Shown here: positions 1 through 64,000 of the stretch, one piece after another
Numbering within the stretch: the stretch's first letter is position 1
Layout of the letters: each line of letters opens with the position of its first letter
Origin: Ectopseudomonas oleovorans
GTDB taxonomy: Bacteria; Pseudomonadota; Gammaproteobacteria; Pseudomonadales; Pseudomonadaceae
Direction of reading: 5' to 3'
Length of the DNA: 64,000 nt
Assembly (NCBI RefSeq): GCF_003052605.1
Contig: NZ_QASO01000130.1
Span: 1 to 64,000, forward strand
Program-made: the position numbers and the translations under genes
Notes under the pieces: generated by a model
Seen by the model: only the letters and a program-made list of their open reading frames with translations
Databases searched by the model: none
Told to the model about the DNA's origin: nothing

Positions 1-79
1 TTCGATTTTGTTTCCGGAGAAACTTCTTTCTACTCAACCACTTGCGCCTTCGATCAGAACTTCCTCTCTCCAGCGGGAG

Positions 80-294
80 GCGCATTCTACAGCATTCAAA
101 ACCGCTGTCAACACCTCTTTTTTACCGCTTTCGATCCATTCGACCGAACCACCAACAGGATCAAACCACCACCCTGTCGACCGACGCGCATTCTACACGC
201 CAGATCCAGCTTTGCAAGCCCTTCATTCAACTTAACTTATTGATTAACAAGCAGTTTTTGAAGCGCTTCATCGCTGAAGTGGCGCGCATTCTAC
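80..294. repeat. Three copies of GCGCATTCTAC
   Basis: Exact copies of GCGCATTCTAC lie at 80-90, 186-196 and 284-294, about 100 bp apart and all on the + strand. The region between them is non-coding. Function is unknown. Confidence 0.6.
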
Positions 295-359
295 ATCAGC
301 ACGGCGAGCTGTAAACCCCTGACATGCAAATAATTGCGTAAATCGGATCAATCCCCCCA

Positions 360-375
360 CCTCTATATATAGAGG
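360..375. promoter_or_regulatory. 16-bp perfect palindrome CCTCTATATATAGAGG
   Basis: A perfect 16-bp palindrome abuts the stop codon of the CoA-transferase gene (377-379 on the minus strand). There is no loop and no T-run, so it is not a standard terminator. It could be a protein-binding site for something to the left of the window. Confidence 0.4.
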
Positions 376-376
376 C

Positions 377-1600
377 TCAGATCACCCCTGCCTCGCGCAA
401 CTCGGCAATCTGCGTTTCACTCATGCCCAGCAATCTCTGCAGCAGGGCTTCGGTGTGCTGGCCCAGCAGTGGCGGAGCCGAACGATAGGCCACTGGCGTC
501 GCAGACAGGCGCAGCGGACTGGCGACCTGCGGCGTACTGCTGCCCAGGGCATTAGGCAGGTCGAGACGCAAACCTCGCGCCTGTACCTGAGGGTCGGCGA
601 ACACCTGCTGCAGATCATTGATCGGCCCACAGGGCACGCCGGCCTTTTCCAGCTGCTCGATCCACTGCGCGGTGGTTTTGAATACCGTGGCCTGGCGCAA
701 CAGCGGGATCAGCTCGGCACGATGGGCAACCCGGGCCCTGTTAGTGACAAAGCGCGGGTCATCGGCAAGGCTCGCAATACCCGCCACTTCGCAGAACTTA
801 CGGAACTGCCCATCGTTACCCACCGCAAGGATGAAATTGCCATCGGCACTGGGGAAATCCTGGTAGGGCACGATATTGGGATGGGCATTGCCCAGGCGCT
901 TGGGTGATACACCTGTCGCCAGGTAGTTCATGGCCTGATTGGCCAGGCAGGCGACCTGCACATCAAGCAAGGCCACATCTATATGCTGACCCACACCGGA
1001 TTGCTCACGCTGATTCAGCGCGGCCAGCACACCCACAGTCGCGTAGAGACCAGTGAGGATATCGGTCAGGGCCACGCCGACCTTCATCGGGCCGGCACCC
1101 TCCTCACCTTCCGGGCGCCCAGTCAGACTCATCAGCCCCCCGAGACCCTGGATCATGAAGTCATAGCCGGCACGCTTGGCATAGGGGCCGCTCTGACCGA
1201 AACCGGTGATGGAGCAGTAGATCAGACGCGGGTTGATCGCCTTCAGCGACTCGTAATCCAAGCCATAGGCCGCCAGGCCACCGACCTTGAAGTTCTCCAG
1301 CAGCACATCGCACTGCGCGACCAACTCACGAATCAGGCGCTGGCCTTCAGACTGAGTGAAATCCAGGGTCAGCGACTGCTTGTTACGGTTGGCGCTCTGG
1401 AAGTAGGCCGCCTCACGCGAGTCATTACCCTCGGCATCCTTTATATAAGGAGGCCCCCAGTGCCGGGTGTCGTCGCCCGAGCCCGGACGCTCGACCTTGA
1501 TCACCTCGGCACCAAAGTCACCGAATATTTGCCCGGCCCAAGGGCCAGCCAGCACGCGAGATAGATCAAGCACGCGGATATGGGACAGTGCACCGGACAT
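377..1600 (-). CDS. gcdG: Family III CoA-transferase, probable succinyl-CoA:glutarate CoA-transferase
   Basis: A 407-residue CaiB/BaiF (class III) CoA-transferase, expected to transfer CoA from succinyl-CoA to glutarate in lysine/glutarate degradation. The N-terminal block IRVLDLSRVLAGPWAGQ and the family Asp in AGYDFM (about Asp147) are present. The frame opens at 1633, but the ATG at 1600 has GGAG about 8 bp upstream and matches the family N-terminus, so I chose it. It lies just downstream of gcdH on the same strand, the usual Pseudomonas gcdH-gcdG order with gcdR divergent. The substrate is inferred from this context; the fold is certain. Confidence 0.85.
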   Translation of the reverse strand: MSGALSHIRVLDLSRVLAGPWAGQIFGDFGAEVIKVERPGSGDDTRHWGPPYIKDAEGNDSREAAYFQSANRNKQSLTLDFTQSEGQRLIRELVAQCDVLLENFKVGGLAAYGLDYESLKAINPRLIYCSITGFGQSGPYAKRAGYDFMIQGLGGLMSLTGRPEGEEGAGPMKVGVALTDILTGLYATVGVLAALNQREQSGVGQHIDVALLDVQVACLANQAMNYLATGVSPKRLGNAHPNIVPYQDFPSADGNFILAVGNDGQFRKFCEVAGIASLADDPRFVTNRARVAHRAELIPLLRQATVFKTTAQWIEQLEKAGVPCGPINDLQQVFADPQVQARGLRLDLPNALGSSTPQVASPLRLSATPVAYRSAPPLLGQHTEALLQRLLGMSETQIAELREAGVI

Positions 1601-1656
1601 GGGCTTCTCCGTAGGGTGCGCCACGCGCACCATGGATCAGTGAGAGGCGCGAGCCT

Positions 1657-2835
1657 TCAAAAGAACGCCTGAATGCCGGTCTGCGCGCGACCAAGGATCA
1701 GCGCATGCACGTCATGGGTGCCCTCGTAGGTATTGACCACTTCAAGGTTGACCAGGTGACGGGCAATGCCGAACTCGTCGCTGATGCCGTTACCGCCGAG
1801 CATGTCGCGCGCCATGCGGGCGATATCCAGCGCCTTGCCGCAGCTGTTGCGCTTCATGATCGAGGTGATTTCCACCGCAGCAGTGCCTTCGTCCTTCATT
1901 CGTCCGAGGCGCAGGCAGCCTTGTAGAGCCAAGGTGATTTCGGTCTGCATGTCGGCCAGCTTCTTCTGGATCAGCTGATTAGCCGCCAGCGGCCGGCCGA
2001 ACTGGTGGCGATCGAGCACGTACTGGCGCGCGGTGTGCCAGCAGAACTCGGCGGCGCCCAGTGCGCCCCAGCTGATGCCGTAACGGGCGAAGTTCAGGCA
2101 GGTGAACGGGCCGCGCAGGCCGCGTACATCCGGGAAGGCGTTCTCTTCGGGGCAGAACACGTTGTCCATGACGATCTCGCCGGTGATCGACGCGCGCAGG
2201 CCCACCTTGCCGTGAATCGTCGGAGCGGAGAGGCCTTCCCAGCCCTTTTCCAGGACAAAGCCACGGATCTCGCCGGCATCGTCCTTGGCCCAGACCACGA
2301 AGACATCGGCAATCGGGCTGTTGGTGATCCACATCTTGCTACCGCTCAGGCGGTAGCCGCCGTCGACCTTCTTGGCGCGCGTGACCATGGATCCGGGATC
2401 GGAGCCGTGGTTCGGCTCGGTCAGGCCGAAGCAACCGATATACTCGCCACTTGCGAGCTTGGGCAGATACTTCTGCTTGGTCGCTTCATTACCGAACTCG
2501 TTGATCGGCACCATCACCAGCGAGGACTGTACGCTCATCATCGAGCGGTAGCCGGAGTCGATACGCTCCACTTCACGGGCGATCAGGCCATAGCACACGT
2601 AGTTCAGGCCACTGCCACCATAGGCCTCAGGAATGGTCGCACCCAACAAGCCGGTTTCGCCCATTTCGCGGAAGATCTTCGGATCGGTCTGCTCATGACG
2701 GAAGGCTTCCAGCACGCGGGGCGCCAGCTTGTCGTCAGCGAACTGCTGGGCGCTATCACGCACCATGCGCTCTTCTTCGGTCAGTTGCTGATCGAGTAAC
2801 AGCGGGTCGATCCAGTTGAAGCTTGCCTTGGCCAT
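1657..2835 (-). CDS. gcdH: Glutaryl-CoA dehydrogenase
   Basis: A 392-residue acyl-CoA dehydrogenase that would oxidise and decarboxylate glutaryl-CoA to crotonyl-CoA using FAD, in the cytoplasm. It starts with [20 protein letters not shown]. The FAD/substrate segment [16 protein letters not shown] is present, as is the C-terminal [17 protein letters not shown], which holds the catalytic glutamate (E of YEGTHD) of this family. The ATG at 2835 has a GAGG upstream and is preferred over the upstream in-frame ATG at 2880. It is followed after 56 bp by gcdG and is divergent from the LysR gene gcdR. Confidence 0.93.
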
Positions 2836-3014
2836 TGCGAGAAACCTCGAAGCGGTGATGTGAGCGGTCGGTCCAGCCAACCCGAATGGTTTTGATCCTA
2901 GGCCGGCTTCGAGCAGAGGACAAACGCAGAATTTGCACAGACCTATGCATTTTTCTCACTCCGAGATAGTTTATTCATGTAGATCTGTCGCTTACGAGTG
3001 AGGCTTTTGCATAC
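2836..3014. promoter_or_regulatory. gcdH/gcdR divergent promoter region
   Basis: A 179-bp region between divergent gcdH and gcdR. It contains the split inverted repeat CTCACTC (2955-2961) and GAGTGAG (2996-3002), close to the gcdR start. LysR regulators usually bind such intergenic regions; that this pair is the GcdR site is a guess. Confidence 0.45.
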
Positions 3015-3911
3015 ATGCGTCGCAAGATACCCAGCACCGCAGCCTTGGTCGCCTTCGAATCCGCCGCTCGCCACCAAAGCTTCACCAAGGCCGCCGACGA
3101 GCTGAACCTGACGCAGAGCGCGATCTGCCGGCAGATCGGCGGACTGGAGAGCTTTCTCAATGTCGAACTGTTTCGCCGCTCCCGGCGCGGCGTAGTTCTG
3201 ACCGAAGCGGGCGTCGCCTACAGCCGCAAGGTGGCTGCGCAGCTCGATGCAGTGGAACGCGACACCCTGGCGCTGATGGGCAACCAGGGCACCACCAGCA
3301 TCGAGCTGGCGGTGGTACCGACCTTTGGCACCCAGTGGCTGTTGCCACGCTTGCGTGCCTTTCAGCAACTGCACCCCGAGGTGACGGTGCACCTGACCAA
3401 CCGCACACGCCCCTTCCTGTTCGCCGACACTCGCTTCGATGCCGCCATTTATTACGGCGACGCCGAATGGTCGGGCACCGAAGCCCATTTCCTGATGCAT
3501 GAGCACCTGCTGCCGGTATGCAGCCCGGCGCTGCTGGGCGATGCCCCAGTCGACGCCGAACGCATCGCCAACTTGCCGCTGCTGCAGCAGACCACACGCC
3601 CCTATGCCTGGCGCCAGTGGTTCGCCGCCCAAGGCATGAATGTGGCCCGCGATATGACCGGCCCGCGACTTGAACTGTTTTCCATGCTGGCGCAGGCCGC
3701 TCAACATGAAATGGGCATCGCGCTGATCCCACCCTTCCTGATCCAGCGCGAACTGGAAGAGGGTAGCCTGGTGATCGCCCTCGACCGCACCGTGCCGAAC
3801 AGTGACCGCGCCTATTACCTGATGGTGCCGGAACGCAAGTCCGAGTCTGCAGCGCTAAAAGCCTTTCGTGACTGGCTACTGGGCGAGGCGCACGCTTACC
3901 AGCAACGATGA
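3015..3911 (+). CDS. gcdR: LysR-family regulator of glutarate catabolism
   Basis: A 298-residue LysR-type regulator. The N-terminal winged helix-turn-helix covers about residues 5-64 (AALVAFESAARHQSFTKAA, then LTQSAICRQIGGLE). An effector-binding domain follows from about residue 90. It is divergent from gcdH, matching the known Pseudomonas arrangement in which GcdR activates gcdHG in response to glutarate. The ATG at 3015 gives the normal family N-terminus. Confidence 0.85.
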   Translation: MRRKIPSTAALVAFESAARHQSFTKAADELNLTQSAICRQIGGLESFLNVELFRRSRRGVVLTEAGVAYSRKVAAQLDAVERDTLALMGNQGTTSIELAVVPTFGTQWLLPRLRAFQQLHPEVTVHLTNRTRPFLFADTRFDAAIYYGDAEWSGTEAHFLMHEHLLPVCSPALLGDAPVDAERIANLPLLQQTTRPYAWRQWFAAQGMNVARDMTGPRLELFSMLAQAAQHEMGIALIPPFLIQRELEEGSLVIALDRTVPNSDRAYYLMVPERKSESAALKAFRDWLLGEAHAYQQR

Positions 3912-4378
3912 CCGACGCGCAGCCGTCGCCACCACCAACACCCAACAAACCCAAAAGAGCATATAGGGACTGGTAGCATGAAATTAGTCACGCTACATGA
4001 CCGATTAGCGAAAAAGTACGCCAAAGCCACTACTTTCGGGCTATAGCACTATTTCGAACACCCTGTGCATTACCTTCCACACCCGCTACTAGTCGACCAG
4101 TGGTCATTCTCGCCGTGAATGCCTGAGCAACGTTCTAGGCTACGTCTTACCTGCCTTTCCCCAGAATCCACGCGGGCTGCGCGCAGTATAAAAATCCCTC
4201 ATAGACCCATTACTTGTAGTAATCCATTTTTTTTACTCCATAACTTCTTGTAAGGGTCTGCGTTCGATTGCACAATCGCCGCGCTCGCCACCTCCGGCGG
4301 GTTATGTGCTGATCCCCAATCGCCGGCGCGCCAGCGCAGTGCCCCGGTTCACAAAAAAGATCACGCAGGAGATTAGAA
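3912..4378. promoter_or_regulatory. 467-bp intergenic and upstream region of pntAA
   Basis: No gene is visible. The part nearest pntAA holds two short palindromes, ATTACTTGTAGTAAT (4209-4223) and CGATTGCACAATCG (4265-4278), a T8 run near 4227, and AGACCC/GGGTCT arms flanking this stretch. These may be operator or leader structures for the transhydrogenase operon. A ribosome binding site (GCAGGAG) lies at about 4365-4371. Confidence 0.5.
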
Positions 4379-5500
4379 GTGCACATCGGTGTTCCTCTCG
4401 AAACCCATGCCGGGGAGACGCGGGTTGCCGCGACGCCCGAGACCGTCAAGAAACTGGTCGGCCAAGGTCATCAGGTGACCGTCCAGGCCGGCGCGGGCAT
4501 CAGCGCCAGCATTCCAGACAGCGCCTTTGAAGCCGCTGGAGCCACCATTGGCAACGAGTCGGCCGCGTTTGGCGCCGATCTGGTGCTGAAGGTGGTCGCG
4601 CCAACCGACGCCGAACTGGCTCATATGAAGAGCGGCGCCGTCCTGGTGGGCATGCTCAACCCGTTCTGCAATGACACCATCGCGCGCATGAATGCTCGCG
4701 GCGTCACTGCCTTCGCCCTGGAGGCCGCACCGCGCACCTCCCGCGCGCAAAGCCTGGACGTGCTGAGTTCGCAGGCCAACATCGCCGGCTACAAGGCCGT
4801 GATGCTCGCCGCCAACCACTATCCACGCTTTATGCCCATGTTGATGACCGCCGCCGGCACCGTTAAGGCCGCCCGTGTGCTGATTCTCGGCGCCGGTGTT
4901 GCCGGGCTGCAGGCCATCGCCACGGCCAAGCGCCTAGGCGCAGTGATCGAGGCCTCCGATGTGCGTCCGGCAGTGAAGGAGCAGATCGAATCGCTCGGCG
5001 CCAAGTTCGTCGACGTACCGTTCGAGACCGACGAGGAACGTGAGTGCGCGCAAGGTGTCGGCGGTTATGCCCGGCCGATGCCGCAGTCCTGGATGGAGCG
5101 CCAGGCCAAGGCGGTGCACGAGCGCGCCAAGCAGGCCGATATCGTCATCACCACTGCGCTGATTCCGGGCCGCAAGGCACCGACGCTGCTGCATGAAACC
5201 ACCGTGCAGGAAATGAAGCCCGGTTCCGTGGTCATCGACCTGGCCGCTGCGCAAGGCGGCAACTGCCCGCTGACCGAGGCCGACAAGGTGGTGGTCAAGC
5301 ACGGAGTGACCCTCGTCGGCCACACCAACCTGGCGGCACTGGTGCCGGCGGATGCTTCCGCGCTGTATGCACGCAACCTGCTGGACTTCCTCAAGCTCGT
5401 GATCGACAAGGAAGGCCAGTTCCAGCTCAACCTCGAAGACGACATCGTCGCGGCCTGCCTGATGTGCAATGCCGGCGAAGTCGTGCGCAAGAACGGCTAA
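4379..5500 (+). CDS. pntAA: NAD(P) transhydrogenase subunit alpha part 1
   Basis: A 373-residue soluble NAD(H)-binding part of the proton-translocating Re/Si-specific transhydrogenase, which makes NADPH from NADH using the proton gradient. The AlaDH/PNT N-terminal domain starts [20 protein letters not shown]. The Rossmann glycine motif is [18 protein letters not shown] (about residues 164-181). It starts with GTG preceded by GCAGGAGAT. pntAB follows 11 bp downstream. The split alpha subunit (PntAA/PntAB) is normal for Pseudomonas. Confidence 0.95.
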
Positions 5501-5511
5501 GGAGTAGGGAC

Positions 5512-5826
5512 ATGGATCTGATTTCCGACGGCATCTACAACCTGATCATCTTCGTGCTGGCCATCTATGTCGGCTACCACGTGGTGTGGAACGTCACCCC
5601 GGCCCTGCACACCCCGCTGATGGCTGTGACCAACGCTATTTCCGCCATCGTGATCGTCGGCGCCATGCTGGCCGCCGCCCTCACCGTCACCCCGCTGGGC
5701 AAAACCATGGGCACCCTGGCCGTGGCGCTGGCTGCGGTGAACGTGTTCGGTGGCTTCCTGGTCACCCGACGCATGCTGGAAATGTTCAAGAAAAAAGCAC
5801 CGAAAGCCCAGGTGGAGAAACACTGA
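5512..5826 (+). CDS. pntAB: NAD(P) transhydrogenase subunit alpha part 2
   Basis: A 104-residue membrane part of the split alpha subunit. Three or four hydrophobic segments are visible ([52 protein letters not shown]), followed by a basic tail ([10 protein letters not shown]). The ATG at 5512 has GGAG upstream and lies 11 bp after pntAA. The frame opens further upstream inside pntAA, which I regard as read-through. It forms the proton channel with PntB. Confidence 0.93.
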
Positions 5827-5828
5827 CC

Positions 5829-7265
5829 ATGAGCATGAACCTGATCACTGTTCTCTACCTCGTCGCCTCGGTGTGCTTCATCCAGGCGCTCAAGGGCCTG
5901 TCGCACCCGACCACGTCGCGACGCGGCAACCTGTTCGGCATGATCGGCATGGCCATCGCCGTACTGACCACCGTCGGCCTGATCTACAAGCTCGGCAGTG
6001 AGCTGGCCGTACAAGGCCTGGGCTTCGTCATCGTCGGCCTGCTGGTCGGCGGCAGCGTTGGCACCCTCATGGCCAAGCGCGTCGAGATGACCAAGATGCC
6101 GGAGCTGGTCGCCTTCATGCACAGCATGATCGGCCTGGCCGCCGTGTTCATCGCCATTGCCGCCGTGGTCGAGCCGCAGTCACTGGGCATCGTCACCGCG
6201 CTGGGCGACGCCATCCCGGCCGGCAACCGCCTGGAGCTGTTCCTCGGCGCCGCCATCGGTGCCATCACCTTCTCCGGTTCGGTGATCGCCTTCGGCAAGC
6301 TGTCGGGCAAGTACAAGTTCCGCCTGTTCCAAGGCGCGCCCGTGGTGTTCAAGGGTCAGCACCTGGTCAATCTGGTGATCGGCCTGGCGATTCTCGGCCT
6401 GGGCCTGTACTACACCTTCACCGGCGACATTACCGCCTTCGCCATCCTGGTGGCGCTGGCGTTCGTCATCGGCGTGCTGATCATCATCCCCATCGGCGGT
6501 GCCGACATGCCGGTGGTGGTGTCAATGCTCAACAGCTACTCGGGCTGGGCGGCCGCCGGTATCGGCTTCTCGCTGAACAACTCGATGCTGATCGTCGCCG
6601 GTTCGCTGGTCGGCTCTTCTGGCGCCATCCTCTCGTACATCATGTGCAAGGCGATGAACCGCTCGTTCTTCAACGTCATCCTCGGTGGCTTCGGTGCCGA
6701 TGCCGACGCCGGTGCCGCCGCAGGCAGCCAGGAACAGCGCAGCGTGAAGTCGGGATCAAGCGACGACGCCGCCTTCCTGCTGACCAACGCCGACACCGTG
6801 GTCATAGTGCCCGGTTACGGCCTGGCCGTGGCGCGTGCCCAGCATGCACTGATGGAACTGGCTGAGAAGCTGACCCACCGTGGCGTGACCGTGAAGTATG
6901 CGATCCATCCGGTCGCCGGGCGTATGCCTGGCCACATGAACGTACTGCTGGCCGAGGCCGAGGTGCCGTACGAACAGGTGTTCGAGATGGAGGACATCAA
7001 CTCCGAGTTCGGTCAGACAGACGTGGTGCTGGTGCTGGGTGCCAACGACGTGGTCAACCCGGCGGCGAAGAATGATCCGAAGTCGCCGATCGCCGGCATG
7101 CCGATCCTCGAGGCTTACAAAGCCAAGACCGTGATCGTCAACAAGCGCTCGATGGCTAGCGGCTACGCCGGCCTGGATAACGAACTGTTCTACATGGACA
7201 AAACCATGATGGTCTTCGGCGATGCCAAGAAGGTCATCGAAGACATGGTCAAGGCCGTCGAATAA
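5829..7265 (+). CDS. pntB: NAD(P) transhydrogenase subunit beta
   Basis: A 478-residue protein with an N-terminal membrane domain of about eight or nine helices (residues ~1-265), a linker rich in Gly, Ala and Ser, and a C-terminal NADP(H)-binding domain (about 295-478) starting at VVIVPGYGLAVARAQHAL with GANDVVNPAA and a C-terminal Lys/Ser-rich loop (NKRSMASGYAG). It starts 2 bp after pntAB and ends the operon at a clear terminator. Length and order are typical. Confidence 0.95.
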   Translation: MSMNLITVLYLVASVCFIQALKGLSHPTTSRRGNLFGMIGMAIAVLTTVGLIYKLGSELAVQGLGFVIVGLLVGGSVGTLMAKRVEMTKMPELVAFMHSMIGLAAVFIAIAAVVEPQSLGIVTALGDAIPAGNRLELFLGAAIGAITFSGSVIAFGKLSGKYKFRLFQGAPVVFKGQHLVNLVIGLAILGLGLYYTFTGDITAFAILVALAFVIGVLIIIPIGGADMPVVVSMLNSYSGWAAAGIGFSLNNSMLIVAGSLVGSSGAILSYIMCKAMNRSFFNVILGGFGADADAGAAAGSQEQRSVKSGSSDDAAFLLTNADTVVIVPGYGLAVARAQHALMELAEKLTHRGVTVKYAIHPVAGRMPGHMNVLLAEAEVPYEQVFEMEDINSEFGQTDVVLVLGANDVVNPAAKNDPKSPIAGMPILEAYKAKTVIVNKRSMASGYAGLDNELFYMDKTMMVFGDAKKVIEDMVKAVE

Positions 7266-7284
7266 GCCCTGACCAGTCAGACAG

Positions 7285-7309
7285 GAAACCCGGCCATGTG
7301 CCGGGTTTC
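7285..7309 (+). terminator. Terminator of the pnt operon
   Basis: A perfect 10-bp stem (GAAACCCGGC / GCCGGGTTTC) with a 5-nt loop, 20 bp after the pntB stop, followed by a short T-rich stretch. Confidence 0.75.
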
Positions 7310-7620
7310 TCATTTCCGGCGCCAGGAAAAAGTTGATATTCAGATCAACAAGCACACCAGATCAATTGGAAACTGTACTGCTTGAAAGACCAGAATTAAC
7401 GGGTTGCACCCAGTTGAAAATCTCGCAAATCAAGGTTGCACCCAGTCTTTTCACTTATGGCCAATACAGTTTCATCGATTCCTGACCGAACAGTTACAAA
7501 GCAACCTATCTAATAGCACAACAATTTCATCCAGCTGTGACTACTGGGCCCCGACTGCGCTCGGGATAATTTGCCCATCGATAGCACACATACCCCGCCA
7601 CAAGCGGAAGGATGACCACC
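7310..7620. promoter_or_regulatory. Upstream region of the first DUF1127 gene, with a 13-bp direct repeat
   Basis: About 310 bp without a gene. GGTTGCACCCAGT occurs at 7402-7414 and again at 7434-7446, a 32-bp period (about three helical turns), which suits tandem binding of one regulator. The stretch is AT-richer than its surroundings. Confidence 0.5.
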
Positions 7621-7836
7621 ATGGAACGTACCCTCAGTTCCGCCCCGCTTCAAACTCACAGCGTTGCCAGCGACAAATCGGCCTGGCTGCTCCGCGTTAT
7701 CGCTACCCTCAGCCTGTGGCAGCGCCGCATCGTCAGCCGTCGTCAACTGGCTCGACTGGATGCCCGCCTGCTCGCTGACGCTGGCATTAGCGAAAATCAG
7801 CGTTACGCCGAACTGCAGAAGCCGTTCTGGCGCTGA
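7621..7836 (+). CDS. DUF1127 protein
   Basis: A small basic protein of 71 residues with a C-terminal DUF1127 domain: WQRRIVSRRQLARLDARLLADAGIS then a KPFW end. An in-frame ATG lies 9 bp upstream (7612), but GGAAGG abuts it too closely and is correctly spaced from 7621. DUF1127 proteins are small Arg-rich proteins, some of which bind RNA and affect phosphate, carbon or oxidative-stress responses; this one's role is unknown. A paralogue lies 224 bp downstream. Confidence 0.85.
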   Translation: MERTLSSAPLQTHSVASDKSAWLLRVIATLSLWQRRIVSRRQLARLDARLLADAGISENQRYAELQKPFWR

Positions 7837-7876
7837 CACCCTGCTTTGCTCCATCCCCAAGTTGGGATCTTCTGAG

Positions 7877-7913
7877 AGCTCCACCGTCTCTGCTGCGGTG
7901 GGGCTTTCGTTTT
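7877..7913 (+). terminator. Terminator after the first DUF1127 gene
   Basis: Stem AGCTCCACCG / CGGTGGGGCT with a 9-nt loop, followed by TTCGTTTT. It separates the two DUF1127 genes transcriptionally. Confidence 0.75.
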
Positions 7914-8060
7914 ATCTGCAACAGTCATCGCCCGAGCGAGTAGTACAGTTGCCATAAAACCGCCACGGCCCCCGCACAATTCCAACCGGTTGTATCTGCT
8001 CGCCCACGAGCGCTTGCGAGAACATGAGCTTCCACCCTTGTCTCTCGACAGGAGAACGCC

Positions 8061-8264
8061 ATGGACCGCACTCACGAACAATTCTCGCGCCCTGCACACA
8101 ACAAGCCCCTGCACTGGCTCGGTTTCTACTCGACGCTGCGTCACTGGCAACGCAACAGCCGCACTCGTCGGCAGCTTGCCTTGCTCAATGAGCAACAACT
8201 GGCTGACGCCGGCATCAGCACAGCTCAGCGTGAGCAGGAACTGGCCAAGCCCTTCTGGCACTGA
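8061..8264 (+). CDS. DUF1127 protein, second copy
   Basis: A 67-residue DUF1127 protein. The core LRHWQRNSRTRRQLALLNEQQLADAGIS and the KPFWH end align closely with the upstream copy, while the N-terminal 25 residues differ. A GACAGGAG ribosome site precedes the ATG. It has its own upstream region and is separated from the first copy by a terminator, so the two copies may be regulated independently. Confidence 0.85.
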   Translation: MDRTHEQFSRPAHNKPLHWLGFYSTLRHWQRNSRTRRQLALLNEQQLADAGISTAQREQELAKPFWH

Positions 8265-8347
8265 GCCAGCGATGGAGCTGGGAATGCCGTTGGGCTAAGC
8301 TGCGGATGCGGGTAGAACAGCGTCCCGCCCTACCGGAGTTACCCCAT

Positions 8348-8671
8348 ATGCACCTGAAGAAATCCCTGATTGCAGCGCTTCTTTCATTAGGGCTGGCTGG
8401 CACCGCCTGCGCCAGCAGCCTGGTCGCGACCACCGACACTCTGGGCGGCGCCCTGGCCGGCACCGTCGAGGTCACCTCGGACGCGACCAGCTCGTTGCGC
8501 GACATGAAACAGCTGCGCGCGGCCCGCGACGATGCCGCCAGCTTCGTCGCCAGCGACGGCGCGATTCGCAGCGTACGACTCGAAGCGGCCCTGGCGCACA
8601 TTCGCCGTCATGACGCCGCGCTGGCGACAGCGGATGACCTGGCCCTGGCTCAGGCCATCCTCAGCCTGTAA
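8348..8671 (+). CDS. DUF2388 exported protein, first copy
   Basis: A 107-residue protein with a signal peptide (MHLKKSLIAALLSLGLAGTACA, cleavage near residue 22). The mature part carries the DUF2388 signature: VATTDTLGGALAGTVEVTSD, then RDMKQLRAARDDAASFVASDGAIR. Start chosen at MHLKKS, which begins the signal peptide; an upstream in-frame ATG (8306) would add 14 non-hydrophobic residues. It belongs to a DUF2388-DUF2388-DUF4105 cluster. Function unknown; periplasmic location predicted. Confidence 0.85.
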   Translation: MHLKKSLIAALLSLGLAGTACASSLVATTDTLGGALAGTVEVTSDATSSLRDMKQLRAARDDAASFVASDGAIRSVRLEAALAHIRRHDAALATADDLALAQAILSL

Positions 8672-8816
8672 AAACTTTGCACACGTCTATCGATAAGCTC
8701 GCTGCTGACCGACGCTGCATGGCCCCGTAAACTTCGCCTACTTGCCTGGTCGCGGGGAACCGCGCCGGCCTGTCCACGTCAAATCGTCCGTTCTGCAGTT
8801 CTCGGAGCTCCTTATC

Positions 8817-9137
8817 ATGCGTCGTTCATTCGTCATCGCCGTCGCCGCCTGCGCCCTGTTCAGCGGTATCGCTCAGGCGCAAACCGTGGTCGCCACCAGC
8901 AACATCGTGGTGCGCGCCCTGGATCGCAGCATCAACTTTACCTCCGACACCACCACCTCGATTCGCGACATGAAAGCCGTGGTACAGGCCCGCGACGACG
9001 CCGCCAGCTTCGTCGCCAGCGCCGGTGAAATTCGCGGTGCACAATTGGAAGCTGCGCTGCAGAGCATTCGCCAGCAACTGCCCGAAGCGCAGAGCGCCAG
9101 CGACCTGCAACTGGCCGAAGCCATTCTCGCCCTGTGA
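8817..9137 (+). CDS. DUF2388 exported protein, second copy
   Basis: A 106-residue paralogue of the preceding gene. It has a signal peptide (MRRSFVIAVAACALFSGIAQAQ, cleavage after AQA) and the same core (VATSNIVVRALDRSINFTSD, then RDMKAVVQARDDAASFVAS). The start at 8817 is preceded by CGGAG. Its last bases overlap the GTG start of the DUF4105 gene (GTGA), so the two are translationally coupled and probably act together. Function unknown. Confidence 0.87.
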   Translation: MRRSFVIAVAACALFSGIAQAQTVVATSNIVVRALDRSINFTSDTTTSIRDMKAVVQARDDAASFVASAGEIRGAQLEAALQSIRQQLPEAQSASDLQLAEAILAL

Positions 9138-11089
9138 CCCACCTCACCGCCTGGTGCTGCGGCGCGCTGCTGGCGCTGGCCGCAGGCTTCGCCCAGGCGC
9201 AGTTGCGCCTGGCCCTGGACGACAGCGCCCTCGACGCTGAACAACGCCAGGCGAGCCAGGCCCTGCTGGACGAGGCAATGGCTGCCTTGCCGCCACGCTT
9301 CATCGAGCAACTGGACCGTGAAGTCAGGGTCAGCTGGCGTGCCGGACTGCCCTCGGAGGTCTACGGCCAGGTCGGGCGCTTCAGCGGTATTGAGCTCAAC
9401 GCCGAACTCCTGCCGAAGCTGGTCGACGGCTCGGCGGCAGAAAATCGCACCGGTCGCCCGCACGGCACCCAGCGCCAGGAACTGCTGGCCACCCTGCTGC
9501 ATGAACTGACCCACCTTTACGACCGCGCCCGCCTCTGGCCTGCGGCCGAGCGCCGCCACATCAGCCAATGCCGACAGCGCGTCAGCTCCATGGGCCCGGT
9601 TGGGCTGCCGGAGGATTGTCGTGGCCAGACCGAGCGCCGCTTCACCCTCAGCGACGACCCGCGCCTGCTCGATCTGGCTGGCTGGCAGCAACGGGTCGGC
9701 CAGCGAGGCGCGCGCGCTCTGGACAACGGCCAGGTCGCACGCAGCCCGGACAGCTACGAGCTGACCAATGCGCTGGAGTTCGTCGCGGTCAACCTCGAAT
9801 ACTTTCTGCTCGACCCCAGCTATGCATGCCGCCGCCCCTCGCTGGCGCGCTATTTCCGTGAGCACTTCGACTGGACACCGCCCAGCGAGAACTGCAGCAA
9901 CGACTACCCCTACCTCAATGCCGGGCGCGACTTCGCCCTGCAGCCACTGGGGCGCCTCGATCCTGAGCGCGTGTATGAAGTCGACTACCTGCTCGCTGAA
10001 GCCAACGATGCCTGGATGAGCCGCTGGGGCCACAGCATGCTGCGCCTGGTGGTCTGCGCACCGGGCCGGCCACGTGGCCCGGACTGCCGCCTGGATCTCG
10101 ACCACCACCTGGTGCTGTCCTACCGCGCCTTCGTCGGCGATGTGCAGCTGTCGAGCTGGGATGGCCTGACCGGCGTCTACCCCTCACGCCTGTTCGTGCT
10201 GCCGCTGGAGCAGGTGATTGATGAATACACCAAGGTCGAGCTACGCAGCCTGGCCTCGGTACCGCTGCGCCTGTCGCGCGACGAGGTCGAACAACTGGTG
10301 GTACGCGCCGCCGAACAGCACTGGAGCTATGACGGCGACTACTACTTCGTCTCCAACAACTGTGCGGTGGAAACCCTCAAGCTGCTACGCAGCGGTACCG
10401 GAAATCCGCGCCTGCATGCCCTCGACAGCATCCTGCCCAACGGCCTGCTGGAACTGATGGATGCCCGCGGGCTGGCCGACACCACAGTGCTCGACGACCC
10501 GCACGAGGCGCTGCGCCTGGGCTATCGCTTCGACTCGTTCCGCGAACGCTACCAGGCCATGTTCAAGGTGTTACGAGAACGCTTGCCAATCACTCAGGAC
10601 AGCGTCGAAACCTGGCTGGAACAACCAGCCGAAACGCGGCGCGACTGGTTCACCCAGGCCGACCTGCGCGCCAGCGCCGCCCTGCTGCTACTGGAGCAGG
10701 CCGCGCTGCGCCGGCAACTGCTGCTGGCTCAGGACGAACTCAAGCGCCGCTACCTCACAGGCCGTGCTGCTGGAGACCCGAGTCTGAACAAGGCCGGTGC
10801 CGCGCTGGAACAGATCCTGGCCAACAGCGGCTTCCTCAGCCGCCCGGCCGAACTGCTCGAAGGTGGCTACGGCTTGCCGCAACAGCAGGAATGGGAGCGT
10901 CTCGAGGCCAGCAGCCGTGACCGCCAGCAGCAGTTGCGCCAGCTCAGCGACGAGCTCGACGGGGAAGTACGCAACCTGCTGCAGCCCGAGCGCCTGGCCG
11001 AACTGGAAGCCAACGAGGCCAATCTGGTGACGCTGGGCGAACACCTGCGCGCCCTGCACAAGGCCAGTGGTGGGCTCGAACTGCCCTAG
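9134..11089 (+). CDS. DUF4105 (Lnb N-terminal-like) periplasmic protein
   Basis: A 651-residue protein with a signal peptide (GTG start, MTHLTAWCCGALLALAAGFAQAQ). The N-terminal third contains HELTH (in TLLHELTHLYDRAR), a zinc-peptidase-like HExxH. The middle holds the DUF4105 features WGHSMLRLVV and SNNCAVETLKLL, with the conserved His and Cys. In Bdellovibrio-type Lnb this domain acylates lipoproteins, so an acyltransferase or hydrolase role in the envelope is possible but inferred. The C-terminal ~150 residues are Gln/Leu-rich and look coiled-coil. It overlaps the upstream DUF2388 gene by 4 bp. Confidence 0.8.
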   Translation: MTHLTAWCCGALLALAAGFAQAQLRLALDDSALDAEQRQASQALLDEAMAALPPRFIEQLDREVRVSWRAGLPSEVYGQVGRFSGIELNAELLPKLVDGSAAENRTGRPHGTQRQELLATLLHELTHLYDRARLWPAAERRHISQCRQRVSSMGPVGLPEDCRGQTERRFTLSDDPRLLDLAGWQQRVGQRGARALDNGQVARSPDSYELTNALEFVAVNLEYFLLDPSYACRRPSLARYFREHFDWTPPSENCSNDYPYLNAGRDFALQPLGRLDPERVYEVDYLLAEANDAWMSRWGHSMLRLVVCAPGRPRGPDCRLDLDHHLVLSYRAFVGDVQLSSWDGLTGVYPSRLFVLPLEQVIDEYTKVELRSLASVPLRLSRDEVEQLVVRAAEQHWSYDGDYYFVSNNCAVETLKLLRSGTGNPRLHALDSILPNGLLELMDARGLADTTVLDDPHEALRLGYRFDSFRERYQAMFKVLRERLPITQDSVETWLEQPAETRRDWFTQADLRASAALLLLEQAALRRQLLLAQDELKRRYLTGRAAGDPSLNKAGAALEQILANSGFLSRPAELLEGGYGLPQQQEWERLEASSRDRQQQLRQLSDELDGEVRNLLQPERLAELEANEANLVTLGEHLRALHKASGGLELP

Positions 11090-11118
11090 ATTCGCGAGCG
11101 GGTCTTCGGCTCAAGGCG

Positions 11119-11523
11119 CTAGGGAATGATTTCCTGATCTTCTTCCGGCAATTGCGGATCGACCCTCAACCACGGTAGCCGGCTGCCCACCCATATATGC
11201 CGATCCGCAGGAGCCTGTTCCGGCTCGTCCAAGGAGGCGACGGTTGCGTCCAGCGTGTGCGGGCTGAGCGACGTGAACAGCGCCAGATGTGCGCCGCAGT
11301 CCGCACAGAAATAACGCGTACAACTGGCCGACAACTTGAAAGCCTTCGGCGTGCCGCTTAACCAGTGAAACGTCTCACGGGGCACGGTGCCCCAGGTGGT
11401 GAGAATCCCGCCCGTGCTCCGCCGGCAGACCGAGCAGTGGCAATGAGCGATGTCCTCCAGCGGCGCATCGATCCGATAGCGCAGTGCACCACACTGGCAG
11501 CCGCCCTGATGTTCGACCTTCAT
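11119..11523 (-). CDS. GFA-family (glutathione-dependent formaldehyde-activating enzyme-like) zinc protein
   Basis: A 134-residue protein with the GFA/CENP-V fold signature: GGCQCGALRY, CHCSVCRRSTG and FCADCGAHLAL, i.e. the spaced cysteines that bind zinc. Members act on glutathione adducts or are uncharacterised; the substrate here is unknown. Start chosen at MKVEHQGGCQC (11523), the family N-terminus; an upstream ATG at 11580 would add a Gly-rich extension. It converges with the DUF4105 gene and is divergent from the AEC transporter. Confidence 0.85.
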   Translation of the reverse strand: MKVEHQGGCQCGALRYRIDAPLEDIAHCHCSVCRRSTGGILTTWGTVPRETFHWLSGTPKAFKLSASCTRYFCADCGAHLALFTSLSPHTLDATVASLDEPEQAPADRHIWVGSRLPWLRVDPQLPEEDQEIIP

Positions 11524-11591
11524 CCCGCCTCCGCCTTGCATTGCCCCGCGCCGCTGACCAAGATAGGCGCTCACCACCACCGGGGGTTGCC

Positions 11592-12497
11592 GTGATAGAC
11601 CTGTTGCTGGCCTTGTGGCCGCTGTTCGCCATGATAGTCGCCGGCTACTGGCTACGCCTGCGCGAGTTCCCCAGCGAAGCCTTCTGGCCCGGTGCCGAGC
11701 GCCTCAATTACTTCATTCTGTTCCCTGCCCTGCTGTTCTCCAGCCTGGCTCGCGCACCGTTGAACAACCCGGCGCTGCCGCGTCTGGCACTGGCGGTACT
11801 GCTCGGCCTGGGCATCGCCTGGCTGGCGCTGCTGCTGCTACGGCGCCTGCGCGGTTGGCCGGCAGGACGCTTTGGCGCCTTCACCCAGGGCATCCTGCGC
11901 TTCAACACCTACCTGGGCCTGGCGGCGGTGGGCAGCCTGTTCGGTCAGGAGGGGCTGACCCTCGCCGCACTGATGCTGGCCCTGATGGTACCGACGGTGA
12001 ACGTGCTATCGGTCTGGTCACTGACTGCCGAGCGCGGTGTCAGCGCACGCAGCCTGCTGCTGCCGATCATCAAGAATCCGCTGATCCTCGCCTGCGTCGG
12101 CGGCGCGCTGTTCAACCTCACGGGCATCGGCTTGCCGGGCGGCACGGATCGCCTGCTCAGCCTGCTCGCCGCCGCCAGTCTGCCGCTGGGTTTGCTCTGC
12201 GTCGGCGCGGCACTCAAGCCGGAGCAGCTCAGCGGCGAGATTCCCGCATTGGGCTGGAACAGCGCCCTGCGCCTGCTGGCGATGCCACTGCTGGCCTGGG
12301 CCGTGGCCTCCGCGCTGGCCCTGCCGGCGATGGAAAGCGCAGTGCTGGTGCTGTTCTTTGCTCTGCCCACCGCCCCCACGGCCTATGTGCTGACTCGCCA
12401 ACTTGGCGGCGACAGCCAGTTGATGGCCGGCATAATCACCCTGCAGACGTTGCTGGCAGCAGGAAGTCTGGTGGCGATCATGATGATGCTGGCGTGA
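11592..12497 (+). CDS. AEC (auxin efflux carrier)-family transporter
   Basis: A 301-residue protein with about ten predicted membrane helices, beginning MIDLLLALWPLFAMIVAGYWLR. The AEC hallmarks are the N-terminal FPALLFSSLA block and internal repeats with LLPIIKNPLILACVGG. Family members export small organic acids or amino acids. The GTG at 11592 follows the end of a long spurious upstream frame and gives the normal N-terminus. Substrate unknown. Confidence 0.82.
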   Translation: MIDLLLALWPLFAMIVAGYWLRLREFPSEAFWPGAERLNYFILFPALLFSSLARAPLNNPALPRLALAVLLGLGIAWLALLLLRRLRGWPAGRFGAFTQGILRFNTYLGLAAVGSLFGQEGLTLAALMLALMVPTVNVLSVWSLTAERGVSARSLLLPIIKNPLILACVGGALFNLTGIGLPGGTDRLLSLLAAASLPLGLLCVGAALKPEQLSGEIPALGWNSALRLLAMPLLAWAVASALALPAMESAVLVLFFALPTAPTAYVLTRQLGGDSQLMAGIITLQTLLAAGSLVAIMMMLA

Positions 12498-12501
12498 ACG
12501 G

Positions 12502-13243
12502 CTACTGCGCGTAACTCTCGATCAGCCGCTGATACTCTCCGCGTGCCTTGAGCGCCTCGAGCCCACGATTGAAGCGCTCGATCAACTCGGTAGCACGCGG
12601 ATGCTGCCGCGAGACGATGAAGTGCAGCGTACTGCTCTGAAACGGCACCCGTGACCGGTGAAACTGCGCCAGATCAGCGCCAGCACTGTGCAAAGCACTG
12701 CCCCCCAGGTTACGGTCGGCAATGAACAGGTCGTCACGTTCGAGCAGCAGCAGCCGTGCGCATTCCTGCAGACCCAGTGGAGAATGACGGCGCAGCACAC
12801 CCTGCTCGACCATTTGCTGGATCGCCGCCGGTGGCTGCCAGCCCAGCGGATAGCAGAGTCGCCGGCCGATCATGGCGGGCAGATCATCGAGCTCGATGTG
12901 ATCACCGGCCCGGCTGAAGATGTATGGTTCGGCCACATAAATGGGCGCCGAGTAGAAAAACTCCGCCTCGCGCTCGGCAGAACGGATGTAGGGAAAGGTG
13001 GCGTCGTACTCAACGCGCTTGGCTTTCAGGTAACCGCGGTTCCAGGGCAGCCAGTCGAGTGTGATTGCCGCCCCCTGCTCGGCCAGCGCAGCCCGCACCA
13101 CCTGGGTGAGCATGCCCTGACCAGGCCAATGCCTTGCCAGTGAACGGCGCATAGTCATCGCCCGTAGCCAGGTGCAGCACCTCCGCTCGCACCGATGTGC
13201 ACAACAGCAGGCCAAGCAGAGCCGCCCCCCAGAATTCCACCAT
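12502..13243 (-). pseudogene. Solute-binding protein family 3, broken by a frameshift
   Basis: Two overlapping minus-strand frames make up one periplasmic amino-acid-type binding protein of about 245 residues. Frame 1 gives a signal peptide (MVEFWGAALLGLLLCTSVRAE) and HLATGDDYAPFTGKAL. The protein then continues only in the next frame as PGQGMLTQVVRAALAEQG to the end (YQRLIESYAQ). One extra base near 13125-13130 (GG in TTGGCC on the minus strand) explains the break; removing it gives KALPGQGML. This is either a true pseudogene or a sequencing error. The ATG at 13243 has GGAG 8 bp upstream. Confidence 0.8.
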
Positions 13244-13431
13244 CAATCTCCAATAACTGGCGTGCATGCGCCTTACTAACCCTGATCATTGACTCTCGCT
13301 GTCGCAAGCCAGGCTGTCCAGTGCAACCCGGTTATAGAGCGACAATTCATCAGGTTCTCTTGATACGGAACAAGAGGCATTGCAAGACTACGACTATCCT
13401 TGCTGCACCACGAACCGACTGCGACACGCCG

Positions 13432-14562
13432 ATGAACGATACCAGCGCCAACGACCAGCCCGATGTTTTCCCCTACCTGCAGCTGATGCATCAACATGCC
13501 GGCTCGGACCTGTTCTTCAGCGTCGGCGCGCCGCCGCACATGAAGGTCGAAGGGCATAGCCAGCCCGTCGGCCAGCGCATCATGAAGGCCGGTGAGGTGC
13601 AGCAGCTGGCCTATCAACTGATGACGCAGAAGCAGATCGCCGAGTTCGAACGCGACCTGGAGATGAACCTGGCCGTCAGCCTGCAGGGCGCCGGGCGTTA
13701 TCGGGTCAACGTCTATTACCAGCGCGGCGAAGTGGCCATGGTGGTGCGCCTGATCAAGAGCGAGATCCCCAGCTTCGAGGCACTTGGCCTGCCCGGGCTG
13801 CTGGAGAAACTGGCCATGCAGGACCGCGGGCTGATCCTGGTCACCGGCGCGGCCGGCTCGGGCAAGTCCACCACCCTGGCGGCGATGCTGGATTTTCGCA
13901 ACCGCCACAAGAGCGGGCATATCGTCTGCATCGAAGACCCCATCGAGTTCCTCCACAGCCACCAGCGCTCGATCATCGACCAGCGTGAAGTCGGCCTGGA
14001 TACCCACAGCTTCGCTGATGCCCTGCGCAACGTGCTGCGTGAGGCGCCGGACGTGATCATGCTTGGCGAAATCCGCGACGCCGCCACCATGCAGCATGCC
14101 CTGCACTACGCCGAAACCGGCCACCTGTGCGTCGCCACGCTGCACGCCACCAGCAGCAGCCACGCCATCGAGCGGATCGCCCGCTTCTTCCCCGACGATG
14201 CACGCAAGCAGGTGCTGGCCGATGTGGCGCACAACCTGCTGGCGGTCATTGGCCAACGTCTGGTGCCGGGTATCGCCCAGAAGCGCGTGGCGGCCGTGGA
14301 GCTGATGCTCGGTACGCCCTATATCCGCGACCTGATCCAGCGCGACGAGCTGGAGGAGTTGCGCGAGGCCACGGCGCGAGCGGCCGAACAAGGTCTGCAG
14401 ACCTTCGACCAGCACCTGTTCGCCCTGCTCGAAACCGGGCGAATCAGCCTGGCCGAAGCACTCAAGTTCGCCGACTCGCGCACCGACCTCAGCCTCAAGT
14501 TCAAACTCGAGCGCGGTTTCTCCGCCGACGACGCCGAGCTCAAGGTGCTGCGCGACGGCTGA
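13432..14562 (+). CDS. PilT/PilU-family type IV pilus retraction-like ATPase
   Basis: A 376-residue hexameric secretion-type ATPase. Visible motifs are Walker A GAAGSGKST (about residues 139-147), Asp box IVCIEDPIEF, Walker B DVIMLGEIRD, and His box ATLHAT. The N-terminal part (SDLFFSVGAPPHMKVEG) matches PilT/PilU. It is divergent enough from canonical PilT and PilU, and is not next to another pil gene, so it is a paralogue of uncertain role in twitching or pilus retraction. The start at MNDTSAND was chosen because upstream in-frame sequence has no protein character. Confidence 0.82.
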   Translation: MNDTSANDQPDVFPYLQLMHQHAGSDLFFSVGAPPHMKVEGHSQPVGQRIMKAGEVQQLAYQLMTQKQIAEFERDLEMNLAVSLQGAGRYRVNVYYQRGEVAMVVRLIKSEIPSFEALGLPGLLEKLAMQDRGLILVTGAAGSGKSTTLAAMLDFRNRHKSGHIVCIEDPIEFLHSHQRSIIDQREVGLDTHSFADALRNVLREAPDVIMLGEIRDAATMQHALHYAETGHLCVATLHATSSSHAIERIARFFPDDARKQVLADVAHNLLAVIGQRLVPGIAQKRVAAVELMLGTPYIRDLIQRDELEELREATARAAEQGLQTFDQHLFALLETGRISLAEALKFADSRTDLSLKFKLERGFSADDAELKVLRDG

Positions 14563-14584
14563 GCAGCACCGACAGTCAGCGCCT

Positions 14585-16093
14585 TCAGTCGCCGCTGCTC
14601 ACCCGCTCCGGCGCGGCCGGCTCCACCCCGCGCCAGGCATACCAGGCGAAGAACAGGGCCATCAGCAGGTAGCCGTGAACGAAGTCCGGCGCGGCATACC
14701 AGGCCAGTTTCGGTGCATGCATCAGGCCGACGAAGGCCATGCCCGCAGCGATCAGGGCAAACACCGTGGCCTGGCGGAACTGACGATCGATCACCGCCAC
14801 GCACATGGCGCCGAGCAGGATGGCGCTGAACATGGCGCCCTGCCCCAGCGCGCCGATGGCGCTGGAAATGCCCTCGACCACCTCAGGCGCGCCCCGATTG
14901 AAGCGGGTCATCAGGTAGTTGGCGAAATACGGCAGCATCGCCAACGCCACTGCTGGGTAGTAACGGGCGTGGTTGCTGTTGAACGCGGTGGCGATCATCG
15001 ACATGCCGACGAATACCAGGATCGGCGCCACCACCGACACCGGAATCAGCGCGGCGATAAAGGCGATCAGACCGAACATGGTCGCCAAGCCGTACACCGC
15101 GCCATTGAGCAGGCTGTAACCACGCCCGGCGCCCATCCACTTCGAACCCACGGTGGCGATGTACACGGTGGTCGGGAACACGCCGCCGAACAGCGCCCCG
15201 AGCGAGGTACCGAGCCCATCCACGGCCTGGCATTCGCGCACGCTGTAGCTGTCACCGGCGGCGCTCATGGCCTCGACGTTGTTCATGGTCTCGATGGCGT
15301 TGTACAGGGTGATCGGCAGGATCACCGTCATCAGCGCCAGCAGGCTGGTGAACAGCAGGCCCAGACCTTCGTACCAGGCCAGGTTGGGCAGTAGCGGGTA
15401 GAAACCCAGGTGGGTGAAGGCATCGCTGAACTTGCCGCCGTCAGCCGCGCCGATCAGGTAGGCCAGCGCGGTGCCGACGACGATGGCGAACAGCGAGGCA
15501 GGGAGGCGGAACGGCATGCTCACCCGCGCCACCAGGCCGACGATGGTGATGGCCAGCACCAGCAGGCCGATCACCGGAATTTCCAGAGTCTTGAACAGCA
15601 TTTCCCCAGCGATGAAGGTCAGTGCCACCCCGGCCACCGCGCCGAGCATGGCCGCACGCGGCAGATGCCGCTGCACCCAGTTGCCGATGAGGCTGATGGC
15701 GGCCTCGATCAGTCCACTGATGAAGCACGCGGCCACCGCCACCTTCCAGGCCAGCTCGGCATCGCCGGTGAGGTTCTTCGCCGGCAGCAGCACGCCGAAC
15801 AGGAAGACGAACATCACCGGCGTGCTGATGCCGTAGGAAAGCGCGGTGACGTCGGCGCGGTTCTCCTTGCGCGCCAGACGCGCGGCGCTCCAGGCGTAGT
15901 AGAAGTTACCGGCCATCACCGCCACCGCCGCCCCCGGCAGTACCTGACCGAACACGATTTCGGCGGGAAAGCCCATGCCCAGCATGCTGATGGCGATGAT
16001 CACGAAGTTGGCGATGTTGTTCTGGAACAGGGCGAAGAACGCGTCGGTGTCTTCCTTCTTGTACCAGGGGTAATGCACGCGCGGCGTCGACAT
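14585..16093 (-). CDS. NCS2/AzgA-like purine/xanthine-type permease
   Basis: A 502-residue integral membrane protein with about 12 to 14 helices. It resembles the xanthine/uracil/vitamin C (AzgA branch) permeases: NIANFVIIAISMLGMGFP, ALSYGISTPVMFVFLFG, and the motif ETMNNVEAMSAAGDSYSVRE followed by GALFGGVFPTTVYIATVGSK. It sits alone, convergent with the PilT-like gene. Substrate unknown; a nucleobase or similar is likely. Confidence 0.8.
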   Translation of the reverse strand: MSTPRVHYPWYKKEDTDAFFALFQNNIANFVIIAISMLGMGFPAEIVFGQVLPGAAVAVMAGNFYYAWSAARLARKENRADVTALSYGISTPVMFVFLFGVLLPAKNLTGDAELAWKVAVAACFISGLIEAAISLIGNWVQRHLPRAAMLGAVAGVALTFIAGEMLFKTLEIPVIGLLVLAITIVGLVARVSMPFRLPASLFAIVVGTALAYLIGAADGGKFSDAFTHLGFYPLLPNLAWYEGLGLLFTSLLALMTVILPITLYNAIETMNNVEAMSAAGDSYSVRECQAVDGLGTSLGALFGGVFPTTVYIATVGSKWMGAGRGYSLLNGAVYGLATMFGLIAFIAALIPVSVVAPILVFVGMSMIATAFNSNHARYYPAVALAMLPYFANYLMTRFNRGAPEVVEGISSAIGALGQGAMFSAILLGAMCVAVIDRQFRQATVFALIAAGMAFVGLMHAPKLAWYAAPDFVHGYLLMALFFAWYAWRGVEPAAPERVSSGD

Positions 16094-16214
16094 GCTGGCT
16101 GCGTCCTTGTTGTCTGAGTGGTCAGGGCGGCGAGTCTAGCAACCTGGCAGGCGAGCATAAACGCACAAGGCAGCCGAAGCTCAACGCCTGTCAGATAGGC
16201 TTCGCAAATCCCCT

Positions 16215-16296
16215 CTTGCGTAGGAGCCCCGCCCCGGGGCGAAGCTTTTGAGTCTGCGTCGCCCTGGTTCGCGGCGGGGCGCCGCGCCTACGCAAA
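16215..16296. repeat. Imperfect inverted repeat of REP type
   Basis: Outer arms TTGCGTAGG and CCTACGCAA flank GC-rich inner arms (CCCGCCCCGGGGC and GGCGGGGCGCC). It resembles the GTAGGAGC-type dispersed elements at 28291, 52681 and 58610, so it belongs to a chromosomal repeat family. Confidence 0.6.
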
Positions 16297-16318
16297 TGGG
16301 GGCATGATCAATAAACGA

Positions 16319-16342
16319 ACAAGGCAGCTGAAGCTGCCTTGT
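16319..16342 (-). terminator. Terminator of the TRAP transporter operon
   Basis: Perfect 11-bp stem ACAAGGCAGCT / AGCTGCCTTGT with a 2-bp centre, 17 bp beyond the stop of the TRAP permease gene on the minus strand, followed on that strand by a T-rich stretch. Confidence 0.65.
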
Positions 16343-16359
16343 CGTCAGTGCCAAACCAG

Positions 16360-18918
<2,559 letters not shown>

Positions 18919-18953
18919 GGGGCGAACCTGCATTTGAGTAAACGAAAACGGCA

Positions 18954-18981
18954 AAACCCGCAGGCCGCAGCCTACGGGTTT
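18954..18981 (-). terminator. Hairpin between the TAXI binding-protein and permease genes
   Basis: Stem AAACCCGTAGGC / GCCTGCGGGTTT on the minus strand (one mismatch), with a T4 run after it. It lies between two genes of one operon, so it is probably an attenuator or mRNA stabiliser that gives more binding protein than permease. Confidence 0.6.
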
Positions 18982-19064
18982 GCTTAACACTAGAGGCGAA
19001 TCGGGCAATGCGCTCGCTGCGCATCACCCATAAGCCCTGCGGCGGGATCGACAGGGCCGAAGGC

Positions 19065-20036
19065 TTACAGCCAGCCGCGTTCCTTATAGTAACGCTCGGC
19101 GCCCTCATGCAGCGGGGCAGTCAGACCGGCCTTGATCATGTCGGCTTCCTTCAGGTCAGCGAAGGCCGGGTGCAGACGCTTGAAGCGGTCGATATTCTCG
19201 AATACCGACTTGACCAGTTGGTAGACCACTTCCGGATCCGCCTGGGCGCTGGTGGACAGCACGGCCTTGCCACCGATGGACGGCGTCGGCTGATCGTTGC
19301 CCTTGTACAGGCCACCCGGGATATCTGCCTTGGTGTAGTAGGTCTTCTCGGCCAGCAGCTTGTCGATCTCGGCGCCGGTCACCGGCACCAGCACGGCGTC
19401 AGTGGTGGTGGTGGCTTCCTGGATCGCGCCATTGGGGTGACCGACGAAGTAGGTCATGGCATCGATGTTGTTGTCGCCCAGCGCGCTGGCCTGCTCGGCC
19501 GGCTTCAGCTCGGCAGCCAGGGCGAAGGCGGAACGATCCCAGCCTTTGACGGCCATGATCTCTTCCAGGGTGTCACGCTGGCCGGAACCCGGGTTGCCGA
19601 TATTGACGCGCTTGCCCTTGAGGTCATCGAAGCTTTTGATGTTGGCATCGCGACGAGCGAGGATGGTGAACACTTCGCTCTGCAGCGAGAACACCGCGCG
19701 CAGATCGCTCATTGCACCTTCAGCGGCGAACGGTGCAGCGCCATTCAGCGCCTTGTACTGGTGGTCGGACTGCATGATGCCGAAGTTGAATTCGCCACTG
19801 CGAATGCCGTTCACATTGGCCACGCCGCCGCCACTGGCCGGGGCGTTGCACTTGATGCCGTGCTCAGCCGAGCCACGGTTGAGGAAGCGGCAGATGGACT
19901 GACCAGCCACGTAATACACGCCGGTCTGACCGCCGGTACCGATGGTGACGAACTTATCTTCGGCCTGTGCTGTGCCACTCAGGGCAGTCCCCGCAAGCGC
20001 GGCAGACAGGACCCATGCCAAGGATTTGCCTTTCAT
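19065..20036 (-). CDS. TAXI-family TRAP solute-binding protein
   Basis: A 323-residue periplasmic binding protein with a signal peptide (MKGKSLAWVLSAALAGTALSGTAQA). The mature start is the TAXI signature VTIGTGGQTGVYYVAGQSICRFLNR. It then has VNIGNPGSGQRDTLEEIM, the ligand-domain segment of this family. It delivers substrate to the fused permease downstream. The ligand is unknown; glutamate or other dicarboxylates are known for relatives. An AAAGGAGAT ribosome site precedes the ATG. Confidence 0.92.
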   Translation of the reverse strand: MKGKSLAWVLSAALAGTALSGTAQAEDKFVTIGTGGQTGVYYVAGQSICRFLNRGSAEHGIKCNAPASGGGVANVNGIRSGEFNFGIMQSDHQYKALNGAAPFAAEGAMSDLRAVFSLQSEVFTILARRDANIKSFDDLKGKRVNIGNPGSGQRDTLEEIMAVKGWDRSAFALAAELKPAEQASALGDNNIDAMTYFVGHPNGAIQEATTTTDAVLVPVTGAEIDKLLAEKTYYTKADIPGGLYKGNDQPTPSIGGKAVLSTSAQADPEVVYQLVKSVFENIDRFKRLHPAFADLKEADMIKAGLTAPLHEGAERYYKERGWL

Positions 20037-20207
20037 GGGATATCTCCTTTCTCTGTTATTGTGAGCGAACGCGCCTTGTGAGCGGCGTCAGGGAGGGAAG
20101 TCTAACCGCTTGCGACGAATATGTACGCCTTGTTGACCAACCGGTCGTATCTCATTGTGTTGGAGCACAGGCTATCGTCCAACCCCGGCATTGGGCAGAA
20201 TCGGCCA

Positions 20208-20600
20208 ATGTCGAACGCCCTTCATGAATCATCGCAGGCCTCGGTCAGCGCCAGTCTGACCCAGGCTGTGCTGCACGCAGCCAGTCGCCTCGGCCTCGAC
20301 CGTCAGGCGCTGCTCAGCGTCTGTAACCTGACTGACCAGCAACTGGCTGACCCCGACGCGCGCATTCCCTTCAGCGTCCAGCAGACCCTCTGGCACGAGC
20401 TGGACTCACGCCTGCAGCACCCGGAACCCGGCCTGCTGCTCGGGCGCAACCTCACCCTCGGCCCATTCAGCGTGCTCAGCTATCTGCTGCAGAGCAGTGC
20501 CACCCTGGGCGATGCGCTGAACGCCGCACTACGCTATCAGCGCCTCGGTGGCGAGGGCGGCGAACGGCATATCGAGACGCGCGACGACAGCCTGGACTGA
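20208..20600 (+). pseudogene. AraC-family regulator remnant (N-terminal domain only)
   Basis: A 130-residue frame matching the N-terminal arabinose-binding-type domain of AraC regulators of the OruR/ArgR-like group (QAVLHAASRLGLDRQALLS, ARIPFSVQQTLWHELDS, LLQSSATLGDALNAALRY). It stops where the full protein would continue for roughly 200 residues, including the DNA-binding domain. No helix-turn-helix follows before the next gene. It is probably a deletion remnant. It is divergent from the TAXI binding-protein gene and may once have regulated it. Confidence 0.7.
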
Positions 20601-20640
20601 CGCAGGTCAATATCCTCGGGCCGCACGGTCACTAGCATTA

Positions 20641-20976
20641 ATGGCCACTCGCCACATAGCGGCCATCGCCATGCCCCAGACGCATCTGCTGCTCAGCCTG
20701 CCGGACCCCGAGTCGTACCAACGGGTCACCCAACTGTTGCGCCGCCAGGCGCCGCACTGCCGGATCGTCGACACGCCGCAGGACTGCAGCCAGCGCGCGC
20801 TGTGCCGCTGGCTGCAACCCTTGCCCAGCGACAGCCTGGGGCACGTGCAGGCCAGCCTGGACGAAGCCGTGGCCGTCCTCGAGAACAGTCGCCATGCCTT
20901 CAAGTCCACCCAGCTGGCCGCCCTGCGCAAGCGCCTGAGCCGCCTGCTGGAGGAGTTGTCCGAGCCCGACAATTAA
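20641..20976 (+). CDS. Hypothetical protein, 111 residues
   Basis: I do not recognise the family. The frame encodes a soluble protein (MATRHIAAIAMPQTHLLLSL) with a helical, Arg/Leu-rich C-terminus (FKSTQLAALRKRLSRLLEELSE). An alternative ATG at 20671 gives MPQTHLLLSLPDPESYQR, which could be the true start. No strong ribosome site is visible at either. It precedes the structured leader of the GGDEF-EAL gene. Confidence 0.5.
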   Translation: MATRHIAAIAMPQTHLLLSLPDPESYQRVTQLLRRQAPHCRIVDTPQDCSQRALCRWLQPLPSDSLGHVQASLDEAVAVLENSRHAFKSTQLAALRKRLSRLLEELSEPDN

Positions 20977-20981
20977 GGTAG

Positions 20982-21109
20982 AACCTAGCCGCAGTAGGTT
21001 CCGCTCCCCGAGCGGAGACCGGCTTTGCCGGGCAGGACACAGGACCTGCAAGACAGAGCGCCGTAGGCCGCCATCTTCGAACGAGGGCGACCTACGGCGC
21101 TTTTTTTTT
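20982..21109 (+). ncRNA. Candidate structured leader or small RNA ending in a terminator
   Basis: Five consecutive hairpins: 20982-21000 (AACCTA/TAGGTT), 21001-21015 (CCGCTC/GAGCGG), 21019-21031 (CCGGC/GCCGG), 21032-21049 (GCAGG/CCTGC) and a strong terminator at 21058-21109 with a T9 run. The fourth hairpin carries AGGA twice, once in its loop, as in RsmA/CsrA target RNAs. The T-run ends 26 bp before the ATG of the GGDEF-EAL gene, so this is either an attenuating leader or a small RNA. It lacks an obvious c-di-GMP riboswitch core. Function is inferred. Confidence 0.55.
21058..21109 (+). terminator. Strong intrinsic terminator in front of the GGDEF-EAL gene
   Basis: A 10-bp perfect stem GCGCCGTAGG / CCTACGGCGC, extended by inner pairs, followed by nine T residues. 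It sits immediately upstream of the ribosome site CGCAGGAGG of the next gene. Confidence 0.85.
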
Positions 21110-21135
21110 GCGCCGAAGAAACGCAGGAGGCTGAC

Positions 21136-23388
21136 ATGGGTAACGAACAGGAATTCCTAGAACTGCTCCAACACATCGCCCCGGATCCCGAGGAACTGCT
21201 CCAGCGCCTGCGCTTTCTCGACTGGGGCCAGGCCGACAATGAGCGCCTGGCGCGCCACACCCAGCGCGTGGAACCCATCACCCAGGCCTTTATCGACGAA
21301 CTCTACGAACGGCTCGCCGACTATCCCGCCCCAGCGGCCATCCTCGGCAACCCTGCCACCACGGCGCGCCTCAAGCACAGCCAGGCCGACTACTACCGAC
21401 GCCTGTGGCAGGGCCGCCCGGACCAGGACTACGTGCTCGAACGTCTGCGCATCGGTTGGGTGCACCAGTGTGTCGGCGTCGACCTCAAATGGTACCTGGG
21501 CGCCTACCGCCTGTACCTGGACCGAGTGCTCGGCGAACTGCTCGGCGCCTCGCCGGCCGCCGACTGCTTCGCCAGCCTGGTCAAGAAGGTCTTCCTCGAT
21601 ATCAACCTGGCCCTGGAAAGCTATGGAGCGGCCCAGCGCAAGGCCCTGCAGGACAGCGAGGCGCGCTACGCGCGGGCCATGCGCGGGGCCAACGACGGCC
21701 TGTGGGAATGGCAGCTGGAACAGGACCAGCTGTACCTCTCCGAACGCTGGACGAGCATGCTCGGCCTCGATCGCGACAGCCTGGCGCCCACCAGCCAGAG
21801 CTGGTTCGGCCGCGTGCATGGCGACGACCTGCCCGGCCTGCGCCAGGCCATCGACAATCACCTGCGCGGCCTGTCGCCCTTCCTGCACCACGAGTACCGC
21901 ATTCGCCGCCGCGACGGCAGCTACCTCTGGGTGCTGGTGCGCGGCGTCGCCGAAACCTGCAGCAGCGGCCTGCGCCGCATGGCCGGCTCGCAGAGCGACA
22001 TCAGCCAGCGCCGCGCCGCCGAGGAGCAACTGCACCATGCCGCGCGCCACGATCCGCTCACCGGCCTGGCCAACCGCGCCCGCCTCAGCGAGCTGCTGCA
22101 ACAGGCCGTGCAGCGCCACCAGCGCCCCGGGGCGCGCGAGGCCGCCCTGCTGTTCATCGACCTAGACCGCTTCAAGCTGATCAACGACAGCCTCGGCCAT
22201 CAGGTCGGCGACCGAGTGCTGGTGGAGGTCGCCGAACGCTTCGCCCACTGCCTGCGTCCCGGCGACCACCTGGCCCGCTTCGGCGGCGACGAGTTCGTCG
22301 CCCTGCTCGATGACCTGGCCTGCATGGGCGACGCCGAGCGGGTCGCCCAGCGCATGCTGGACAGCCTGCACCCGCCGCTGCAGCTGCAGGAGCAGACCCT
22401 GGCGGTCAGCGCCAGCATCGGCATCGCCGCGCTACAAGAACGCGACCAGACGCTCGACCCGCTGCAGGCCGCCGACCTGGCCCTGTACCGTGCCAAGAGC
22501 GCGGGCAAGGCGCAGTTCGCCCGCTACTGCGCCGAGTTGCAACAGCAGGCGCAGCGCCAGCTGGAACTGCAGAACGCCCTGGCCCAGGCGCTGGTTCGCG
22601 ACGAACTGCGCCTGGTCTACCAGCCGATCTGCGAGCTCGATCAGGGCCAGGTGGGCCTGATGGGCGTGGAGGCCCTGTTGCGCTGGCGACACGACGGACG
22701 CGAGGTGTCACCGCTGGAGTTCATTCCCTGTCTGGAGGAATCCGGCGAGATTCTCGCCGTCGGCGACTGGGTGTTGCGTCAGGCCTGCAGTCAGGTGCGC
22801 GCCTGGCAATTGGCCGGGCAGACACAGCTGCGCTGCTCGGTCAACCTGTCCAGCCGCCAGCTGCAGCAAGGCGATTTCGCCGCCCGGGTCGCCGACGTGC
22901 TGCGCGAAACCGGCCTGGGGCCGGCGAGCCTGGTGTTGGAGATCACCGAAAGCCAGCTGATGCATGACAGCGCGCAGAACCTCGCCTGCCTGCGCGAACT
23001 GGCCAGCTTCGGCGTGCAACTGGCCCTCGACGACTTCGGCACCGGCTACTCCTCACTGGGCTACCTCAAGCGCTTCCCCCTGCACATCATCAAGGTGGAC
23101 AAGAGCTTCATCGCCGGCACCCCGCAGGACGCCGAGGCGCTGGCCATCAGCCGGGCGATCATCGGCCTCGGCGATAGCCTGGGGCTGACCGTGGTGGCCG
23201 AGGGCGTCGAACAGGTGCAGCAGCTCGAGTTCCTCGCCCGGGAAGGTTGCCGCTACGCCCAGGGCTACTGGTTCAGTCCACCACGCGCACCACAAGAACT
23301 GCAGCGCCTGCTCAGTGGCGAGGACCGCTTCGACGGCCTCTGCTGCCCACTAGACAGCCAGACCGAGGCCCGGGAGGTACAGCCATGA
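21136..23388 (+). CDS. Globin-coupled PAS-GGDEF-EAL cyclic-di-GMP enzyme
   Basis: A 750-residue cytoplasmic signalling protein. Residues ~20-170 form a protoglobin-type sensor with [20 protein letters not shown], where His110 should be the proximal haem ligand. A PAS domain with PAC (about 175-300) follows, then GGDEF (about 305-465; FGGDEF intact, with an RPGD inhibitory site five residues before it), then EAL (about 480-735; GVEALLRW and [17 protein letters not shown] intact). It should sense O2 or another haem ligand and make or break c-di-GMP. It overlaps the chemoreceptor gene downstream by 4 bp. Confidence 0.93.
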
Positions 23389-24980
23389 AGCTCAACCTGC
23401 CCGTCAGCGGACGCCAGGTGCCGGTGCAGGCGCAGACCAACATCCTCTCCACCACCGACCTCAAGGGCGCGCTGACCTACGTCAACCCGGAGTTCATCGA
23501 CATCAGCGGCTTCGCCGAGGACGAACTGATCGGCCGCAATCACAACCTGGTGCGCCACCCGGACATGCCGCCGGCCGCCTTCGCCCACCTGTGGCAGACC
23601 CTGAAGGCGGGGCGCTCGTGGATGGGGCTGGTGAAGAACCGCTGCAAGAACGGCGACCATTACTGGGTCAGCGCTTACGTCACGCCCATGCGCCAGGACG
23701 GGCGCATCGTCGAATACCAGTCGGTGCGCACCGCCGCCAGCGAGGCGCAGATCGCCGCCGCCGAGGCGCTCTATGCCGAGCTGCGCGCCGGCCGCACACC
23801 GCGGGCACTGCGCCGGCCACGCCTGAGCCTGAGTCTGCGCCTGGTGCTCAGCGCCATCGTCCTGCCGCCAGCGGCCGCGCTACTGCTGAGCGCCAGCCTG
23901 GGTCTGCCGCCGTTGCCACTGCTGGCGGGTGCCGGTGCGCTTGGCCTGCTGCTAGGGCTGATCAACCATCTGGCCCTGCGTCCGCTGGAGCGCCTGGCGA
24001 CCCAGGCTCGCCAGCAGGCCGACAACCCGCTCAGCCAGTGGCTATACACCGGTCGCCGCGACGCCTTCGGCACCATCGCCTTCGCCCTGCACAGCCTGCA
24101 GGCCGAAGCCGGCGCCGTGGTCGGGCGTATCGCCGACTCGGCGCGCCAGCTCAGCGGCGAGGCTGGGCAACTGGCCAACGCGGTAGAACATCACAACAGC
24201 GCCACCCTGCAACAACGCCAGGAGACCGAGCAGGTCGCCAGCGCCATGGGGCAGATGGCGGTCAGTGTCCAGGAGGTGGCGCGCAACGCTCAACTCAGCG
24301 CCAGCGCGGCCAGCGCCGCCGACCAGGAAAGCAGCGACGGCCGCCAGTTGGTTGAAAGCACCCGGCAACATATCGCCGCCCTGGCCGAAGAGCTGCAGGC
24401 CGGCCACGTTCTGGTGCAACAGCTGGCCGACAGCAGCCGCGATATCGGCCGGGTGCTCACAGTGATCGGCGACATCGCCGAGCGCACCAACCTGCTGGCG
24501 CTCAATGCCGCCATCGAAGCCGCGCGCGCCGGCGAAGCGGGCCGCGGCTTCGCCGTGGTAGCCGATGAGGTGCGCACCCTGGCCCAGCGCACCCAGGCCT
24601 CGACCGGCGAGATCGATGCCCTGATCGCCGGTCTGCAGGGCACGGTGGCCAGCAGCGTGGCGGCCATGGACGACAGCCAGCGGCGCGCCCAGGCCATCGC
24701 CGCCCAGGCGCACCAGGCGGCCCAGGCGCTGACCGGCATCGCCGAGCGCGTCAGCCAGATCAGCGAGATGAACATCCAGATCGCCAGCGCGGTGGAACAG
24801 CAGAGCGCCGTCGGCGACGACATCCAGCGTAACCTGCAGGGCATCCGCCAGGCCTGCGAGGGCACCGCCGAAGCCAGCGCCCGCAGCCACTGCAGCGCCG
24901 AGCAGTTGGCCGGCCTGGCCGGGCGCCTGCAATTGCTGGCGGAGCAGTTCTGGAGCCAGCGCCAGAGCCGACCGGGGTGA
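23385..24980 (+). CDS. Aer-like PAS methyl-accepting chemotaxis protein
   Basis: A 531-residue chemoreceptor. The N-terminal PAS domain (about 15-125) starts [27 protein letters not shown] with [16 protein letters not shown], as in Aer redox sensors. Two hydrophobic segments (about 147-190) anchor it in the membrane. The C-terminal signalling hairpin carries [19 protein letters not shown] and [15 protein letters not shown]. Its ATG overlaps the stop of the globin-coupled enzyme (ATGA), so the two are translationally coupled. It likely senses redox state or oxygen through a flavin. Confidence 0.92.
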
Positions 24981-25115
24981 ACACCTACACGGCCATCTGC
25001 GCGCGCAAGTGTCAGCGCATCACCCACGTCGATGATGACTATGCCTGTGCCTGGCGTGCGCTACCTGAACCCGAGGGGTTAGAGTGACCGGCCATGCAAC
25101 GAGGAGAATTCCCCA

Positions 25116-26117
25116 ATGAGCCGACTGGCCTCCATCAAACTCTCCACCCTCGACCTGGCGCCGATTCGCGACGATGGCGATGCCGCTCAGGCCCTGCACA
25201 ATTCGCTGGCGCTGGCCCGACATGTCGAGAGCCTCGGCTTCGAGAGATTCTGGGTGGCCGAGCACCACAACATGGACGGCATCGCCAGCTCCGCCACCTC
25301 CGTGCTGATTGGCTATCTGGCCGCCGGCACCTCGAAAATCCGCCTGGGCGCTGGCGGCGTGATGCTGCCCAACCATGCGCCGCTGGTGATTGCCGAACAG
25401 TTCGGCACCCTCGCCACGCTCTATCCCGGTCGTATCGATCTGGGCCTGGGCCGCGCGCCCGGCGCCGATCAGTACACCGCCCATGCCCTGCGCCGCAGCC
25501 GCGATGGCAGCGCCGACGACTTCCCCAATGATGTCGAAGAACTGCAGGCCTACCTCGGCCCGCGCCAGGAAGGCCAGCGGGTGATCGCCATGCCCGGGGC
25601 GGGGACCAATGTGCCGATCTGGCTGCTCGGTTCCAGCCTGTTCAGCGCCCAGCTGGCCGGCATGAAAGGTTTGCCTTATGCGTTCGCCTCGCACTTCGCA
25701 CCGCGCTACATGCACGAGGCGATCCGCATCTACCGCAACCACTTCCGCCCCTCGGCGGTGCTGGACAAGCCTTATGTGATGCTTGGCGTACCGCTGCTGG
25801 CAGCCGACAGCGACGAGCAGGCGCAATACCTGGCCACCTCCGCGTTCCAACGCATCCTTGCGTTGATCCGCGGCCAGAGCCTGGTGCAGCGCAAGCCCGT
25901 ACCGAGCATGGACGGCCTGTGGCTGCCGCACGAGCGTCAGGCCGTGGGCGAGTTCTTCGGCCTGGCCGCCATCGGCGGGCCGCAGACCGTGCGCCAACGC
26001 CTGGAACAGTTGCTGGAGCAAACCGAAGCGGACGAACTGATCTTCACCTGCGACATGTACGACTTCGCCGACCGCCTGCACGCCTTCGACATCCTCGCCG
26101 AGCTGCAACACGGCTAA
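25116..26117 (+). CDS. Luciferase-like (LLM class) flavin-dependent oxidoreductase
   Basis: A 333-residue protein of the bacterial luciferase-like monooxygenase family, YhbW-type subgroup. The N-terminal segment [13 protein letters not shown] is followed by [18 protein letters not shown] and [40 protein letters not shown], which build the FMN-binding barrel. Substrate unknown. It has its own GAGGAGAAT ribosome site and is not obviously linked to the chemotaxis genes. Confidence 0.88.
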
Positions 26118-26187
26118 GTGCGAACTTGTACGCGTGACTGCCCTCTGAATCAGAACAGGCCGCCAGATCGGTGGCCCCGTTCATACG

Positions 26188-26268
26188 GTGGAAGCAGCCA
26201 AGACCGGCTGCCCGGTATCCAAGGTACTGAACGCCACGATCACCCTGGAAGGCACACTCGAAGCCTGA
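26188..26268 (+). pseudogene. OsmC-family C-terminal remnant
   Basis: Translating the + strand here gives VEAAKTGCPVSKVLN and then ATITLEGTLEA before a stop. The GCPVSK...LN...ITLE pattern is the C-terminal end of OsmC/Ohr-type peroxidases, including the second redox cysteine. The same frame is stopped at 26146-26148 and nothing before that matches, so only about 27 residues survive. The preceding bases look like unrelated intergenic DNA. The call rests on a short match. Confidence 0.5.
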
Positions 26269-26280
26269 CCTTGCACCCGC

Positions 26281-26309
26281 GGCGCACCCATTGATCAGCG
26301 GGGTGCGCC
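26281..26309. repeat. Hairpin GGCGCACCC / GGGTGCGCC
   Basis: A perfect 9-bp stem with an 11-nt loop. The same GGGTGCGCC word recurs in the inverted repeat at 52347-52407, so it belongs to a dispersed element family. Confidence 0.6.
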
Positions 26310-26327
26310 GTGCGGATCAGCCCTGGC

Positions 26328-26383
26328 CTAGGGTCTGTTGCCGTTTCGACGCGAGCCGTGCGCGAAACGGCAACAGACCCTAG
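26328..26383. repeat. 21-bp perfect inverted repeat overlapping a stop codon
   Basis: Arms at 26328-26348 and 26363-26383 are perfectly complementary (starting CTAGGGTCTGTTGCCG) around a 14-nt loop. The right arm contains the stop codon of the lipoprotein gene on the minus strand (26380-26382). It probably ends transcription of that gene, though no T-run follows. Confidence 0.75.
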
Positions 26384-26802
26384 ATGGCCGTCCCGCAACG
26401 CAGCACCTCGCCACGCGCCAACACGTTGCGTTGCTCGTCATATAGCCAGGCCTGCGCCTTCATCAGTTGCTGGCGCGCCTCGATGCGATAACGCTGTCCC
26501 GCCGCGAAGTCGTCATAACGCAGACGAATCTCGCAGGTCATGCGCAACGGCTCGCTCATCATGCCCAGCCCCCCGCCGCCGCGCACCTCGAACTGAAAGC
26601 GCGTTTGCAGCTCGTGCCGGCCGGGCGTCACCTGAAAGTAGCGGCCATCCGGCCAGCGCTTGCCGTCCAGGCGGTCGGCCATCAGCAAGGTATCGGCGCT
26701 GGAATACAACTCGACCCAGGCCTGCTGCGGGTCGGGCTTGGGCAGCGGTGAAGCACAGGCCCCGAGCATCATCAGGGCGGGAGCGAGAAACAGGGCGCGC
26801 AT
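26380..26802 (-). CDS. Lipoprotein, family not recognised
   Basis: A 140-residue protein with a lipoprotein signal (MRALFLAPALMMLGACASPLP; lipid-modified Cys16). The mature part is mixed alpha/beta (WVELYSSADTLLMADRLDGKRW, YFQVTPGRHELQTRFQFEV), reminiscent of small PEGA-like or carbohydrate-binding-like envelope proteins, but I cannot assign it. Start chosen at 26802 (GAGGAAG upstream); the frame is open to 26904. It is divergent from the aminopeptidase lipoprotein gene and the stop lies inside a long inverted repeat. Confidence 0.75.
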   Translation of the reverse strand: MRALFLAPALMMLGACASPLPKPDPQQAWVELYSSADTLLMADRLDGKRWPDGRYFQVTPGRHELQTRFQFEVRGGGGLGMMSEPLRMTCEIRLRYDDFAAGQRYRIEARQQLMKAQAWLYDEQRNVLARGEVLRCGTAI

Positions 26803-26926
26803 GGCGACTTCCTCGGTAGGGTTCAGACACCAGCCTACATCGGGAGGCTTGCAAAACCGAGGCGAAACGAGCGTATTCACGCACACAGGGCTGGAGACAA
26901 GCAACGCGATCAGCTAGCGTGACGGC

Positions 26927-27988
26927 ATGCCCAACGCCTCTTCTAAAGACCTGCTGCGCCGCTGCGCGGTTCCCCTGCTTGCCCTGCTGCTGGGCGGCTG
27001 CTCGACCCTCGACTATTACGCCCATCTCGGTCAGGGCCAATGGCAGCTGTTGCAGGCACGCCAGCCAGTCGAATGCCTGCTCGACGACTCGGCCACCGAC
27101 CCCGATCTGGCCAAGCGCCTGACGCTGAGCCAGCAGGCGCGGGACTTCGCCAGCGCCAGCCTGCAGCTGCCAGAGAACCGCAGCTATCGCCTCTACGCCG
27201 ACCTGGAGCGCCCCTTCGTGGTGTGGAATGTGTTCGCCACTCCAGAGTTCTCCCTCGACCCCGAGCTGCATTGTTTCCCCATCGCCGGCTGCGTCGCCTA
27301 CCGCGGCTACTACCAGCAGGGCCGAGCCCGCGGTGCTGCCGCGCTGCTGCGCCAGCAGGGCCTGGACACCTACATCGGCGGTGTCGAGGCCTATTCCACC
27401 CTGGGCTGGTTCGATGACCCGCTGCTCAACACCATGCTGCGCTGGAGCGACGAGCGTTTCATCGCGGTGATCTTCCACGAGCTGGCGCACCAGCAGTACT
27501 ACCTGCCCGGCGATACCGCCTTCAACGAGTCCTTCGCCACCTTCGTCGAACGCGAGGGGCTGCGTCAGTGGCACGCGGCCCGTGGTGAAACGCCGCCGGC
27601 CAGCGACGAGCGCCAGCGCCAGCAGTTCATCGAACTGGTGCTGGCCAGCCGCGAGCGCCTGCAGCAGCTCTACGTCAGCGACCTGCCGGAGTCAGACATG
27701 CGCATCGCCAAACAGGACGAGTTCGAGCGCCTGCGTCGCGACTACCGCGCCTTGCGCCAACGCGAATGGGGCGGCCAGGGGCGTTATGACGCCTGGATCG
27801 AAAGCCCGCTAAACAACGCCAAGCTGCTGCCCTTCGGCCTCTACGACCAATGGGTGCCGGCTTTCGCGGCACTGTTCACGCGCGAGGGCCGGGATTGGCG
27901 CGCGTTCTACGCCGCCGTGGCCGCGCTCGGTCGGCTGCCGGAAGCGGATCGTCGGGCCGCGCTGGAAAGCCTGAGGCAAACCAACTAG
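26927..27988 (+). CDS. Predicted zinc aminopeptidase lipoprotein
   Basis: A 353-residue protein of the predicted aminopeptidase family (PF10023). It has a lipoprotein-type signal with LLLGGCSTL (Cys about 25). The zinc motif HELAHQ lies near residue 187 (VIFHELAHQQYYLPGDTAFNESFATFVEREG), with the downstream NESFATFVE segment supplying a third ligand. It is probably anchored in the outer membrane facing the periplasm. Substrate unknown. The DUF1161 gene follows 63 bp downstream. Confidence 0.87.
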   Translation: MPNASSKDLLRRCAVPLLALLLGGCSTLDYYAHLGQGQWQLLQARQPVECLLDDSATDPDLAKRLTLSQQARDFASASLQLPENRSYRLYADLERPFVVWNVFATPEFSLDPELHCFPIAGCVAYRGYYQQGRARGAAALLRQQGLDTYIGGVEAYSTLGWFDDPLLNTMLRWSDERFIAVIFHELAHQQYYLPGDTAFNESFATFVEREGLRQWHAARGETPPASDERQRQQFIELVLASRERLQQLYVSDLPESDMRIAKQDEFERLRRDYRALRQREWGGQGRYDAWIESPLNNAKLLPFGLYDQWVPAFAALFTREGRDWRAFYAAVAALGRLPEADRRAALESLRQTN

Positions 27989-28051
27989 AACTGCGGGGCA
28001 GATTGCCAGTCCAGCCTACTCAGGTTTCGCCCAACACCGGAGGTACAAGCG

Positions 28052-28282
28052 ATGCAACGACTGATTCCCGCCCTGGCCCTGATGCTTCTTGCTGGCGGCG
28101 CGCTGGCCGCGCCCAAGCCCTGCGAAGAACTCAAGCAGGAAATCGAAGTGAAGATTCAGGCCAACAACGTGCCCAGCTACACCCTGGAGATCGTGCCCAA
28201 CGGCGAAGTTCAGGATCAGAGCATGGTCGTCGGCAGCTGCGACGGCGGCACCAAGAAGATCGTCTATCAGCGCAACGGCTGA
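28052..28282 (+). CDS. DUF1161 periplasmic protein
   Basis: A 76-residue protein with a signal peptide (MQRLIPALALMLLAGGALAA). The mature part has two cysteines (KPCEELKQEIEVKIQAN and VVGSCDGGTKKIVYQR), typical of DUF1161 and likely forming a disulfide. A GGAGG ribosome site precedes the ATG. Function unknown. Confidence 0.87.
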   Translation: MQRLIPALALMLLAGGALAAPKPCEELKQEIEVKIQANNVPSYTLEIVPNGEVQDQSMVVGSCDGGTKKIVYQRNG

Positions 28283-28290
28283 TACACCCC

Positions 28291-28354
28291 CTGTAGGAGC
28301 GAGCTTGCTCATGAAGCTTTCGATTTCATTCGCGAGCAGAGCTCGCTCCTACAG
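28291..28354. repeat. GTAGGAGC-type inverted repeat
   Basis: Arms CTGTAGGAGCGAGCTTGCTC and GAGCAGAGCTCGCTCCTACAG enclose about 23 bp. It lies between two convergent genes (DUF1161 and the HAD phosphatase) and could serve as a bidirectional terminator. Related elements lie at 52681 and 58610. Confidence 0.7.
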
Positions 28355-28357
28355 TTT

Positions 28358-29005
28358 TCAGCAGATGAAGGCCCGGCGCATTTCCTCCAGCGTCTCGAAA
28401 TGAAAGTCCGGCGTCTCGCCGAGCAATTCCTCACGACTACCGAAGCCGTAACCGACCGCCACCGCCTGCAAGCCATTGCTGCGTGCGCCGATCAGGTCAT
28501 GCTTGCGGTCGCCGATCATCAGCGCCGAGCCGGGCGCCAGTCGTTCCGACTCCAACAGATGCGCCAGCAGCTCCACCTTGTTGGTGCGGGTGCCATCCAG
28601 CTCACTGCCATAGATGCGCGTGAAGTAGCGGTCGAAGCCGAAGTGCCGGGCGATTTCCTCGGCGAACACCGTCGGTTTGCTGGTCGCGATATACAGCGTT
28701 CGGCCCTGCGCCACCAGCGCCTCGAGCAGAGTTTCCACGCCGTCGAATACACGATTTTCGTACAGCCCGGTCACCCGGAAGCGCTCGCGGTAGTAATTGA
28801 CCGCCTGCCAGCCGGTGGCCTCATCCAGCGCGTAGGTGGCCATGAAGCACTGCAACAAGGGCGGGCCGATGAAATGCTCCAGCGCGGCCAGGTCCGGCTC
28901 GTCGATACCCAGCTTGGCCAACGCGTACTGCACCGAACGGGTGATGCCCTCACGCGGGTCGGTCAGGGTGCCGTCGAGGTCGAAGAGAATGGTGGAGTGA
29001 TGCAT
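28358..29005 (-). CDS. HAD-family phosphatase (Gph/5'-nucleotidase-like)
   Basis: A 215-residue haloacid dehalogenase-type hydrolase. Motif I is FDLDGTLTDP (nucleophile Asp and acid/base Asp), motif II TSKP, motif III the Lys in NKVELLAHLL, and motif IV MIGDRKHDLIGA. The helical cap between residues ~17 and 85 is the Gph/phosphoglycolate phosphatase type. The exact substrate is not known. Confidence 0.85.
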   Translation of the reverse strand: MHHSTILFDLDGTLTDPREGITRSVQYALAKLGIDEPDLAALEHFIGPPLLQCFMATYALDEATGWQAVNYYRERFRVTGLYENRVFDGVETLLEALVAQGRTLYIATSKPTVFAEEIARHFGFDRYFTRIYGSELDGTRTNKVELLAHLLESERLAPGSALMIGDRKHDLIGARSNGLQAVAVGYGFGSREELLGETPDFHFETLEEMRRAFIC

Positions 29006-29070
29006 GGCGGGCGCCTATTCGCAATCGGAACGGCCGCGAAGGATACCCGCCTTCAGCGCCCACTTCACGC

Positions 29071-30033
29071 TCAGGCATGCACCCGATAACCCCAGCGCAG
29101 CCCCAGCCGAGTGAACGGCCAGAGCAGCGCCAGCTGCAGCAAAGCGAACAGCCCCAGCAACACGAGGCTACCCGCGAAACCGAACCAAAGCGCTGCCAGC
29201 ACCAGGATCATGCCCAGCATCCCGCTGCAGAACCACAAGGCAAAGGTAATCAGACAGGCCAGCGCCAGCCGACCACCCTTGAACCCCAGCATCTGCGACG
29301 GCAACACCGAACGTGCGGCGAAGAAGGCGACCAGCAGGGACAAGCCGGCGCTGACCAGCCCGCTCAACCCCGCCCAGCCGTCGAGCACCTCATTTGCCAT
29401 ACCGCCCATCGACAGGCGTGTCACCAGTGCATTCAACTGTAGGTTGACCACCACCATGCCCAACGCAAAACACCAGGCCAGCGTGGTCGCCGACACCGGC
29501 AAGGCAGCCTCTGCCGGCCTGGCCTGGTGGCGAAACAGATGCAGCACCAGCCACAACGTCAACAACGCCTCGACGGTAAAACGCAACAGACCGACCAGCC
29601 ACCACAACCCAACACTGAGCAGGCCGCCAGCGCCGTAATGATCGAAATGCTCGTAAAGCCCCATGTGCAGGTAGCTCAGGGCATACCCCAGCGCCCAGGA
29701 CACCAGGAACCAGGCCACGCCATAGGCCAGCATAAGCGACGCGGATTGCGGGTAGTCCGCCAGGCCGTTGCGCTCCAGATAGACCAACGTCAACCAGTAA
29801 GCGGCCAACGCCGACAGCAGCAGGTGACTCAGCCAGAACGACACCGATTGACGCAACAAACTGACGTAGTCGACCTCATCGATCCGACCCCAGGTAATCA
29901 ATGTGATGACAATGCCGATCACCCCGACCGCCAAGGCAACCCAAGCCACGTGGCGCGGCAATGCCGGCCACTCGCCCGGACTGGAATTCACTGCCGCAGC
30001 CGGCAAAGGTTCGAAGGGATTGGCTTGGCTCAT
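29071..30033 (-). CDS. Multi-pass membrane protein, family not recognised
   Basis: A 320-residue protein with a ~30-residue soluble N-terminus (MSQANPFEPLPAAAVNSSPGEW) and about seven or eight hydrophobic segments, such as HVAWVALAVGVIGIVITLITW and SLMLAYGVAWFLVSWALGYALS. No catalytic or binding motif is evident. Start chosen at 30033, preceded by GGGAG; the frame is open to 30138. It is divergent from CRISPR array 1. Confidence 0.7.
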   Translation of the reverse strand: MSQANPFEPLPAAAVNSSPGEWPALPRHVAWVALAVGVIGIVITLITWGRIDEVDYVSLLRQSVSFWLSHLLLSALAAYWLTLVYLERNGLADYPQSASLMLAYGVAWFLVSWALGYALSYLHMGLYEHFDHYGAGGLLSVGLWWLVGLLRFTVEALLTLWLVLHLFRHQARPAEAALPVSATTLAWCFALGMVVVNLQLNALVTRLSMGGMANEVLDGWAGLSGLVSAGLSLLVAFFAARSVLPSQMLGFKGGRLALACLITFALWFCSGMLGMILVLAALWFGFAGSLVLLGLFALLQLALLWPFTRLGLRWGYRVHA

Positions 30034-30296
30034 GAGGTACTCCCTGTCGAGGTCTGAATCCATCGAAACGCGAGAGTACCGCCCCTCCCAGCAGGGCAAT
30101 AGCTCGAGATGGCAGAACTGTGCGGTATGGCCAGACAACGGTCAGCACCTACAAGGCATGCCCATACCCATTTTTCTACGACGGACAAATCGTCTTTTAA
30201 AAATCAATGAGTTGCCGGATGACGAGAAAAAATGGTCAACCACCACCGAATCCCGCCATACCTTGAGCGATGCAAGTTTGCCGGCTATCGTGCCTA
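30034..30296 (+). promoter_or_regulatory. Leader of CRISPR array 1
   Basis: An AT-rich, gene-free region ahead of the first repeat. It shares with the array 2 leader an AAAATCAA block (97 bp before the first repeat here, 98 bp there) and a GAAAAAA block (71 and 72 bp). The leader-proximal part differs from array 2: the second IHF site and the TTAGGCTCTA end are missing. Confidence 0.65.
30202..30214 (+). promoter_or_regulatory. IHF consensus site in the array 1 leader
   Basis: AATCAATGAGTTG fits WATCAANNNNTTR exactly. The equivalent position of the array 2 leader also carries a perfect match, which supports function. IHF bends the leader during I-F spacer integration. Confidence 0.65.
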
Positions 30297-30857
30297 CCTC
30301 ACTGCCGAATAGGCAGCTCAGAAATCGGCCAGTTGCGCCTGCAGCTCGCGCTGGCGCCTCACTGCCGAATAGGCAGCTCAGAAAATCAAAACCACAAGTA
30401 GCCCAACGGCGAAAAGCCTCACTGCCGAATAGGCAGCTCAGAAATGGGACACCAAAAGCAGCGTCTACGGACGTGGCCTCACTGCCGAATAGGCAGCTCA
30501 GAAAATGCCTGGCTCTGGAACCAGGCCGGATCGACGCCTCACTGCCGAATAGGCAGCTCAGAAAACGTCCCACGCTTTCATCACCAGCTGGGTTTTCCTT
30601 CACTGCCGAGTAGGCAGCTCAGAAATGGTCGAATCCGCCCAGCTCTACGCCCCGCCCCTTCACTGCCGAGTAGGCAGCTCAGAAATTCATGTGCGCGGCG
30701 CGTGGCTTGATCTTCTCCTTCACTGCCGAGTAGGCAGCTCAGAAAAAACGATCCTGGCTGTCCTGAAGGCTGGTCTTCTTCACTGCCGAGTAGGCAGCTC
30801 AGAAATGCACGCAGAGGCCGAGTCGCTGCGGACTGAGCTTCACTGCCGTATAGGCAG
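30297..30857 (+). CRISPR. Type I-F CRISPR array 1 (10 repeats, 9 spacers)
   Basis: 28-bp repeats start at 30297, 30357, 30417, 30477, 30537, 30598, 30658, 30718, 30778 and 30838. Spacers are 32 bp, except the fifth (33 bp). All keep the CTGCC/GGCAG stem cut by Cas6f. Repeats 1-5 share CCTCACTGCCGAATAGG, repeats 6-9 share CTTCACTGCCGAGTAGG, and the last has GCCGTATAGG and a decayed 3' end (CAGCCCGCC). The decayed repeat marks the leader-distal end, so the array reads left to right with its leader before 30297. It ends 62 bp before cas1. Confidence 0.97.
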
Positions 30858-30919
30858 CCCGCCACTTGGCAGCCACAAGCAAAAGGGCTTAACTGCCAGC
30901 ATTGTTTCAGGAGCCCCTC

Positions 30920-31888
30920 ATGGACGACATCAGCCCCTCCGACCTCAAGACCATCCTCCATTCCAAACGCGCCAACCTCTACTACCTGCAGCACTGCCGG
31001 GTGCTGGTCAACGGTGGGCGGGTGGAGTACGTCACCGATGCCGGCAAGCAGTCGCTGTACTGGAATATCCCCATCGCCAACACCACCACTATCCTCCTCG
31101 GCACCGGCACCTCGATCACCCAGGCGGCGATGCGTGAGCTGGCCAAGGCCGGCGTGCTGGTGGGTTTCTGTGGCGGTGGCGGCACACCGCTGTTCTCGGC
31201 CAACGAGATGGACGTGGAGGTCGCCTGGTTCTCGCCGCAGAGCGAGTACCGCCCCACCGAGTACCTGCAGAAGTGGGTAGGGTTCTGGTTCGATGACGGC
31301 AAGCGCCTGGAGGCGGCCAAAGCCTTTCAACTGGCGCGCCTGCAACGTATCCGCCAGGGCTGGCTGCATAGCCGGCCCTTGAAGGATGCCGGCTTCCAGG
31401 TCGACGCCACTGCCCTGGAAAATGCCCTCGATGCCTCGCAGCGCGCCATCATGGCGGCACCGGATAACACCTTCCTGCTTACTGAAGAGGCCCGCCTGAG
31501 CAAGCAACTGTTCGCCCTCGCCGCCCGTGCCGTCAGCTATGGCGACTTCACCCGCGCCAAGCACGGCTCCGGCGGCGACCCGGCCAACCGTTTTCTCGAC
31601 CACGGTAATTACCTGGCCTACGGCCTGGCCGCCAGCGCCACCTGGGTGCTCGGCATCCCTCATGGCCTGGCCGTGCTGCACGGCAAGACGCGGCGCGGCG
31701 GCCTGGTGTTCGACGTGGCCGACCTGGTCAAGGACGCGACCATCCTGCCGCAAGCTTTCGTCAGCGCCGTGCGCGGCGACGAGGAACAGGAGTTTCGCCA
31801 GGCCTGCATCGAAAACCTCACCCGTGGCGAGTCACTGGACTTCATGATCGACACCCTCAAGGCCGTGGCCGAGCAGGTTGGCGCATGA
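30920..31888 (+). CDS. cas1: CRISPR-associated endonuclease Cas1 (type I-F)
   Basis: A 322-residue Cas1, the integrase that inserts new spacers. The N-terminal beta domain begins LKTILHSKRANLYYLQHCRVLVN. The C-terminal helical domain carries the metal ligands Glu in LLTEEARLSKQLF, His in GIPHGLAVLHGK and Asp in GLVFDVADLVKD. The ATG at 30920 follows CAGGAG. The gene overlaps cas2-3 by 4 bp (ATGA). In type I-F, Cas1 works as a complex with the Cas2-3 fusion. Confidence 0.97.
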   Translation: MDDISPSDLKTILHSKRANLYYLQHCRVLVNGGRVEYVTDAGKQSLYWNIPIANTTTILLGTGTSITQAAMRELAKAGVLVGFCGGGGTPLFSANEMDVEVAWFSPQSEYRPTEYLQKWVGFWFDDGKRLEAAKAFQLARLQRIRQGWLHSRPLKDAGFQVDATALENALDASQRAIMAAPDNTFLLTEEARLSKQLFALAARAVSYGDFTRAKHGSGGDPANRFLDHGNYLAYGLAASATWVLGIPHGLAVLHGKTRRGGLVFDVADLVKDATILPQAFVSAVRGDEEQEFRQACIENLTRGESLDFMIDTLKAVAEQVGA

Positions 31889-34800
31889 ATGTGCTGCTGA
31901 TCGCCCAGTGCGACAAACGCGCCCTGGTGGAGAGCCGGCGCATCCTCGACCAGTTCGCCGAGCGCCGCGGCGAGCGCACCTGGCAAACGCCGATCACCCA
32001 GGCCGGGCTGGATACCCTGCGCAAGCTGTTGAAGAAGAGCGCCAGGCGCAATACCGCCGTGGCCTGCCACTGGATCCGCGGCAAGGATCACAGCGAACTG
32101 CTGTGGATAGTCGGCGATGCCAGCCGCTTCAACGCTCAGGGCGCGGTGCCGACCAACAGCACCCGCCGCGACGTATTGCGCAAGGATGACGAGAACGACT
32201 GGCACAGCGCCGAGGATCTTCACCTGCTCAGCACCCTGGCCGCGCTACTGCATGATCTGGGCAAAGCCAGCCTGGCCTTCCAGAATCGCCTCAAACCTGG
32301 CGCGCCCATGGAGCGCAACCTGTATCGCCACGAATGGACATCGCTGCGTCTGTTCCAGGCCTTCGTCGGCAACGACGACGACCCGACCTGGCTGGCGCGC
32401 CTGGCCAACCCCAGCGAGCAGGATGACGCCAGCTGGTTGAGCCGCCTGCAACGCGACGGCCTCGACCCCGACTGCGACAAGCCCTTTCGCCACCTACCGC
32501 CCCTGGCCGCCGCCCTGGCCTGGCTGGTACTGACCCATCACCGCCTGCCCCTGATGCCCAGCGAGGACACGCGCCTGGGCAGCAAGATCCGCCACTTCCA
32601 GCTGGGCATGCTGAAGAACCTGCCAGGAGATATCGACGCCAGCTGGAACGAGCACTGCACCACCCAGGACAGGGCGCAGATCGAACCTTACTGGCACTTC
32701 CCCCACGGCCTGCCCGTGACCACCGAGCGCTGGCGCAAACGGGCCAGCAAGCAGGCCCAACGTCTGCTCGCCCTACTGCCACGCCGCCCACAGCGCGACT
32801 GGCTAGGCAGCCCCTACCTGATGCACCTGGCACGCCTGAACCTGATGCTCGCCGACCACCACTATTCCAGCCTCACCGGCCCAGGCCGGGTGCAGGGCGA
32901 GGCGGGCTATCCGCTGTGGGCCAATACCGAGCGCAAAAGCGGCAAGTTCAACCAGGGCCTCGACGAACATCTGCTGGGGGTCGAGGCCAATGCCGGGCTG
33001 ATCGGCCATCGCCTGACCGACTTCGAGCGCAGCCTGCCACGCCTGAGCCGGCACAAGGGCTTGAAGAAGCGCAGCGGCAACGAACGCTTTCGTTGGCAGG
33101 ACAAGGCCTTCGACCTGGCCGCCGGCATGCGCGAACAGGCTGCTCGGCACGGTGCGTTCATCGTCAATATGGCCTCCACCGGTTGCGGCAAGACCCTGGG
33201 CAATGCACGCATCATGTATGCCCTGAGCGACCCCGAGCGCGGCATGCGCTGTGCCTTCGCCCTTGGCCTGCGCAGCCTGACCCTGCAAACCGGGCGCGCC
33301 TTCCGCCAACGCCTTCGACTGGACGAGGATGACCTGGCCATTCGCGTCGGTGGCGCGGCCAACAGTACCTTGTTCGAGCACCAGCAGGCGCTCGCCGAAC
33401 GCAGCGGCTCGGCCTCCAGCCAGGCACTGTTCGAAGACGATGGTCATGTACGCTTCGACGGCAATGTGGACGCCCATCCGCTGCTCAACAAGGTGATCCA
33501 CGAACCCCAGGTGCGCGCCCTGCTGATCGCGCCGGTACTGGTCTGCACCATCGACCACCTGACCCCTGCCACCGAGAGTCAGCGCGGCGGGCGACAGATA
33601 GCGCCCATGTTGCGCCTGATGAGCGGCGACCTGGTGCTCGACGAGCCGGACGATTTCGATATCGCCGACCTGCCTGCCCTGGCGCGTCTGGTGCATTGGG
33701 CCGGGCTGCTGGGCAGCCGCGTGCTACTGTCCTCAGCCACCCTGCCGCCCGCCCTGACCCAGGGTTTGTTCGAGGCCTATCGCGCCGGGCGTGTCGAGTA
33801 TCAGCATCATCGTGGCGAACGCCCTGGCGAGCTGCCGGCCATCGCCTGTGCCTGGGTCGATGAACAGCGACAAAGCCGCCTGGACTGTAGCGACAGCGCC
33901 AGTTTCAGCGCCGCCCACCTGGACTTCGCCCAACGCCGCCACGCCTGGCTCGCGACGCAGCCCACGCGCCGCCAGGCGCAACTGCTGCCGCTGCGCTTTG
34001 CCAGCCAGCGCCCGGAGGAGATTCGCCAGGCTTTCGCCGAGCAGATACTGACCGCCGCCCGCAGCCTGCACGACACCAACGCCACAACCGACCCGCACAG
34101 CGGCAAGCGCGTAAGCTTCGGCATGGTACGCATGGCCAATATCGAGCCCCTGTTCGATGTGGCCCTGGCGTTGTTCCGTCTGGGTGCGGCCGCCGGCACG
34201 CGGATTCACCTGTGCGTCTACCACTCGCAATTTCCTTTGCTGCTGCGCTCGGCCATCGAGAGTCGGCTGGATGCCACCCTCAAACGTGAGCAGCCCGATG
34301 CGGTATTCGCACTGCCGGAGATTCGCCAACGCCTGGAGCGCTTCGACGAGCCGGAGCAGCTGTTTATCGTGCTCGGCTCGCCGGTCACCGAAGTGGGCCG
34401 CGACCATGATTACGACTGGGCACTGGTCGAACCCTCCTCCATGCGCTCGCTGATCCAGTTGGCCGGGCGCGTGCGGCGCCATCGCCCCGAGCCCTGGAGC
34501 ACAACCAATGTGCAGATATTCGACAGCAACCTGCGCCATGCCGAACGGCGCGACCAGCCAGCTTTCTGCAAACCCGGTTTCGAGACGGAACACCCCTGGC
34601 GGCTGAACAGCCATCGTCTGGACAGGCTGCTGGAAGCCGAGCAATACCAACGGATCGACGCCCGCCCGCGCATTCTCGAACGCCCCGCGCCACTGGATGC
34701 CAAGGGCAACCTGGTCGATCTGGAACACGCGCGCCTGCAAGGCTGGATGCTGCAACCCGCCGCACCCGACCCGGCCACGCTGTCAGAGCGCGAACGGCGG

Positions 34801-35235
34801 CGGCAAAGCAGCCAGCCGCGTGAAATGAATGCCCATGACGGCTGGAGCCAGCCGCTGTTGCACCTCACGGCCCTGGCCCAGCAGCAACAACCCTTTCGCC
34901 TCGACACCCAGCCAAAGGTCGAGCTGATCTTGCTGCCGGACGAAGACGATGAGGATTACCAGCTACACCGCATCGACCCCGGCCAGCGCCGCTACGAGCA
35001 AATCTACGTGCCGGTGGAAAACAGCCTGCACCAGCGCATCGCCGACAGCGAACTGGCCGGACCGCGCATCAGCCCCTGGGGTGCTACCGACTACCTCCAG
35101 GCCTTGTCTGAACTGGCACAGGAGCTGGACATGAGTCTGGAGGGCTGCGCCAAGCGCCTCGGCACCGTCAGTCTGCCCGAGAGCGAGCGAGGCTGGCGCT
35201 TTCACCCCGCGCTGGGCTTTGCCAAACGCAGGTGA
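31885..35235 (+). CDS. cas3: Cas2-Cas3 fusion helicase-nuclease (type I-F)
   Basis: An 1116-residue fusion typical of type I-F. Residues 1-~95 are Cas2 (MNVLLIAQCDKRALVESRRIL). The HD nuclease starts near residue 118 with ALLHDLGKASLAFQNRL (His123-Asp124) and later LTHHRLP. The helicase has Walker A STGCGKT (about 430-436), the DExD-type box LVLDEPDD (about 585), motif III LLSSATLPP and motif VI QLAGRVRRHR (about 858-867). All catalytic motifs look intact. It degrades DNA recruited by the Csy complex and takes part in adaptation with Cas1. Confidence 0.97.
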   Translation: MNVLLIAQCDKRALVESRRILDQFAERRGERTWQTPITQAGLDTLRKLLKKSARRNTAVACHWIRGKDHSELLWIVGDASRFNAQGAVPTNSTRRDVLRKDDENDWHSAEDLHLLSTLAALLHDLGKASLAFQNRLKPGAPMERNLYRHEWTSLRLFQAFVGNDDDPTWLARLANPSEQDDASWLSRLQRDGLDPDCDKPFRHLPPLAAALAWLVLTHHRLPLMPSEDTRLGSKIRHFQLGMLKNLPGDIDASWNEHCTTQDRAQIEPYWHFPHGLPVTTERWRKRASKQAQRLLALLPRRPQRDWLGSPYLMHLARLNLMLADHHYSSLTGPGRVQGEAGYPLWANTERKSGKFNQGLDEHLLGVEANAGLIGHRLTDFERSLPRLSRHKGLKKRSGNERFRWQDKAFDLAAGMREQAARHGAFIVNMASTGCGKTLGNARIMYALSDPERGMRCAFALGLRSLTLQTGRAFRQRLRLDEDDLAIRVGGAANSTLFEHQQALAERSGSASSQALFEDDGHVRFDGNVDAHPLLNKVIHEPQVRALLIAPVLVCTIDHLTPATESQRGGRQIAPMLRLMSGDLVLDEPDDFDIADLPALARLVHWAGLLGSRVLLSSATLPPALTQGLFEAYRAGRVEYQHHRGERPGELPAIACAWVDEQRQSRLDCSDSASFSAAHLDFAQRRHAWLATQPTRRQAQLLPLRFASQRPEEIRQAFAEQILTAARSLHDTNATTDPHSGKRVSFGMVRMANIEPLFDVALALFRLGAAAGTRIHLCVYHSQFPLLLRSAIESRLDATLKREQPDAVFALPEIRQRLERFDEPEQLFIVLGSPVTEVGRDHDYDWALVEPSSMRSLIQLAGRVRRHRPEPWSTTNVQIFDSNLRHAERRDQPAFCKPGFETEHPWRLNSHRLDRLLEAEQYQRIDARPRILERPAPLDAKGNLVDLEHARLQGWMLQPAAPDPATLSERERRRQSSQPREMNAHDGWSQPLLHLTALAQQQQPFRLDTQPKVELILLPDEDDEDYQLHRIDPGQRRYEQIYVPVENSLHQRIADSELAGPRISPWGATDYLQALSELAQELDMSLEGCAKRLGTVSLPESERGWRFHPALGFAKRR

Positions 35236-35278
35236 GATTCCCCTACACCCTGCGCGGCGTGTAGCAGGGCTACAGCAT

Positions 35279-35334
35279 CGCGGCTAAAGCCCCTCCCACA
35301 GCATTGAAGACCTGTGGGAGGGGCTTTAGCCGCG
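35279..35334. repeat. 22-bp inverted repeat after cas2-3
   Basis: Arms at 35279-35300 and 35313-35334 are perfectly complementary (CGCGGCTAAAGCCCCTCCC at the start of the left arm). The same sequence occurs at 50967-51022. It separates convergent cas3 and hipA and probably terminates both. Confidence 0.8.
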
Positions 35335-35366
35335 ACTCCGTTGGGTAGGAACCGTGATGTCAGCAG

Positions 35367-36632
35367 CTAACTATCAATCCGAAAATCCCCATGCAGCGCC
35401 CGCCAGTGCTCACGCAATACGGCCTTGTGCGCCTCATGCATGGGGCTATCGCGCAGGGCTGCCGGCCATAGCGCGCGAGCCTTATCGATGGCGGCCTTGA
35501 GGTTGTAGAGAATCGGCGACTCCGGCAGATCCGCGCGCTTGGCCCAACGCCGGAAGTGCTCGAGCGATACCTCATACCACTGCTTGGTCTGCGCCATGTT
35601 CAGCGCGTAGTGCTGCTCGGCAGGGATATAGGCCTTGGTGAAGAGGATGTCGTAGGCCGGCGACAGCACCGGGTTCACGCCATCGGGATAGAGAATGCTC
35701 CAGTTCTTCAGATGCGCATCGCCGTTGCCCAACAGGATGTTGACCAGCAAGCGCACAGCCATCTGCACCACGTCACGCTGGCCGCTGTAGGTGTTCTGAT
35801 AGATCAGCCGGGCGATCTGTTCGTAACTGGCCCTCTGGTACTTGTCCGCCGCATAGGCGAACAGCACCTGGGCGAAGTCCTCGGCATGCACGCGCTTGCC
35901 CTCGGCCCGGTCGAAGCGGCGGATGCCATAGGCATAGCCTTCATCCGGCAGCTTGATCTGCGGCAGACGCTCGAGCTTGTCGAGTTCTACCAGACGGATT
36001 TCCGGTATATCCACGCCGGCCAGTGCCGCAAGGTGCATGCAGGTATATTCGTTGAGCGGTACATGATCATGCACCGTGGAGGGCGTCTTGATGATCCAGT
36101 CACCGGGCGCCGCCGTATCCCCCAATTGGTAACGGCCATCGCGCTGGTGCATGGAAAACTTCATCTGCACCCCGGCCAGGGAAAAATGCGCCACCCGGTC
36201 CACGGTAGCCACCGCCACTCGGTCGAGCCGCCCACGGTCACCGAAGGCCGCATCCGGGATAGCCTCGGCAGCAACCGGCTCGGCGATTAGCGCACCGGGC
36301 AGGTCGCCGCCCAGGTGTACCAACAGCGGGAACTCGTTGTGCTCATGGACCTTCAAGCGCTGGGCCAGCAGTTGGCGCAGCGCGCCTTCGGGCAGCAGGT
36401 TGCTCAGCAGCGGGTGCAACTGCATATTGGTCACCACCGGGAAACTCTTGCCAGCACGGGTCGCGAAAGTGGCCGGGTTGGCCAGTGACAGGGTCAGCGC
36501 GGGGCGGTTGGCATCCTCAACAAACGACGGCGCCAGCGACAACACCGTGCGGTTATGTGCATAGCCGGCCACGTAACCCACCAACTGCCCATGCAGCGTC
36601 AACCTGAGTGCCGAAACCTGCTCGCCGGCCAT
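35367..36632 (-). CDS. hipA: HipA-like serine/threonine kinase toxin
   Basis: A 421-residue HipA-family kinase. Visible features are the N-terminal beta domain (GQLVGYVAGY), the P-loop-like segment HFSLAGVQMKFS with Ser151 at the autophosphorylation site of E. coli HipA, the ATP-binding Lys182 (WIIKTPS), the catalytic loop LLGNGDAHLKNWS (Asp305, Asn310) and the metal-binding Asp328 (AYDIL). All key residues are present. E. coli HipA phosphorylates GltX and induces persistence; this target is unknown. The start overlaps the hipB stop by 1 nt (TGATG). It lies inside the cas locus, opposite to it. Confidence 0.93.
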   Translation of the reverse strand: MAGEQVSALRLTLHGQLVGYVAGYAHNRTVLSLAPSFVEDANRPALTLSLANPATFATRAGKSFPVVTNMQLHPLLSNLLPEGALRQLLAQRLKVHEHNEFPLLVHLGGDLPGALIAEPVAAEAIPDAAFGDRGRLDRVAVATVDRVAHFSLAGVQMKFSMHQRDGRYQLGDTAAPGDWIIKTPSTVHDHVPLNEYTCMHLAALAGVDIPEIRLVELDKLERLPQIKLPDEGYAYGIRRFDRAEGKRVHAEDFAQVLFAYAADKYQRASYEQIARLIYQNTYSGQRDVVQMAVRLLVNILLGNGDAHLKNWSILYPDGVNPVLSPAYDILFTKAYIPAEQHYALNMAQTKQWYEVSLEHFRRWAKRADLPESPILYNLKAAIDKARALWPAALRDSPMHEAHKAVLREHWRALHGDFRIDS

Positions 36633-36973
36633 CAGTCGTCACCCAGGTCTTGCCAGGGGTCTTCGATAGTTTCCTTGACGCCCGCACCAGGCGCAGACGA
36701 TGGCGAGCGATCCACGGCGTAGTTCTGTTGCGCCCTGGCGGGGCCGGCCTCCAGCAGTTGCTCGACCTGACGTGCCAGCTCCTTGGGGATCAGCATCAGC
36801 GTGGCGTCCAGGCCTTCGGCGATCTTGTCCAGGGTAGCCAGGCTGGGGTTACCGTCTTTCTCGATCTTGCCGTACTGCTGGCGATTCAACCCCACCCGCA
36901 ACGGCATATCCGTACCTTTCAGGCCAAGCTGCAGGCGTCGGCGTTTGATCTGGGTCAGCACTGTACTGCGCAT
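36632..36973 (-). CDS. hipB: HipB-like antitoxin and autorepressor
   Basis: A 113-residue protein with an HTH_3 (Xre/Cro-type) domain at about residues 5-60 (IKRRRLQLGLKGTDMPLRVG, LNRQQYGKIEKDGNPSLATLDKIAEGL) and an acidic C-terminal tail ending DPWQDLGDD. It would neutralise HipA and repress the operon. The ATG at 36973 is preceded by GAGGTAG. It is divergent from csy1, and the region between them is rich in inverted repeats that suit a dimeric repressor. Confidence 0.9.
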   Translation of the reverse strand: MRSTVLTQIKRRRLQLGLKGTDMPLRVGLNRQQYGKIEKDGNPSLATLDKIAEGLDATLMLIPKELARQVEQLLEAGPARAQQNYAVDRSPSSAPGAGVKETIEDPWQDLGDD

Positions 36974-37221
36974 GGGCTACCTCACTCGCTCTATCCAGAG
37001 TGCAGCATATAAGGCTCTATTGGATAAAAAGAGCCTTATATGCTGCAAATAAATCTACTTGAAGCTTATGAGCTTCACTAGTATTTATTTGCAGTATAAA
37101 TGCTGCTTTTAAAGCTAATGCAGCATAAAAGGCTCAATGCTCTGGATCAGACGGGCAGTCAAGATTAGTGGCAAAACAATGCTACTTTTTGTGTTGCCTC
37201 CCAGCATAAGGATTTGTCGCT
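36974..37221. promoter_or_regulatory. hipB/csy1 divergent control region with repeated operators
   Basis: A strikingly AT-rich 248 bp. TGCAGCATATAAGGCTC (37001-37017) and its exact complement (37031-37047) form a 17-bp perfect inverted repeat. A second inverted repeat of 24-bp arms (37043-37066 and 37071-37094) is nearly perfect. TGCAGCATAAAAGGCTC recurs at 37119-37135, with a degenerate reversed half near 37095-37108. This looks like three or four binding sites for one dimeric regulator, most simply HipB. Both the hipBA and the csy promoters must lie here or overlap it. Confidence 0.75.
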
Positions 37222-38583
37222 ATGCACAGCCCTTCCCCTGGCCGACGACAGGCCATCCGCAGCCTGATCGAGCGCTTTATCGCCGAGCGTCTGACCACCA
37301 AGCTCGAAGGCCTGGCCGATGATGACCCCAAGCGCGCCACCCTGCTTGCCCAATTCGCCCCGGACGTATGGCTGGAAGATGCCGCTCGCCGCGCCGGGCA
37401 GATCCAGGCGGTGACGCATACGCTCAAAGCCATTCACCCGGACGCCAAGGGCACCAACCTATATTGTTTGCCGAACAGCTTGCCGCAACATGCGCTGGTC
37501 GGCAGCCATTGCCTGGGCGACGACTTTGCCGGCGATGTGGTGGGCAATGCCGCCGCGCTGGATGTCTACAAGCTGCTCAAGCTGGAGCACGACGGCCAGA
37601 CACTGCTCGACCTGCTGCTGGCCGCAGATGCCGATGCCATTGCCGCGCTGCATACAGATGACGAGCAGGCCCGGAGTCTGGCCGCAGCCTTTACCGGCAT
37701 CACCCGCGCGCGCGACGGCCTGGCCTCCCACACCTACGGCAAGCAGCTGTACTGGCTGGTCGGCGATGATCCGCGCAACGATGAGCACTACCATCTGCTC
37801 GCCCCGCTGTATGCCAGCTCGCTGGCGCATCGGGTGTATCAGGAGATCCAGGCCGACCGCTTCGGCGAGCCGGCCAAGGAAGCGCGCCAGGCACGACGCG
37901 ACAATCAGTTTCACCCTGGCGTGATCCACGAATACCCCGACCTGGCCGTGCAGAAGCTCGGCGGCACCAAACCGCAGAACATCTCCCAGCTCAACAGCGA
38001 ACGGCGTGGCGACAACTACCTGCTCGCCTCCCTGCCGCCAAGCTGGCAGCCGCGCGATGTGCGCCTGCCGATCCGTACCCGTGACGGTTCGATTTTCCCC
38101 GCTTTCGGCCAGCGCCCGGCAGTGGCCGAACTGGTGCGCACCCTGCGCGACTTTCTGCTCAGCGGCCCACCAGCGAACGTGCACACCCGCAACAGCCGCG
38201 ATGAACTGCTCACCGAGCTGATCGACGAATTGCTGTTGTACGCCGTCGAGCTTTGGGCCTTCGAGCCCGGCTGGTCGGCCAAGCCCGAGTGCAACCTCAA
38301 CCGCGCCGAGCAGCTGTGGCTGGATTTCCGCCGCGCCGAGCACGACGCCATCTTCGCCAGCGAATGGCGACGCATGGAGTGGCTCACGGAAATTCGCGAG
38401 CGCTTCGCCAACTGGCTCAATGCGCGGCTGGTCAGCAAGCTTTCGGTCGGTGATGTGGAAAACAGCTACTGGGCCAAACAGGCCGGCAGCAATGCCCTGT
38501 GGCTCGACCTCGACTGGCTGAACCGGGCCTGGGTCGAACAATTCGAGCGCGAGCAACGCGACCTGGAGGCCGAACATGAGTGA
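37222..38583 (+). CDS. csy1: Type I-F Csy complex subunit Csy1 (Cas8f)
   Basis: A 453-residue large subunit of the I-F interference complex, which helps recognise the PAM and binds the 5' end of the crRNA with Csy2. Recognisable family segments include the N-terminal IRSLIERFIAERLTTKLEGL and the central LGGTKPQNISQLNSERRGDNYLLASLPP. The ATG at 37222 has AAGGA upstream. It begins the csy operon and overlaps csy2 by 8 bp. It is slightly longer than the P. aeruginosa protein. Confidence 0.95.
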   Translation: MHSPSPGRRQAIRSLIERFIAERLTTKLEGLADDDPKRATLLAQFAPDVWLEDAARRAGQIQAVTHTLKAIHPDAKGTNLYCLPNSLPQHALVGSHCLGDDFAGDVVGNAAALDVYKLLKLEHDGQTLLDLLLAADADAIAALHTDDEQARSLAAAFTGITRARDGLASHTYGKQLYWLVGDDPRNDEHYHLLAPLYASSLAHRVYQEIQADRFGEPAKEARQARRDNQFHPGVIHEYPDLAVQKLGGTKPQNISQLNSERRGDNYLLASLPPSWQPRDVRLPIRTRDGSIFPAFGQRPAVAELVRTLRDFLLSGPPANVHTRNSRDELLTELIDELLLYAVELWAFEPGWSAKPECNLNRAEQLWLDFRRAEHDAIFASEWRRMEWLTEIRERFANWLNARLVSKLSVGDVENSYWAKQAGSNALWLDLDWLNRAWVEQFEREQRDLEAEHE

Positions 38584-39577
38584 GCTGCCCACCTCCAACG
38601 GCCTGCTGATCGTCCCCCACCTGCGGGTGCAGAACGCCAACGCCATTTCCAGCCCGCTGACCTGGGGCTTCCCCGCCATCAGCGCCTTTATCGGCCTGAT
38701 GCAGGCCGTCGAACGCAAGCTCGAGGGTCGCTTCGCTCTGATGTTCGACAGCGTCGGGGTGGTCTGCCATAGCCATGACACCCAGGTCACCGGGGGCTAT
38801 CAACGCGCCTTCCGCCTGACCCGCAACCCGGTCAACGAGCGCGGTGAAACCGCCGCCATCGTCGAAGAGGGGCGCATCCACCTGGATATCACGCTGATCT
38901 TCGGCGTCAGCGGCTATAGCGAAGACGGCCAGCCAGACCCGGTGCAGGGCGACTGGCAAAAGCGCCGCACGATCGCCGCTGAAATCGCAAATCTGCTGGG
39001 CAGCATGCGTATCGCCGGCGGTAGCGTGTTCCTCGATCCGCAGCACCAGCCGGTACTGGAGCCATTGGCACAAGGCGAGGAGCGCAGCAAGCAGTTCCGC
39101 CGCCTGCGTCGCCGCTGGTTGCCGGGCTTCGCCCTGGTCAGCCGCGACGACCTGCTACAGACCCACCTGCAACATCTGCAGGCCGACAACGCCAGCGCCG
39201 ATCTGCTCGATGGCTGGCTCGACCTTTCACGCCTGAACCTGCGCGCCCAGGAAGCCCGCCCGGCCAGCGAAAGCCAGCCTGCCAAAGTCGAGTGGCGCGC
39301 CCAGCGCGTAATGCCCAACGGCTGGCTGGTGCCGATCCCGGTCGGCTATGGCGCCCTCGGCCCAATGCAAGCCGCCGGCAGCGTGGCCAACGCGCGGGAC
39401 GGACAAACCCCGCTGCGTTTCGTTGAAAGCCTCTACTCCATCGGCCAATGGCTCAGCCCGCACCGGCTGCGCGATGTCGATGACCTGCTCTGGTACGCCA
39501 GCGCCGATCCCCAGGCCGGCCTGTACCGCTGCCACAACCTCTACAGCCAAACCCTCTGCACTGATGACATGGAGTGA
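38576..39577 (+). CDS. csy2: Type I-F Csy complex subunit Csy2 (Cas5f)
   Basis: A 333-residue Cas5-type RAMP subunit that pairs with Csy1 at the crRNA 5' handle. The N-terminus [32 protein letters not shown] and the C-terminal [12 protein letters not shown] segment are typical. It overlaps csy1 by 8 bp and ends 5 bp before the csy3 ATG. Confidence 0.95.
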
Positions 39578-39582
39578 CCATC

Positions 39583-40602
39583 ATGACCACCACCCCTCTG
39601 AAAACTGCTTCCGTCCTGGCCTTCGAGCGCAAGCTCGACCCTTCCGATGCGCTGTTTCATGCCGGTGACTGGCAGACGCGCGACACCTGGCAACCGCTCG
39701 CCGTGCGGGAAAAATCCGTGCGCGGCACCATCTCCAATCGCCTCAAGGCCAAAGACCAAGACCCAGCCAAGCTCGACGCCGCCATCGAGAACCCCAACCT
39801 GCAGACCGTCGACGTCGCGGCCCTGCCGCATGACGCCGACACGCTGCGCGTCAGCTTCACCCTGCGCGTACTCGGTGGTGCCGGCACGCCCTCAGCCTGC
39901 AACGATGCCGCCTACCGACAGAAGCTGCTGGATACCGTGCAGAGCTACGTCGCCAGCCACGGCTTCGCTGAACTGGCACGCCGCTACGCACACAACCTGG
40001 CCAATGGTCGCTTCTTGTGGCGCAACCGTATCGGTGCTGAACAGATAGAGGTACAGATTGCCCACCTGGTCGATGGCAAAGCGGCCAAGCAGTGGAGCTT
40101 CGATGCGCTGAGCCTTTCCCTGCGCAACTTCGACGCCAGCGGCCCGGCGGCCACAGCGCTGGACGAACTGGCCAAGCTGATCGCTGCCGGCCTGAGCGGC
40201 GAGCGTCACCTGCTGCTGGGCATCACCGCGTACGTGCGTATGGGCGCCGGCCAGGAGGTCTTCCCTTCCCAGGAGCTGATCCTCGACCGGGGCAAGGGCG
40301 ACAAGAGCAAGACCCTGTACAGCGTCGACGGCGTCGCCGGGATGCACTCGCAGAAACTCGGCAATGCCCTGCGCACCATCGACACCTGGTATCCGGACGC
40401 TGGCGAACTCGGCCCCATCGCCGTCGAACCCTACGGCTCGGTCACCACCGAAGGCCGCGCCTATCGCCAACCCAAGGCCAAGGCGGACTTCTACAACCTG
40501 CTGGACAACTGGCTGCTCAAGGACAAAGTGCCCAGCATCGGTGACCAGCATTTCGTCATGGCCACCCTGATTCGCGGTGGCGTGTTTGGCGAGGCGGGCT
40601 AG
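39583..40602 (+). CDS. csy3: Type I-F Csy complex backbone subunit Csy3 (Cas7f)
   Basis: A 339-residue Cas7-type backbone protein, six copies of which coat the crRNA spacer. Strong family blocks are [54 protein letters not shown] and the C-terminal [16 protein letters not shown] then AVEPYGSVT. The ATG at 39583 is spaced 8 bp from GGAG; the frame also opens with a GTG at 39574. Confidence 0.97.
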
Positions 40603-40604
40603 CC

Positions 40605-41168
40605 ATGAACCATTACCTCGACCTGAAACTGCTGCCCGACCCAGAATTTCCGGCCACGCAGTTGATGAGCGCCCTGCTCGCCAAGTTGCACCGAGGCCTG
40701 CATGACCTGCGTCGTAGCGATGTGGGCATCAGCTTCCCGGATGTGGAAACGGCGGGCCACGGCCTCGGCACCCGCCTGCGCCTGCATGGCAGTGCCGAAG
40801 CGCTGGATCGGCTGATGGCGCTGAACTGGCTCAGCGGCATGCGCGACCACTTGAACCTGGGTGAACTGGCGCCCATCCCGGCGAAGGTGCGCTGGCGCTG
40901 CGTCAGCCGCGTACAGGTGGACAGCAACCCGGAGCGCGCCCGCCGCCGCCTGATCAAGCGCCACGGCATCAGCGAAGCAGAGGCGCGCCAGCGCATCCCC
41001 GACAGCGCCGGCAAACGCTGCGACCTGCCTTATGCCACCTTGCGCAGCAACGGCAGCGGTCACAGCTTCCGCCTGTTTATCCGCCACGGCCCACTGCTCG
41101 ACAAACCCACCCCCGGCACCTTCGGCGCCTACGGCCTTAGCGCCCAGGCCAGCGTGCCCTGGTTCTGA
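40605..41168 (+). CDS. csy4: CRISPR pre-crRNA endoribonuclease Csy4 (Cas6f)
   Basis: A 187-residue Cas6f that cuts the repeat hairpin and stays bound to the crRNA 3' end. Its N-terminus (MNHYLDLKLLPDPEFPATQL) and its end (RLFIRHGPLL, then GLSAQASVPWF) match P. aeruginosa Csy4 closely. The catalytic His lies in LLAKLHRGLHD (His29), and the Arg-rich helix ERARRRLIKRHG contacts RNA. It starts 2 bp after csy3 and is followed by the array 2 leader. Confidence 0.97.
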   Translation: MNHYLDLKLLPDPEFPATQLMSALLAKLHRGLHDLRRSDVGISFPDVETAGHGLGTRLRLHGSAEALDRLMALNWLSGMRDHLNLGELAPIPAKVRWRCVSRVQVDSNPERARRRLIKRHGISEAEARQRIPDSAGKRCDLPYATLRSNGSGHSFRLFIRHGPLLDKPTPGTFGAYGLSAQASVPWF

Positions 41169-41202
41169 CCCTTTTTCCCAGCCCAAAACGGAGCCCTTGC
41201 AA

Positions 41203-41215
41203 AATCAAGCACTTG
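41203..41215 (+). promoter_or_regulatory. Distal IHF site of the array 2 leader
   Basis: AATCAAGCACTTG fits WATCAANNNNTTR exactly, 96 bp before the first repeat, and is positionally equivalent to the site at 30202-30214 in array 1. Confidence 0.7.
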
Positions 41216-41269
41216 CAAGCGGCTCCGAAAAAAGGGGTAGCACCGGAAAAATCGGGCAGGTTCTTTAAC

Positions 41270-41282
41270 AATCAAGCCGTTA
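41270..41282 (+). promoter_or_regulatory. Proximal IHF site of the array 2 leader
   Basis: AATCAAGCCGTTA fits WATCAANNNNTTR exactly and ends 16 bp before the first repeat. Array 1 has no equivalent. Confidence 0.7.
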
Positions 41283-41298
41283 GGGTTATTAGGCTCTA

Positions 41299-43180
41299 GT
41301 TCACTGCCGTGTAGGCAGCTCAGAAAGTGGTGCAAACGCGCCTGCCGCTCGATGCCGGGTTCACTGCCGTGTAGGCAGCTCAGAAAAGCGGCAGATCTAC
41401 GTGCCGGCCGGGCCGTCGGTTCACTGCCGTGTAGGCAGCTCAGAAAATTGAAAGCTACGTGGCGGCCGCGACTACCGCGTTCACTGCCGTGTAGGCAGCT
41501 CAGAAAATGGGGCAAGGCCCGCGCCGTCGACGGTGTGCGTTCACTGCCGTGTAGGCAGCTCAGAAAACCTCGCCGGACGTGCCAGACCATACCGAGAAGT
41601 TCACTGCCGTGTAGGCAGCTCAGAAATTGCCAATCCTGATTTTTCGAGCACATGGGACGTTCACTGCCGTGTAGGCAGCTCAGAAAAGGCATTGCTGAAC
41701 CCATCGTGCCGGGCAGCCGTTCACTGCCGTGTAGGCAGCTCAGAAAAGCTTCGGGAAGCGCTTGTGGCGAATTGAATCGTTCACTGCCGTGTAGGCAGCT
41801 CAGAAAGGCAGGAGTAACCTGGCCACCTGGGAACTCATGTTCACTGCCGTGTAGGCAGCTCAGAAACTGCGCAACGGCCTCGGCCAGCGGGCTGATGCGT
41901 TCACTGCCGTGTAGGCAGCTCAGAAAATCACGGCCAACGGCGGTACCTTCGCCGACGAGTTCACTGCCGTGTAGGCAGCTCAGAAAATCAACTGGGGCGT
42001 GATCAAGGCCGGCAACGTGTTCACTGCCGTGTAGGCAGCTCAGAAAAGGACGGGCGAGGAATGATGTTGCTGAAAAGCGTTCACTGCCGTGTAGGCAGCT
42101 CAGAAATTGCGCGCCGGCTTGGGGTTGTAGATCAGCCGGTTCACTGCCGTGTAGGCAGCTCAGAAATGACCGACGAGAACGACGGCGGCGGTCGCGCCGT
42201 TCACTGCCGTGTAGGCAGCTCAGAAATGGTTCACCCTGGCCACCGTGCGTGCACTGGAGTTCACTGCCGTGTAGGCAGCTCAGAAAACGCCCTGCGCGTA
42301 GTTGCAGTACCTGCCTCGGTTCACTGCCGTGTAGGCAGCTCAGAAAATAAGGCGGCGACTAGGGATTCCAGTCGCGTCGTTCACTGCCGTGTAGGCAGCT
42401 CAGAAATCCAGCTCCGCCAACTGATCGTCTGTAATACTGTTCACTGCCGTGTAGGCAGCTCAGAAAGTCTAAGGCGAAGTCTGGCTCGGGCAGCTCAGGT
42501 TCACTGCCGTGTAGGCAGCTCAGAAAGTGGCCGAAGCGGAGAAGGTGCTGATGGCCATGTTCACTGCCGTGTAGGCAGCTCAGAAATGGTCACGGATCTG
42601 GTTCAGGGTCATGGATTTTGTTCACTGCCGTGTAGGCAGCTCAGAAAATGAAACGGCCTGCGCTCCAGCCACAAATCCAGTTCACTGCCGTGTAGGCAGC
42701 TCAGAAATGGGCGATGGTGGCGAGGATGGCGCCGATGGTGTTCACTGCCGTGTAGGCAGCTCAGAAAAGCAGCAGCCAGTGCGCGGCAATCCGTCGGCAG
42801 TTCACTGCCGTGTAGGCAGCTCAGAAACCGTCCAGAACGCGAACTGCAGCAGGTTTCGGGTTCACTGCCGTGTAGGCAGCTCAGAAAATGCTAACCACAA
42901 CGGCGAGGCGAAACGAGGAGTTCACTGCCGTGTAGGCAGCTCAGAAAATGGGTTGGTCGGCGGCGGTGCTGGTGGCAGCGTTCACTGCCGTGTAGGCAGC
43001 TCAGAAATGGTCGATGAAGACCAGGACTTTGTCCGGGTTGTTCACTGCCGTGTAGGCAGCTCAGAAATAGCACCGGCGAAGTTTGCCCCCCTGGCGATGG
43101 TTCACTGCCGTGTAGGCAGCTCAGAAATGCTGCAGAACGCGTTGCATCCGCTTGCGCTCGTTCACTGCCGTGTAGGCAGC
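41299..43180 (+). CRISPR. Type I-F CRISPR array 2 (32 repeats, 31 spacers)
   Basis: 28-bp repeats begin GTTCACTGCCGTGTAGG and end CAGCTCAGAAA. They start at 41299 and then every 60 bp to 42559 (22 repeats), then at 42620 and every 60 bp to 43160 (10 repeats). Spacers are 32 bp, except the 22nd (33 bp). All full repeats read as identical. The last (43160-43180) loses its 3' end after GGCAGC and marks the leader-distal end. No spacer is repeated or shared with array 1 by eye. Long open frames through this region are translation artefacts of the repeats. Confidence 0.98.
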
Positions 43181-43294
43181 AATTTGCGCGCACTTCGCTT
43201 CGCTCCTGAGCCCGCCCTACGCAAAAATCCGTGTCCGGAACCAAGCCGCCGGTCTAAGCGGAATCGCAGATACGACTCGCTGCCGCACGGACTT

Positions 43295-43795
43295 TCAGGT
43301 GTCCAAACTACGAAACATCACATGGCAATCCACCAGGCCATACCGGGCGTGGCGGTAGGCCTTGGGCAAGGTGCCGACTATCGCGAAGCCGTGTTTCTGC
43401 CACAGCGCGACCGCGACCTCGTTGGTGGCCACCACGCTGTTGAACTGCATGGCGCTGAAGCCCAATTCACGCGCCACCTGCAGCGAATGGGCGCAGAGCC
43501 GGCTGGCGATGCCGCGGCCACGGGCGGCCGGGGCGGTCATATAGCCGCAGTTGCACACGTGGTCACCCGGCCCAGCGGCATTGGCCTTGATGTAGTAGGT
43601 GCCGAGAATCTGCCCGTCCTGCTCGGCAACGAAGGTGGCGCGCGGCAGTTCGACCCAGGTTTTCCAGGCCGTCTCACGATCCATGTTCGGGTCGAAGGCG
43701 TAGGTTTCCTGCGCCTGCACCACGTCACGGATGATCGGCCAGACCTGGTCGAAATCGGCTGCCTCGATGGGCCGGATGATCAGTTCATCGCTCAC
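43295..43795 (-). CDS. GNAT-family N-acetyltransferase
   Basis: A 166-residue GCN5-related acetyltransferase. The acetyl-CoA binding motif APAARGRGIASRLCAHSLQVARELGF is visible, followed by ATNEVAVALWQKHGFAIVGTLP near the C-terminus. The GTG start overlaps the stop of the gamma carbonic anhydrase gene upstream (GTGA), so the two are coupled. Substrate unknown. It is convergent with CRISPR array 2 and marks the right edge of the CRISPR locus. Confidence 0.87.
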   Translation of the reverse strand: MSDELIIRPIEAADFDQVWPIIRDVVQAQETYAFDPNMDRETAWKTWVELPRATFVAEQDGQILGTYYIKANAAGPGDHVCNCGYMTAPAARGRGIASRLCAHSLQVARELGFSAMQFNSVVATNEVAVALWQKHGFAIVGTLPKAYRHARYGLVDCHVMFRSLDT

Positions 43796-44334
43796 TGGTC
43801 GTAGCCTTCGGCCAGGTGCAGATCCTTGAGTTTCACGTAGTTGCCGGCCGTGTAGCTGAAGAAGTTGCGTTCCTTGTCGGTCAGCGGGCGCGCCTGTTTC
43901 ACTGGGCTGCCGACGTAGAGATAGCCACTTTCCAGGCGTTTGCCCGGCGGCACCAGCGAGCCTGCGCCGATGATCACCTCGTCCTCGACCACCGCGCCGT
44001 CCATGACGATGCTGCCCATGCCGACCAAAATCCGGTTGCCCAGGGTGCAGCCGTGCAGGGTGACCTTGTGCCCGACGGTCACTTCGTCACCGATGATCAG
44101 CGGGTAACCATCGGGGTTGAACGGCCCGGCGTGGGTGATGTGCAGCACGCTGCCGTCCTGCACGCTGGTACGCGCGCCAATACGGATGCGGTGCATGTCG
44201 CCACGGATCACGGTCATCGGCCAGACCGAGCTGTCCTCACCCAGTTCGACATCACCGATGACCACGGCGGAGGCGTCGACGAAGACGCGCGCACCCAGTT
44301 GGGGGAGGTGTTGCTGGTATTTGCGAATCGCCAC
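43792..44334 (-). CDS. Gamma carbonic anhydrase-like hexapeptide protein
   Basis: A 180-residue left-handed beta-helix protein of the gamma carbonic anhydrase family (CaiE/YrdA type). It has hexapeptide repeats (VIGDVELGEDSSVW, VEDEVIIGAGSLV) and the metal-binding histidines in SVLHITHAGPFNP and GHKVTLHGCTLG. The start at the GTG 44334 (AGGAG upstream) gives the usual MAIRKYQQHLP N-terminus. It is divergent from prlC, as is common in Pseudomonas. Enzyme activity is not guaranteed for this subgroup. Confidence 0.88.
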   Translation of the reverse strand: MAIRKYQQHLPQLGARVFVDASAVVIGDVELGEDSSVWPMTVIRGDMHRIRIGARTSVQDGSVLHITHAGPFNPDGYPLIIGDEVTVGHKVTLHGCTLGNRILVGMGSIVMDGAVVEDEVIIGAGSLVPPGKRLESGYLYVGSPVKQARPLTDKERNFFSYTAGNYVKLKDLHLAEGYDQ

Positions 44335-44455
44335 GATAGAGGCTCCTGGGCTGCGGGAAAGCTTGATTGTAATTAAGATGGCCCCCATATCGACTGCAAT
44401 CGTCCTGGGATTTTCCCCGGCGCAGCCTCTCTTCCTTCGCCACAGGTGCCTCGTC

Positions 44456-46504
44456 GTGACCGCGAATAATCCCCTGCTGCAAGACTTCGACCTGCCACCC
44501 TACTCGCAGATCAAACCCGAGCACGTCGAACCCGCCATCGACCAGATCCTGGCAGACAGCCGCGCTGCCATCGCCAAACTGCTCGAACAACAGCAGGCCA
44601 ATCCGAGCTGGGACGGCCTGGTGCTGGCGCTAGACGAACTCGGTGCGCGCCTGGCTCGAGCCTGGAACCCGGTGAGCCACCTCAACGCCGTATGCAACAG
44701 CCCAGAGCTGCGCGCGGCCTACGAGGCCTGCCTGCCCAAGCTGTCGGAATACTGGACCGAAATGGGCCAGAACAAGCCGCTGTTCGAGGCCTATGACGCG
44801 CTGGCCAAGAGCCCGGCTGCGGCCAATTTCGACGTAGCGCAGAAAACCATCCTCGAACACGCCCTGCGTGACTTCCGTCTGTCCGGCATCGATTTGCCGG
44901 CCGAGCAGCAGAAGCGCTATGGCGAAATCCAGATGCGCCTGTCCGAGCTGACCAGCAAGTTCTCCAACCAGTTGCTCGACGCCACCCAGGCCTGGACCAA
45001 GCAGGTCACCGACGAAGCCCTGCTGAGCGGCCTGACCGACTCGGCCAAGGCGCAGATGAAACAGGCCGCAGAGGCCAAAGGCCTGGACGGCTGGCTGATC
45101 ACCCTGGAATTCCCCAGCTACTACGCGGTGATGACCTACGCCGACGACCGCGCCCTGCGCGAAGAGGTCTACGCAGCCTACTGCACCCGCGCCTCCGACC
45201 AGGGGCCGAACGCCGGGCAGAACGACAACGGCCCGCTGATAGCCGAGATTCTCGACCTGCGCCAGGAACTGGCGCGCCTGCTCGGCTTCGCCAACTACAG
45301 CGAATTGAGCCTGGCCAGCAAGATGGCCGAGAGCACCGACCAGGTGCTGAGTTTCTTGCGTGACCTGGCGGTGCGCAGCAAGCCTTTCGCCGAGCAGGAT
45401 CTCGCCGAGCTGAAAGCCTTCGCCGCCGAGCAGGGCCTGGATGACCTGCAGAGCTGGGACGTCGGCTACTACAGCGAGCGCCTGCGCCAGCAGCGCTACA
45501 GCATTTCCCAGGAAGAAGTGCGCGCCTGGTTCCCGGTGGACAAGGTGCTCACCGGCCTGTTCGCCATTGTGCAGAAGCTCTACGGCATCGAGATTCGCGA
45601 ACTGAAAGGCTTCGACACCTGGCACCCGGACGTACGCCTGTTCGAGATCAACGAGAACGGCCAGCATGTCGGGCGCTTCTTCTTCGATCTCTATGCCCGC
45701 GCCAACAAGCGCGGCGGTGCCTGGATGGACGGCGCCCGCGACAAGCGCCGCGACGCCCAGGGCAAGCTGATCGCCCCGGTGGCCAACCTGGTATGCAATT
45801 TCACCCCGCCGGTCGGCGGCAAACCGGCACTGCTGACCCACGACGAGGTCACCACCCTGTTCCACGAATTCGGCCATGGCCTGCACCACCTGCTGACCCG
45901 CGTCGAGCACGCCGGTGCCTCGGGCATCAACGGCGTGGCCTGGGACGCGGTCGAGCTGCCGAGCCAGTTCATGGAGAACTGGTGCTGGGAGCCGGAAGGC
46001 CTGGCGCTGATCTCCGGCCACTATGAAACCGGCGAGGCGCTGCCACAGGCCATGCTGGACAAGATGCTGGCGGCGAAGAACTTCCAGTCCGGCCTGATGA
46101 TGGTGCGCCAGCTGGAGTTCTCGCTGTTCGACTTCGAACTGCACGCCACCCACGGCGACGGCCGCAGCGTGCTCGACGTGCTCGAAGGCGTGCGCGCCGA
46201 GGTCTCGGTGCTGCGCCCGCCAGCCTACAACCGTTTCGCCAACGGCTTCGCGCATATCTTCGCCGGTGGCTATGCGGCCGGTTACTACAGCTACAAGTGG
46301 GCCGAAGTGCTCAGCGCCGATGCCTTCTCCAAGTTCGAGGAAGAAGGTGTGTTCAACGCCGATACCGGCCGCGCCTTCCGCGAAACGATCCTCGCCCGTG
46401 GCGGCTCGCAGGAACCGATGGTGCTGTTCGTCGAATTCCGCGGCCGTGAGCCGAGCATCGACGCCCTGCTGCGCCACCTCGGCCTGAGCCAGGAGGCCGC
46501 ATGA
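44456..46504 (+). CDS. prlC: Oligopeptidase A
   Basis: A 682-residue M3-family zinc oligopeptidase that degrades short peptides and signal peptide fragments in the cytoplasm. The active site is TLFHEFGHGLHHLL (HEFGH), with the downstream glutamate in ELPSQFMENW. The GTG at 44456 gives MTANNPLLQDFDLPPYSQIKPEHVEPA, the normal N-terminus and length; the longer upstream frame overlaps the divergent gene. It overlaps the YheV-like gene by 4 bp. Confidence 0.93.
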   Translation: MTANNPLLQDFDLPPYSQIKPEHVEPAIDQILADSRAAIAKLLEQQQANPSWDGLVLALDELGARLARAWNPVSHLNAVCNSPELRAAYEACLPKLSEYWTEMGQNKPLFEAYDALAKSPAAANFDVAQKTILEHALRDFRLSGIDLPAEQQKRYGEIQMRLSELTSKFSNQLLDATQAWTKQVTDEALLSGLTDSAKAQMKQAAEAKGLDGWLITLEFPSYYAVMTYADDRALREEVYAAYCTRASDQGPNAGQNDNGPLIAEILDLRQELARLLGFANYSELSLASKMAESTDQVLSFLRDLAVRSKPFAEQDLAELKAFAAEQGLDDLQSWDVGYYSERLRQQRYSISQEEVRAWFPVDKVLTGLFAIVQKLYGIEIRELKGFDTWHPDVRLFEINENGQHVGRFFFDLYARANKRGGAWMDGARDKRRDAQGKLIAPVANLVCNFTPPVGGKPALLTHDEVTTLFHEFGHGLHHLLTRVEHAGASGINGVAWDAVELPSQFMENWCWEPEGLALISGHYETGEALPQAMLDKMLAAKNFQSGLMMVRQLEFSLFDFELHATHGDGRSVLDVLEGVRAEVSVLRPPAYNRFANGFAHIFAGGYAAGYYSYKWAEVLSADAFSKFEEEGVFNADTGRAFRETILARGGSQEPMVLFVEFRGREPSIDALLRHLGLSQEAA

Positions 46505-46794
46505 GCGATGCTCCTGTGAACAGCACGCCCAAGCGCTTTATCGCCGGCGCCGTGTGCCCGGCGTGCAGCGAGACCGACAGCATCAAGATGTGGAACGTCG
46601 ACGGCGTGCCGCACCGAGAATGCGTCAAGTGCGGCTATGCCGACACCCTCGACGCACGCGGTAATTCGGTGCCCAAGGAGATCCCCACGCGGGTCAACGT
46701 CAGCGGCCTGAAGCCCAAGGCGGCCGCCCCCAACGTGCAGGCGGTGCAGTTCTTTCCCAACCCGAAGCTGAAGAAACCGAGCGAGCCCACCTAG
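46501..46794 (+). CDS. YheV-family putative zinc ribbon protein
   Basis: A 97-residue protein with two CxxC pairs: AVCPACSETDSIKMW and HRECVKCGYADTLD, forming a zinc ribbon, then a charged tail. This is the YheV family, which commonly follows prlC in gammaproteobacteria. ATGA overlap with prlC means translational coupling. Function unknown. Confidence 0.9.
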   Translation: MSDAPVNSTPKRFIAGAVCPACSETDSIKMWNVDGVPHRECVKCGYADTLDARGNSVPKEIPTRVNVSGLKPKAAAPNVQAVQFFPNPKLKKPSEPT

Positions 46795-46863
46795 CCCGGG
46801 CATTCTCGGGTGGGTTAGCGGTGCCGAGCGCCGATGCTGCAGGCGAGTTGCACCCACCTGACT

Positions 46864-47654
46864 TTAACCGCGGAAAAACTCCTCGGGCGTTGCGCCGAAC
46901 TGGCGGCGAAAGGCAGCGATAAACGCCGATAACGAGTCATAGCCGCAGGCCAGCGCCACATCGGTTACACGCTCACCCTGCTCCAGTGGGGTGAGCGCAT
47001 CGAGCAGACGCTGGCGCTGGCGCCACACGCGAAAGCTCAGGCCCGTTTCACGCAGGAACAACCGGCTCAGGGTCTTTTCCGACACCCCCAGGCGCTCGCC
47101 CCATTCGCCCAGGCCGAGCTGGCGCAGCGTCGCATCCTCCAGCCCCTGACACACCTCGCGCAGCCGCGCGTCTTGCGGCAGCGGCAGCATCAACGCCACC
47201 TCTGGCGCAGCGCGCAGTTCGTCCAGCAACACTGCCGCCAATCTACCAGGCGCGCCCTGCTCGTCGTATTCGACCGGCAACGCACTGAAACCGCGAATCA
47301 GCTCGCGCAGCAGCGGGCTGACCGCCAGCACCCGGCACTCGGCCGGCCCCCAGGCACCGCGCTGCCGTCGATGTACAGGCTGCGCATTTCGGTGCGTGGC
47401 GAGCTGAAGACCTGATGCTCGACACCCGCCGGCACCCACACCGCGCGCTGCGGCGGGGCGACGAAACGGGCGCCAGCGGTCTGCACCTCGAGCACCCCGG
47501 CGATGGCGTAGGACAGCTGCACCCAGGGGTGCGTATGACGAAAGGTCAGGGCGCGGTTGGTCAGCGATTCGGTGCGGCCATACAGCGGCCGAGGCAGGCT
47601 GCGCAGCTCGGGCAGGCTGCGATGCAGGGTGGCGCGATGTCTGTTTGGCGACAC
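46864..47654 (-). pseudogene. AraC-family regulator split by a frameshift
   Basis: The N-terminal cupin part (MSPNRHRATLHRSLPELRSL, then HTHPWVQLSYAIAGVLEVQT) is in one frame, and the rest (AECRVLAVSPLLRELIRGF through the HTH and YDSLSAFIAAFRRQFGATPEEFF) is in another. The break falls at a run of five C on the + strand (47347-47351); six would restore GSAVPGGPAECRVL. This is a one-base loss in a homopolymer, thus either real decay or a sequencing error. It is divergent from the BASS transporter and probably regulates it. Confidence 0.8.
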
Positions 47655-47735
47655 TTGCTGGCTCTTTAGCGTTAGCCGGAAATTTTCGACGACGATAGTC
47701 TGGCGCCCTCCTGTATCGCAAGTCCGAGATTCGCC

Positions 47736-48722
47736 ATGTTCCTGCGCCGCCTGCTGCCCGACAATTTCACCCTGACTCTGCTCGCCGTTGTGCTCGCCGC
47801 CACACTGCTACCCGCCAGCGGCCAGGTCGCGACGATCTTCGAGTGGATCACCAACCTGGCCATCGCCCTGCTGTTCTTCATGCACGGCGCCAAACTGTCG
47901 CGTCAGGCGATTCTTGCCGGTGCCGGGCACTGGCGTCTGCACCTGCTGGTGTTCGCCTGCACCTTCATCCTCTTCCCGCTGCTCGGCCTGGCACTCAAGC
48001 CGGCTCTGGAGCCGCTGCTGGGCAAAGAGCTGTATCTGGGCATGCTCTACCTGTGCGCCCTGCCGGCCACCGTGCAATCGGCCATCGCCTTCACCTCGCT
48101 GGCGCGCGGCAACATCCCGGCGGCGATCTGCAGCGCAGCAGCCTCCAGCCTGCTGGGTATCTTCCTCACTCCGCTGCTGGTGGCCTTCCTGATGGGCGTG
48201 CACGGCGACAACGGCTCGACCCTCGATGCCATCGGCAAGATCAGCCTGCAGTTGCTGCTGCCATTCGTTCTCGGCCAGATCGCTCAGCGCTGGATCGGCG
48301 GCTGGGTCAACCAGAACAAGAGCTGGCTGAAATACGTCGACCAGAGCTCAATCCTGCTGGTGGTCTACACCGCCTTCAGCGCCGCGGTGATCGGCGGCCT
48401 GTGGCAGCAGGTACCGCTGGCCACTCTGCTGCTGGTGATTGCCGCCTGCTGCGTGTTGTTGGCCCTGGCCCTGGTGCTGACCCACATGCTGGGCAAATGG
48501 CTGGGCTTCAGCCTGGAAGACCGCATCACCATCCTCTTCTGTGGCTCGAAAAAGAGCCTGGCCACCGGCGTGCCGATGGCACAGGTGCTGTTCGCCGGCA
48601 GCGCCATCGGCGTGCTGATCCTGCCGCTGATGCTGTTCCACCAGATCCAGCTGATGGTCTGCGCGGTGCTGGCACAGCGTTACGCCAAACGCGAGGAGGC
48701 ACCGCAGATCGTGGCCGTTTGA
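47736..48722 (+). CDS. Bile acid:sodium symporter (BASS)-family transporter
   Basis: A 328-residue membrane protein with about nine or ten helices. It is of the SBF-like/YfeH type: NLAIALLFFMHGAKLSR, LYLGMLYLCALPATVQSAIAFTSLARGNIPAAICSAAASSLLG and FCGSKKSLATGVPMAQVLF. The PATVQSAIAFTS and KKSLATGVP blocks are family hallmarks. Substrate unknown. It is divergent from a frameshifted AraC regulator. Confidence 0.88.
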   Translation: MFLRRLLPDNFTLTLLAVVLAATLLPASGQVATIFEWITNLAIALLFFMHGAKLSRQAILAGAGHWRLHLLVFACTFILFPLLGLALKPALEPLLGKELYLGMLYLCALPATVQSAIAFTSLARGNIPAAICSAAASSLLGIFLTPLLVAFLMGVHGDNGSTLDAIGKISLQLLLPFVLGQIAQRWIGGWVNQNKSWLKYVDQSSILLVVYTAFSAAVIGGLWQQVPLATLLLVIAACCVLLALALVLTHMLGKWLGFSLEDRITILFCGSKKSLATGVPMAQVLFAGSAIGVLILPLMLFHQIQLMVCAVLAQRYAKREEAPQIVAV

Positions 48723-48763
48723 TTGAAGTCGCGACAGAAAGGACTTGCCCGGGCTTCAAATAA

Positions 48764-48779
48764 CTGTATTTTTATACAG
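48764..48779. promoter_or_regulatory. LexA (SOS) box
   Basis: CTGTATTTTTATACAG fits the LexA consensus CTGT-N8-ACAG exactly and lies 19 bp before the ATG of the radical SAM gene, where repressor would block the promoter. The P. aeruginosa homologue (PA0069) is a known LexA-regulon member. Confidence 0.9.
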
Positions 48780-48798
48780 TATATTTTGGAGTCCGAGC

Positions 48799-49860
48799 AT
48801 GTCCGTCAGCCTGCCGCCACGTGGCCGTGGCACCGCCAGCAATCCGCACAACCGCTATGCGCCGACCCGTTCGGAGCAGGAAGACGACGGCTGGTATCAG
48901 GACGAAACACCGCCAAGTCGCGCCACCGAAGTGCGCAAGGAGCAGGCGAAGACGGCGATCACCCGCAATAACTCACCGGACGTCGGCTTCGATCGTTCGG
49001 TGAACCCCTACCGTGGCTGCGAGCACGGCTGCATCTACTGCTTCGCCCGGCCGACTCACGCTTACTGGGACATGTCGCCGGGCATCGACTTCGAAACCCG
49101 CCTGATCGCCAAGACCAACCTGGCCGAACGCCTCGAAGAGCAGTTGCAGAAGCCTGGCTACGTGCCGCAACCAATCGCCCTGGGCATCAACACCGACGCC
49201 TACCAGCCCATCGAGCGCGAACAGCGCCTGACCCGCCAGGCCCTGGAAATCCTGCTGCGCTACAAGCACCCGTTGCACATCATCACCAAGGGCTCGCTGA
49301 TCCTGCGCGACCTGGATCTGCTCAGCGAGCTGGCCAGGCACAACCTGGTCAGCGTGGCCTTCAGCCTGACCACCCTGGATGACGAACTCAAACGTATCAT
49401 GGAGCCGCGCACTGCCGCCCCAGCGGCGCGCCTGCGTGCCATGCGCACGCTGCACGAAGCGGGTGTCCCGGTCAGCGCCATCTGCGCGCCGATGATTCAG
49501 CAGATCAACGACATGGAGCTGGAAGCACTCCTGGAAGCCGCCCGGGATGCCGGCGCCCGCTCGGCCGGTTACGTGCTGCTACGCCTGCCGTTGGAGATCG
49601 CCGGGTTGTTCGAGGAATGGCTACAGGTGCACTTTCCGGATCGCGCCGCCCACGTGATGAGCCTGATTCGCCAGAGCCGTGGCGGCAAGAATTACGACAG
49701 CCGCTTCGGTAGCCGCATGCGTGGCGAGGGCCTGTTCGCTGACCTGCTGGAGCAGCGTTTTCGCCTGGCGCGGCGCAGGCTCGGCCTGGATCAGCGAGGC
49801 AGCGTGGTGCTGGACTGTTCGCAGTTCTGCCCGCCGGGTGCGCAATTGAGCCTGCTCTGA
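48799..49860 (+). CDS. PA0069-family radical SAM protein
   Basis: A 353-residue radical SAM protein of the Rv2578c/SplB-like group. The Fe-S motif is GCEHGCIYC (CxxxCxxC) in NPYRGCEHGCIYCFARPTH. Further family features are ALGINTDAYQPIER, TKGSLILRDLDLL and the C-terminal DCSQFCPPG. An upstream LexA box puts it under SOS control, suggesting a role in DNA damage responses; its reaction is unknown. Start chosen at MSVSLPPRGRGT after a GGAG site. Confidence 0.92.
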   Translation: MSVSLPPRGRGTASNPHNRYAPTRSEQEDDGWYQDETPPSRATEVRKEQAKTAITRNNSPDVGFDRSVNPYRGCEHGCIYCFARPTHAYWDMSPGIDFETRLIAKTNLAERLEEQLQKPGYVPQPIALGINTDAYQPIEREQRLTRQALEILLRYKHPLHIITKGSLILRDLDLLSELARHNLVSVAFSLTTLDDELKRIMEPRTAAPAARLRAMRTLHEAGVPVSAICAPMIQQINDMELEALLEAARDAGARSAGYVLLRLPLEIAGLFEEWLQVHFPDRAAHVMSLIRQSRGGKNYDSRFGSRMRGEGLFADLLEQRFRLARRRLGLDQRGSVVLDCSQFCPPGAQLSLL

Positions 49861-49889
49861 CTTGGCGGCGCGCACCGGCCACCCTGGCG

Positions 49890-50192
49890 ATGGTCGGCAT
49901 GGACGCTGCCGCAGCTGGTGCAGCGCGAACACCCGCCCTCGATCCCAACGTACGCCTTGGCCCGACGCCGTATATCGCCCACTGGCGCGAGCGCGTCGGG
50001 ACCTTCGCCGGCTGCGCGCATCTGATCAAGGTCAGCGAAGAGGATCTGCAGCTGCTGTACCCCGAGCGCGACCTGCGGCAGGTCGCGGCAACAGGCGCCT
50101 GGGCGAATTACCCGAAACCGCCGGTTGTCGCTCAGCTCGCTGGAGGTGACACTTGGCGTGTGACTCGCACAGCGCAGCGACTGTCGTTCTAG
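49890..50192 (+). pseudogene. PfkB-type fructokinase remnant
   Basis: A 100-residue frame whose middle reads DPNVRLGPTPYIAHW, then VGTFAGCAHLIKVSEEDLQLLYPERD. This is the central part of PfkB sugar kinases (DPNxR, then KVSDEDLxxLYP). The N-terminal substrate region and the C-terminal GAGD catalytic motif are missing. It is a deletion remnant between the radical SAM and carbonic anhydrase genes. Confidence 0.75.
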
Positions 50193-50226
50193 CAGCGTAT
50201 TTTCAGACAACCCAGAGGTTCAGGGC

Positions 50227-50955
50227 ATGCCTTACAAACATCAGGTGATTCCGCTTCAGGCCCACGAGGGCAACGAAACCGCCGAGCAGGCGCTGCACAG
50301 CATCGTCGATGGCTTCAAGCGCTTTCGCAACGAGGTCTTCCCGCAGCAGGAAGAGCTGTTCAAGAAGCTCGCCACCGCCCAGAACCCACGCGCCATGTTC
50401 ATCACCTGCGCCGACTCGCGCGTGGTGCCGGAGCTGATCACCCAGAGCTCGCCCGGCGACCTGTTCGTCAACCGCAACGTCGGTAACGTGGTGCCGGCCT
50501 ACGGGCAGATGATGGGCGGCGTCTCCACCGCCATCGAGTACGCGGTGATGGCCCTGGGCGTGCAACACATCGTCATTTGCGGCCACTCCGACTGCGGCGC
50601 GATGAAAGCGGTGCTCAACCCGGCCTCGCTGGAAACCATGCCCACGGTGAAAGCCTGGCTGCGTCATGCCGAGGTCGCGCGCAGCGTGGTGGCAGAGAAC
50701 TGCAACTGCAGCGACGACAAGGAAGCCCTGGCCGTGCTGACCGAAGAGAACGTGGTGGCGCAGCTCAACCACCTCTGCACCCATCCGTCGGTGGCAGCCA
50801 AGCTGGCGCGCGGCCAACTGTTCATCCATGGCTGGGTGTATGACATCGAAACCAGCCAGATCAAGGCCTACGACGCCGAGCTGGGCAGCTTCCTGCCGCT
50901 CGATGGCGACAAAATTCCAATGGCAACGCCACGCGCGCGTTTTCCACAGAGCTGA
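50227..50955 (+). CDS. Beta-class carbonic anhydrase
   Basis: A 242-residue zinc enzyme interconverting CO2 and bicarbonate. The zinc ligands are in ITCADSRVVP (Cys, with the Asp-Arg dyad) and CGHSDCGAMKAVL (His and Cys). RNVGNVVP is also present. It corresponds to the psCA1-type enzyme of P. aeruginosa. It converges on an SbtA/SbtB-like bicarbonate transport pair, so these genes may form a CO2/bicarbonate supply module. Confidence 0.95.
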   Translation: MPYKHQVIPLQAHEGNETAEQALHSIVDGFKRFRNEVFPQQEELFKKLATAQNPRAMFITCADSRVVPELITQSSPGDLFVNRNVGNVVPAYGQMMGGVSTAIEYAVMALGVQHIVICGHSDCGAMKAVLNPASLETMPTVKAWLRHAEVARSVVAENCNCSDDKEALAVLTEENVVAQLNHLCTHPSVAAKLARGQLFIHGWVYDIETSQIKAYDAELGSFLPLDGDKIPMATPRARFPQS

Positions 50956-50966
50956 TACGCAGGCTC

Positions 50967-51022
50967 GCGGCTAAAGCCCCTCCCACAAAACGCACCGTGG
51001 ACGTGGGAGGGGCTTTAGCCGC
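50967..51022. repeat. 20-bp inverted repeat after the carbonic anhydrase gene
   Basis: Arms at 50967-50986 and 51003-51022 (GCGGCTAAAGCCCCTCCCAC and its complement) match the element at 35279-35334 almost exactly. It lies between convergent genes and probably ends transcription from both sides. Confidence 0.8.
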
Positions 51023-51076
51023 AATGCTCCTCCTGGAGCTCCATCGCCCAGGCGGCTCCCCCTTCCTTGGTGCGCC

Positions 51077-51379
51077 TTAGAACTTCTCTCCACGCAGCAC
51101 TTCCACCTGCGCCAGGTAGCAGACCATGGCGAAGTGATCGTAATAGCGCACCTGCAGATGCTCGGCGATGCGCTCCGCCAATTCGCGGTTGCAGATGATT
51201 TCCAGGCGGATGTTGCCTTCGGTGTCCCAGCCGGCGCTGCGCACACCGCGGTGTCCACGGCCACGCGCGTCGGAAATGGTCCAGCCGGGTGCGCCGAGCG
51301 CTTCCAGATCGGCCAGCAGGCGCTTCTCCAGCGCCGCCTCGCAGATCACGGTGAGCAGGGTGCGGCTATGTGCGTTCAT
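51077..51379 (-). CDS. SbtB-like PII-family protein
   Basis: A 100-residue small PII-like protein (LLTVICEAALEKRLLADLEALGAPGWTISDARGRGHRG, ending YYDHFAMVCYLAQVEVLR). The loop with GRGHRG corresponds to the T-loop region. It lies 1 bp after the SbtA-like transporter. SbtB binds adenylyl nucleotides, including cAMP, in cyanobacteria and gates SbtA; the same role is inferred here. Confidence 0.8.
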   Translation of the reverse strand: MNAHSRTLLTVICEAALEKRLLADLEALGAPGWTISDARGRGHRGVRSAGWDTEGNIRLEIICNRELAERIAEHLQVRYYDHFAMVCYLAQVEVLRGEKF

Positions 51380-51380
51380 C

Positions 51381-52322
51381 TCAGAACCCCCAGGCGATCA
51401 GTCGTTCGGCCAGCGTCAGGTACAGCGGTATGCCGATCAGGATATTGAATGGGAAGGTGATGCCCAGCGAGGCGGTCAGCGACAGCGACGGGTTGGCCTC
51501 GGGCAAGGCCAGGCGCATCGCCGCCGGCACGGCGATATAGGACGCCGAGGCCGCGAGCGTGGCCAGCATCGCCGTGCCGCCCAGGCTCAGGCCCATGAAG
51601 CGCGCCAGCAAGGCGCCGATCAGCGCACCGAACAGCGGCATCAGCAGGGCGAAGGCCGCCAGGCGTACACCGAACTGCTTCAGCGCACCGAGCTGGCCGG
51701 AGGCGATCAGGCCCATCTCCAGCAGGAAGAACGCCAGCACCGGCTTGAACATGCTGGTGTACAGCGGCTCCAGCGGCTTGATCGCCTCCTTGCCGGCGAT
51801 CGCGCCGATCACCAGGCCGCCGAGCAGCAGCATGATGCTCTTGCCGAGGAAGATCTCGCGGCCCAGCTCGCCCCAGTGGGTCTCACGCGAAATGCCCTTG
51901 GCCAGGACGATACCGACCAGGATCGCCGGAATCTCCAGGATGGCCACGAACAGCGGCATGTAGCTTTCGAACTCGACGCCCTTGGCCAACATGTAGGCCA
52001 CCGCCACGGCGAAGGTACCGGCGCTGACCGAACCATAATGCGCCGCCACCGCCGCGGCATTGACGCGGTCGAAGCGCAGGCCGCGCAGCAGGATGAACGC
52101 CAGGATCGGCAGCAGCACGCCGAGCGCCAGTACCAGCGCCGACTGACCGAGCAGCTGCAGGCTGGCCTGCTGAGCCAGCTCCACCCCGCCGTGCAGCCCG
52201 ATGGCCAGCAGGAGGATGATCGACAGCGTCTCGTACAGCGCCGCCGGCAGCTTCAGCTCGCTCTTGAGCAGGCCGGCGACCAGGCCGAAGACGAAAAACA
52301 GCACCACCGGATCCAGACCCAC
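51381..52322 (-). CDS. SbtA-like sodium-dependent bicarbonate transporter
   Basis: A 313-residue membrane protein with about ten helices. It has the SbtA family features FFVFGLVAGLLKSELKLP, LLLAIGLHGGVELAQ, AHYGSVSAGTFAVAVAYM and FPFNILIGIPLYLTLAERL. It would import bicarbonate with sodium. The downstream PII-like gene and the facing carbonic anhydrase gene support this. No upstream partner is visible; the 588-bp region to its left on the minus strand is non-coding. Confidence 0.85.
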   Translation of the reverse strand: MGLDPVVLFFVFGLVAGLLKSELKLPAALYETLSIILLLAIGLHGGVELAQQASLQLLGQSALVLALGVLLPILAFILLRGLRFDRVNAAAVAAHYGSVSAGTFAVAVAYMLAKGVEFESYMPLFVAILEIPAILVGIVLAKGISRETHWGELGREIFLGKSIMLLLGGLVIGAIAGKEAIKPLEPLYTSMFKPVLAFFLLEMGLIASGQLGALKQFGVRLAAFALLMPLFGALIGALLARFMGLSLGGTAMLATLAASASYIAVPAAMRLALPEANPSLSLTASLGITFPFNILIGIPLYLTLAERLIAWGF

Positions 52323-52346
52323 TTCAGTTCACCTCCCCTGCGTCTC

Positions 52347-52407
52347 AGGGTGCGCCGTGCGCACCTGTCACTGTTCACCAAGCGCCCCGGTGCGCACGGC
52401 GCACCCT
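52347..52407. repeat. Inverted repeat with 19-bp arms (GGGTGCGCCGTGCGCACC type)
   Basis: Arms 52347-52365 and 52389-52407 are exact complements around a 23-nt loop. The core word GGGTGCGCC is shared with the hairpin at 26281-26309. Confidence 0.7.
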
Positions 52408-52680
52408 ACCCGGACGGCTACCCAACCAAAGGAAAGGGCCATGCCCCGGCACAAGGCGGTGCTGATCGCCCTGTTTTGCCTCGCCACGAAGGCGAAGCGC
52501 CGGGGCATGACCGGAAAGCTTAGCCGGCACGCCAGGCTTGGCCCCCGCGCTGGCGAGTCGCAAAGACGCCGTTAGCGTTTTGCACGAGGCCACCGAAGGG
52601 GGTGAAGCACATGGATGTGCCGTGCAAAAAAAGGAGCCTTGCGGCTAATGCCAGTCAGTTAAGCCGTTGCACTCGATCTT

Positions 52681-52742
52681 TGTAGGAGCCGGCTTGCCGG
52701 CGATCCGCCATAAAAAGCATCGCCAGCAAGCTGGCTCCTACG
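52681..52742. repeat. GTAGGAGC-type inverted repeat
   Basis: TGTAGGAGCCGGCTTGCCGG at one end pairs imperfectly with CCAGCAAGCTGGCTCCTACG at the other. It belongs to the same family as the elements at 28291 and 58610. Confidence 0.7.
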
Positions 52743-52843
52743 AAAAGCGCCCCCCTCTACTGCAAGTAGGAGGGGGTGGTGACGAACTTATCTGATCAGC
52801 ATTAGCCTTGCGGCCCCCGGGACAAACCTGCGCCCTGGCGCTG

Positions 52844-52903
52844 AATAAAAAAGGAGCCCGGGTTACGCCCCGTCAAACTTGCCCATCCAACAGGCCGGGC
52901 TCC
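52844..52903 (-). terminator. Terminator of the pycA-pycB operon
   Basis: On the minus strand GGAGCCCGG and CCGGGCTCC pair across about 34 nt and are followed by TTTTTTATT. It begins about 10 bp beyond the pycB stop. Confidence 0.75.
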
Positions 52904-52910
52904 ATAGAGG

Positions 52911-54722
52911 TTAACCTTCGATTTCCACCAGTACTTCGCCCGGATTGACGCGGTCGCCCTTGGCCACGTGAACGGCCTTGACGGTACCGGCAATCGGCGC
53001 CTGCACTTCGGTTTCCATCTTCATCGCTTCGGTGATCAGCACCGCCTGACCAGCCTTGACCGTGTCACCTTCCTTGACCAGCACATCGACGATGTTGCCC
53101 GGCATGGTGGTGGACACGTCGCCCGGTGCACCGGCCTGCTTGCGCTTGCCAGCGGCGCCTGCGACATATTCATTGAGCGCCTCGAACACCACTTCTTCCG
53201 GCATGCCGTCGATGGACAGGTAGAAGTGGCGCTTGCCGTCGCCCTTGACGCCGACACCGGTGATGTCCACGCGGTAGCTTTCGCCGTGCACGTCGACCAC
53301 GAACTCGGTCGGCACGCCTTCACCGCCGACTGGCGCGGCCTTGCCCTGACCGTTCGGCATGGGCAGCAGCTCTTCCGGCTTGAGGGTGCCGGCCGCGCGC
53401 TCTTCGAGGAACTTGCGCCCGATATCGGGGAACATGGCGAAGGTCAGCACGTCCTCTTCGGACTTGGCCAGGCTGCCGATCTCTTCACGCAGGCGCGCCA
53501 GCTCGGGCTTGAGCAGGTCGGCCGGGCGCACGTCGATCACTTCTTCGCTGCCGATGGCCTGCTTGCGCAGTTGCTCGTCGACCTTGCCCGGCGCCTTGCC
53601 GTAGCGACCTTGCAGGTACAGCTTCACCTCGTTGGTGATGGTCTTGTAGCGCTCGCCGGCCAGCACGTTGAAGAACGCCTGAGTGCCGACGATCTGCGAA
53701 GTCGGGGTCACCAGCGGCGGGAAGCCGAGGTCGGCACGCACGCGCGGAATCTCTTCCAGCACTTCGTTCATGCGGTTCAGCGCGCCCTGCTCCTTGAGCT
53801 GGTTGGCCAGGTTGGAAATCATCCCGCCCGGCACCTGGTTGACCTGCACGCGGGTATCCACGCCGGTGAACTCGCTCTCGAACTGGTGATACTTCTTGCG
53901 CACGGCGTGGAAGTACATGCCGATTTCCTGGATCAGCGCAAGGTCGAGGCCGGTGTCGAACTCGCTGCCCTTGAGCGCAGCGACCATCGACTCGGTACCC
54001 GGATGGCTGGTGCCCCAGGCCAGGCTGGAGATGGCGGTGTCGATGTGATCGGCGCCGGCTTCGATGGCCTTGAGCTGGCACATCGAGCCGAGACCAGCCG
54101 TGTCGTGGCTGTGGATGAATACTGGCAGGTCGACTTCGCTCTTCAGTGCCTTGACCAGCGCGAAGGTGGCGTAAGGCGTGAGCAGACCGGCCATGTCCTT
54201 GATCGCGATGGAGTCGATACCCATCGCCTGCATGGCCTTGGCCTGGGCAACGAAGGCCTCGGTGGTGTGCACCGGGCTGGTGGTGTAGGCGATGGTGCCC
54301 TGGGCGTGCTTGCCGGCAGCCTTCACTGCCTCGATGGCCACGCGCAGGTTACGCACGTCGTTCATCGCGTCGAAGATGCGGAACACGTCGATGCCGTTGA
54401 CCGCGGCCTTGGCCACGAACGCCTTGACCACGTCATCGCTGTAGTGGCGGTAGCCGAGCAGGTTCTGCCCGCGCAGGAGCATCTGCAGGCGGGTGTTGGG
54501 CAGCGCGGCCTTGAGCTGGCGCAGGCGCTCCCAGGGGTCTTCCTTGAGAAAGCGCACGCACGCGTCGAAGGTGGCGCCACCCCAGACTTCCAGCGACCAG
54601 TAGCCGACGCGGTCGAGCTTGTCGCAGATCGGCAGCATGTCCTCGGTGCGCATGCGGGTGGCCAGCAGCGACTGGTGGGCATCGCGCAGGACGGTATCGG
54701 TAACGGTGATCTTCTTGCTCAT
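52911..54722 (-). CDS. pycB: Pyruvate carboxylase subunit B / oxaloacetate decarboxylase alpha-type
   Basis: A 603-residue carboxyltransferase plus biotin carrier subunit. The N-terminal carboxyltransferase barrel has TVLRDAHQSLLATRM, KDMAGLLTPY and FIHSHDTAGLGS. The C-terminal biotinyl domain has the lysine in VLITEAMKMETEVQAP (biotinylated Lys of EAMKM). With the biotin carboxylase just upstream, it forms the two-subunit pyruvate carboxylase of Pseudomonas, which makes oxaloacetate. No beta/gamma sodium-pump subunits are nearby, which argues against a membrane decarboxylase. Confidence 0.9.
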   Translation of the reverse strand: MSKKITVTDTVLRDAHQSLLATRMRTEDMLPICDKLDRVGYWSLEVWGGATFDACVRFLKEDPWERLRQLKAALPNTRLQMLLRGQNLLGYRHYSDDVVKAFVAKAAVNGIDVFRIFDAMNDVRNLRVAIEAVKAAGKHAQGTIAYTTSPVHTTEAFVAQAKAMQAMGIDSIAIKDMAGLLTPYATFALVKALKSEVDLPVFIHSHDTAGLGSMCQLKAIEAGADHIDTAISSLAWGTSHPGTESMVAALKGSEFDTGLDLALIQEIGMYFHAVRKKYHQFESEFTGVDTRVQVNQVPGGMISNLANQLKEQGALNRMNEVLEEIPRVRADLGFPPLVTPTSQIVGTQAFFNVLAGERYKTITNEVKLYLQGRYGKAPGKVDEQLRKQAIGSEEVIDVRPADLLKPELARLREEIGSLAKSEEDVLTFAMFPDIGRKFLEERAAGTLKPEELLPMPNGQGKAAPVGGEGVPTEFVVDVHGESYRVDITGVGVKGDGKRHFYLSIDGMPEEVVFEALNEYVAGAAGKRKQAGAPGDVSTTMPGNIVDVLVKEGDTVKAGQAVLITEAMKMETEVQAPIAGTVKAVHVAKGDRVNPGEVLVEIEG

Positions 54723-54730
54723 GATGTCCC

Positions 54731-56146
54731 CTACAGGCCCGCGTGGGCAGCGATGGCGGTGGCGATGGCGATGGCCAGGTGCGACGGGTTGCGCTTGATC
54801 GAGTATTGGGTCAGTTCCGGGTGGCTTTCGACGAAGCTGGTATTGAACTGGCCGCTACGGAATTCCGGATTACGCAGGATTTCCTGGTAGTAGGGCGCGG
54901 TGGTGCGCACGCCCTGCACGCGCATGTCGTCCAGCGCACGCAGGCCGCGGTCCATCGCCTCTTCCCAGGTCAGCGCCCAGACGATCAGCTTCAGGCACAT
55001 CGAGTCGTAATAGGGTGGAATGGTGTAGCCGGTGTAGATCGCCGTGTCGGTGCGCACGCCGGGCCCGCCGGGCGCGTAGTAACGGGTGATCTTGCCGAAC
55101 GAGGGCAGGAAGTTGTTCTTCGGGTCCTCGGCGTTGATACGGAATTGCAGGGCATAACCGCGGTGGATGATGTCTTCCTGCTTGACCGACAGCGGCAGAC
55201 CGCTGGCGATGCGGATCTGCTCACGAACGATGTCGATGCCGGTGATTTCCTCGGTGATGGTGTGCTCCACCTGCACCCGGGTGTTCATCTCCATGAAGTA
55301 CACCTCGCCTTCGGCGAGCAGGAACTCCACGGTACCGGCGTTCTCGTAGCCCACGGCCTGCGCCGCACGCACGGCAAGGTCACCGATATAGGCGCGCTGC
55401 TCGGGGGTGAGCTGCGGGCTGGGGGCGATCTCGATGAGTTTCTGGTTGCGGCGCTGGATCGAACAGTCGCGCTCGTACAGGTGCACGGTATTACCGAAGC
55501 TGTCGGCAAGAATCTGCGCCTCGATATGCTTGGGATTGACGATGCACTTTTCCAGGAAGACTTCCGCGCTGCCGAAGGCCTTGGTCGCCTCGGAGATCAC
55601 GCGCGGGTAGGCCTGCTCCAGTTCCTCGCGGCTGTTGCAACGGCGAATGCCGCGACCGCCGCCACCGGAGGTGGCCTTGAGCATCACCGGGTAACCGATG
55701 CGCTCGGCCTCGCGCAGGGCCTCGGCCAGGTCGGCGACGTTGCCTTCAGTACCGGGGGTGACCGGCACACCGGCCTTGATCATGCTGCGACGCGCTTCGG
55801 TCTTGTCGCCCATGCGACGGATGACTTCTTCGCTCGGCCCTATGAATTTGATCCCACGTTCGGCGCAGATCTCTGCAAGTTCGGCGTTCTCGGACAGAAA
55901 GCCATAGCCGGGGTGCAGCGCATCGCAACCGGTTTCCACGGCCAGATTGACCAGCTTGCGCGGGTTCAAATAGCCGGCCAGCGGGTCTTCACCAATGCTG
56001 TGCGCTTCGTCGGCACGCTTGACGTGCAACGCATGGCGATCCGCGTCGGAGTAGATCGCCACCGAGCGGATGCCCATCTCGGCGCAGGCCCGCACGATGC
56101 GGACGGCAATCTCACCACGGTTGGCGATCAGTATTTTTCTTATCAC
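54731..56146 (-). CDS. pycA: Pyruvate carboxylase subunit A (biotin carboxylase)
   Basis: A 471-residue biotin carboxylase that carboxylates the biotin of the partner subunit using ATP and bicarbonate. It starts IRKILIANRGEIAVRIVRACAEMG. The ATP-grasp glycine loop is KATSGGGGRGIR, and catalytic residues lie in EMNTRVQVEHTITEEITGIDIV. The GTG at 56146 (GAGGAT upstream) is the normal start; the frame is open to 56185. pycB follows after 8 bp. Confidence 0.92.
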   Translation of the reverse strand: MIRKILIANRGEIAVRIVRACAEMGIRSVAIYSDADRHALHVKRADEAHSIGEDPLAGYLNPRKLVNLAVETGCDALHPGYGFLSENAELAEICAERGIKFIGPSEEVIRRMGDKTEARRSMIKAGVPVTPGTEGNVADLAEALREAERIGYPVMLKATSGGGGRGIRRCNSREELEQAYPRVISEATKAFGSAEVFLEKCIVNPKHIEAQILADSFGNTVHLYERDCSIQRRNQKLIEIAPSPQLTPEQRAYIGDLAVRAAQAVGYENAGTVEFLLAEGEVYFMEMNTRVQVEHTITEEITGIDIVREQIRIASGLPLSVKQEDIIHRGYALQFRINAEDPKNNFLPSFGKITRYYAPGGPGVRTDTAIYTGYTIPPYYDSMCLKLIVWALTWEEAMDRGLRALDDMRVQGVRTTAPYYQEILRNPEFRSGQFNTSFVESHPELTQYSIKRNPSHLAIAIATAIAAHAGL

Positions 56147-56300
56147 GATCCAATCCTCAGCGCAGAGCTGCAAGGGCCGCTGCAACAGTTGGTTGCAAAC
56201 GTGGTGAAACCCTATCCGGCTATACGAATTAACAAAAATGAATAATTATTTGATCGTGCATAAGTAATTACTTATGAATTGACCGAACGAGGACAAAACC

Positions 56301-57275
56301 GTGCGTAAAACCCTGCTGCGCATGACCTTGCGCCAACTCCAGGTATTCCGTGCCGTGTGCGAGCACGGCTCCTACAGCCGCGCGGCCGAGGACATGTCAC
56401 TGACGCAACCGGCCGTGAGCCTGCAGATTCGTCAGTTGGAGGAGCTAGTCGGTCAGCCCTTGTTCGATTATGTCGGCAAGAAGCTTTACCTGACCGAGGC
56501 AGCCGAGGCACTCAAACGGGCCAGCAGCGATATTTTCGGCCGCCTGGAAAGCCTGGACATGCAGTTGTCGGACTTGCAGGGCTCGCTCCAGGGGCAACTC
56601 AATCTGTGCGTGGAGTCCAGCGCAAAATATTTCATCCCTCACCTGTTCGCCGATTTTCGCCGCCATTACCCGGAAGTTATCCTCAACCTTACCGTGGTCA
56701 ACCACGCCTTGGTGGTCCGCCGCCTGACCCAGAGCCGCGACGACCTGATGATCATGAGCCAGGTGCCGCAGGATCTGGCGTTGGACTTCATGCCCTTCCT
56801 CAACAACCCGATCATCGCCGCGGCGCCGCCGGATCACCCCTTGTGCGAGGCGGACAGCCTGCAGTTGCAGGACCTCACCGCCTATCCCCTGCTGATTCGC
56901 GAAAGCGGCTCAGGCACTCGTCGCGCCTGCGAAGAGTACTGCCACCAGAAACGTGCACACTTCCCCAACACCCTGGAGATCGGCTCGCTGGAGTCGCAGC
57001 GCGAGGCGGTGCTCGCCGGCCTCGGCATTGCCCTGCTCCCACGCCATGCCGTGCGTCTGGAGCTGCAACACGGCCTGCTGCGCGAGCTGCCGGTGGTAGA
57101 GCTGCCCTTACAGCGCAGTTGGTGCGTGGTGAATATCCGCGGTCGGCGCCTGTCCCCGGTAGCGCAGGCCTTCGTCGACTTCATCCGCACCGAGCGCGCG
57201 CAGATCGTCAAACTGGCCGAGCGCTTCCAGCCCAGCCACACAGGATCGGGCAAGAATCTCGCAGGATCGGCCTAA
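56301..57275 (+). CDS. pycR: LysR-family regulator, probable PycR
   Basis: A 324-residue LysR-type regulator. The HTH covers about residues 8-67 (MTLRQLQVFRAVCEHGSYSRAAEDMSLTQPAVSLQIRQLE), followed by a CysB-like effector domain. It is divergent from pycA, as PycR is in P. aeruginosa, where it is linked to pyruvate carboxylase, lipid metabolism and virulence. The GTG start at 56301 adds seven residues before the first in-frame ATG at 56322, which is an alternative start. Confidence 0.82.
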   Translation: MRKTLLRMTLRQLQVFRAVCEHGSYSRAAEDMSLTQPAVSLQIRQLEELVGQPLFDYVGKKLYLTEAAEALKRASSDIFGRLESLDMQLSDLQGSLQGQLNLCVESSAKYFIPHLFADFRRHYPEVILNLTVVNHALVVRRLTQSRDDLMIMSQVPQDLALDFMPFLNNPIIAAAPPDHPLCEADSLQLQDLTAYPLLIRESGSGTRRACEEYCHQKRAHFPNTLEIGSLESQREAVLAGLGIALLPRHAVRLELQHGLLRELPVVELPLQRSWCVVNIRGRRLSPVAQAFVDFIRTERAQIVKLAERFQPSHTGSGKNLAGSA

Positions 57276-57346
57276 CCCTTCTTAACTGATATACGGGACA
57301 TTGGCATCCTGGGATCGCTCCACCAAAACCTGCCTGGGAGAAACCT

Positions 57347-58534
57347 ATGCTGTCGGGAATCAGCGCCCTGCTCGGCGCCCTTCGCGCTCTGGAGCGCGAC
57401 AACGGCCAGGCCGTGCTCGCCACCGTGGTCAAGGTCGAAGGCTCGGCCTACCGCCGCCCCGGTGCGCGCATGCTGATCCCGCTCTACGGCGGCACCGTGG
57501 GCACCATCAGCGGCGGTTGCCTGGAGTCCGAAGTGGCGAAGAAGGCCTGGTGGCTGACTGATAGCGGCGAAGCCGTGATCCGCCGTTACAGCACCGCCAC
57601 CCAGGACGACGATGACGATCAGGACGCCGCACTGACCTTCGGCCTTGGCTGCAACGGCACCGTGCACGTATTGCTCGAACGCCACAGCGCGGAAAAGCCG
57701 CTGGCGGTGCTCGAGTTGCTGCGCAAGGTGCGTGAAAGCGGCCAGGCCGGGGCGGTCGCCACGGTGATCGGCAGCTATCGCAACGCCCGTGTACGCGTGG
57801 GCGAGCGTCTGTATCTGCATCCATCACTGAGCGACGGCAGCCGCCTACTCGATTCCGCACTCGACGCCGAGGTTCGCGCCGATCTGCAACGAACCCTGAC
57901 CGATGGCCGCTCCTCGCTGCGCAGCTACCGTGATGAGCGTGGCGAGATCGAGGTGTTCTGCGAATACCTGGCGCCACAGCGGCGCCTGGTGATCTTCGGC
58001 GCCGGGCATGATGCACAGCCGCTGACGCATATGGCCAAACTGCTGGACTGGCACGTCAGCGTGGTCGATGGCCGCGCCCATTTCGCCCGCGCCGAGCGCT
58101 TTCCCGACGCAGATACGGTGCTGCAGGTCGATGCACGCCCACCCTACGACCTGCACACGCTCACCGACGGCGCCATGGTGGCGATCATGAGCCACAGCTA
58201 CAGCCAGGATCGCCACTGGCTGGGCAGCGTGCTGCAGGGCACGCCGGCCTATATCGGCCAACTGGGGCCACGCGATCGCACCGAACGGCTACTGGACGAG
58301 ATCCGCCAACACAGCCCGCACTTGCCGGCGTTGGAGTGCCTGCACTACCCGATCGGCCTGGACATCGGCGGCGATACGCCGGAGAGCGTGGCCACGGCGA
58401 TTCTCGCCGAGATGACCGCCGCCATTAACCTCCGTGCAGGCGGCATGCTCAAGCATCGCCAGGCGGCGATCCACACGCCAACACCACTGGACTGCAGCGA
58501 GATCGTGCCGGCGACCAGGCTAAGTGCATCCTGA
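57347..58534 (+). CDS. XdhC/CoxI-family molybdenum-enzyme maturation protein
   Basis: A 395-residue XdhC-family protein that would bind and sulfurate the molybdenum cofactor before insertion into a xanthine dehydrogenase-type enzyme. The N-terminal XdhC domain has GSAYRRPGARMLI and GTISGGCLESEVAKKAW. The C-terminal Rossmann domain has RRLVIFGAGHDAQPLTHMAK and MSHSYSQDRHWL, then AYIGQLGPRDR. It converges with the molybdenum hydroxylase large-subunit gene and is probably its chaperone. Confidence 0.88.
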   Translation: MLSGISALLGALRALERDNGQAVLATVVKVEGSAYRRPGARMLIPLYGGTVGTISGGCLESEVAKKAWWLTDSGEAVIRRYSTATQDDDDDQDAALTFGLGCNGTVHVLLERHSAEKPLAVLELLRKVRESGQAGAVATVIGSYRNARVRVGERLYLHPSLSDGSRLLDSALDAEVRADLQRTLTDGRSSLRSYRDERGEIEVFCEYLAPQRRLVIFGAGHDAQPLTHMAKLLDWHVSVVDGRAHFARAERFPDADTVLQVDARPPYDLHTLTDGAMVAIMSHSYSQDRHWLGSVLQGTPAYIGQLGPRDRTERLLDEIRQHSPHLPALECLHYPIGLDIGGDTPESVATAILAEMTAAINLRAGGMLKHRQAAIHTPTPLDCSEIVPATRLSAS

Positions 58535-58562
58535 TCCCCGGATTGCATCGAGGCCACAGACT

Positions 58563-58590
58563 CGTAGGGTGGGCTAAAGCCCACCCTACG
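58563..58590. repeat. Perfect hairpin CGTAGGGTGGGCT / AGCCCACCCTACG
   Basis: A 13-bp perfect stem with a 2-nt loop, 28 bp after the XdhC stop. It may end xdhC transcription and resembles dispersed GTAGGGTGGGC elements of Pseudomonas genomes. Confidence 0.7.
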
Positions 58591-58609
58591 GCTACTTGCC
58601 CGCCATCTC

Positions 58610-58664
58610 CGTAGGAGCGGCTTCAGCCGCGATCACCTGGCTCGCCGCTATAGCGGCTCCTACG
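58610..58664. repeat. GTAGGAGC-type inverted repeat
   Basis: CGTAGGAGCGGCTTCAGCCG at the left pairs imperfectly with TAGCGGCTCCTACG at the right. It lies between convergent genes, like its relatives at 28291 and 52681. Confidence 0.7.
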
Positions 58665-58751
58665 AAGAGCGATACCGCGAGAGACCTCAGATCTACCCCT
58701 GGCGCAATTCTGTGGCAGGGCTTTGGCCGCAAACGCCCCCAGCTGCCCCAT

Positions 58752-58790
58752 AAACACGAACGCCCGGGATTACCCCGGGCGTTCGTGTTT
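58752..58790. terminator. Terminator between xdhC and the molybdenum hydroxylase gene
   Basis: A perfect 17-bp stem (AAACACGAACGCCCGGG and its complement) with a 5-nt loop. Flanking A and T runs make it work in both directions. It is 13 bp beyond the stop of the large subunit on the minus strand. Confidence 0.85.
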
Positions 58791-58803
58791 CCAGTATCGG
58801 ACG

Positions 58804-61041
58804 TCAGGCCTTGATCTGCGCCGGGAATGGCAGCTTGCGCAAGCGCACGCCAGTGGCCGCGAACAGGGCGTTGGCCAGGGCCGGCGCCAGCGGTGGCACG
58901 CCCGGCTCACCGACACCGGTAGGATTCGCCGCCGACGGCACGATATGCACCTCGACCTTGGGCATCTCGTTCATGCGCAGCACCTGGAAGTCGTGGAAGT
59001 TCGATTGCTCGACCCGCCCTTCCTTCAGGGTGATTGCGCTGTGCCGAGCAGCCGCCAGGGCGAAGCCAATGCCGCCTTCCATCTGCGCCTTGATCACATC
59101 CGGATTGATCGCGATGCCACAGTCCACGGCGCACACCACGCGATCCAGACGGTAGCTGCCATCGGCCTTCACCGTGACTTCGGCGACCTGGGCCACGAAC
59201 GAGCCGAACGACTCGTGCACGGCAATGCCACGCCCGCGCTTCTCGCCCTCGGCACCCGCCGCCAGTGGCTTGTCCCAGCCGGCCTGCTTGGCGGCCAGCT
59301 CCAGCGCACCGCGGTGACGCGGATGACTTTCCAGCAACGCATGACGGAAGGCGTAAGGATCCTGCCCTGCAGCGACGGCGGCCTCATCGATCATGGTTTC
59401 GGCGACGTAACCGGTGTGGGTATGACCGACCGAACGCCACCACAGCACCGGCACCTTGATATTGCTCGGCGTGCTCAGCTCCACCTGCAGGTTGCGCACC
59501 GCATAGGACAGGTTGGCGAGACCCTCGACCGAGGTATGGTCGATGCCTTCCTTGATCATGAAGGGCTCCATCGAGGTACCGGTCATGATCGACTGCCCAA
59601 CGATACGGTTGTGCCAGGCCTGCAGCTTGCCGGCCTGGTCCAGGCCGATGCGCACGCGGTGCAGGTACAGCGGCCGGAAATAACCGCCACGAGTATCGTC
59701 CTCACGCGTCCATACCATCTTCACCGGCGCGTCCACGCCCTTGTCACGCGCGGCCTTGGTAATCGCCACCGCCTCCAGCAGGTAGTCCGACACCGAACTG
59801 GCGCGGCGACCAAAGCTGCCGCCGGCATACAGCTGGGTCAGCGACACCTGCTCGGGCGTCAGGCCCAGGTAGCCGCTGATGATGGTTTGGTCGACGGTCT
59901 GAAACTGCTCGCCGTTCCAGATTTCGCAGCGGTCGCTGGAGAGTTTCACCAGGCAGTTCATCGGCTCCATCGCCGCGTGCGCCAGATAAGGAAACTCGTA
60001 GTCGGCCTCGACGGTTTTCGCCGCCTGGGCCAACGCCGCATCGGTATCGCCCTTGCTCGTGGCCGGCAGGCCTGGCTTGCCCGCATCGTCGCGGTATTGC
60101 GCGAGAATTTCCTCGCTGCCCAGGGTGAAGGCCTGGCTCTCGTCCCACTCGATCACCAGCGCATCGCGGCCCTGGCGCGCCGCCCAGGTGTTCTTCGCCA
60201 ACACGGCGACGCCCGAACGACCGTGGGGCAGATCGCGAAACTCCACCACCTCGACCACGTCACGCACGGCCTTGGCCTTGCTGCTGTCGACCGAGCGCGG
60301 CACGCCGCCGAAGCGTGGCGGATAAGCAACCATGGCCACCAGCATGCCGGGCAGCTTGAAGTCCTGGGTGAAGATGGCGCTGCCATCGGTCTTGTCGGTG
60401 CTGTCCTTGCGGCGCAGCTCGAGCTTGCCGATCAGCTTGAAGTCCTTGGGGTCCTTGAGTTGCACCTGCTCCGGCACCGGCAGTGATGCCGCCGCCTCGA
60501 CCAGATCACCGAAGCCGGCACTGCGACCTGAACCGGCGTGACTGACCACGCCCTTGTCGACGCTGATTTCACTTACCGGCACGCTCCAACGCTGCGCGGC
60601 AGCCGCCACCAGCATGGCCTTGGCGGTCGCACCGGCATTGCGCATCTGCTCCCAAGAGTTGGCCATGGCGGTGCTGCCGCCAGTGCCCTGCATGGGGCCG
60701 AAGGCGAGATTGTTGTAGCGTTTCACATCGGCCGGCGCGCCTTCGACGCGTACCTTGTCCCAGTCGGCATCCAGCTCTTCGGCGAGCAGGGTGGCCAGGC
60801 CGGTGTAGCTGCCCTGGCCCATTTCCAGGTGTTTGGCCAGAACGGTCACCGTGCCATCGAGGTCGATGCGCACGAAGGCATTCGGTTCCAGCGGGCCACC
60901 TGCCGCCAGCGCATCCATACCGCGCATCAGCGGCGCGAAGAAGATGCCCAGCGCCAGGCCACCTGCGCCCTTGAGCAGGGTGCGACGGCTGACATTGAGG
61001 ATGCCGCGAGTCGCGCTATCGGGGGTTTCGATCTTGCCCAT
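58804..61041 (-). CDS. Molybdenum hydroxylase large subunit (isoquinoline 1-oxidoreductase/aldehyde dehydrogenase type), Tat-exported
   Basis: A 745-residue molybdopterin-binding subunit of the xanthine oxidase family, IorB-like. A twin-arginine signal ([19 protein letters not shown]) precedes the mature part. Cofactor and substrate motifs include [47 protein letters not shown] and [18 protein letters not shown], whose GEPG(V/T) holds the catalytic glutamate. It pairs with the 2Fe-2S subunit just upstream. Start chosen at [10 protein letters not shown]; the frame is open to 61389 inside the small subunit gene. The substrate (aldehyde or N-heterocycle) is unknown. Confidence 0.9.
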
Positions 61042-61055
61042 GTCTATGCGCCTCC

Positions 61056-61514
61056 TCAGGTCAGTTTGCCGGCAGCTTCGTGAATGGCGGCGCGAATCCG
61101 CACATAGGTGGCGCAGCGGCAGATGTTGCTGCTCATGGCCGCGTCGATATCGGCATCGCTCGGCGCCTTGTTGCTGTTCAGCAGCGCCGTCGCCGCCATG
61201 ATCTGCCCGGACTGGCAGTAGCCACACTGCACCACGTCGAGCTGGCGCCAGGCGTCCTGAACCACCTTGCCCACGGCGTCTTCGCCGACCGCCTCGATGG
61301 TGCTGATGCGCTTGCCGACCACCGCCGATACCGGGGTGACGCAAGAGCGGGTCGGCTGGCCTTCGACGTTCACCGTGCAGGCGCCGCACAAGGCCATGCC
61401 ACAGCCGTACTTGGTGCCGGTGAGATTGGCGACGTCGCGCAACGCCCAGAGCAGCGGCATGTCATCGGCCACGTCCAACTCATGGTCCTTGCCATTGAGA
61501 TTCAGGGTAATCAT
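61056..61514 (-). CDS. 2Fe-2S small subunit of a molybdenum hydroxylase
   Basis: A 152-residue protein with a plant-type ferredoxin cluster (KYGCGMALCGACTVNVEG) and a second, helical cluster domain (QCGYCQSGQIMAATALL, SSNICRCATYVRIRAAI). This is the IorA/CoxS-type electron-transfer subunit. It precedes the large subunit by 14 bp. It lacks a signal peptide and would be exported with the Tat-tagged partner. No FAD subunit is nearby, so electrons probably pass to a cytochrome. Confidence 0.92.
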   Translation of the reverse strand: MITLNLNGKDHELDVADDMPLLWALRDVANLTGTKYGCGMALCGACTVNVEGQPTRSCVTPVSAVVGKRISTIEAVGEDAVGKVVQDAWRQLDVVQCGYCQSGQIMAATALLNSNKAPSDADIDAAMSSNICRCATYVRIRAAIHEAAGKLT

Positions 61515-61725
61515 GGTCTACCCACCTTGTTCTGATGGTGTCTGATGGTTCCGGCATGGCTTGCCGGTGGTCACGGTCAACCCCGCACACAGGGGGCCAG
61601 GTCATCACTGTAGTGGGCACAAAAGCACCTGTCGCCGCCGACCACAGAGATCGGCAGAACCGGGCAATAAGTTCGTAGAATCGGGCAAGCTCACTGCCCT
61701 GCCCGCAGGCAGGGCAACAAGAAAG

Positions 61726-61938
61726 TCAGGCGGCGCGGCGCGAATCAGGTTCGCCGTGCTGAAGGTAGCTGGCGGAAAGCAGCTCGGGGAAGTCGGCAAG
61801 CTCGCGTTGCAGCTGGCACTGCTCGGCATAGTGCTCGATGGCCCGGCGATAGGCCATGCGGCGCTGGTCTTGCAGTTTGCGCCGGGTCTTGGCGTCAGGT
61901 TGGTCGTGCAGTTGCGCGTCATCGAAGATACGAGGCAT
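61726..61938 (-). CDS. Small hypothetical protein, possibly of the PA3496 family
   Basis: A 70-residue charged protein (MPRIFDDAQLHDQPDAKTRR, then KLQDQRRMAYRRAIEHYAEQ). The KTRRKLQDQRRMAYRRAIE segment is a basic helix, and the length suits the small PA3496-type proteins, but I am not certain of this. A GGGAGAACC ribosome site precedes the ATG. It sits between the molybdenum hydroxylase and hexR. Function unknown. Confidence 0.6.
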   Translation of the reverse strand: MPRIFDDAQLHDQPDAKTRRKLQDQRRMAYRRAIEHYAEQCQLQRELADFPELLSASYLQHGEPDSRRAA

Positions 61939-62034
61939 CTCGGTTCTCCCGGAACGAGGACTGGAGTACCCAGCTTCGCCCGAGGAGATGACGCTTTGAC
62001 GGCGTGAAGATGAACAGGCGATGAACCCGTTCTC

Positions 62035-62901
62035 TCAATCCTCGCTGTTACGCAGCGATTTCGGCGACAGACGCAGACTGCGCAGACTGCGCTTGACGCT
62101 CTTGAGGTGGTTGACCAGGCTCGGCCCGCGCGCCATGGCCACGCCCATGGCCAGCACATCGATCACCACTAGGTGGGCGATACGCGAGGTCAGCGGGGTG
62201 TAGATTTCGGTGTCTTCCTGCACGTCGATGGCCAGGTTGACGGTCGACAGCTCCGCCAGTGGCGTCTGGCTAGGGCACAGGGTGATCAGGCTGGCGCCGG
62301 ACTCACGCACCAGGTTGGCGGTGATCAGCAGGTCCTTGGAACGGCCGGACTGAGAGATGCACACCGCCACGTCGCCCGGCTGCAGGGTCACCGCACTCAT
62401 CGCCTGCATGTGCGGGTCGGAATAGGCCGCGGCGTTGAGCAGCAGGCGGAAGAACTTGTGCTGAGCGTCGGCAGCCACCGCGCCGGATGCACCGAAACCA
62501 TAGAACTCCACGCGCTGCGCGTTGGAGCAGGCGGCGATGGCGCGCTGCAGCGCCTCGGGGTCGAGCTTCTCGCGCACCTCCATCAGCGTATGCAGGGTGG
62601 TGTCGAAGATCTTCAGGCTAAAGTCGGCGACCGAGTCATCCTCGTGAATCGCGAACTGACCGAAGCTGGCCCCGGCAGCCAGACTCTGCGCCAGCTTCAG
62701 CTTGAGGTCCTGGAAGCCACTGCAACCGATGGCGCGGCAGAAGCGCACGATGGTCGGCTCGCTGATGCCGACGCTGTGCGCCAGTTCGGCCATGGAGCTG
62801 TGCATCACCGATGCAGGATCGAGCAAGACGTGATCGGCCACCTTGAGCTCGGACTTGCGCAGCAGGTGGCGCGACTGGGCGATGTGTTGCAACAGATTCA
62901 C
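62035..62901 (-). CDS. hexR: HexR, RpiR-family regulator of central carbon metabolism
   Basis: A 288-residue regulator with an N-terminal RpiR-type HTH (KSELKVADHVLLDPASVMHS, SVGISEPTIVRFCRAIGCSGFQDLK) and a C-terminal SIS sugar-phosphate domain (about 125-260; VEFYGFGASGAVAADAQHKF, GDVAVCISQSGRSKD). HexR represses zwf, edd and gap genes and is released by the Entner-Doudoroff intermediate KDPG. It is divergent from zwf, with a HexR operator in between. Confidence 0.95.
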   Translation of the reverse strand: MNLLQHIAQSRHLLRKSELKVADHVLLDPASVMHSSMAELAHSVGISEPTIVRFCRAIGCSGFQDLKLKLAQSLAAGASFGQFAIHEDDSVADFSLKIFDTTLHTLMEVREKLDPEALQRAIAACSNAQRVEFYGFGASGAVAADAQHKFFRLLLNAAAYSDPHMQAMSAVTLQPGDVAVCISQSGRSKDLLITANLVRESGASLITLCPSQTPLAELSTVNLAIDVQEDTEIYTPLTSRIAHLVVIDVLAMGVAMARGPSLVNHLKSVKRSLRSLRLSPKSLRNSED

Positions 62902-62991
62902 TGAGATAGGCTCTATGCAGAAAAGGGTCTACCGCGGCACTCGGCGGGTCATAGCTCGGTTATGATCGGCGGGCGGCGGTTGTAGTGACCT

Positions 62992-63006
62992 TGTAGTTAT
63001 ACTACA
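62992..63006. promoter_or_regulatory. HexR operator upstream of zwf
   Basis: TGTAGTTATACTACA is a perfect palindrome (TGTAGT/ACTACA around TAT) that fits the HexR consensus TGTARTNNNAYTACA. It lies in the hexR-zwf intergenic region, 145 bp before the zwf start. An extra TGTAGT half site lies at 62981-62986. Confidence 0.85.
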
Positions 63007-63151
63007 TAGCTCGCGCTCGCGCACAGCCAAGCCACTGCCAATTCGCTGAACGAACGTTCCGGCAAAGGGGCGCAGCCGATCTTTTCACTGCCTCTTTGCT
63101 GCAAACGCAGGTAGCTTGCAACGGCCTGCCATAACGAGTCGGAGTCTTCCC

Positions 63152-64000
63152 TTGAGCATCCCCTGCGACATGCTGGTCTTCGGTGGTACGGGCGATCTGG
63201 CCCTGCATAAACTGCTGCCAGCGCTTTATCACCTGCATCGCGAAGGACGCCTGCACGCTGATGTGCGCATCCTCGCCCTGGCCCGCAGCAGCCACACCCG
63301 CGAGGCCTACCAGGCCCTGGCCGAGCGTCACTGCCGCGCTCAGGTGGCGCGCGCCGATTTTGCCAACGAGACCTGGGCCAGCTTCGCCGCACGCCTCGAC
63401 TACTTCGCCATGGATGCGGCGCAAAGCGCCGATTTCGGCCGCCTGGCCAAGCGCCTGGGGCGTGATGACGAGCGCGTACGGGTCTATTACCTGGCCACCG
63501 CACCGAGTCTGTTCGAAGCCATCGCAGCGCACCTGGCCAACGCCGGCCTGGCTGGTCCTGCCGCGCGCATCGTGCTGGAAAAACCCATCGGCCACTCGCT
63601 GGAATCGGCCCGCGCGATCAACGCCGCCATCGGCGCCGTGTTCGACGAGGCGCGGGTGTTTCGCATCGACCATTATCTGGGCAAGGAAACCGTGCAGAAC
63701 CTGATGGCGCTGCGCTTCGCCAACGCCCTGTTCGAGCCGGTGTGGCGCGCTGGGCACATCGATCACGTGCAGATCAGCGTGTGCGAAACCCTGGGCGTGG
63801 AAAACCGCGGCGGCTACTACGACAAGGCCGGCGCCATGCGCGACATGATCCAGAATCACCTGCTGCAACTGCTCTGCCTGGTGGCCATGGAGGCGCCGGT
63901 GCGCTTCGACGCCGACGCGGTGCGCAACGAAAAGGTGAAGATCCTCGAAGCGCTGAAACCCATCTCCGGCCTCGACGTGCAGGACAAGACCGTGCGCGGC
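63152..64000 (+). CDS. zwf: Glucose-6-phosphate 1-dehydrogenase (partial, runs off the window)
   Basis: The first 283 codons of G6PDH, the entry to the Entner-Doudoroff and pentose phosphate pathways. The NADP-binding loop is CDMLVFGGTGDLALHKLLPALYHL, and the substrate motif RIDHYLGKETVQNLMALRFAN is present with the conserved Lys and His. A TTG at 63152 with GGAG about 8 bp upstream is the probable start; the first ATG (63170) lies inside the nucleotide-binding segment. The gene continues past base 64000, so the C-terminus is not seen. Confidence 0.93.
   Translation, partial: MSIPCDMLVFGGTGDLALHKLLPALYHLHREGRLHADVRILALARSSHTREAYQALAERHCRAQVARADFANETWASFAARLDYFAMDAAQSADFGRLAKRLGRDDERVRVYYLATAPSLFEAIAAHLANAGLAGPAARIVLEKPIGHSLESARAINAAIGAVFDEARVFRIDHYLGKETVQNLMALRFANALFEPVWRAGHIDHVQISVCETLGVENRGGYYDKAGAMRDMIQNHLLQLLCLVAMEAPVRFDADAVRNEKVKILEALKPISGLDVQDKTVRG

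Follow-up and report, generated by a model that had tools for sequence, protein, structure and literature searches.

The locus considered here raises the question of why a reversed hipBA toxin-antitoxin (TA) pair lies inside a type I-F CRISPR locus of Ectopseudomonas oleovorans, and whether the pair is functionally tied to the genes around it. The window, which is the whole stretch of 64,000 nucleotides analyzed (contig NZ_QASO01000130.1), contains a complete I-F locus composed of array 1, cas1, cas2-3, the hipBA pair, csy1-4, and array 2. The assignment to type I-F is based on cas1, cas2-3, csy1-4, and I-F repeats as identified by Pfam, PADLOC, and a repeat finder, and all of these cas and csy genes exceed their Pfam cut-offs. 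The initial annotation placed the reversed pair between cas2-3 and csy1, and coordinates and Pfam confirm this: cas3 ends at 35235, csy1 starts at 37222, and hipA and hipB lie in between on the minus strand.

Organization of the locus

The features of the locus, in window coordinates, are as follows.

30297 to 30865, plus strand: CRISPR array 1 with repeats of I-F type (repeat finder and repeat pattern); the final repeat is degenerate
30902 to 31888, plus strand: cas1 of type I-F (Pfam; PADLOC Cas1f, 4.2e-153)
31885 to 35235, plus strand: cas2-3 of type I-F (Pfam and PADLOC)
35278 to 35335: hairpin of 24 pairs between the convergent stop codons of cas3 and hipA (fold of 35236 to 35340, z-score -8.4)
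35367 to 36632, minus strand: hipA, predicted kinase-type toxin of 421 aa (Pfam HipA_C and Couple_hipA, PDB relatives, key residues)
36632 to 36973, minus strand: hipB, predicted HTH antitoxin and repressor of 113 aa (Pfam HTH_3 and translation), with one base in common with the hipA start
37170 to 37198: imperfect inverted repeat GGCAAAACA...TGTGTTGCC directly upstream of csy1, largely conserved (alignment)
37222 to 38583, plus strand: csy1 (cas8f; Pfam, 7.6e-140)
38576 to 39577, plus strand: csy2 (cas5f; Pfam)
39574 to 40602, plus strand: csy3 (cas7f; Pfam)
40605 to 41168, plus strand: csy4 (cas6f; Pfam)
41299 to 43187, plus strand: CRISPR array 2 (repeat finder and repeat pattern)

The hairpin at 35278 to 35335 resembles what we take to be a Pseudomonas REP element.

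HipA and HipB

Judged by sequence, the protein pair is an ordinary HipBA. HipA contains both HipA domains (Pfam HipA_C, 6.9e-48; Couple_hipA, 3.9e-15), and the HTH antitoxin gene (HTH_3, 3.6e-8) lies directly upstream of it. HipA is only distantly related to solved structures, with HipT (2.4e-16) as the best match, followed by 4pu3 (2.8e-12) and 3tpd (1.5e-5), presumably the Shewanella and E. coli proteins. The key residues named in the initial annotation (Ser151, Lys182, Asp305, Asn310, and Asp328) are right by position, and their motifs are unchanged in 8/8 copies of the lineage described below. We take their roles to be those in E. coli HipA: the autophosphorylation serine, the ATP lysine, the catalytic Asp and Asn, and the metal Asp. 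Purifying selection acts on hipA, with dN/dS of 0.08 to 0.15 in all 28 pairs of the eight lineage copies. An active pair had been expected; its placement is conserved and it is probably active; HipA would then be toxic and HipB would neutralize it.

Distribution within the lineage

HipA is present at E <= 1e-60 in 9 of 199 sampled genomes of the genus. Four of these, the window included, are at about 90% identity or more, and in 4/4 the gene lies between cas3 and csy1; the remaining five loci, at 61-63%, have no cas gene in the surrounding 16 kb (0/5). A second scan, of genome contigs, returned 29 HipA loci. Five are at 90% or more and comprise three full I-F loci (P. oleovorans DSM 1045, P. 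alcaliphila, and P. composti) and two decayed ones (Pseudomonas sp. P818 and P. guguanensis), while the DNA examined near the other 24, at 61% or less, contains no cas gene match. Removal of double entries leaves eight lineage genomes, two of them decayed and six with a complete I-F locus and hipBA: the window, P. oleovorans DSM 1045, P. alcaliphila, P. composti, G078, and G113.

Every complete locus found with the Csy1 type of the window (90% or more) carries hipBA (6/6). The six form one group with SH-aLRT 100 in a Csy1 tree of 83 rows, which leaves out L190 (csy1 misread) and the Vitreoscilla plasmid. The initial annotation would have regarded hipBA at this site in one genome only, with no link to csy integrity, as a chance insertion; it is found there in six complete I-F genomes. 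The placement is real, conserved, and selected.

Operator-like boxes and possible control of csy1-4

The region between hipB and csy1 is mostly covered by palindrome-like boxes of 16 bp, which lie upstream of hipB, number five or six, and are 26-31 bp apart. As putative operators, they match the several palindromic sites that characterize the region before hipB in HipBA systems. The boxes of the window are listed below.

37002 to 37017: operator-like box 1, GCAGCATATAAGGCTC (motif scan)
37031 to 37046: operator-like box 2, exact reverse complement of box 1 (motif scan)
37061 to 37076: operator-like box 3 (motif scan)
37091 to 37106: operator-like box 4, containing TATAAA, the tentative csy1 -10 element, at 37095-37100 (motif and promoter scan)
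37120 to 37135: operator-like box 5 (motif scan)

Two consensus sequences were used to scan related loci. The looser one, drawn from the lineage boxes themselves and applied without L012, gives six boxes in six other lineage loci, in a fixed register with spacings of 29, 30 or 31, 26, 30, and 30, where shuffles average 0.3-0.5 and reach at most 3. It also yields one extra out-of-register match each in the window, P. composti, and G113, and only two sites, no more than some shuffles, in four of seven non-CRISPR homologs. The stricter consensus was written from the boxes of non-CRISPR homologs at a point when those of the window had already been seen. It finds two to four sites before hipB in 7/8 lineage loci (shuffled means 0.04-0.30), none in P. 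guguanensis, and two to four in 7/7 non-CRISPR homologs. It finds no site in two outgroup hipBA, two HipBA-2 upstream regions, the region upstream of cas1, or two other csy1 gaps. In the plasmid relative pF061_1, three boxes are spaced 30 bp apart and two more matches are stray, for a total of five compared with up to four in shuffles. Because the boxes occur in non-CRISPR homologs and are absent from the control regions, the array most likely belongs to hipBA and came along with it.

No sigma-70 consensus promoter was found in 35100-37400. A weak csy1 promoter candidate, TTCAC[AT]-15-TATAAA, overlaps box 4 and occurs at the same place in four of the seven loci scanned, and this overlap makes control of csy1 by HipB plausible. 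The 86 bp that separate the last box from csy1 could accommodate a box-free promoter, in which case csy1 might escape HipB. The arrangement of boxes and promoter candidate is consistent with HipB binding and with a separate, regulated csy1 transcript, and HipB may also control csy1-4. Shared control of hipBA and csy1-4 is the best testable link to CRISPR.

Origin of the cassette

Among 72,556 plasmid records, 92 carry a HipA relative, the best (68.9%) being on P. aeruginosa pF061_1, and a phage collection contains none at 1e-20. A plasmid-borne cassette is a likely source. Relatives without cas genes nearby, both in Pseudomonas genomes and on plasmids, indicate that the pair works outside CRISPR. 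Between G113 and the window, dS is 0.57 for hipA and 0.26-0.35 for the cas genes. In the decayed loci, hipA divergence is 0.11-0.13 versus 0.40-0.57 for the flanking gene compared, which is carbonic-anhydrase-like (43792-44388) and was assigned by eye. Since hipA is out of step with the cas genes in the first case and with the flank in the second, the cassette has also recombined alone.

The reading toward which we lean, with modest confidence, is that of a self-contained type II hipBA cassette that is independent of the Csy complex. The pair would have arrived in the cas3-csy1 gap together with its own array of HipB operators in a single event, in the ancestor of this Pseudomonas I-F lineage, and would since have been passed on mostly along with the I-F locus. 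HipB alone would neutralize HipA and repress the cassette, with no need for the Csy complex. Because the insertion separates csy1-4 from the cas1-cas3 transcription unit, transcription of csy1-4 would have to begin in the divergent hipB-csy1 region. Since that region is made up largely of operator-like boxes, csy1-4 and hipBA are probably both turned down by HipB (or HipAB), and loss of HipB would release the two together.

Cargo in the cas3-csy1 gap

A survey of 100 I-F loci yielded a cas3-csy1 gap length for 96; the four loci without cas3 upstream of csy1 (L075, L137, L195, and L199) were dropped. The loci come from Csy1-positive genomes in overlapping sets for the genus (15/398), class (31/369), family (21/298), and order (45/341), together with the lineage loci of the contig scan. 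The Csy1 genomes G1059 and G1193 were left out, and one genome contributes two copies, L069 and L070. In 15/96 loci, the gap measures at least 900 bp; six of these loci belong to the lineage of the window and nine do not. With L151 (a scaffold gap of Ns) set aside, eight readable long gaps outside the lineage remain, and six of these hold toxin or TA genes. Their contents are as follows.

L066: HipBA of another type (HipA 31%)
L127: RelE and an HTH gene
L128: CcdAB
L133: PaaA2-type antitoxin, its partner unclear and perhaps broken
L163: Fic
L190: PIN and MazE-like genes, VapBC-like
L074: Mutator transposase
L132: unknown genes and ankyrin genes

TA presence on the Csy1 tree requires six changes, with L190 and Vitreoscilla not counted. 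Csy1 relatives are also found on 13 of 72,556 plasmid records, all of which were examined, two being without annotation there. The gap of Vitreoscilla filiformis pVF1 contains VapC, an XRE gene, and a CreA-like pair; that of Acetobacter pasteurianus pAP22518-1 contains an IS3 transposase; and in the Caballeronia record, which lacks annotation, the gap is short and free of TA genes. In I-F loci, toxin modules have repeatedly settled in the cas3-csy1 gap, where HipBA is one type of cargo among several.

The same script compared the other junctions of the locus. Gaps of 700 bp or more are found at 14/96 cas3-csy1 and 4/90 cas1-cas3 junctions, and at none of the csy1-csy2 (0/99), csy2-csy3 (0/59), or csy3-csy4 (0/57) junctions. 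At cas1-cas3, the cargo consists of a PIN and VapB pair (L141), Bro-N genes (L139 and L154), and an HTH_11 gene (L140); cas3-csy1 is thus not the only junction that takes up cargo. This pattern is expected if cargo settles where it is least harmful, and it suits a neutral explanation in which the cas3-flanking junctions tolerate inserts and hipBA is kept as a selfish TA with no functional link to CRISPR. Transposases in the same gap, in G190 and pAP22518-1, and the persistence of hipBA once cas genes are lost point the same way. However, toxin or TA genes fill six of the eight readable long gaps outside the lineage and a transposase only one, and the gap is a known CreTA site. A neutral passenger is thus conceivable, though we think it rather unlikely.

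CreA-like pairs are also common in this gap. They score 36 or more in 27 of the 70 loci whose gap spans 60 bp or more; the highest background scores are 35 in shuffles and 33 in coding stretches of csy1. For 25 of these 27, a CC-flanked seed target lies in the same gap (shuffled P <= 0.015). Seed position 6 is mismatched in 20/25 and positions 1-5 and 7 in 0/25, under a scoring that tolerated position 6. Type I guides leave seed position 6 unread, and 20/25 is the mismatch rate of an unread base.

In a broader reading, the cas3-flanking junctions, and cas3-csy1 most of all, would offer I-F loci a general place for guards. Time and again they would have taken up protein TA modules (HipBA, CcdAB, VapBC, RelE with HTH, PaaA2, and Fic), either in addition to RNA CreTA or in its stead, and toxin control would be tied to csy1-4 expression by the repressors of these modules or by a nearby CreA. 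Loss or inhibition of CRISPR would then be penalized in layers, and in the lineage of the window the HipB operator array would be the coupling element. We regard this generalization as doubtful.

Decayed and empty sites

In P818 and P. guguanensis, the decayed locus occupies the same chromosomal position as the complete one in the window, with flanks matching 26382-29140 or 29566 and 43303-46785. Between the flanks, blastn detects nothing of the window locus except hipBA, the region upstream of it, and the beginning of csy1 (window 35367-37646 and 35367-37759); cas1, cas3, and csy2-4 have been lost there. In both genomes, hipA and hipB are full-length open frames with the key motifs kept. Whole-genome searches found Csy3 in 0/2, the P818 assembly being of unstated completeness. 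P. guguanensis has one repeat (27/28) behind hipA and no second repeat close by, and the P818 site has no repeat scoring 19 or more of 28. These decayed loci indicate that hipBA can outlive the cas genes. The suggestion that hipBA follows csy stands for the complete loci, all six of which carry the pair, and fails for two of the eight hipBA copies, which are without csy.

At other sites, both hipBA and the cas genes are absent. None of 14 further genomes taken among the right-flank matches listed has either in 18 kb at the site (0/14); two of them, G054 and G013, carry I-F elsewhere. Site traces without hipBA or cas are an orphan four-repeat array in G063 and a leader-like stretch with one repeat in G008. 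Provided that these two sites once carried hipBA, the traces suggest that whole-locus losses are possible, and the whole locus can probably also vanish together with hipBA.

Such empty sites and traces count against the idea of positional addiction, in which HipBA, placed in the middle of the locus, would make one-step loss of the whole I-F locus costly. The premise is that HipB decays faster than HipA, as it does in E. coli. The idea agrees with the loss of both sides of the locus around a remaining hipBA in P818 and P. guguanensis. We consider it improbable as an account of the placement; HipBA could possibly still addict the cell to the chromosomal segment.

The guard role put forward in the initial annotation is the weakest of the readings. 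In this scheme, modeled on CreTA, the Csy complex would repress hipBA, and loss of Csy would free HipA. The hipBA slot is the CreTA slot, and one lineage member, G078, has a CreA-like pair, located between hipB and csy1. Its CC-flanked seed target (shuffled P 0.015) lies inside its own insert and not at hipBA. No CreA-like repeat pair was found in the gaps of the window, L012, L014, L157, or L058 by a detector that recovered the CreTA of Acinetobacter LoGeW2-3 (48/56, seed run 13).

The array spacers likewise offer no seed match in the control region of hipBA. A search of 40 spacers against 36974-37221 gave no CC-flanked seed match of run 6 or more, and none of the eight CC-flanked matches of run 7-8 between 39 spacers and 34801-38000 falls within the hipB-csy1 region. 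Outside its arrays, the genome of the window has one mini-CRISPR (prophage), whose match at 37067 is without CC; it has no CC-flanked target in the gap, and the stretch has no match in the phage collection. Under such a guard, the toxin would not be tolerated without the Csy complex, whereas two natural genomes keep full-length hipBA with neither csy2-4 at the site nor Csy3, and a Csy-dependent guard is therefore highly improbable.

Relation to known systems

The preferred reading, an autonomous HipBA cassette, has relatives among known systems. The pair resembles type II HipBA in its two-domain HipA kinase with conserved residues, the HTH protein HipB encoded in front, the overlapping genes, and several operator-like sites upstream. 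It differs in lying inside a cas operon and in having an operator-like array divergently shared with csy1.

According to the accessible part of PMC10097628, I-F loci of Acinetobacter carry CreTA guards between cas3 and csy1, and about 19 further CreTA modules are described. CreTA has the same position and is likewise a toxin module within a cas locus. However, the same text describes it as consisting entirely of RNA and repressed by Csy through CreA, whereas the window has two proteins and no CreA. The evolution of CreA is treated in the available portion of PMC9458426. TA-CRISPR coupling, including CrePA, is reviewed in PMC12737573; as far as the accessible text goes, CrePA also links a protein toxin with CRISPR, but CreP is under a crRNA-like RNA, whereas HipBA has its own protein antitoxin and operator-like sites.

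A reported case for hipAB itself is that of Bacteroides fragilis, where an orphan CRISPR of three repeats lies upstream of hipAB and the authors speculate that the repeats regulate it (PMC5704556, in part). As in the window, hipAB adjoins CRISPR elements; in the available text, that locus has no adjacent cas genes, whereas the window has hipBA inside a full cas locus and no repeats in the gap. The accessible parts of PMC3150331 and PMC7725324 contain nothing about hipBA between cas3 and csy1. No description of hipBA or another protein TA at this position was found in the literature searched, which consisted mainly of freely available papers. Within that literature, only RNA CreTA has been reported in the gap, and what is new is that protein TA modules recur there.

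The survey suggests that, across Gammaproteobacteria, protein TA modules from several families are drawn to one and the same gap. With the natural pairs of loci, it becomes directly testable whether TA cargo stabilizes CRISPR, and a survey of the cas3-csy1 gap is a fast route to more CRISPR-linked toxins. For the lineage of the window, the prediction is that one antitoxin would control both a toxin and the interference genes.

CreA-Like Elements in the cas3-csy1 Gap

CreA-like elements are degenerate repeat pairs that resemble CreA, the crRNA-like guide of CreTA, and occupy 27 of the 70 cas3-csy1 gaps of 60 bp or more in the survey of type I-F loci across Gammaproteobacteria (for example, L139, L136, L140, L162, and L187). 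A CC-flanked seed target lies within the same gap for 25 of these 27 pairs. In three survey loci, the CreA-like element is followed by toxin or toxin-antitoxin genes in the same orientation (ccdAB in L128, a paaA2-type gene in L133, and a Fic gene in L163), which suggests that they could be co-transcribed with it. The toxin-antitoxin genes of L127 and of the Vitreoscilla filiformis plasmid pVF1 (L230) instead lie between cas3 and the element and run in the opposite direction.

The cas1-cas3 junction also carries cargo in four loci (L139, L140, L141, and L154), consisting of a PIN and VapB pair, Bro-N genes, and an HTH_11 gene. Two of these loci, L139 and L140, additionally contain a CreA-like pair between cas3 and csy1.

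The genome of the window (G000) contains a two-repeat mini-CRISPR on contig C34, in surroundings that look like a prophage when read by eye.

L212 5657-5732 (G000:C34, about 18656-18731): two-repeat mini-CRISPR

Its spacer begins with TATGAGCTA, and so, with the same nine bases, does the CreA-like spacer of G078 (L057), a member of the window's I-F lineage; the mini-CRISPR may therefore be a phage-borne CreA mimic or an RNA anti-CRISPR. A search of the window's cas3-csy1 gap for a CC-flanked target of this spacer found none.

Related Loci and Possible Exchange of Modules

A second HipBA type is found in G113, another member of the window's I-F lineage, and a similar pair is found in G013.

L058 17754-19288 (G113): second HipBA type, following the CRISPR array
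L066 6921-8458 (G013): similar pair, in the cas3-csy1 gap

At the window's chromosomal site, two relatives (L214 and L218) retain a remnant, in one case an array of four orphan repeats and in the other a leader-like sequence plus a single repeat, and neither cas genes nor hipBA are present there. In G248, the match to window positions 43308-43477 is present twice at the CRISPR site (L217 11968-12137 and from 17053), enclosing about 5 kb of other DNA. This arrangement looks as if an element had integrated at the site.

Cas1 of L066 and L071 is 93-95% identical to that of the window, with only 53% identity in Cas3 and 48% in Csy1, so the adaptation and effector parts seem to have been swapped independently. 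In the relatives' loci L013 and L015, dS to the window is lower for hipA (0.11-0.13) than for the flanking gene (0.40-0.57), hinting that the hipBA cassette recombines between species.
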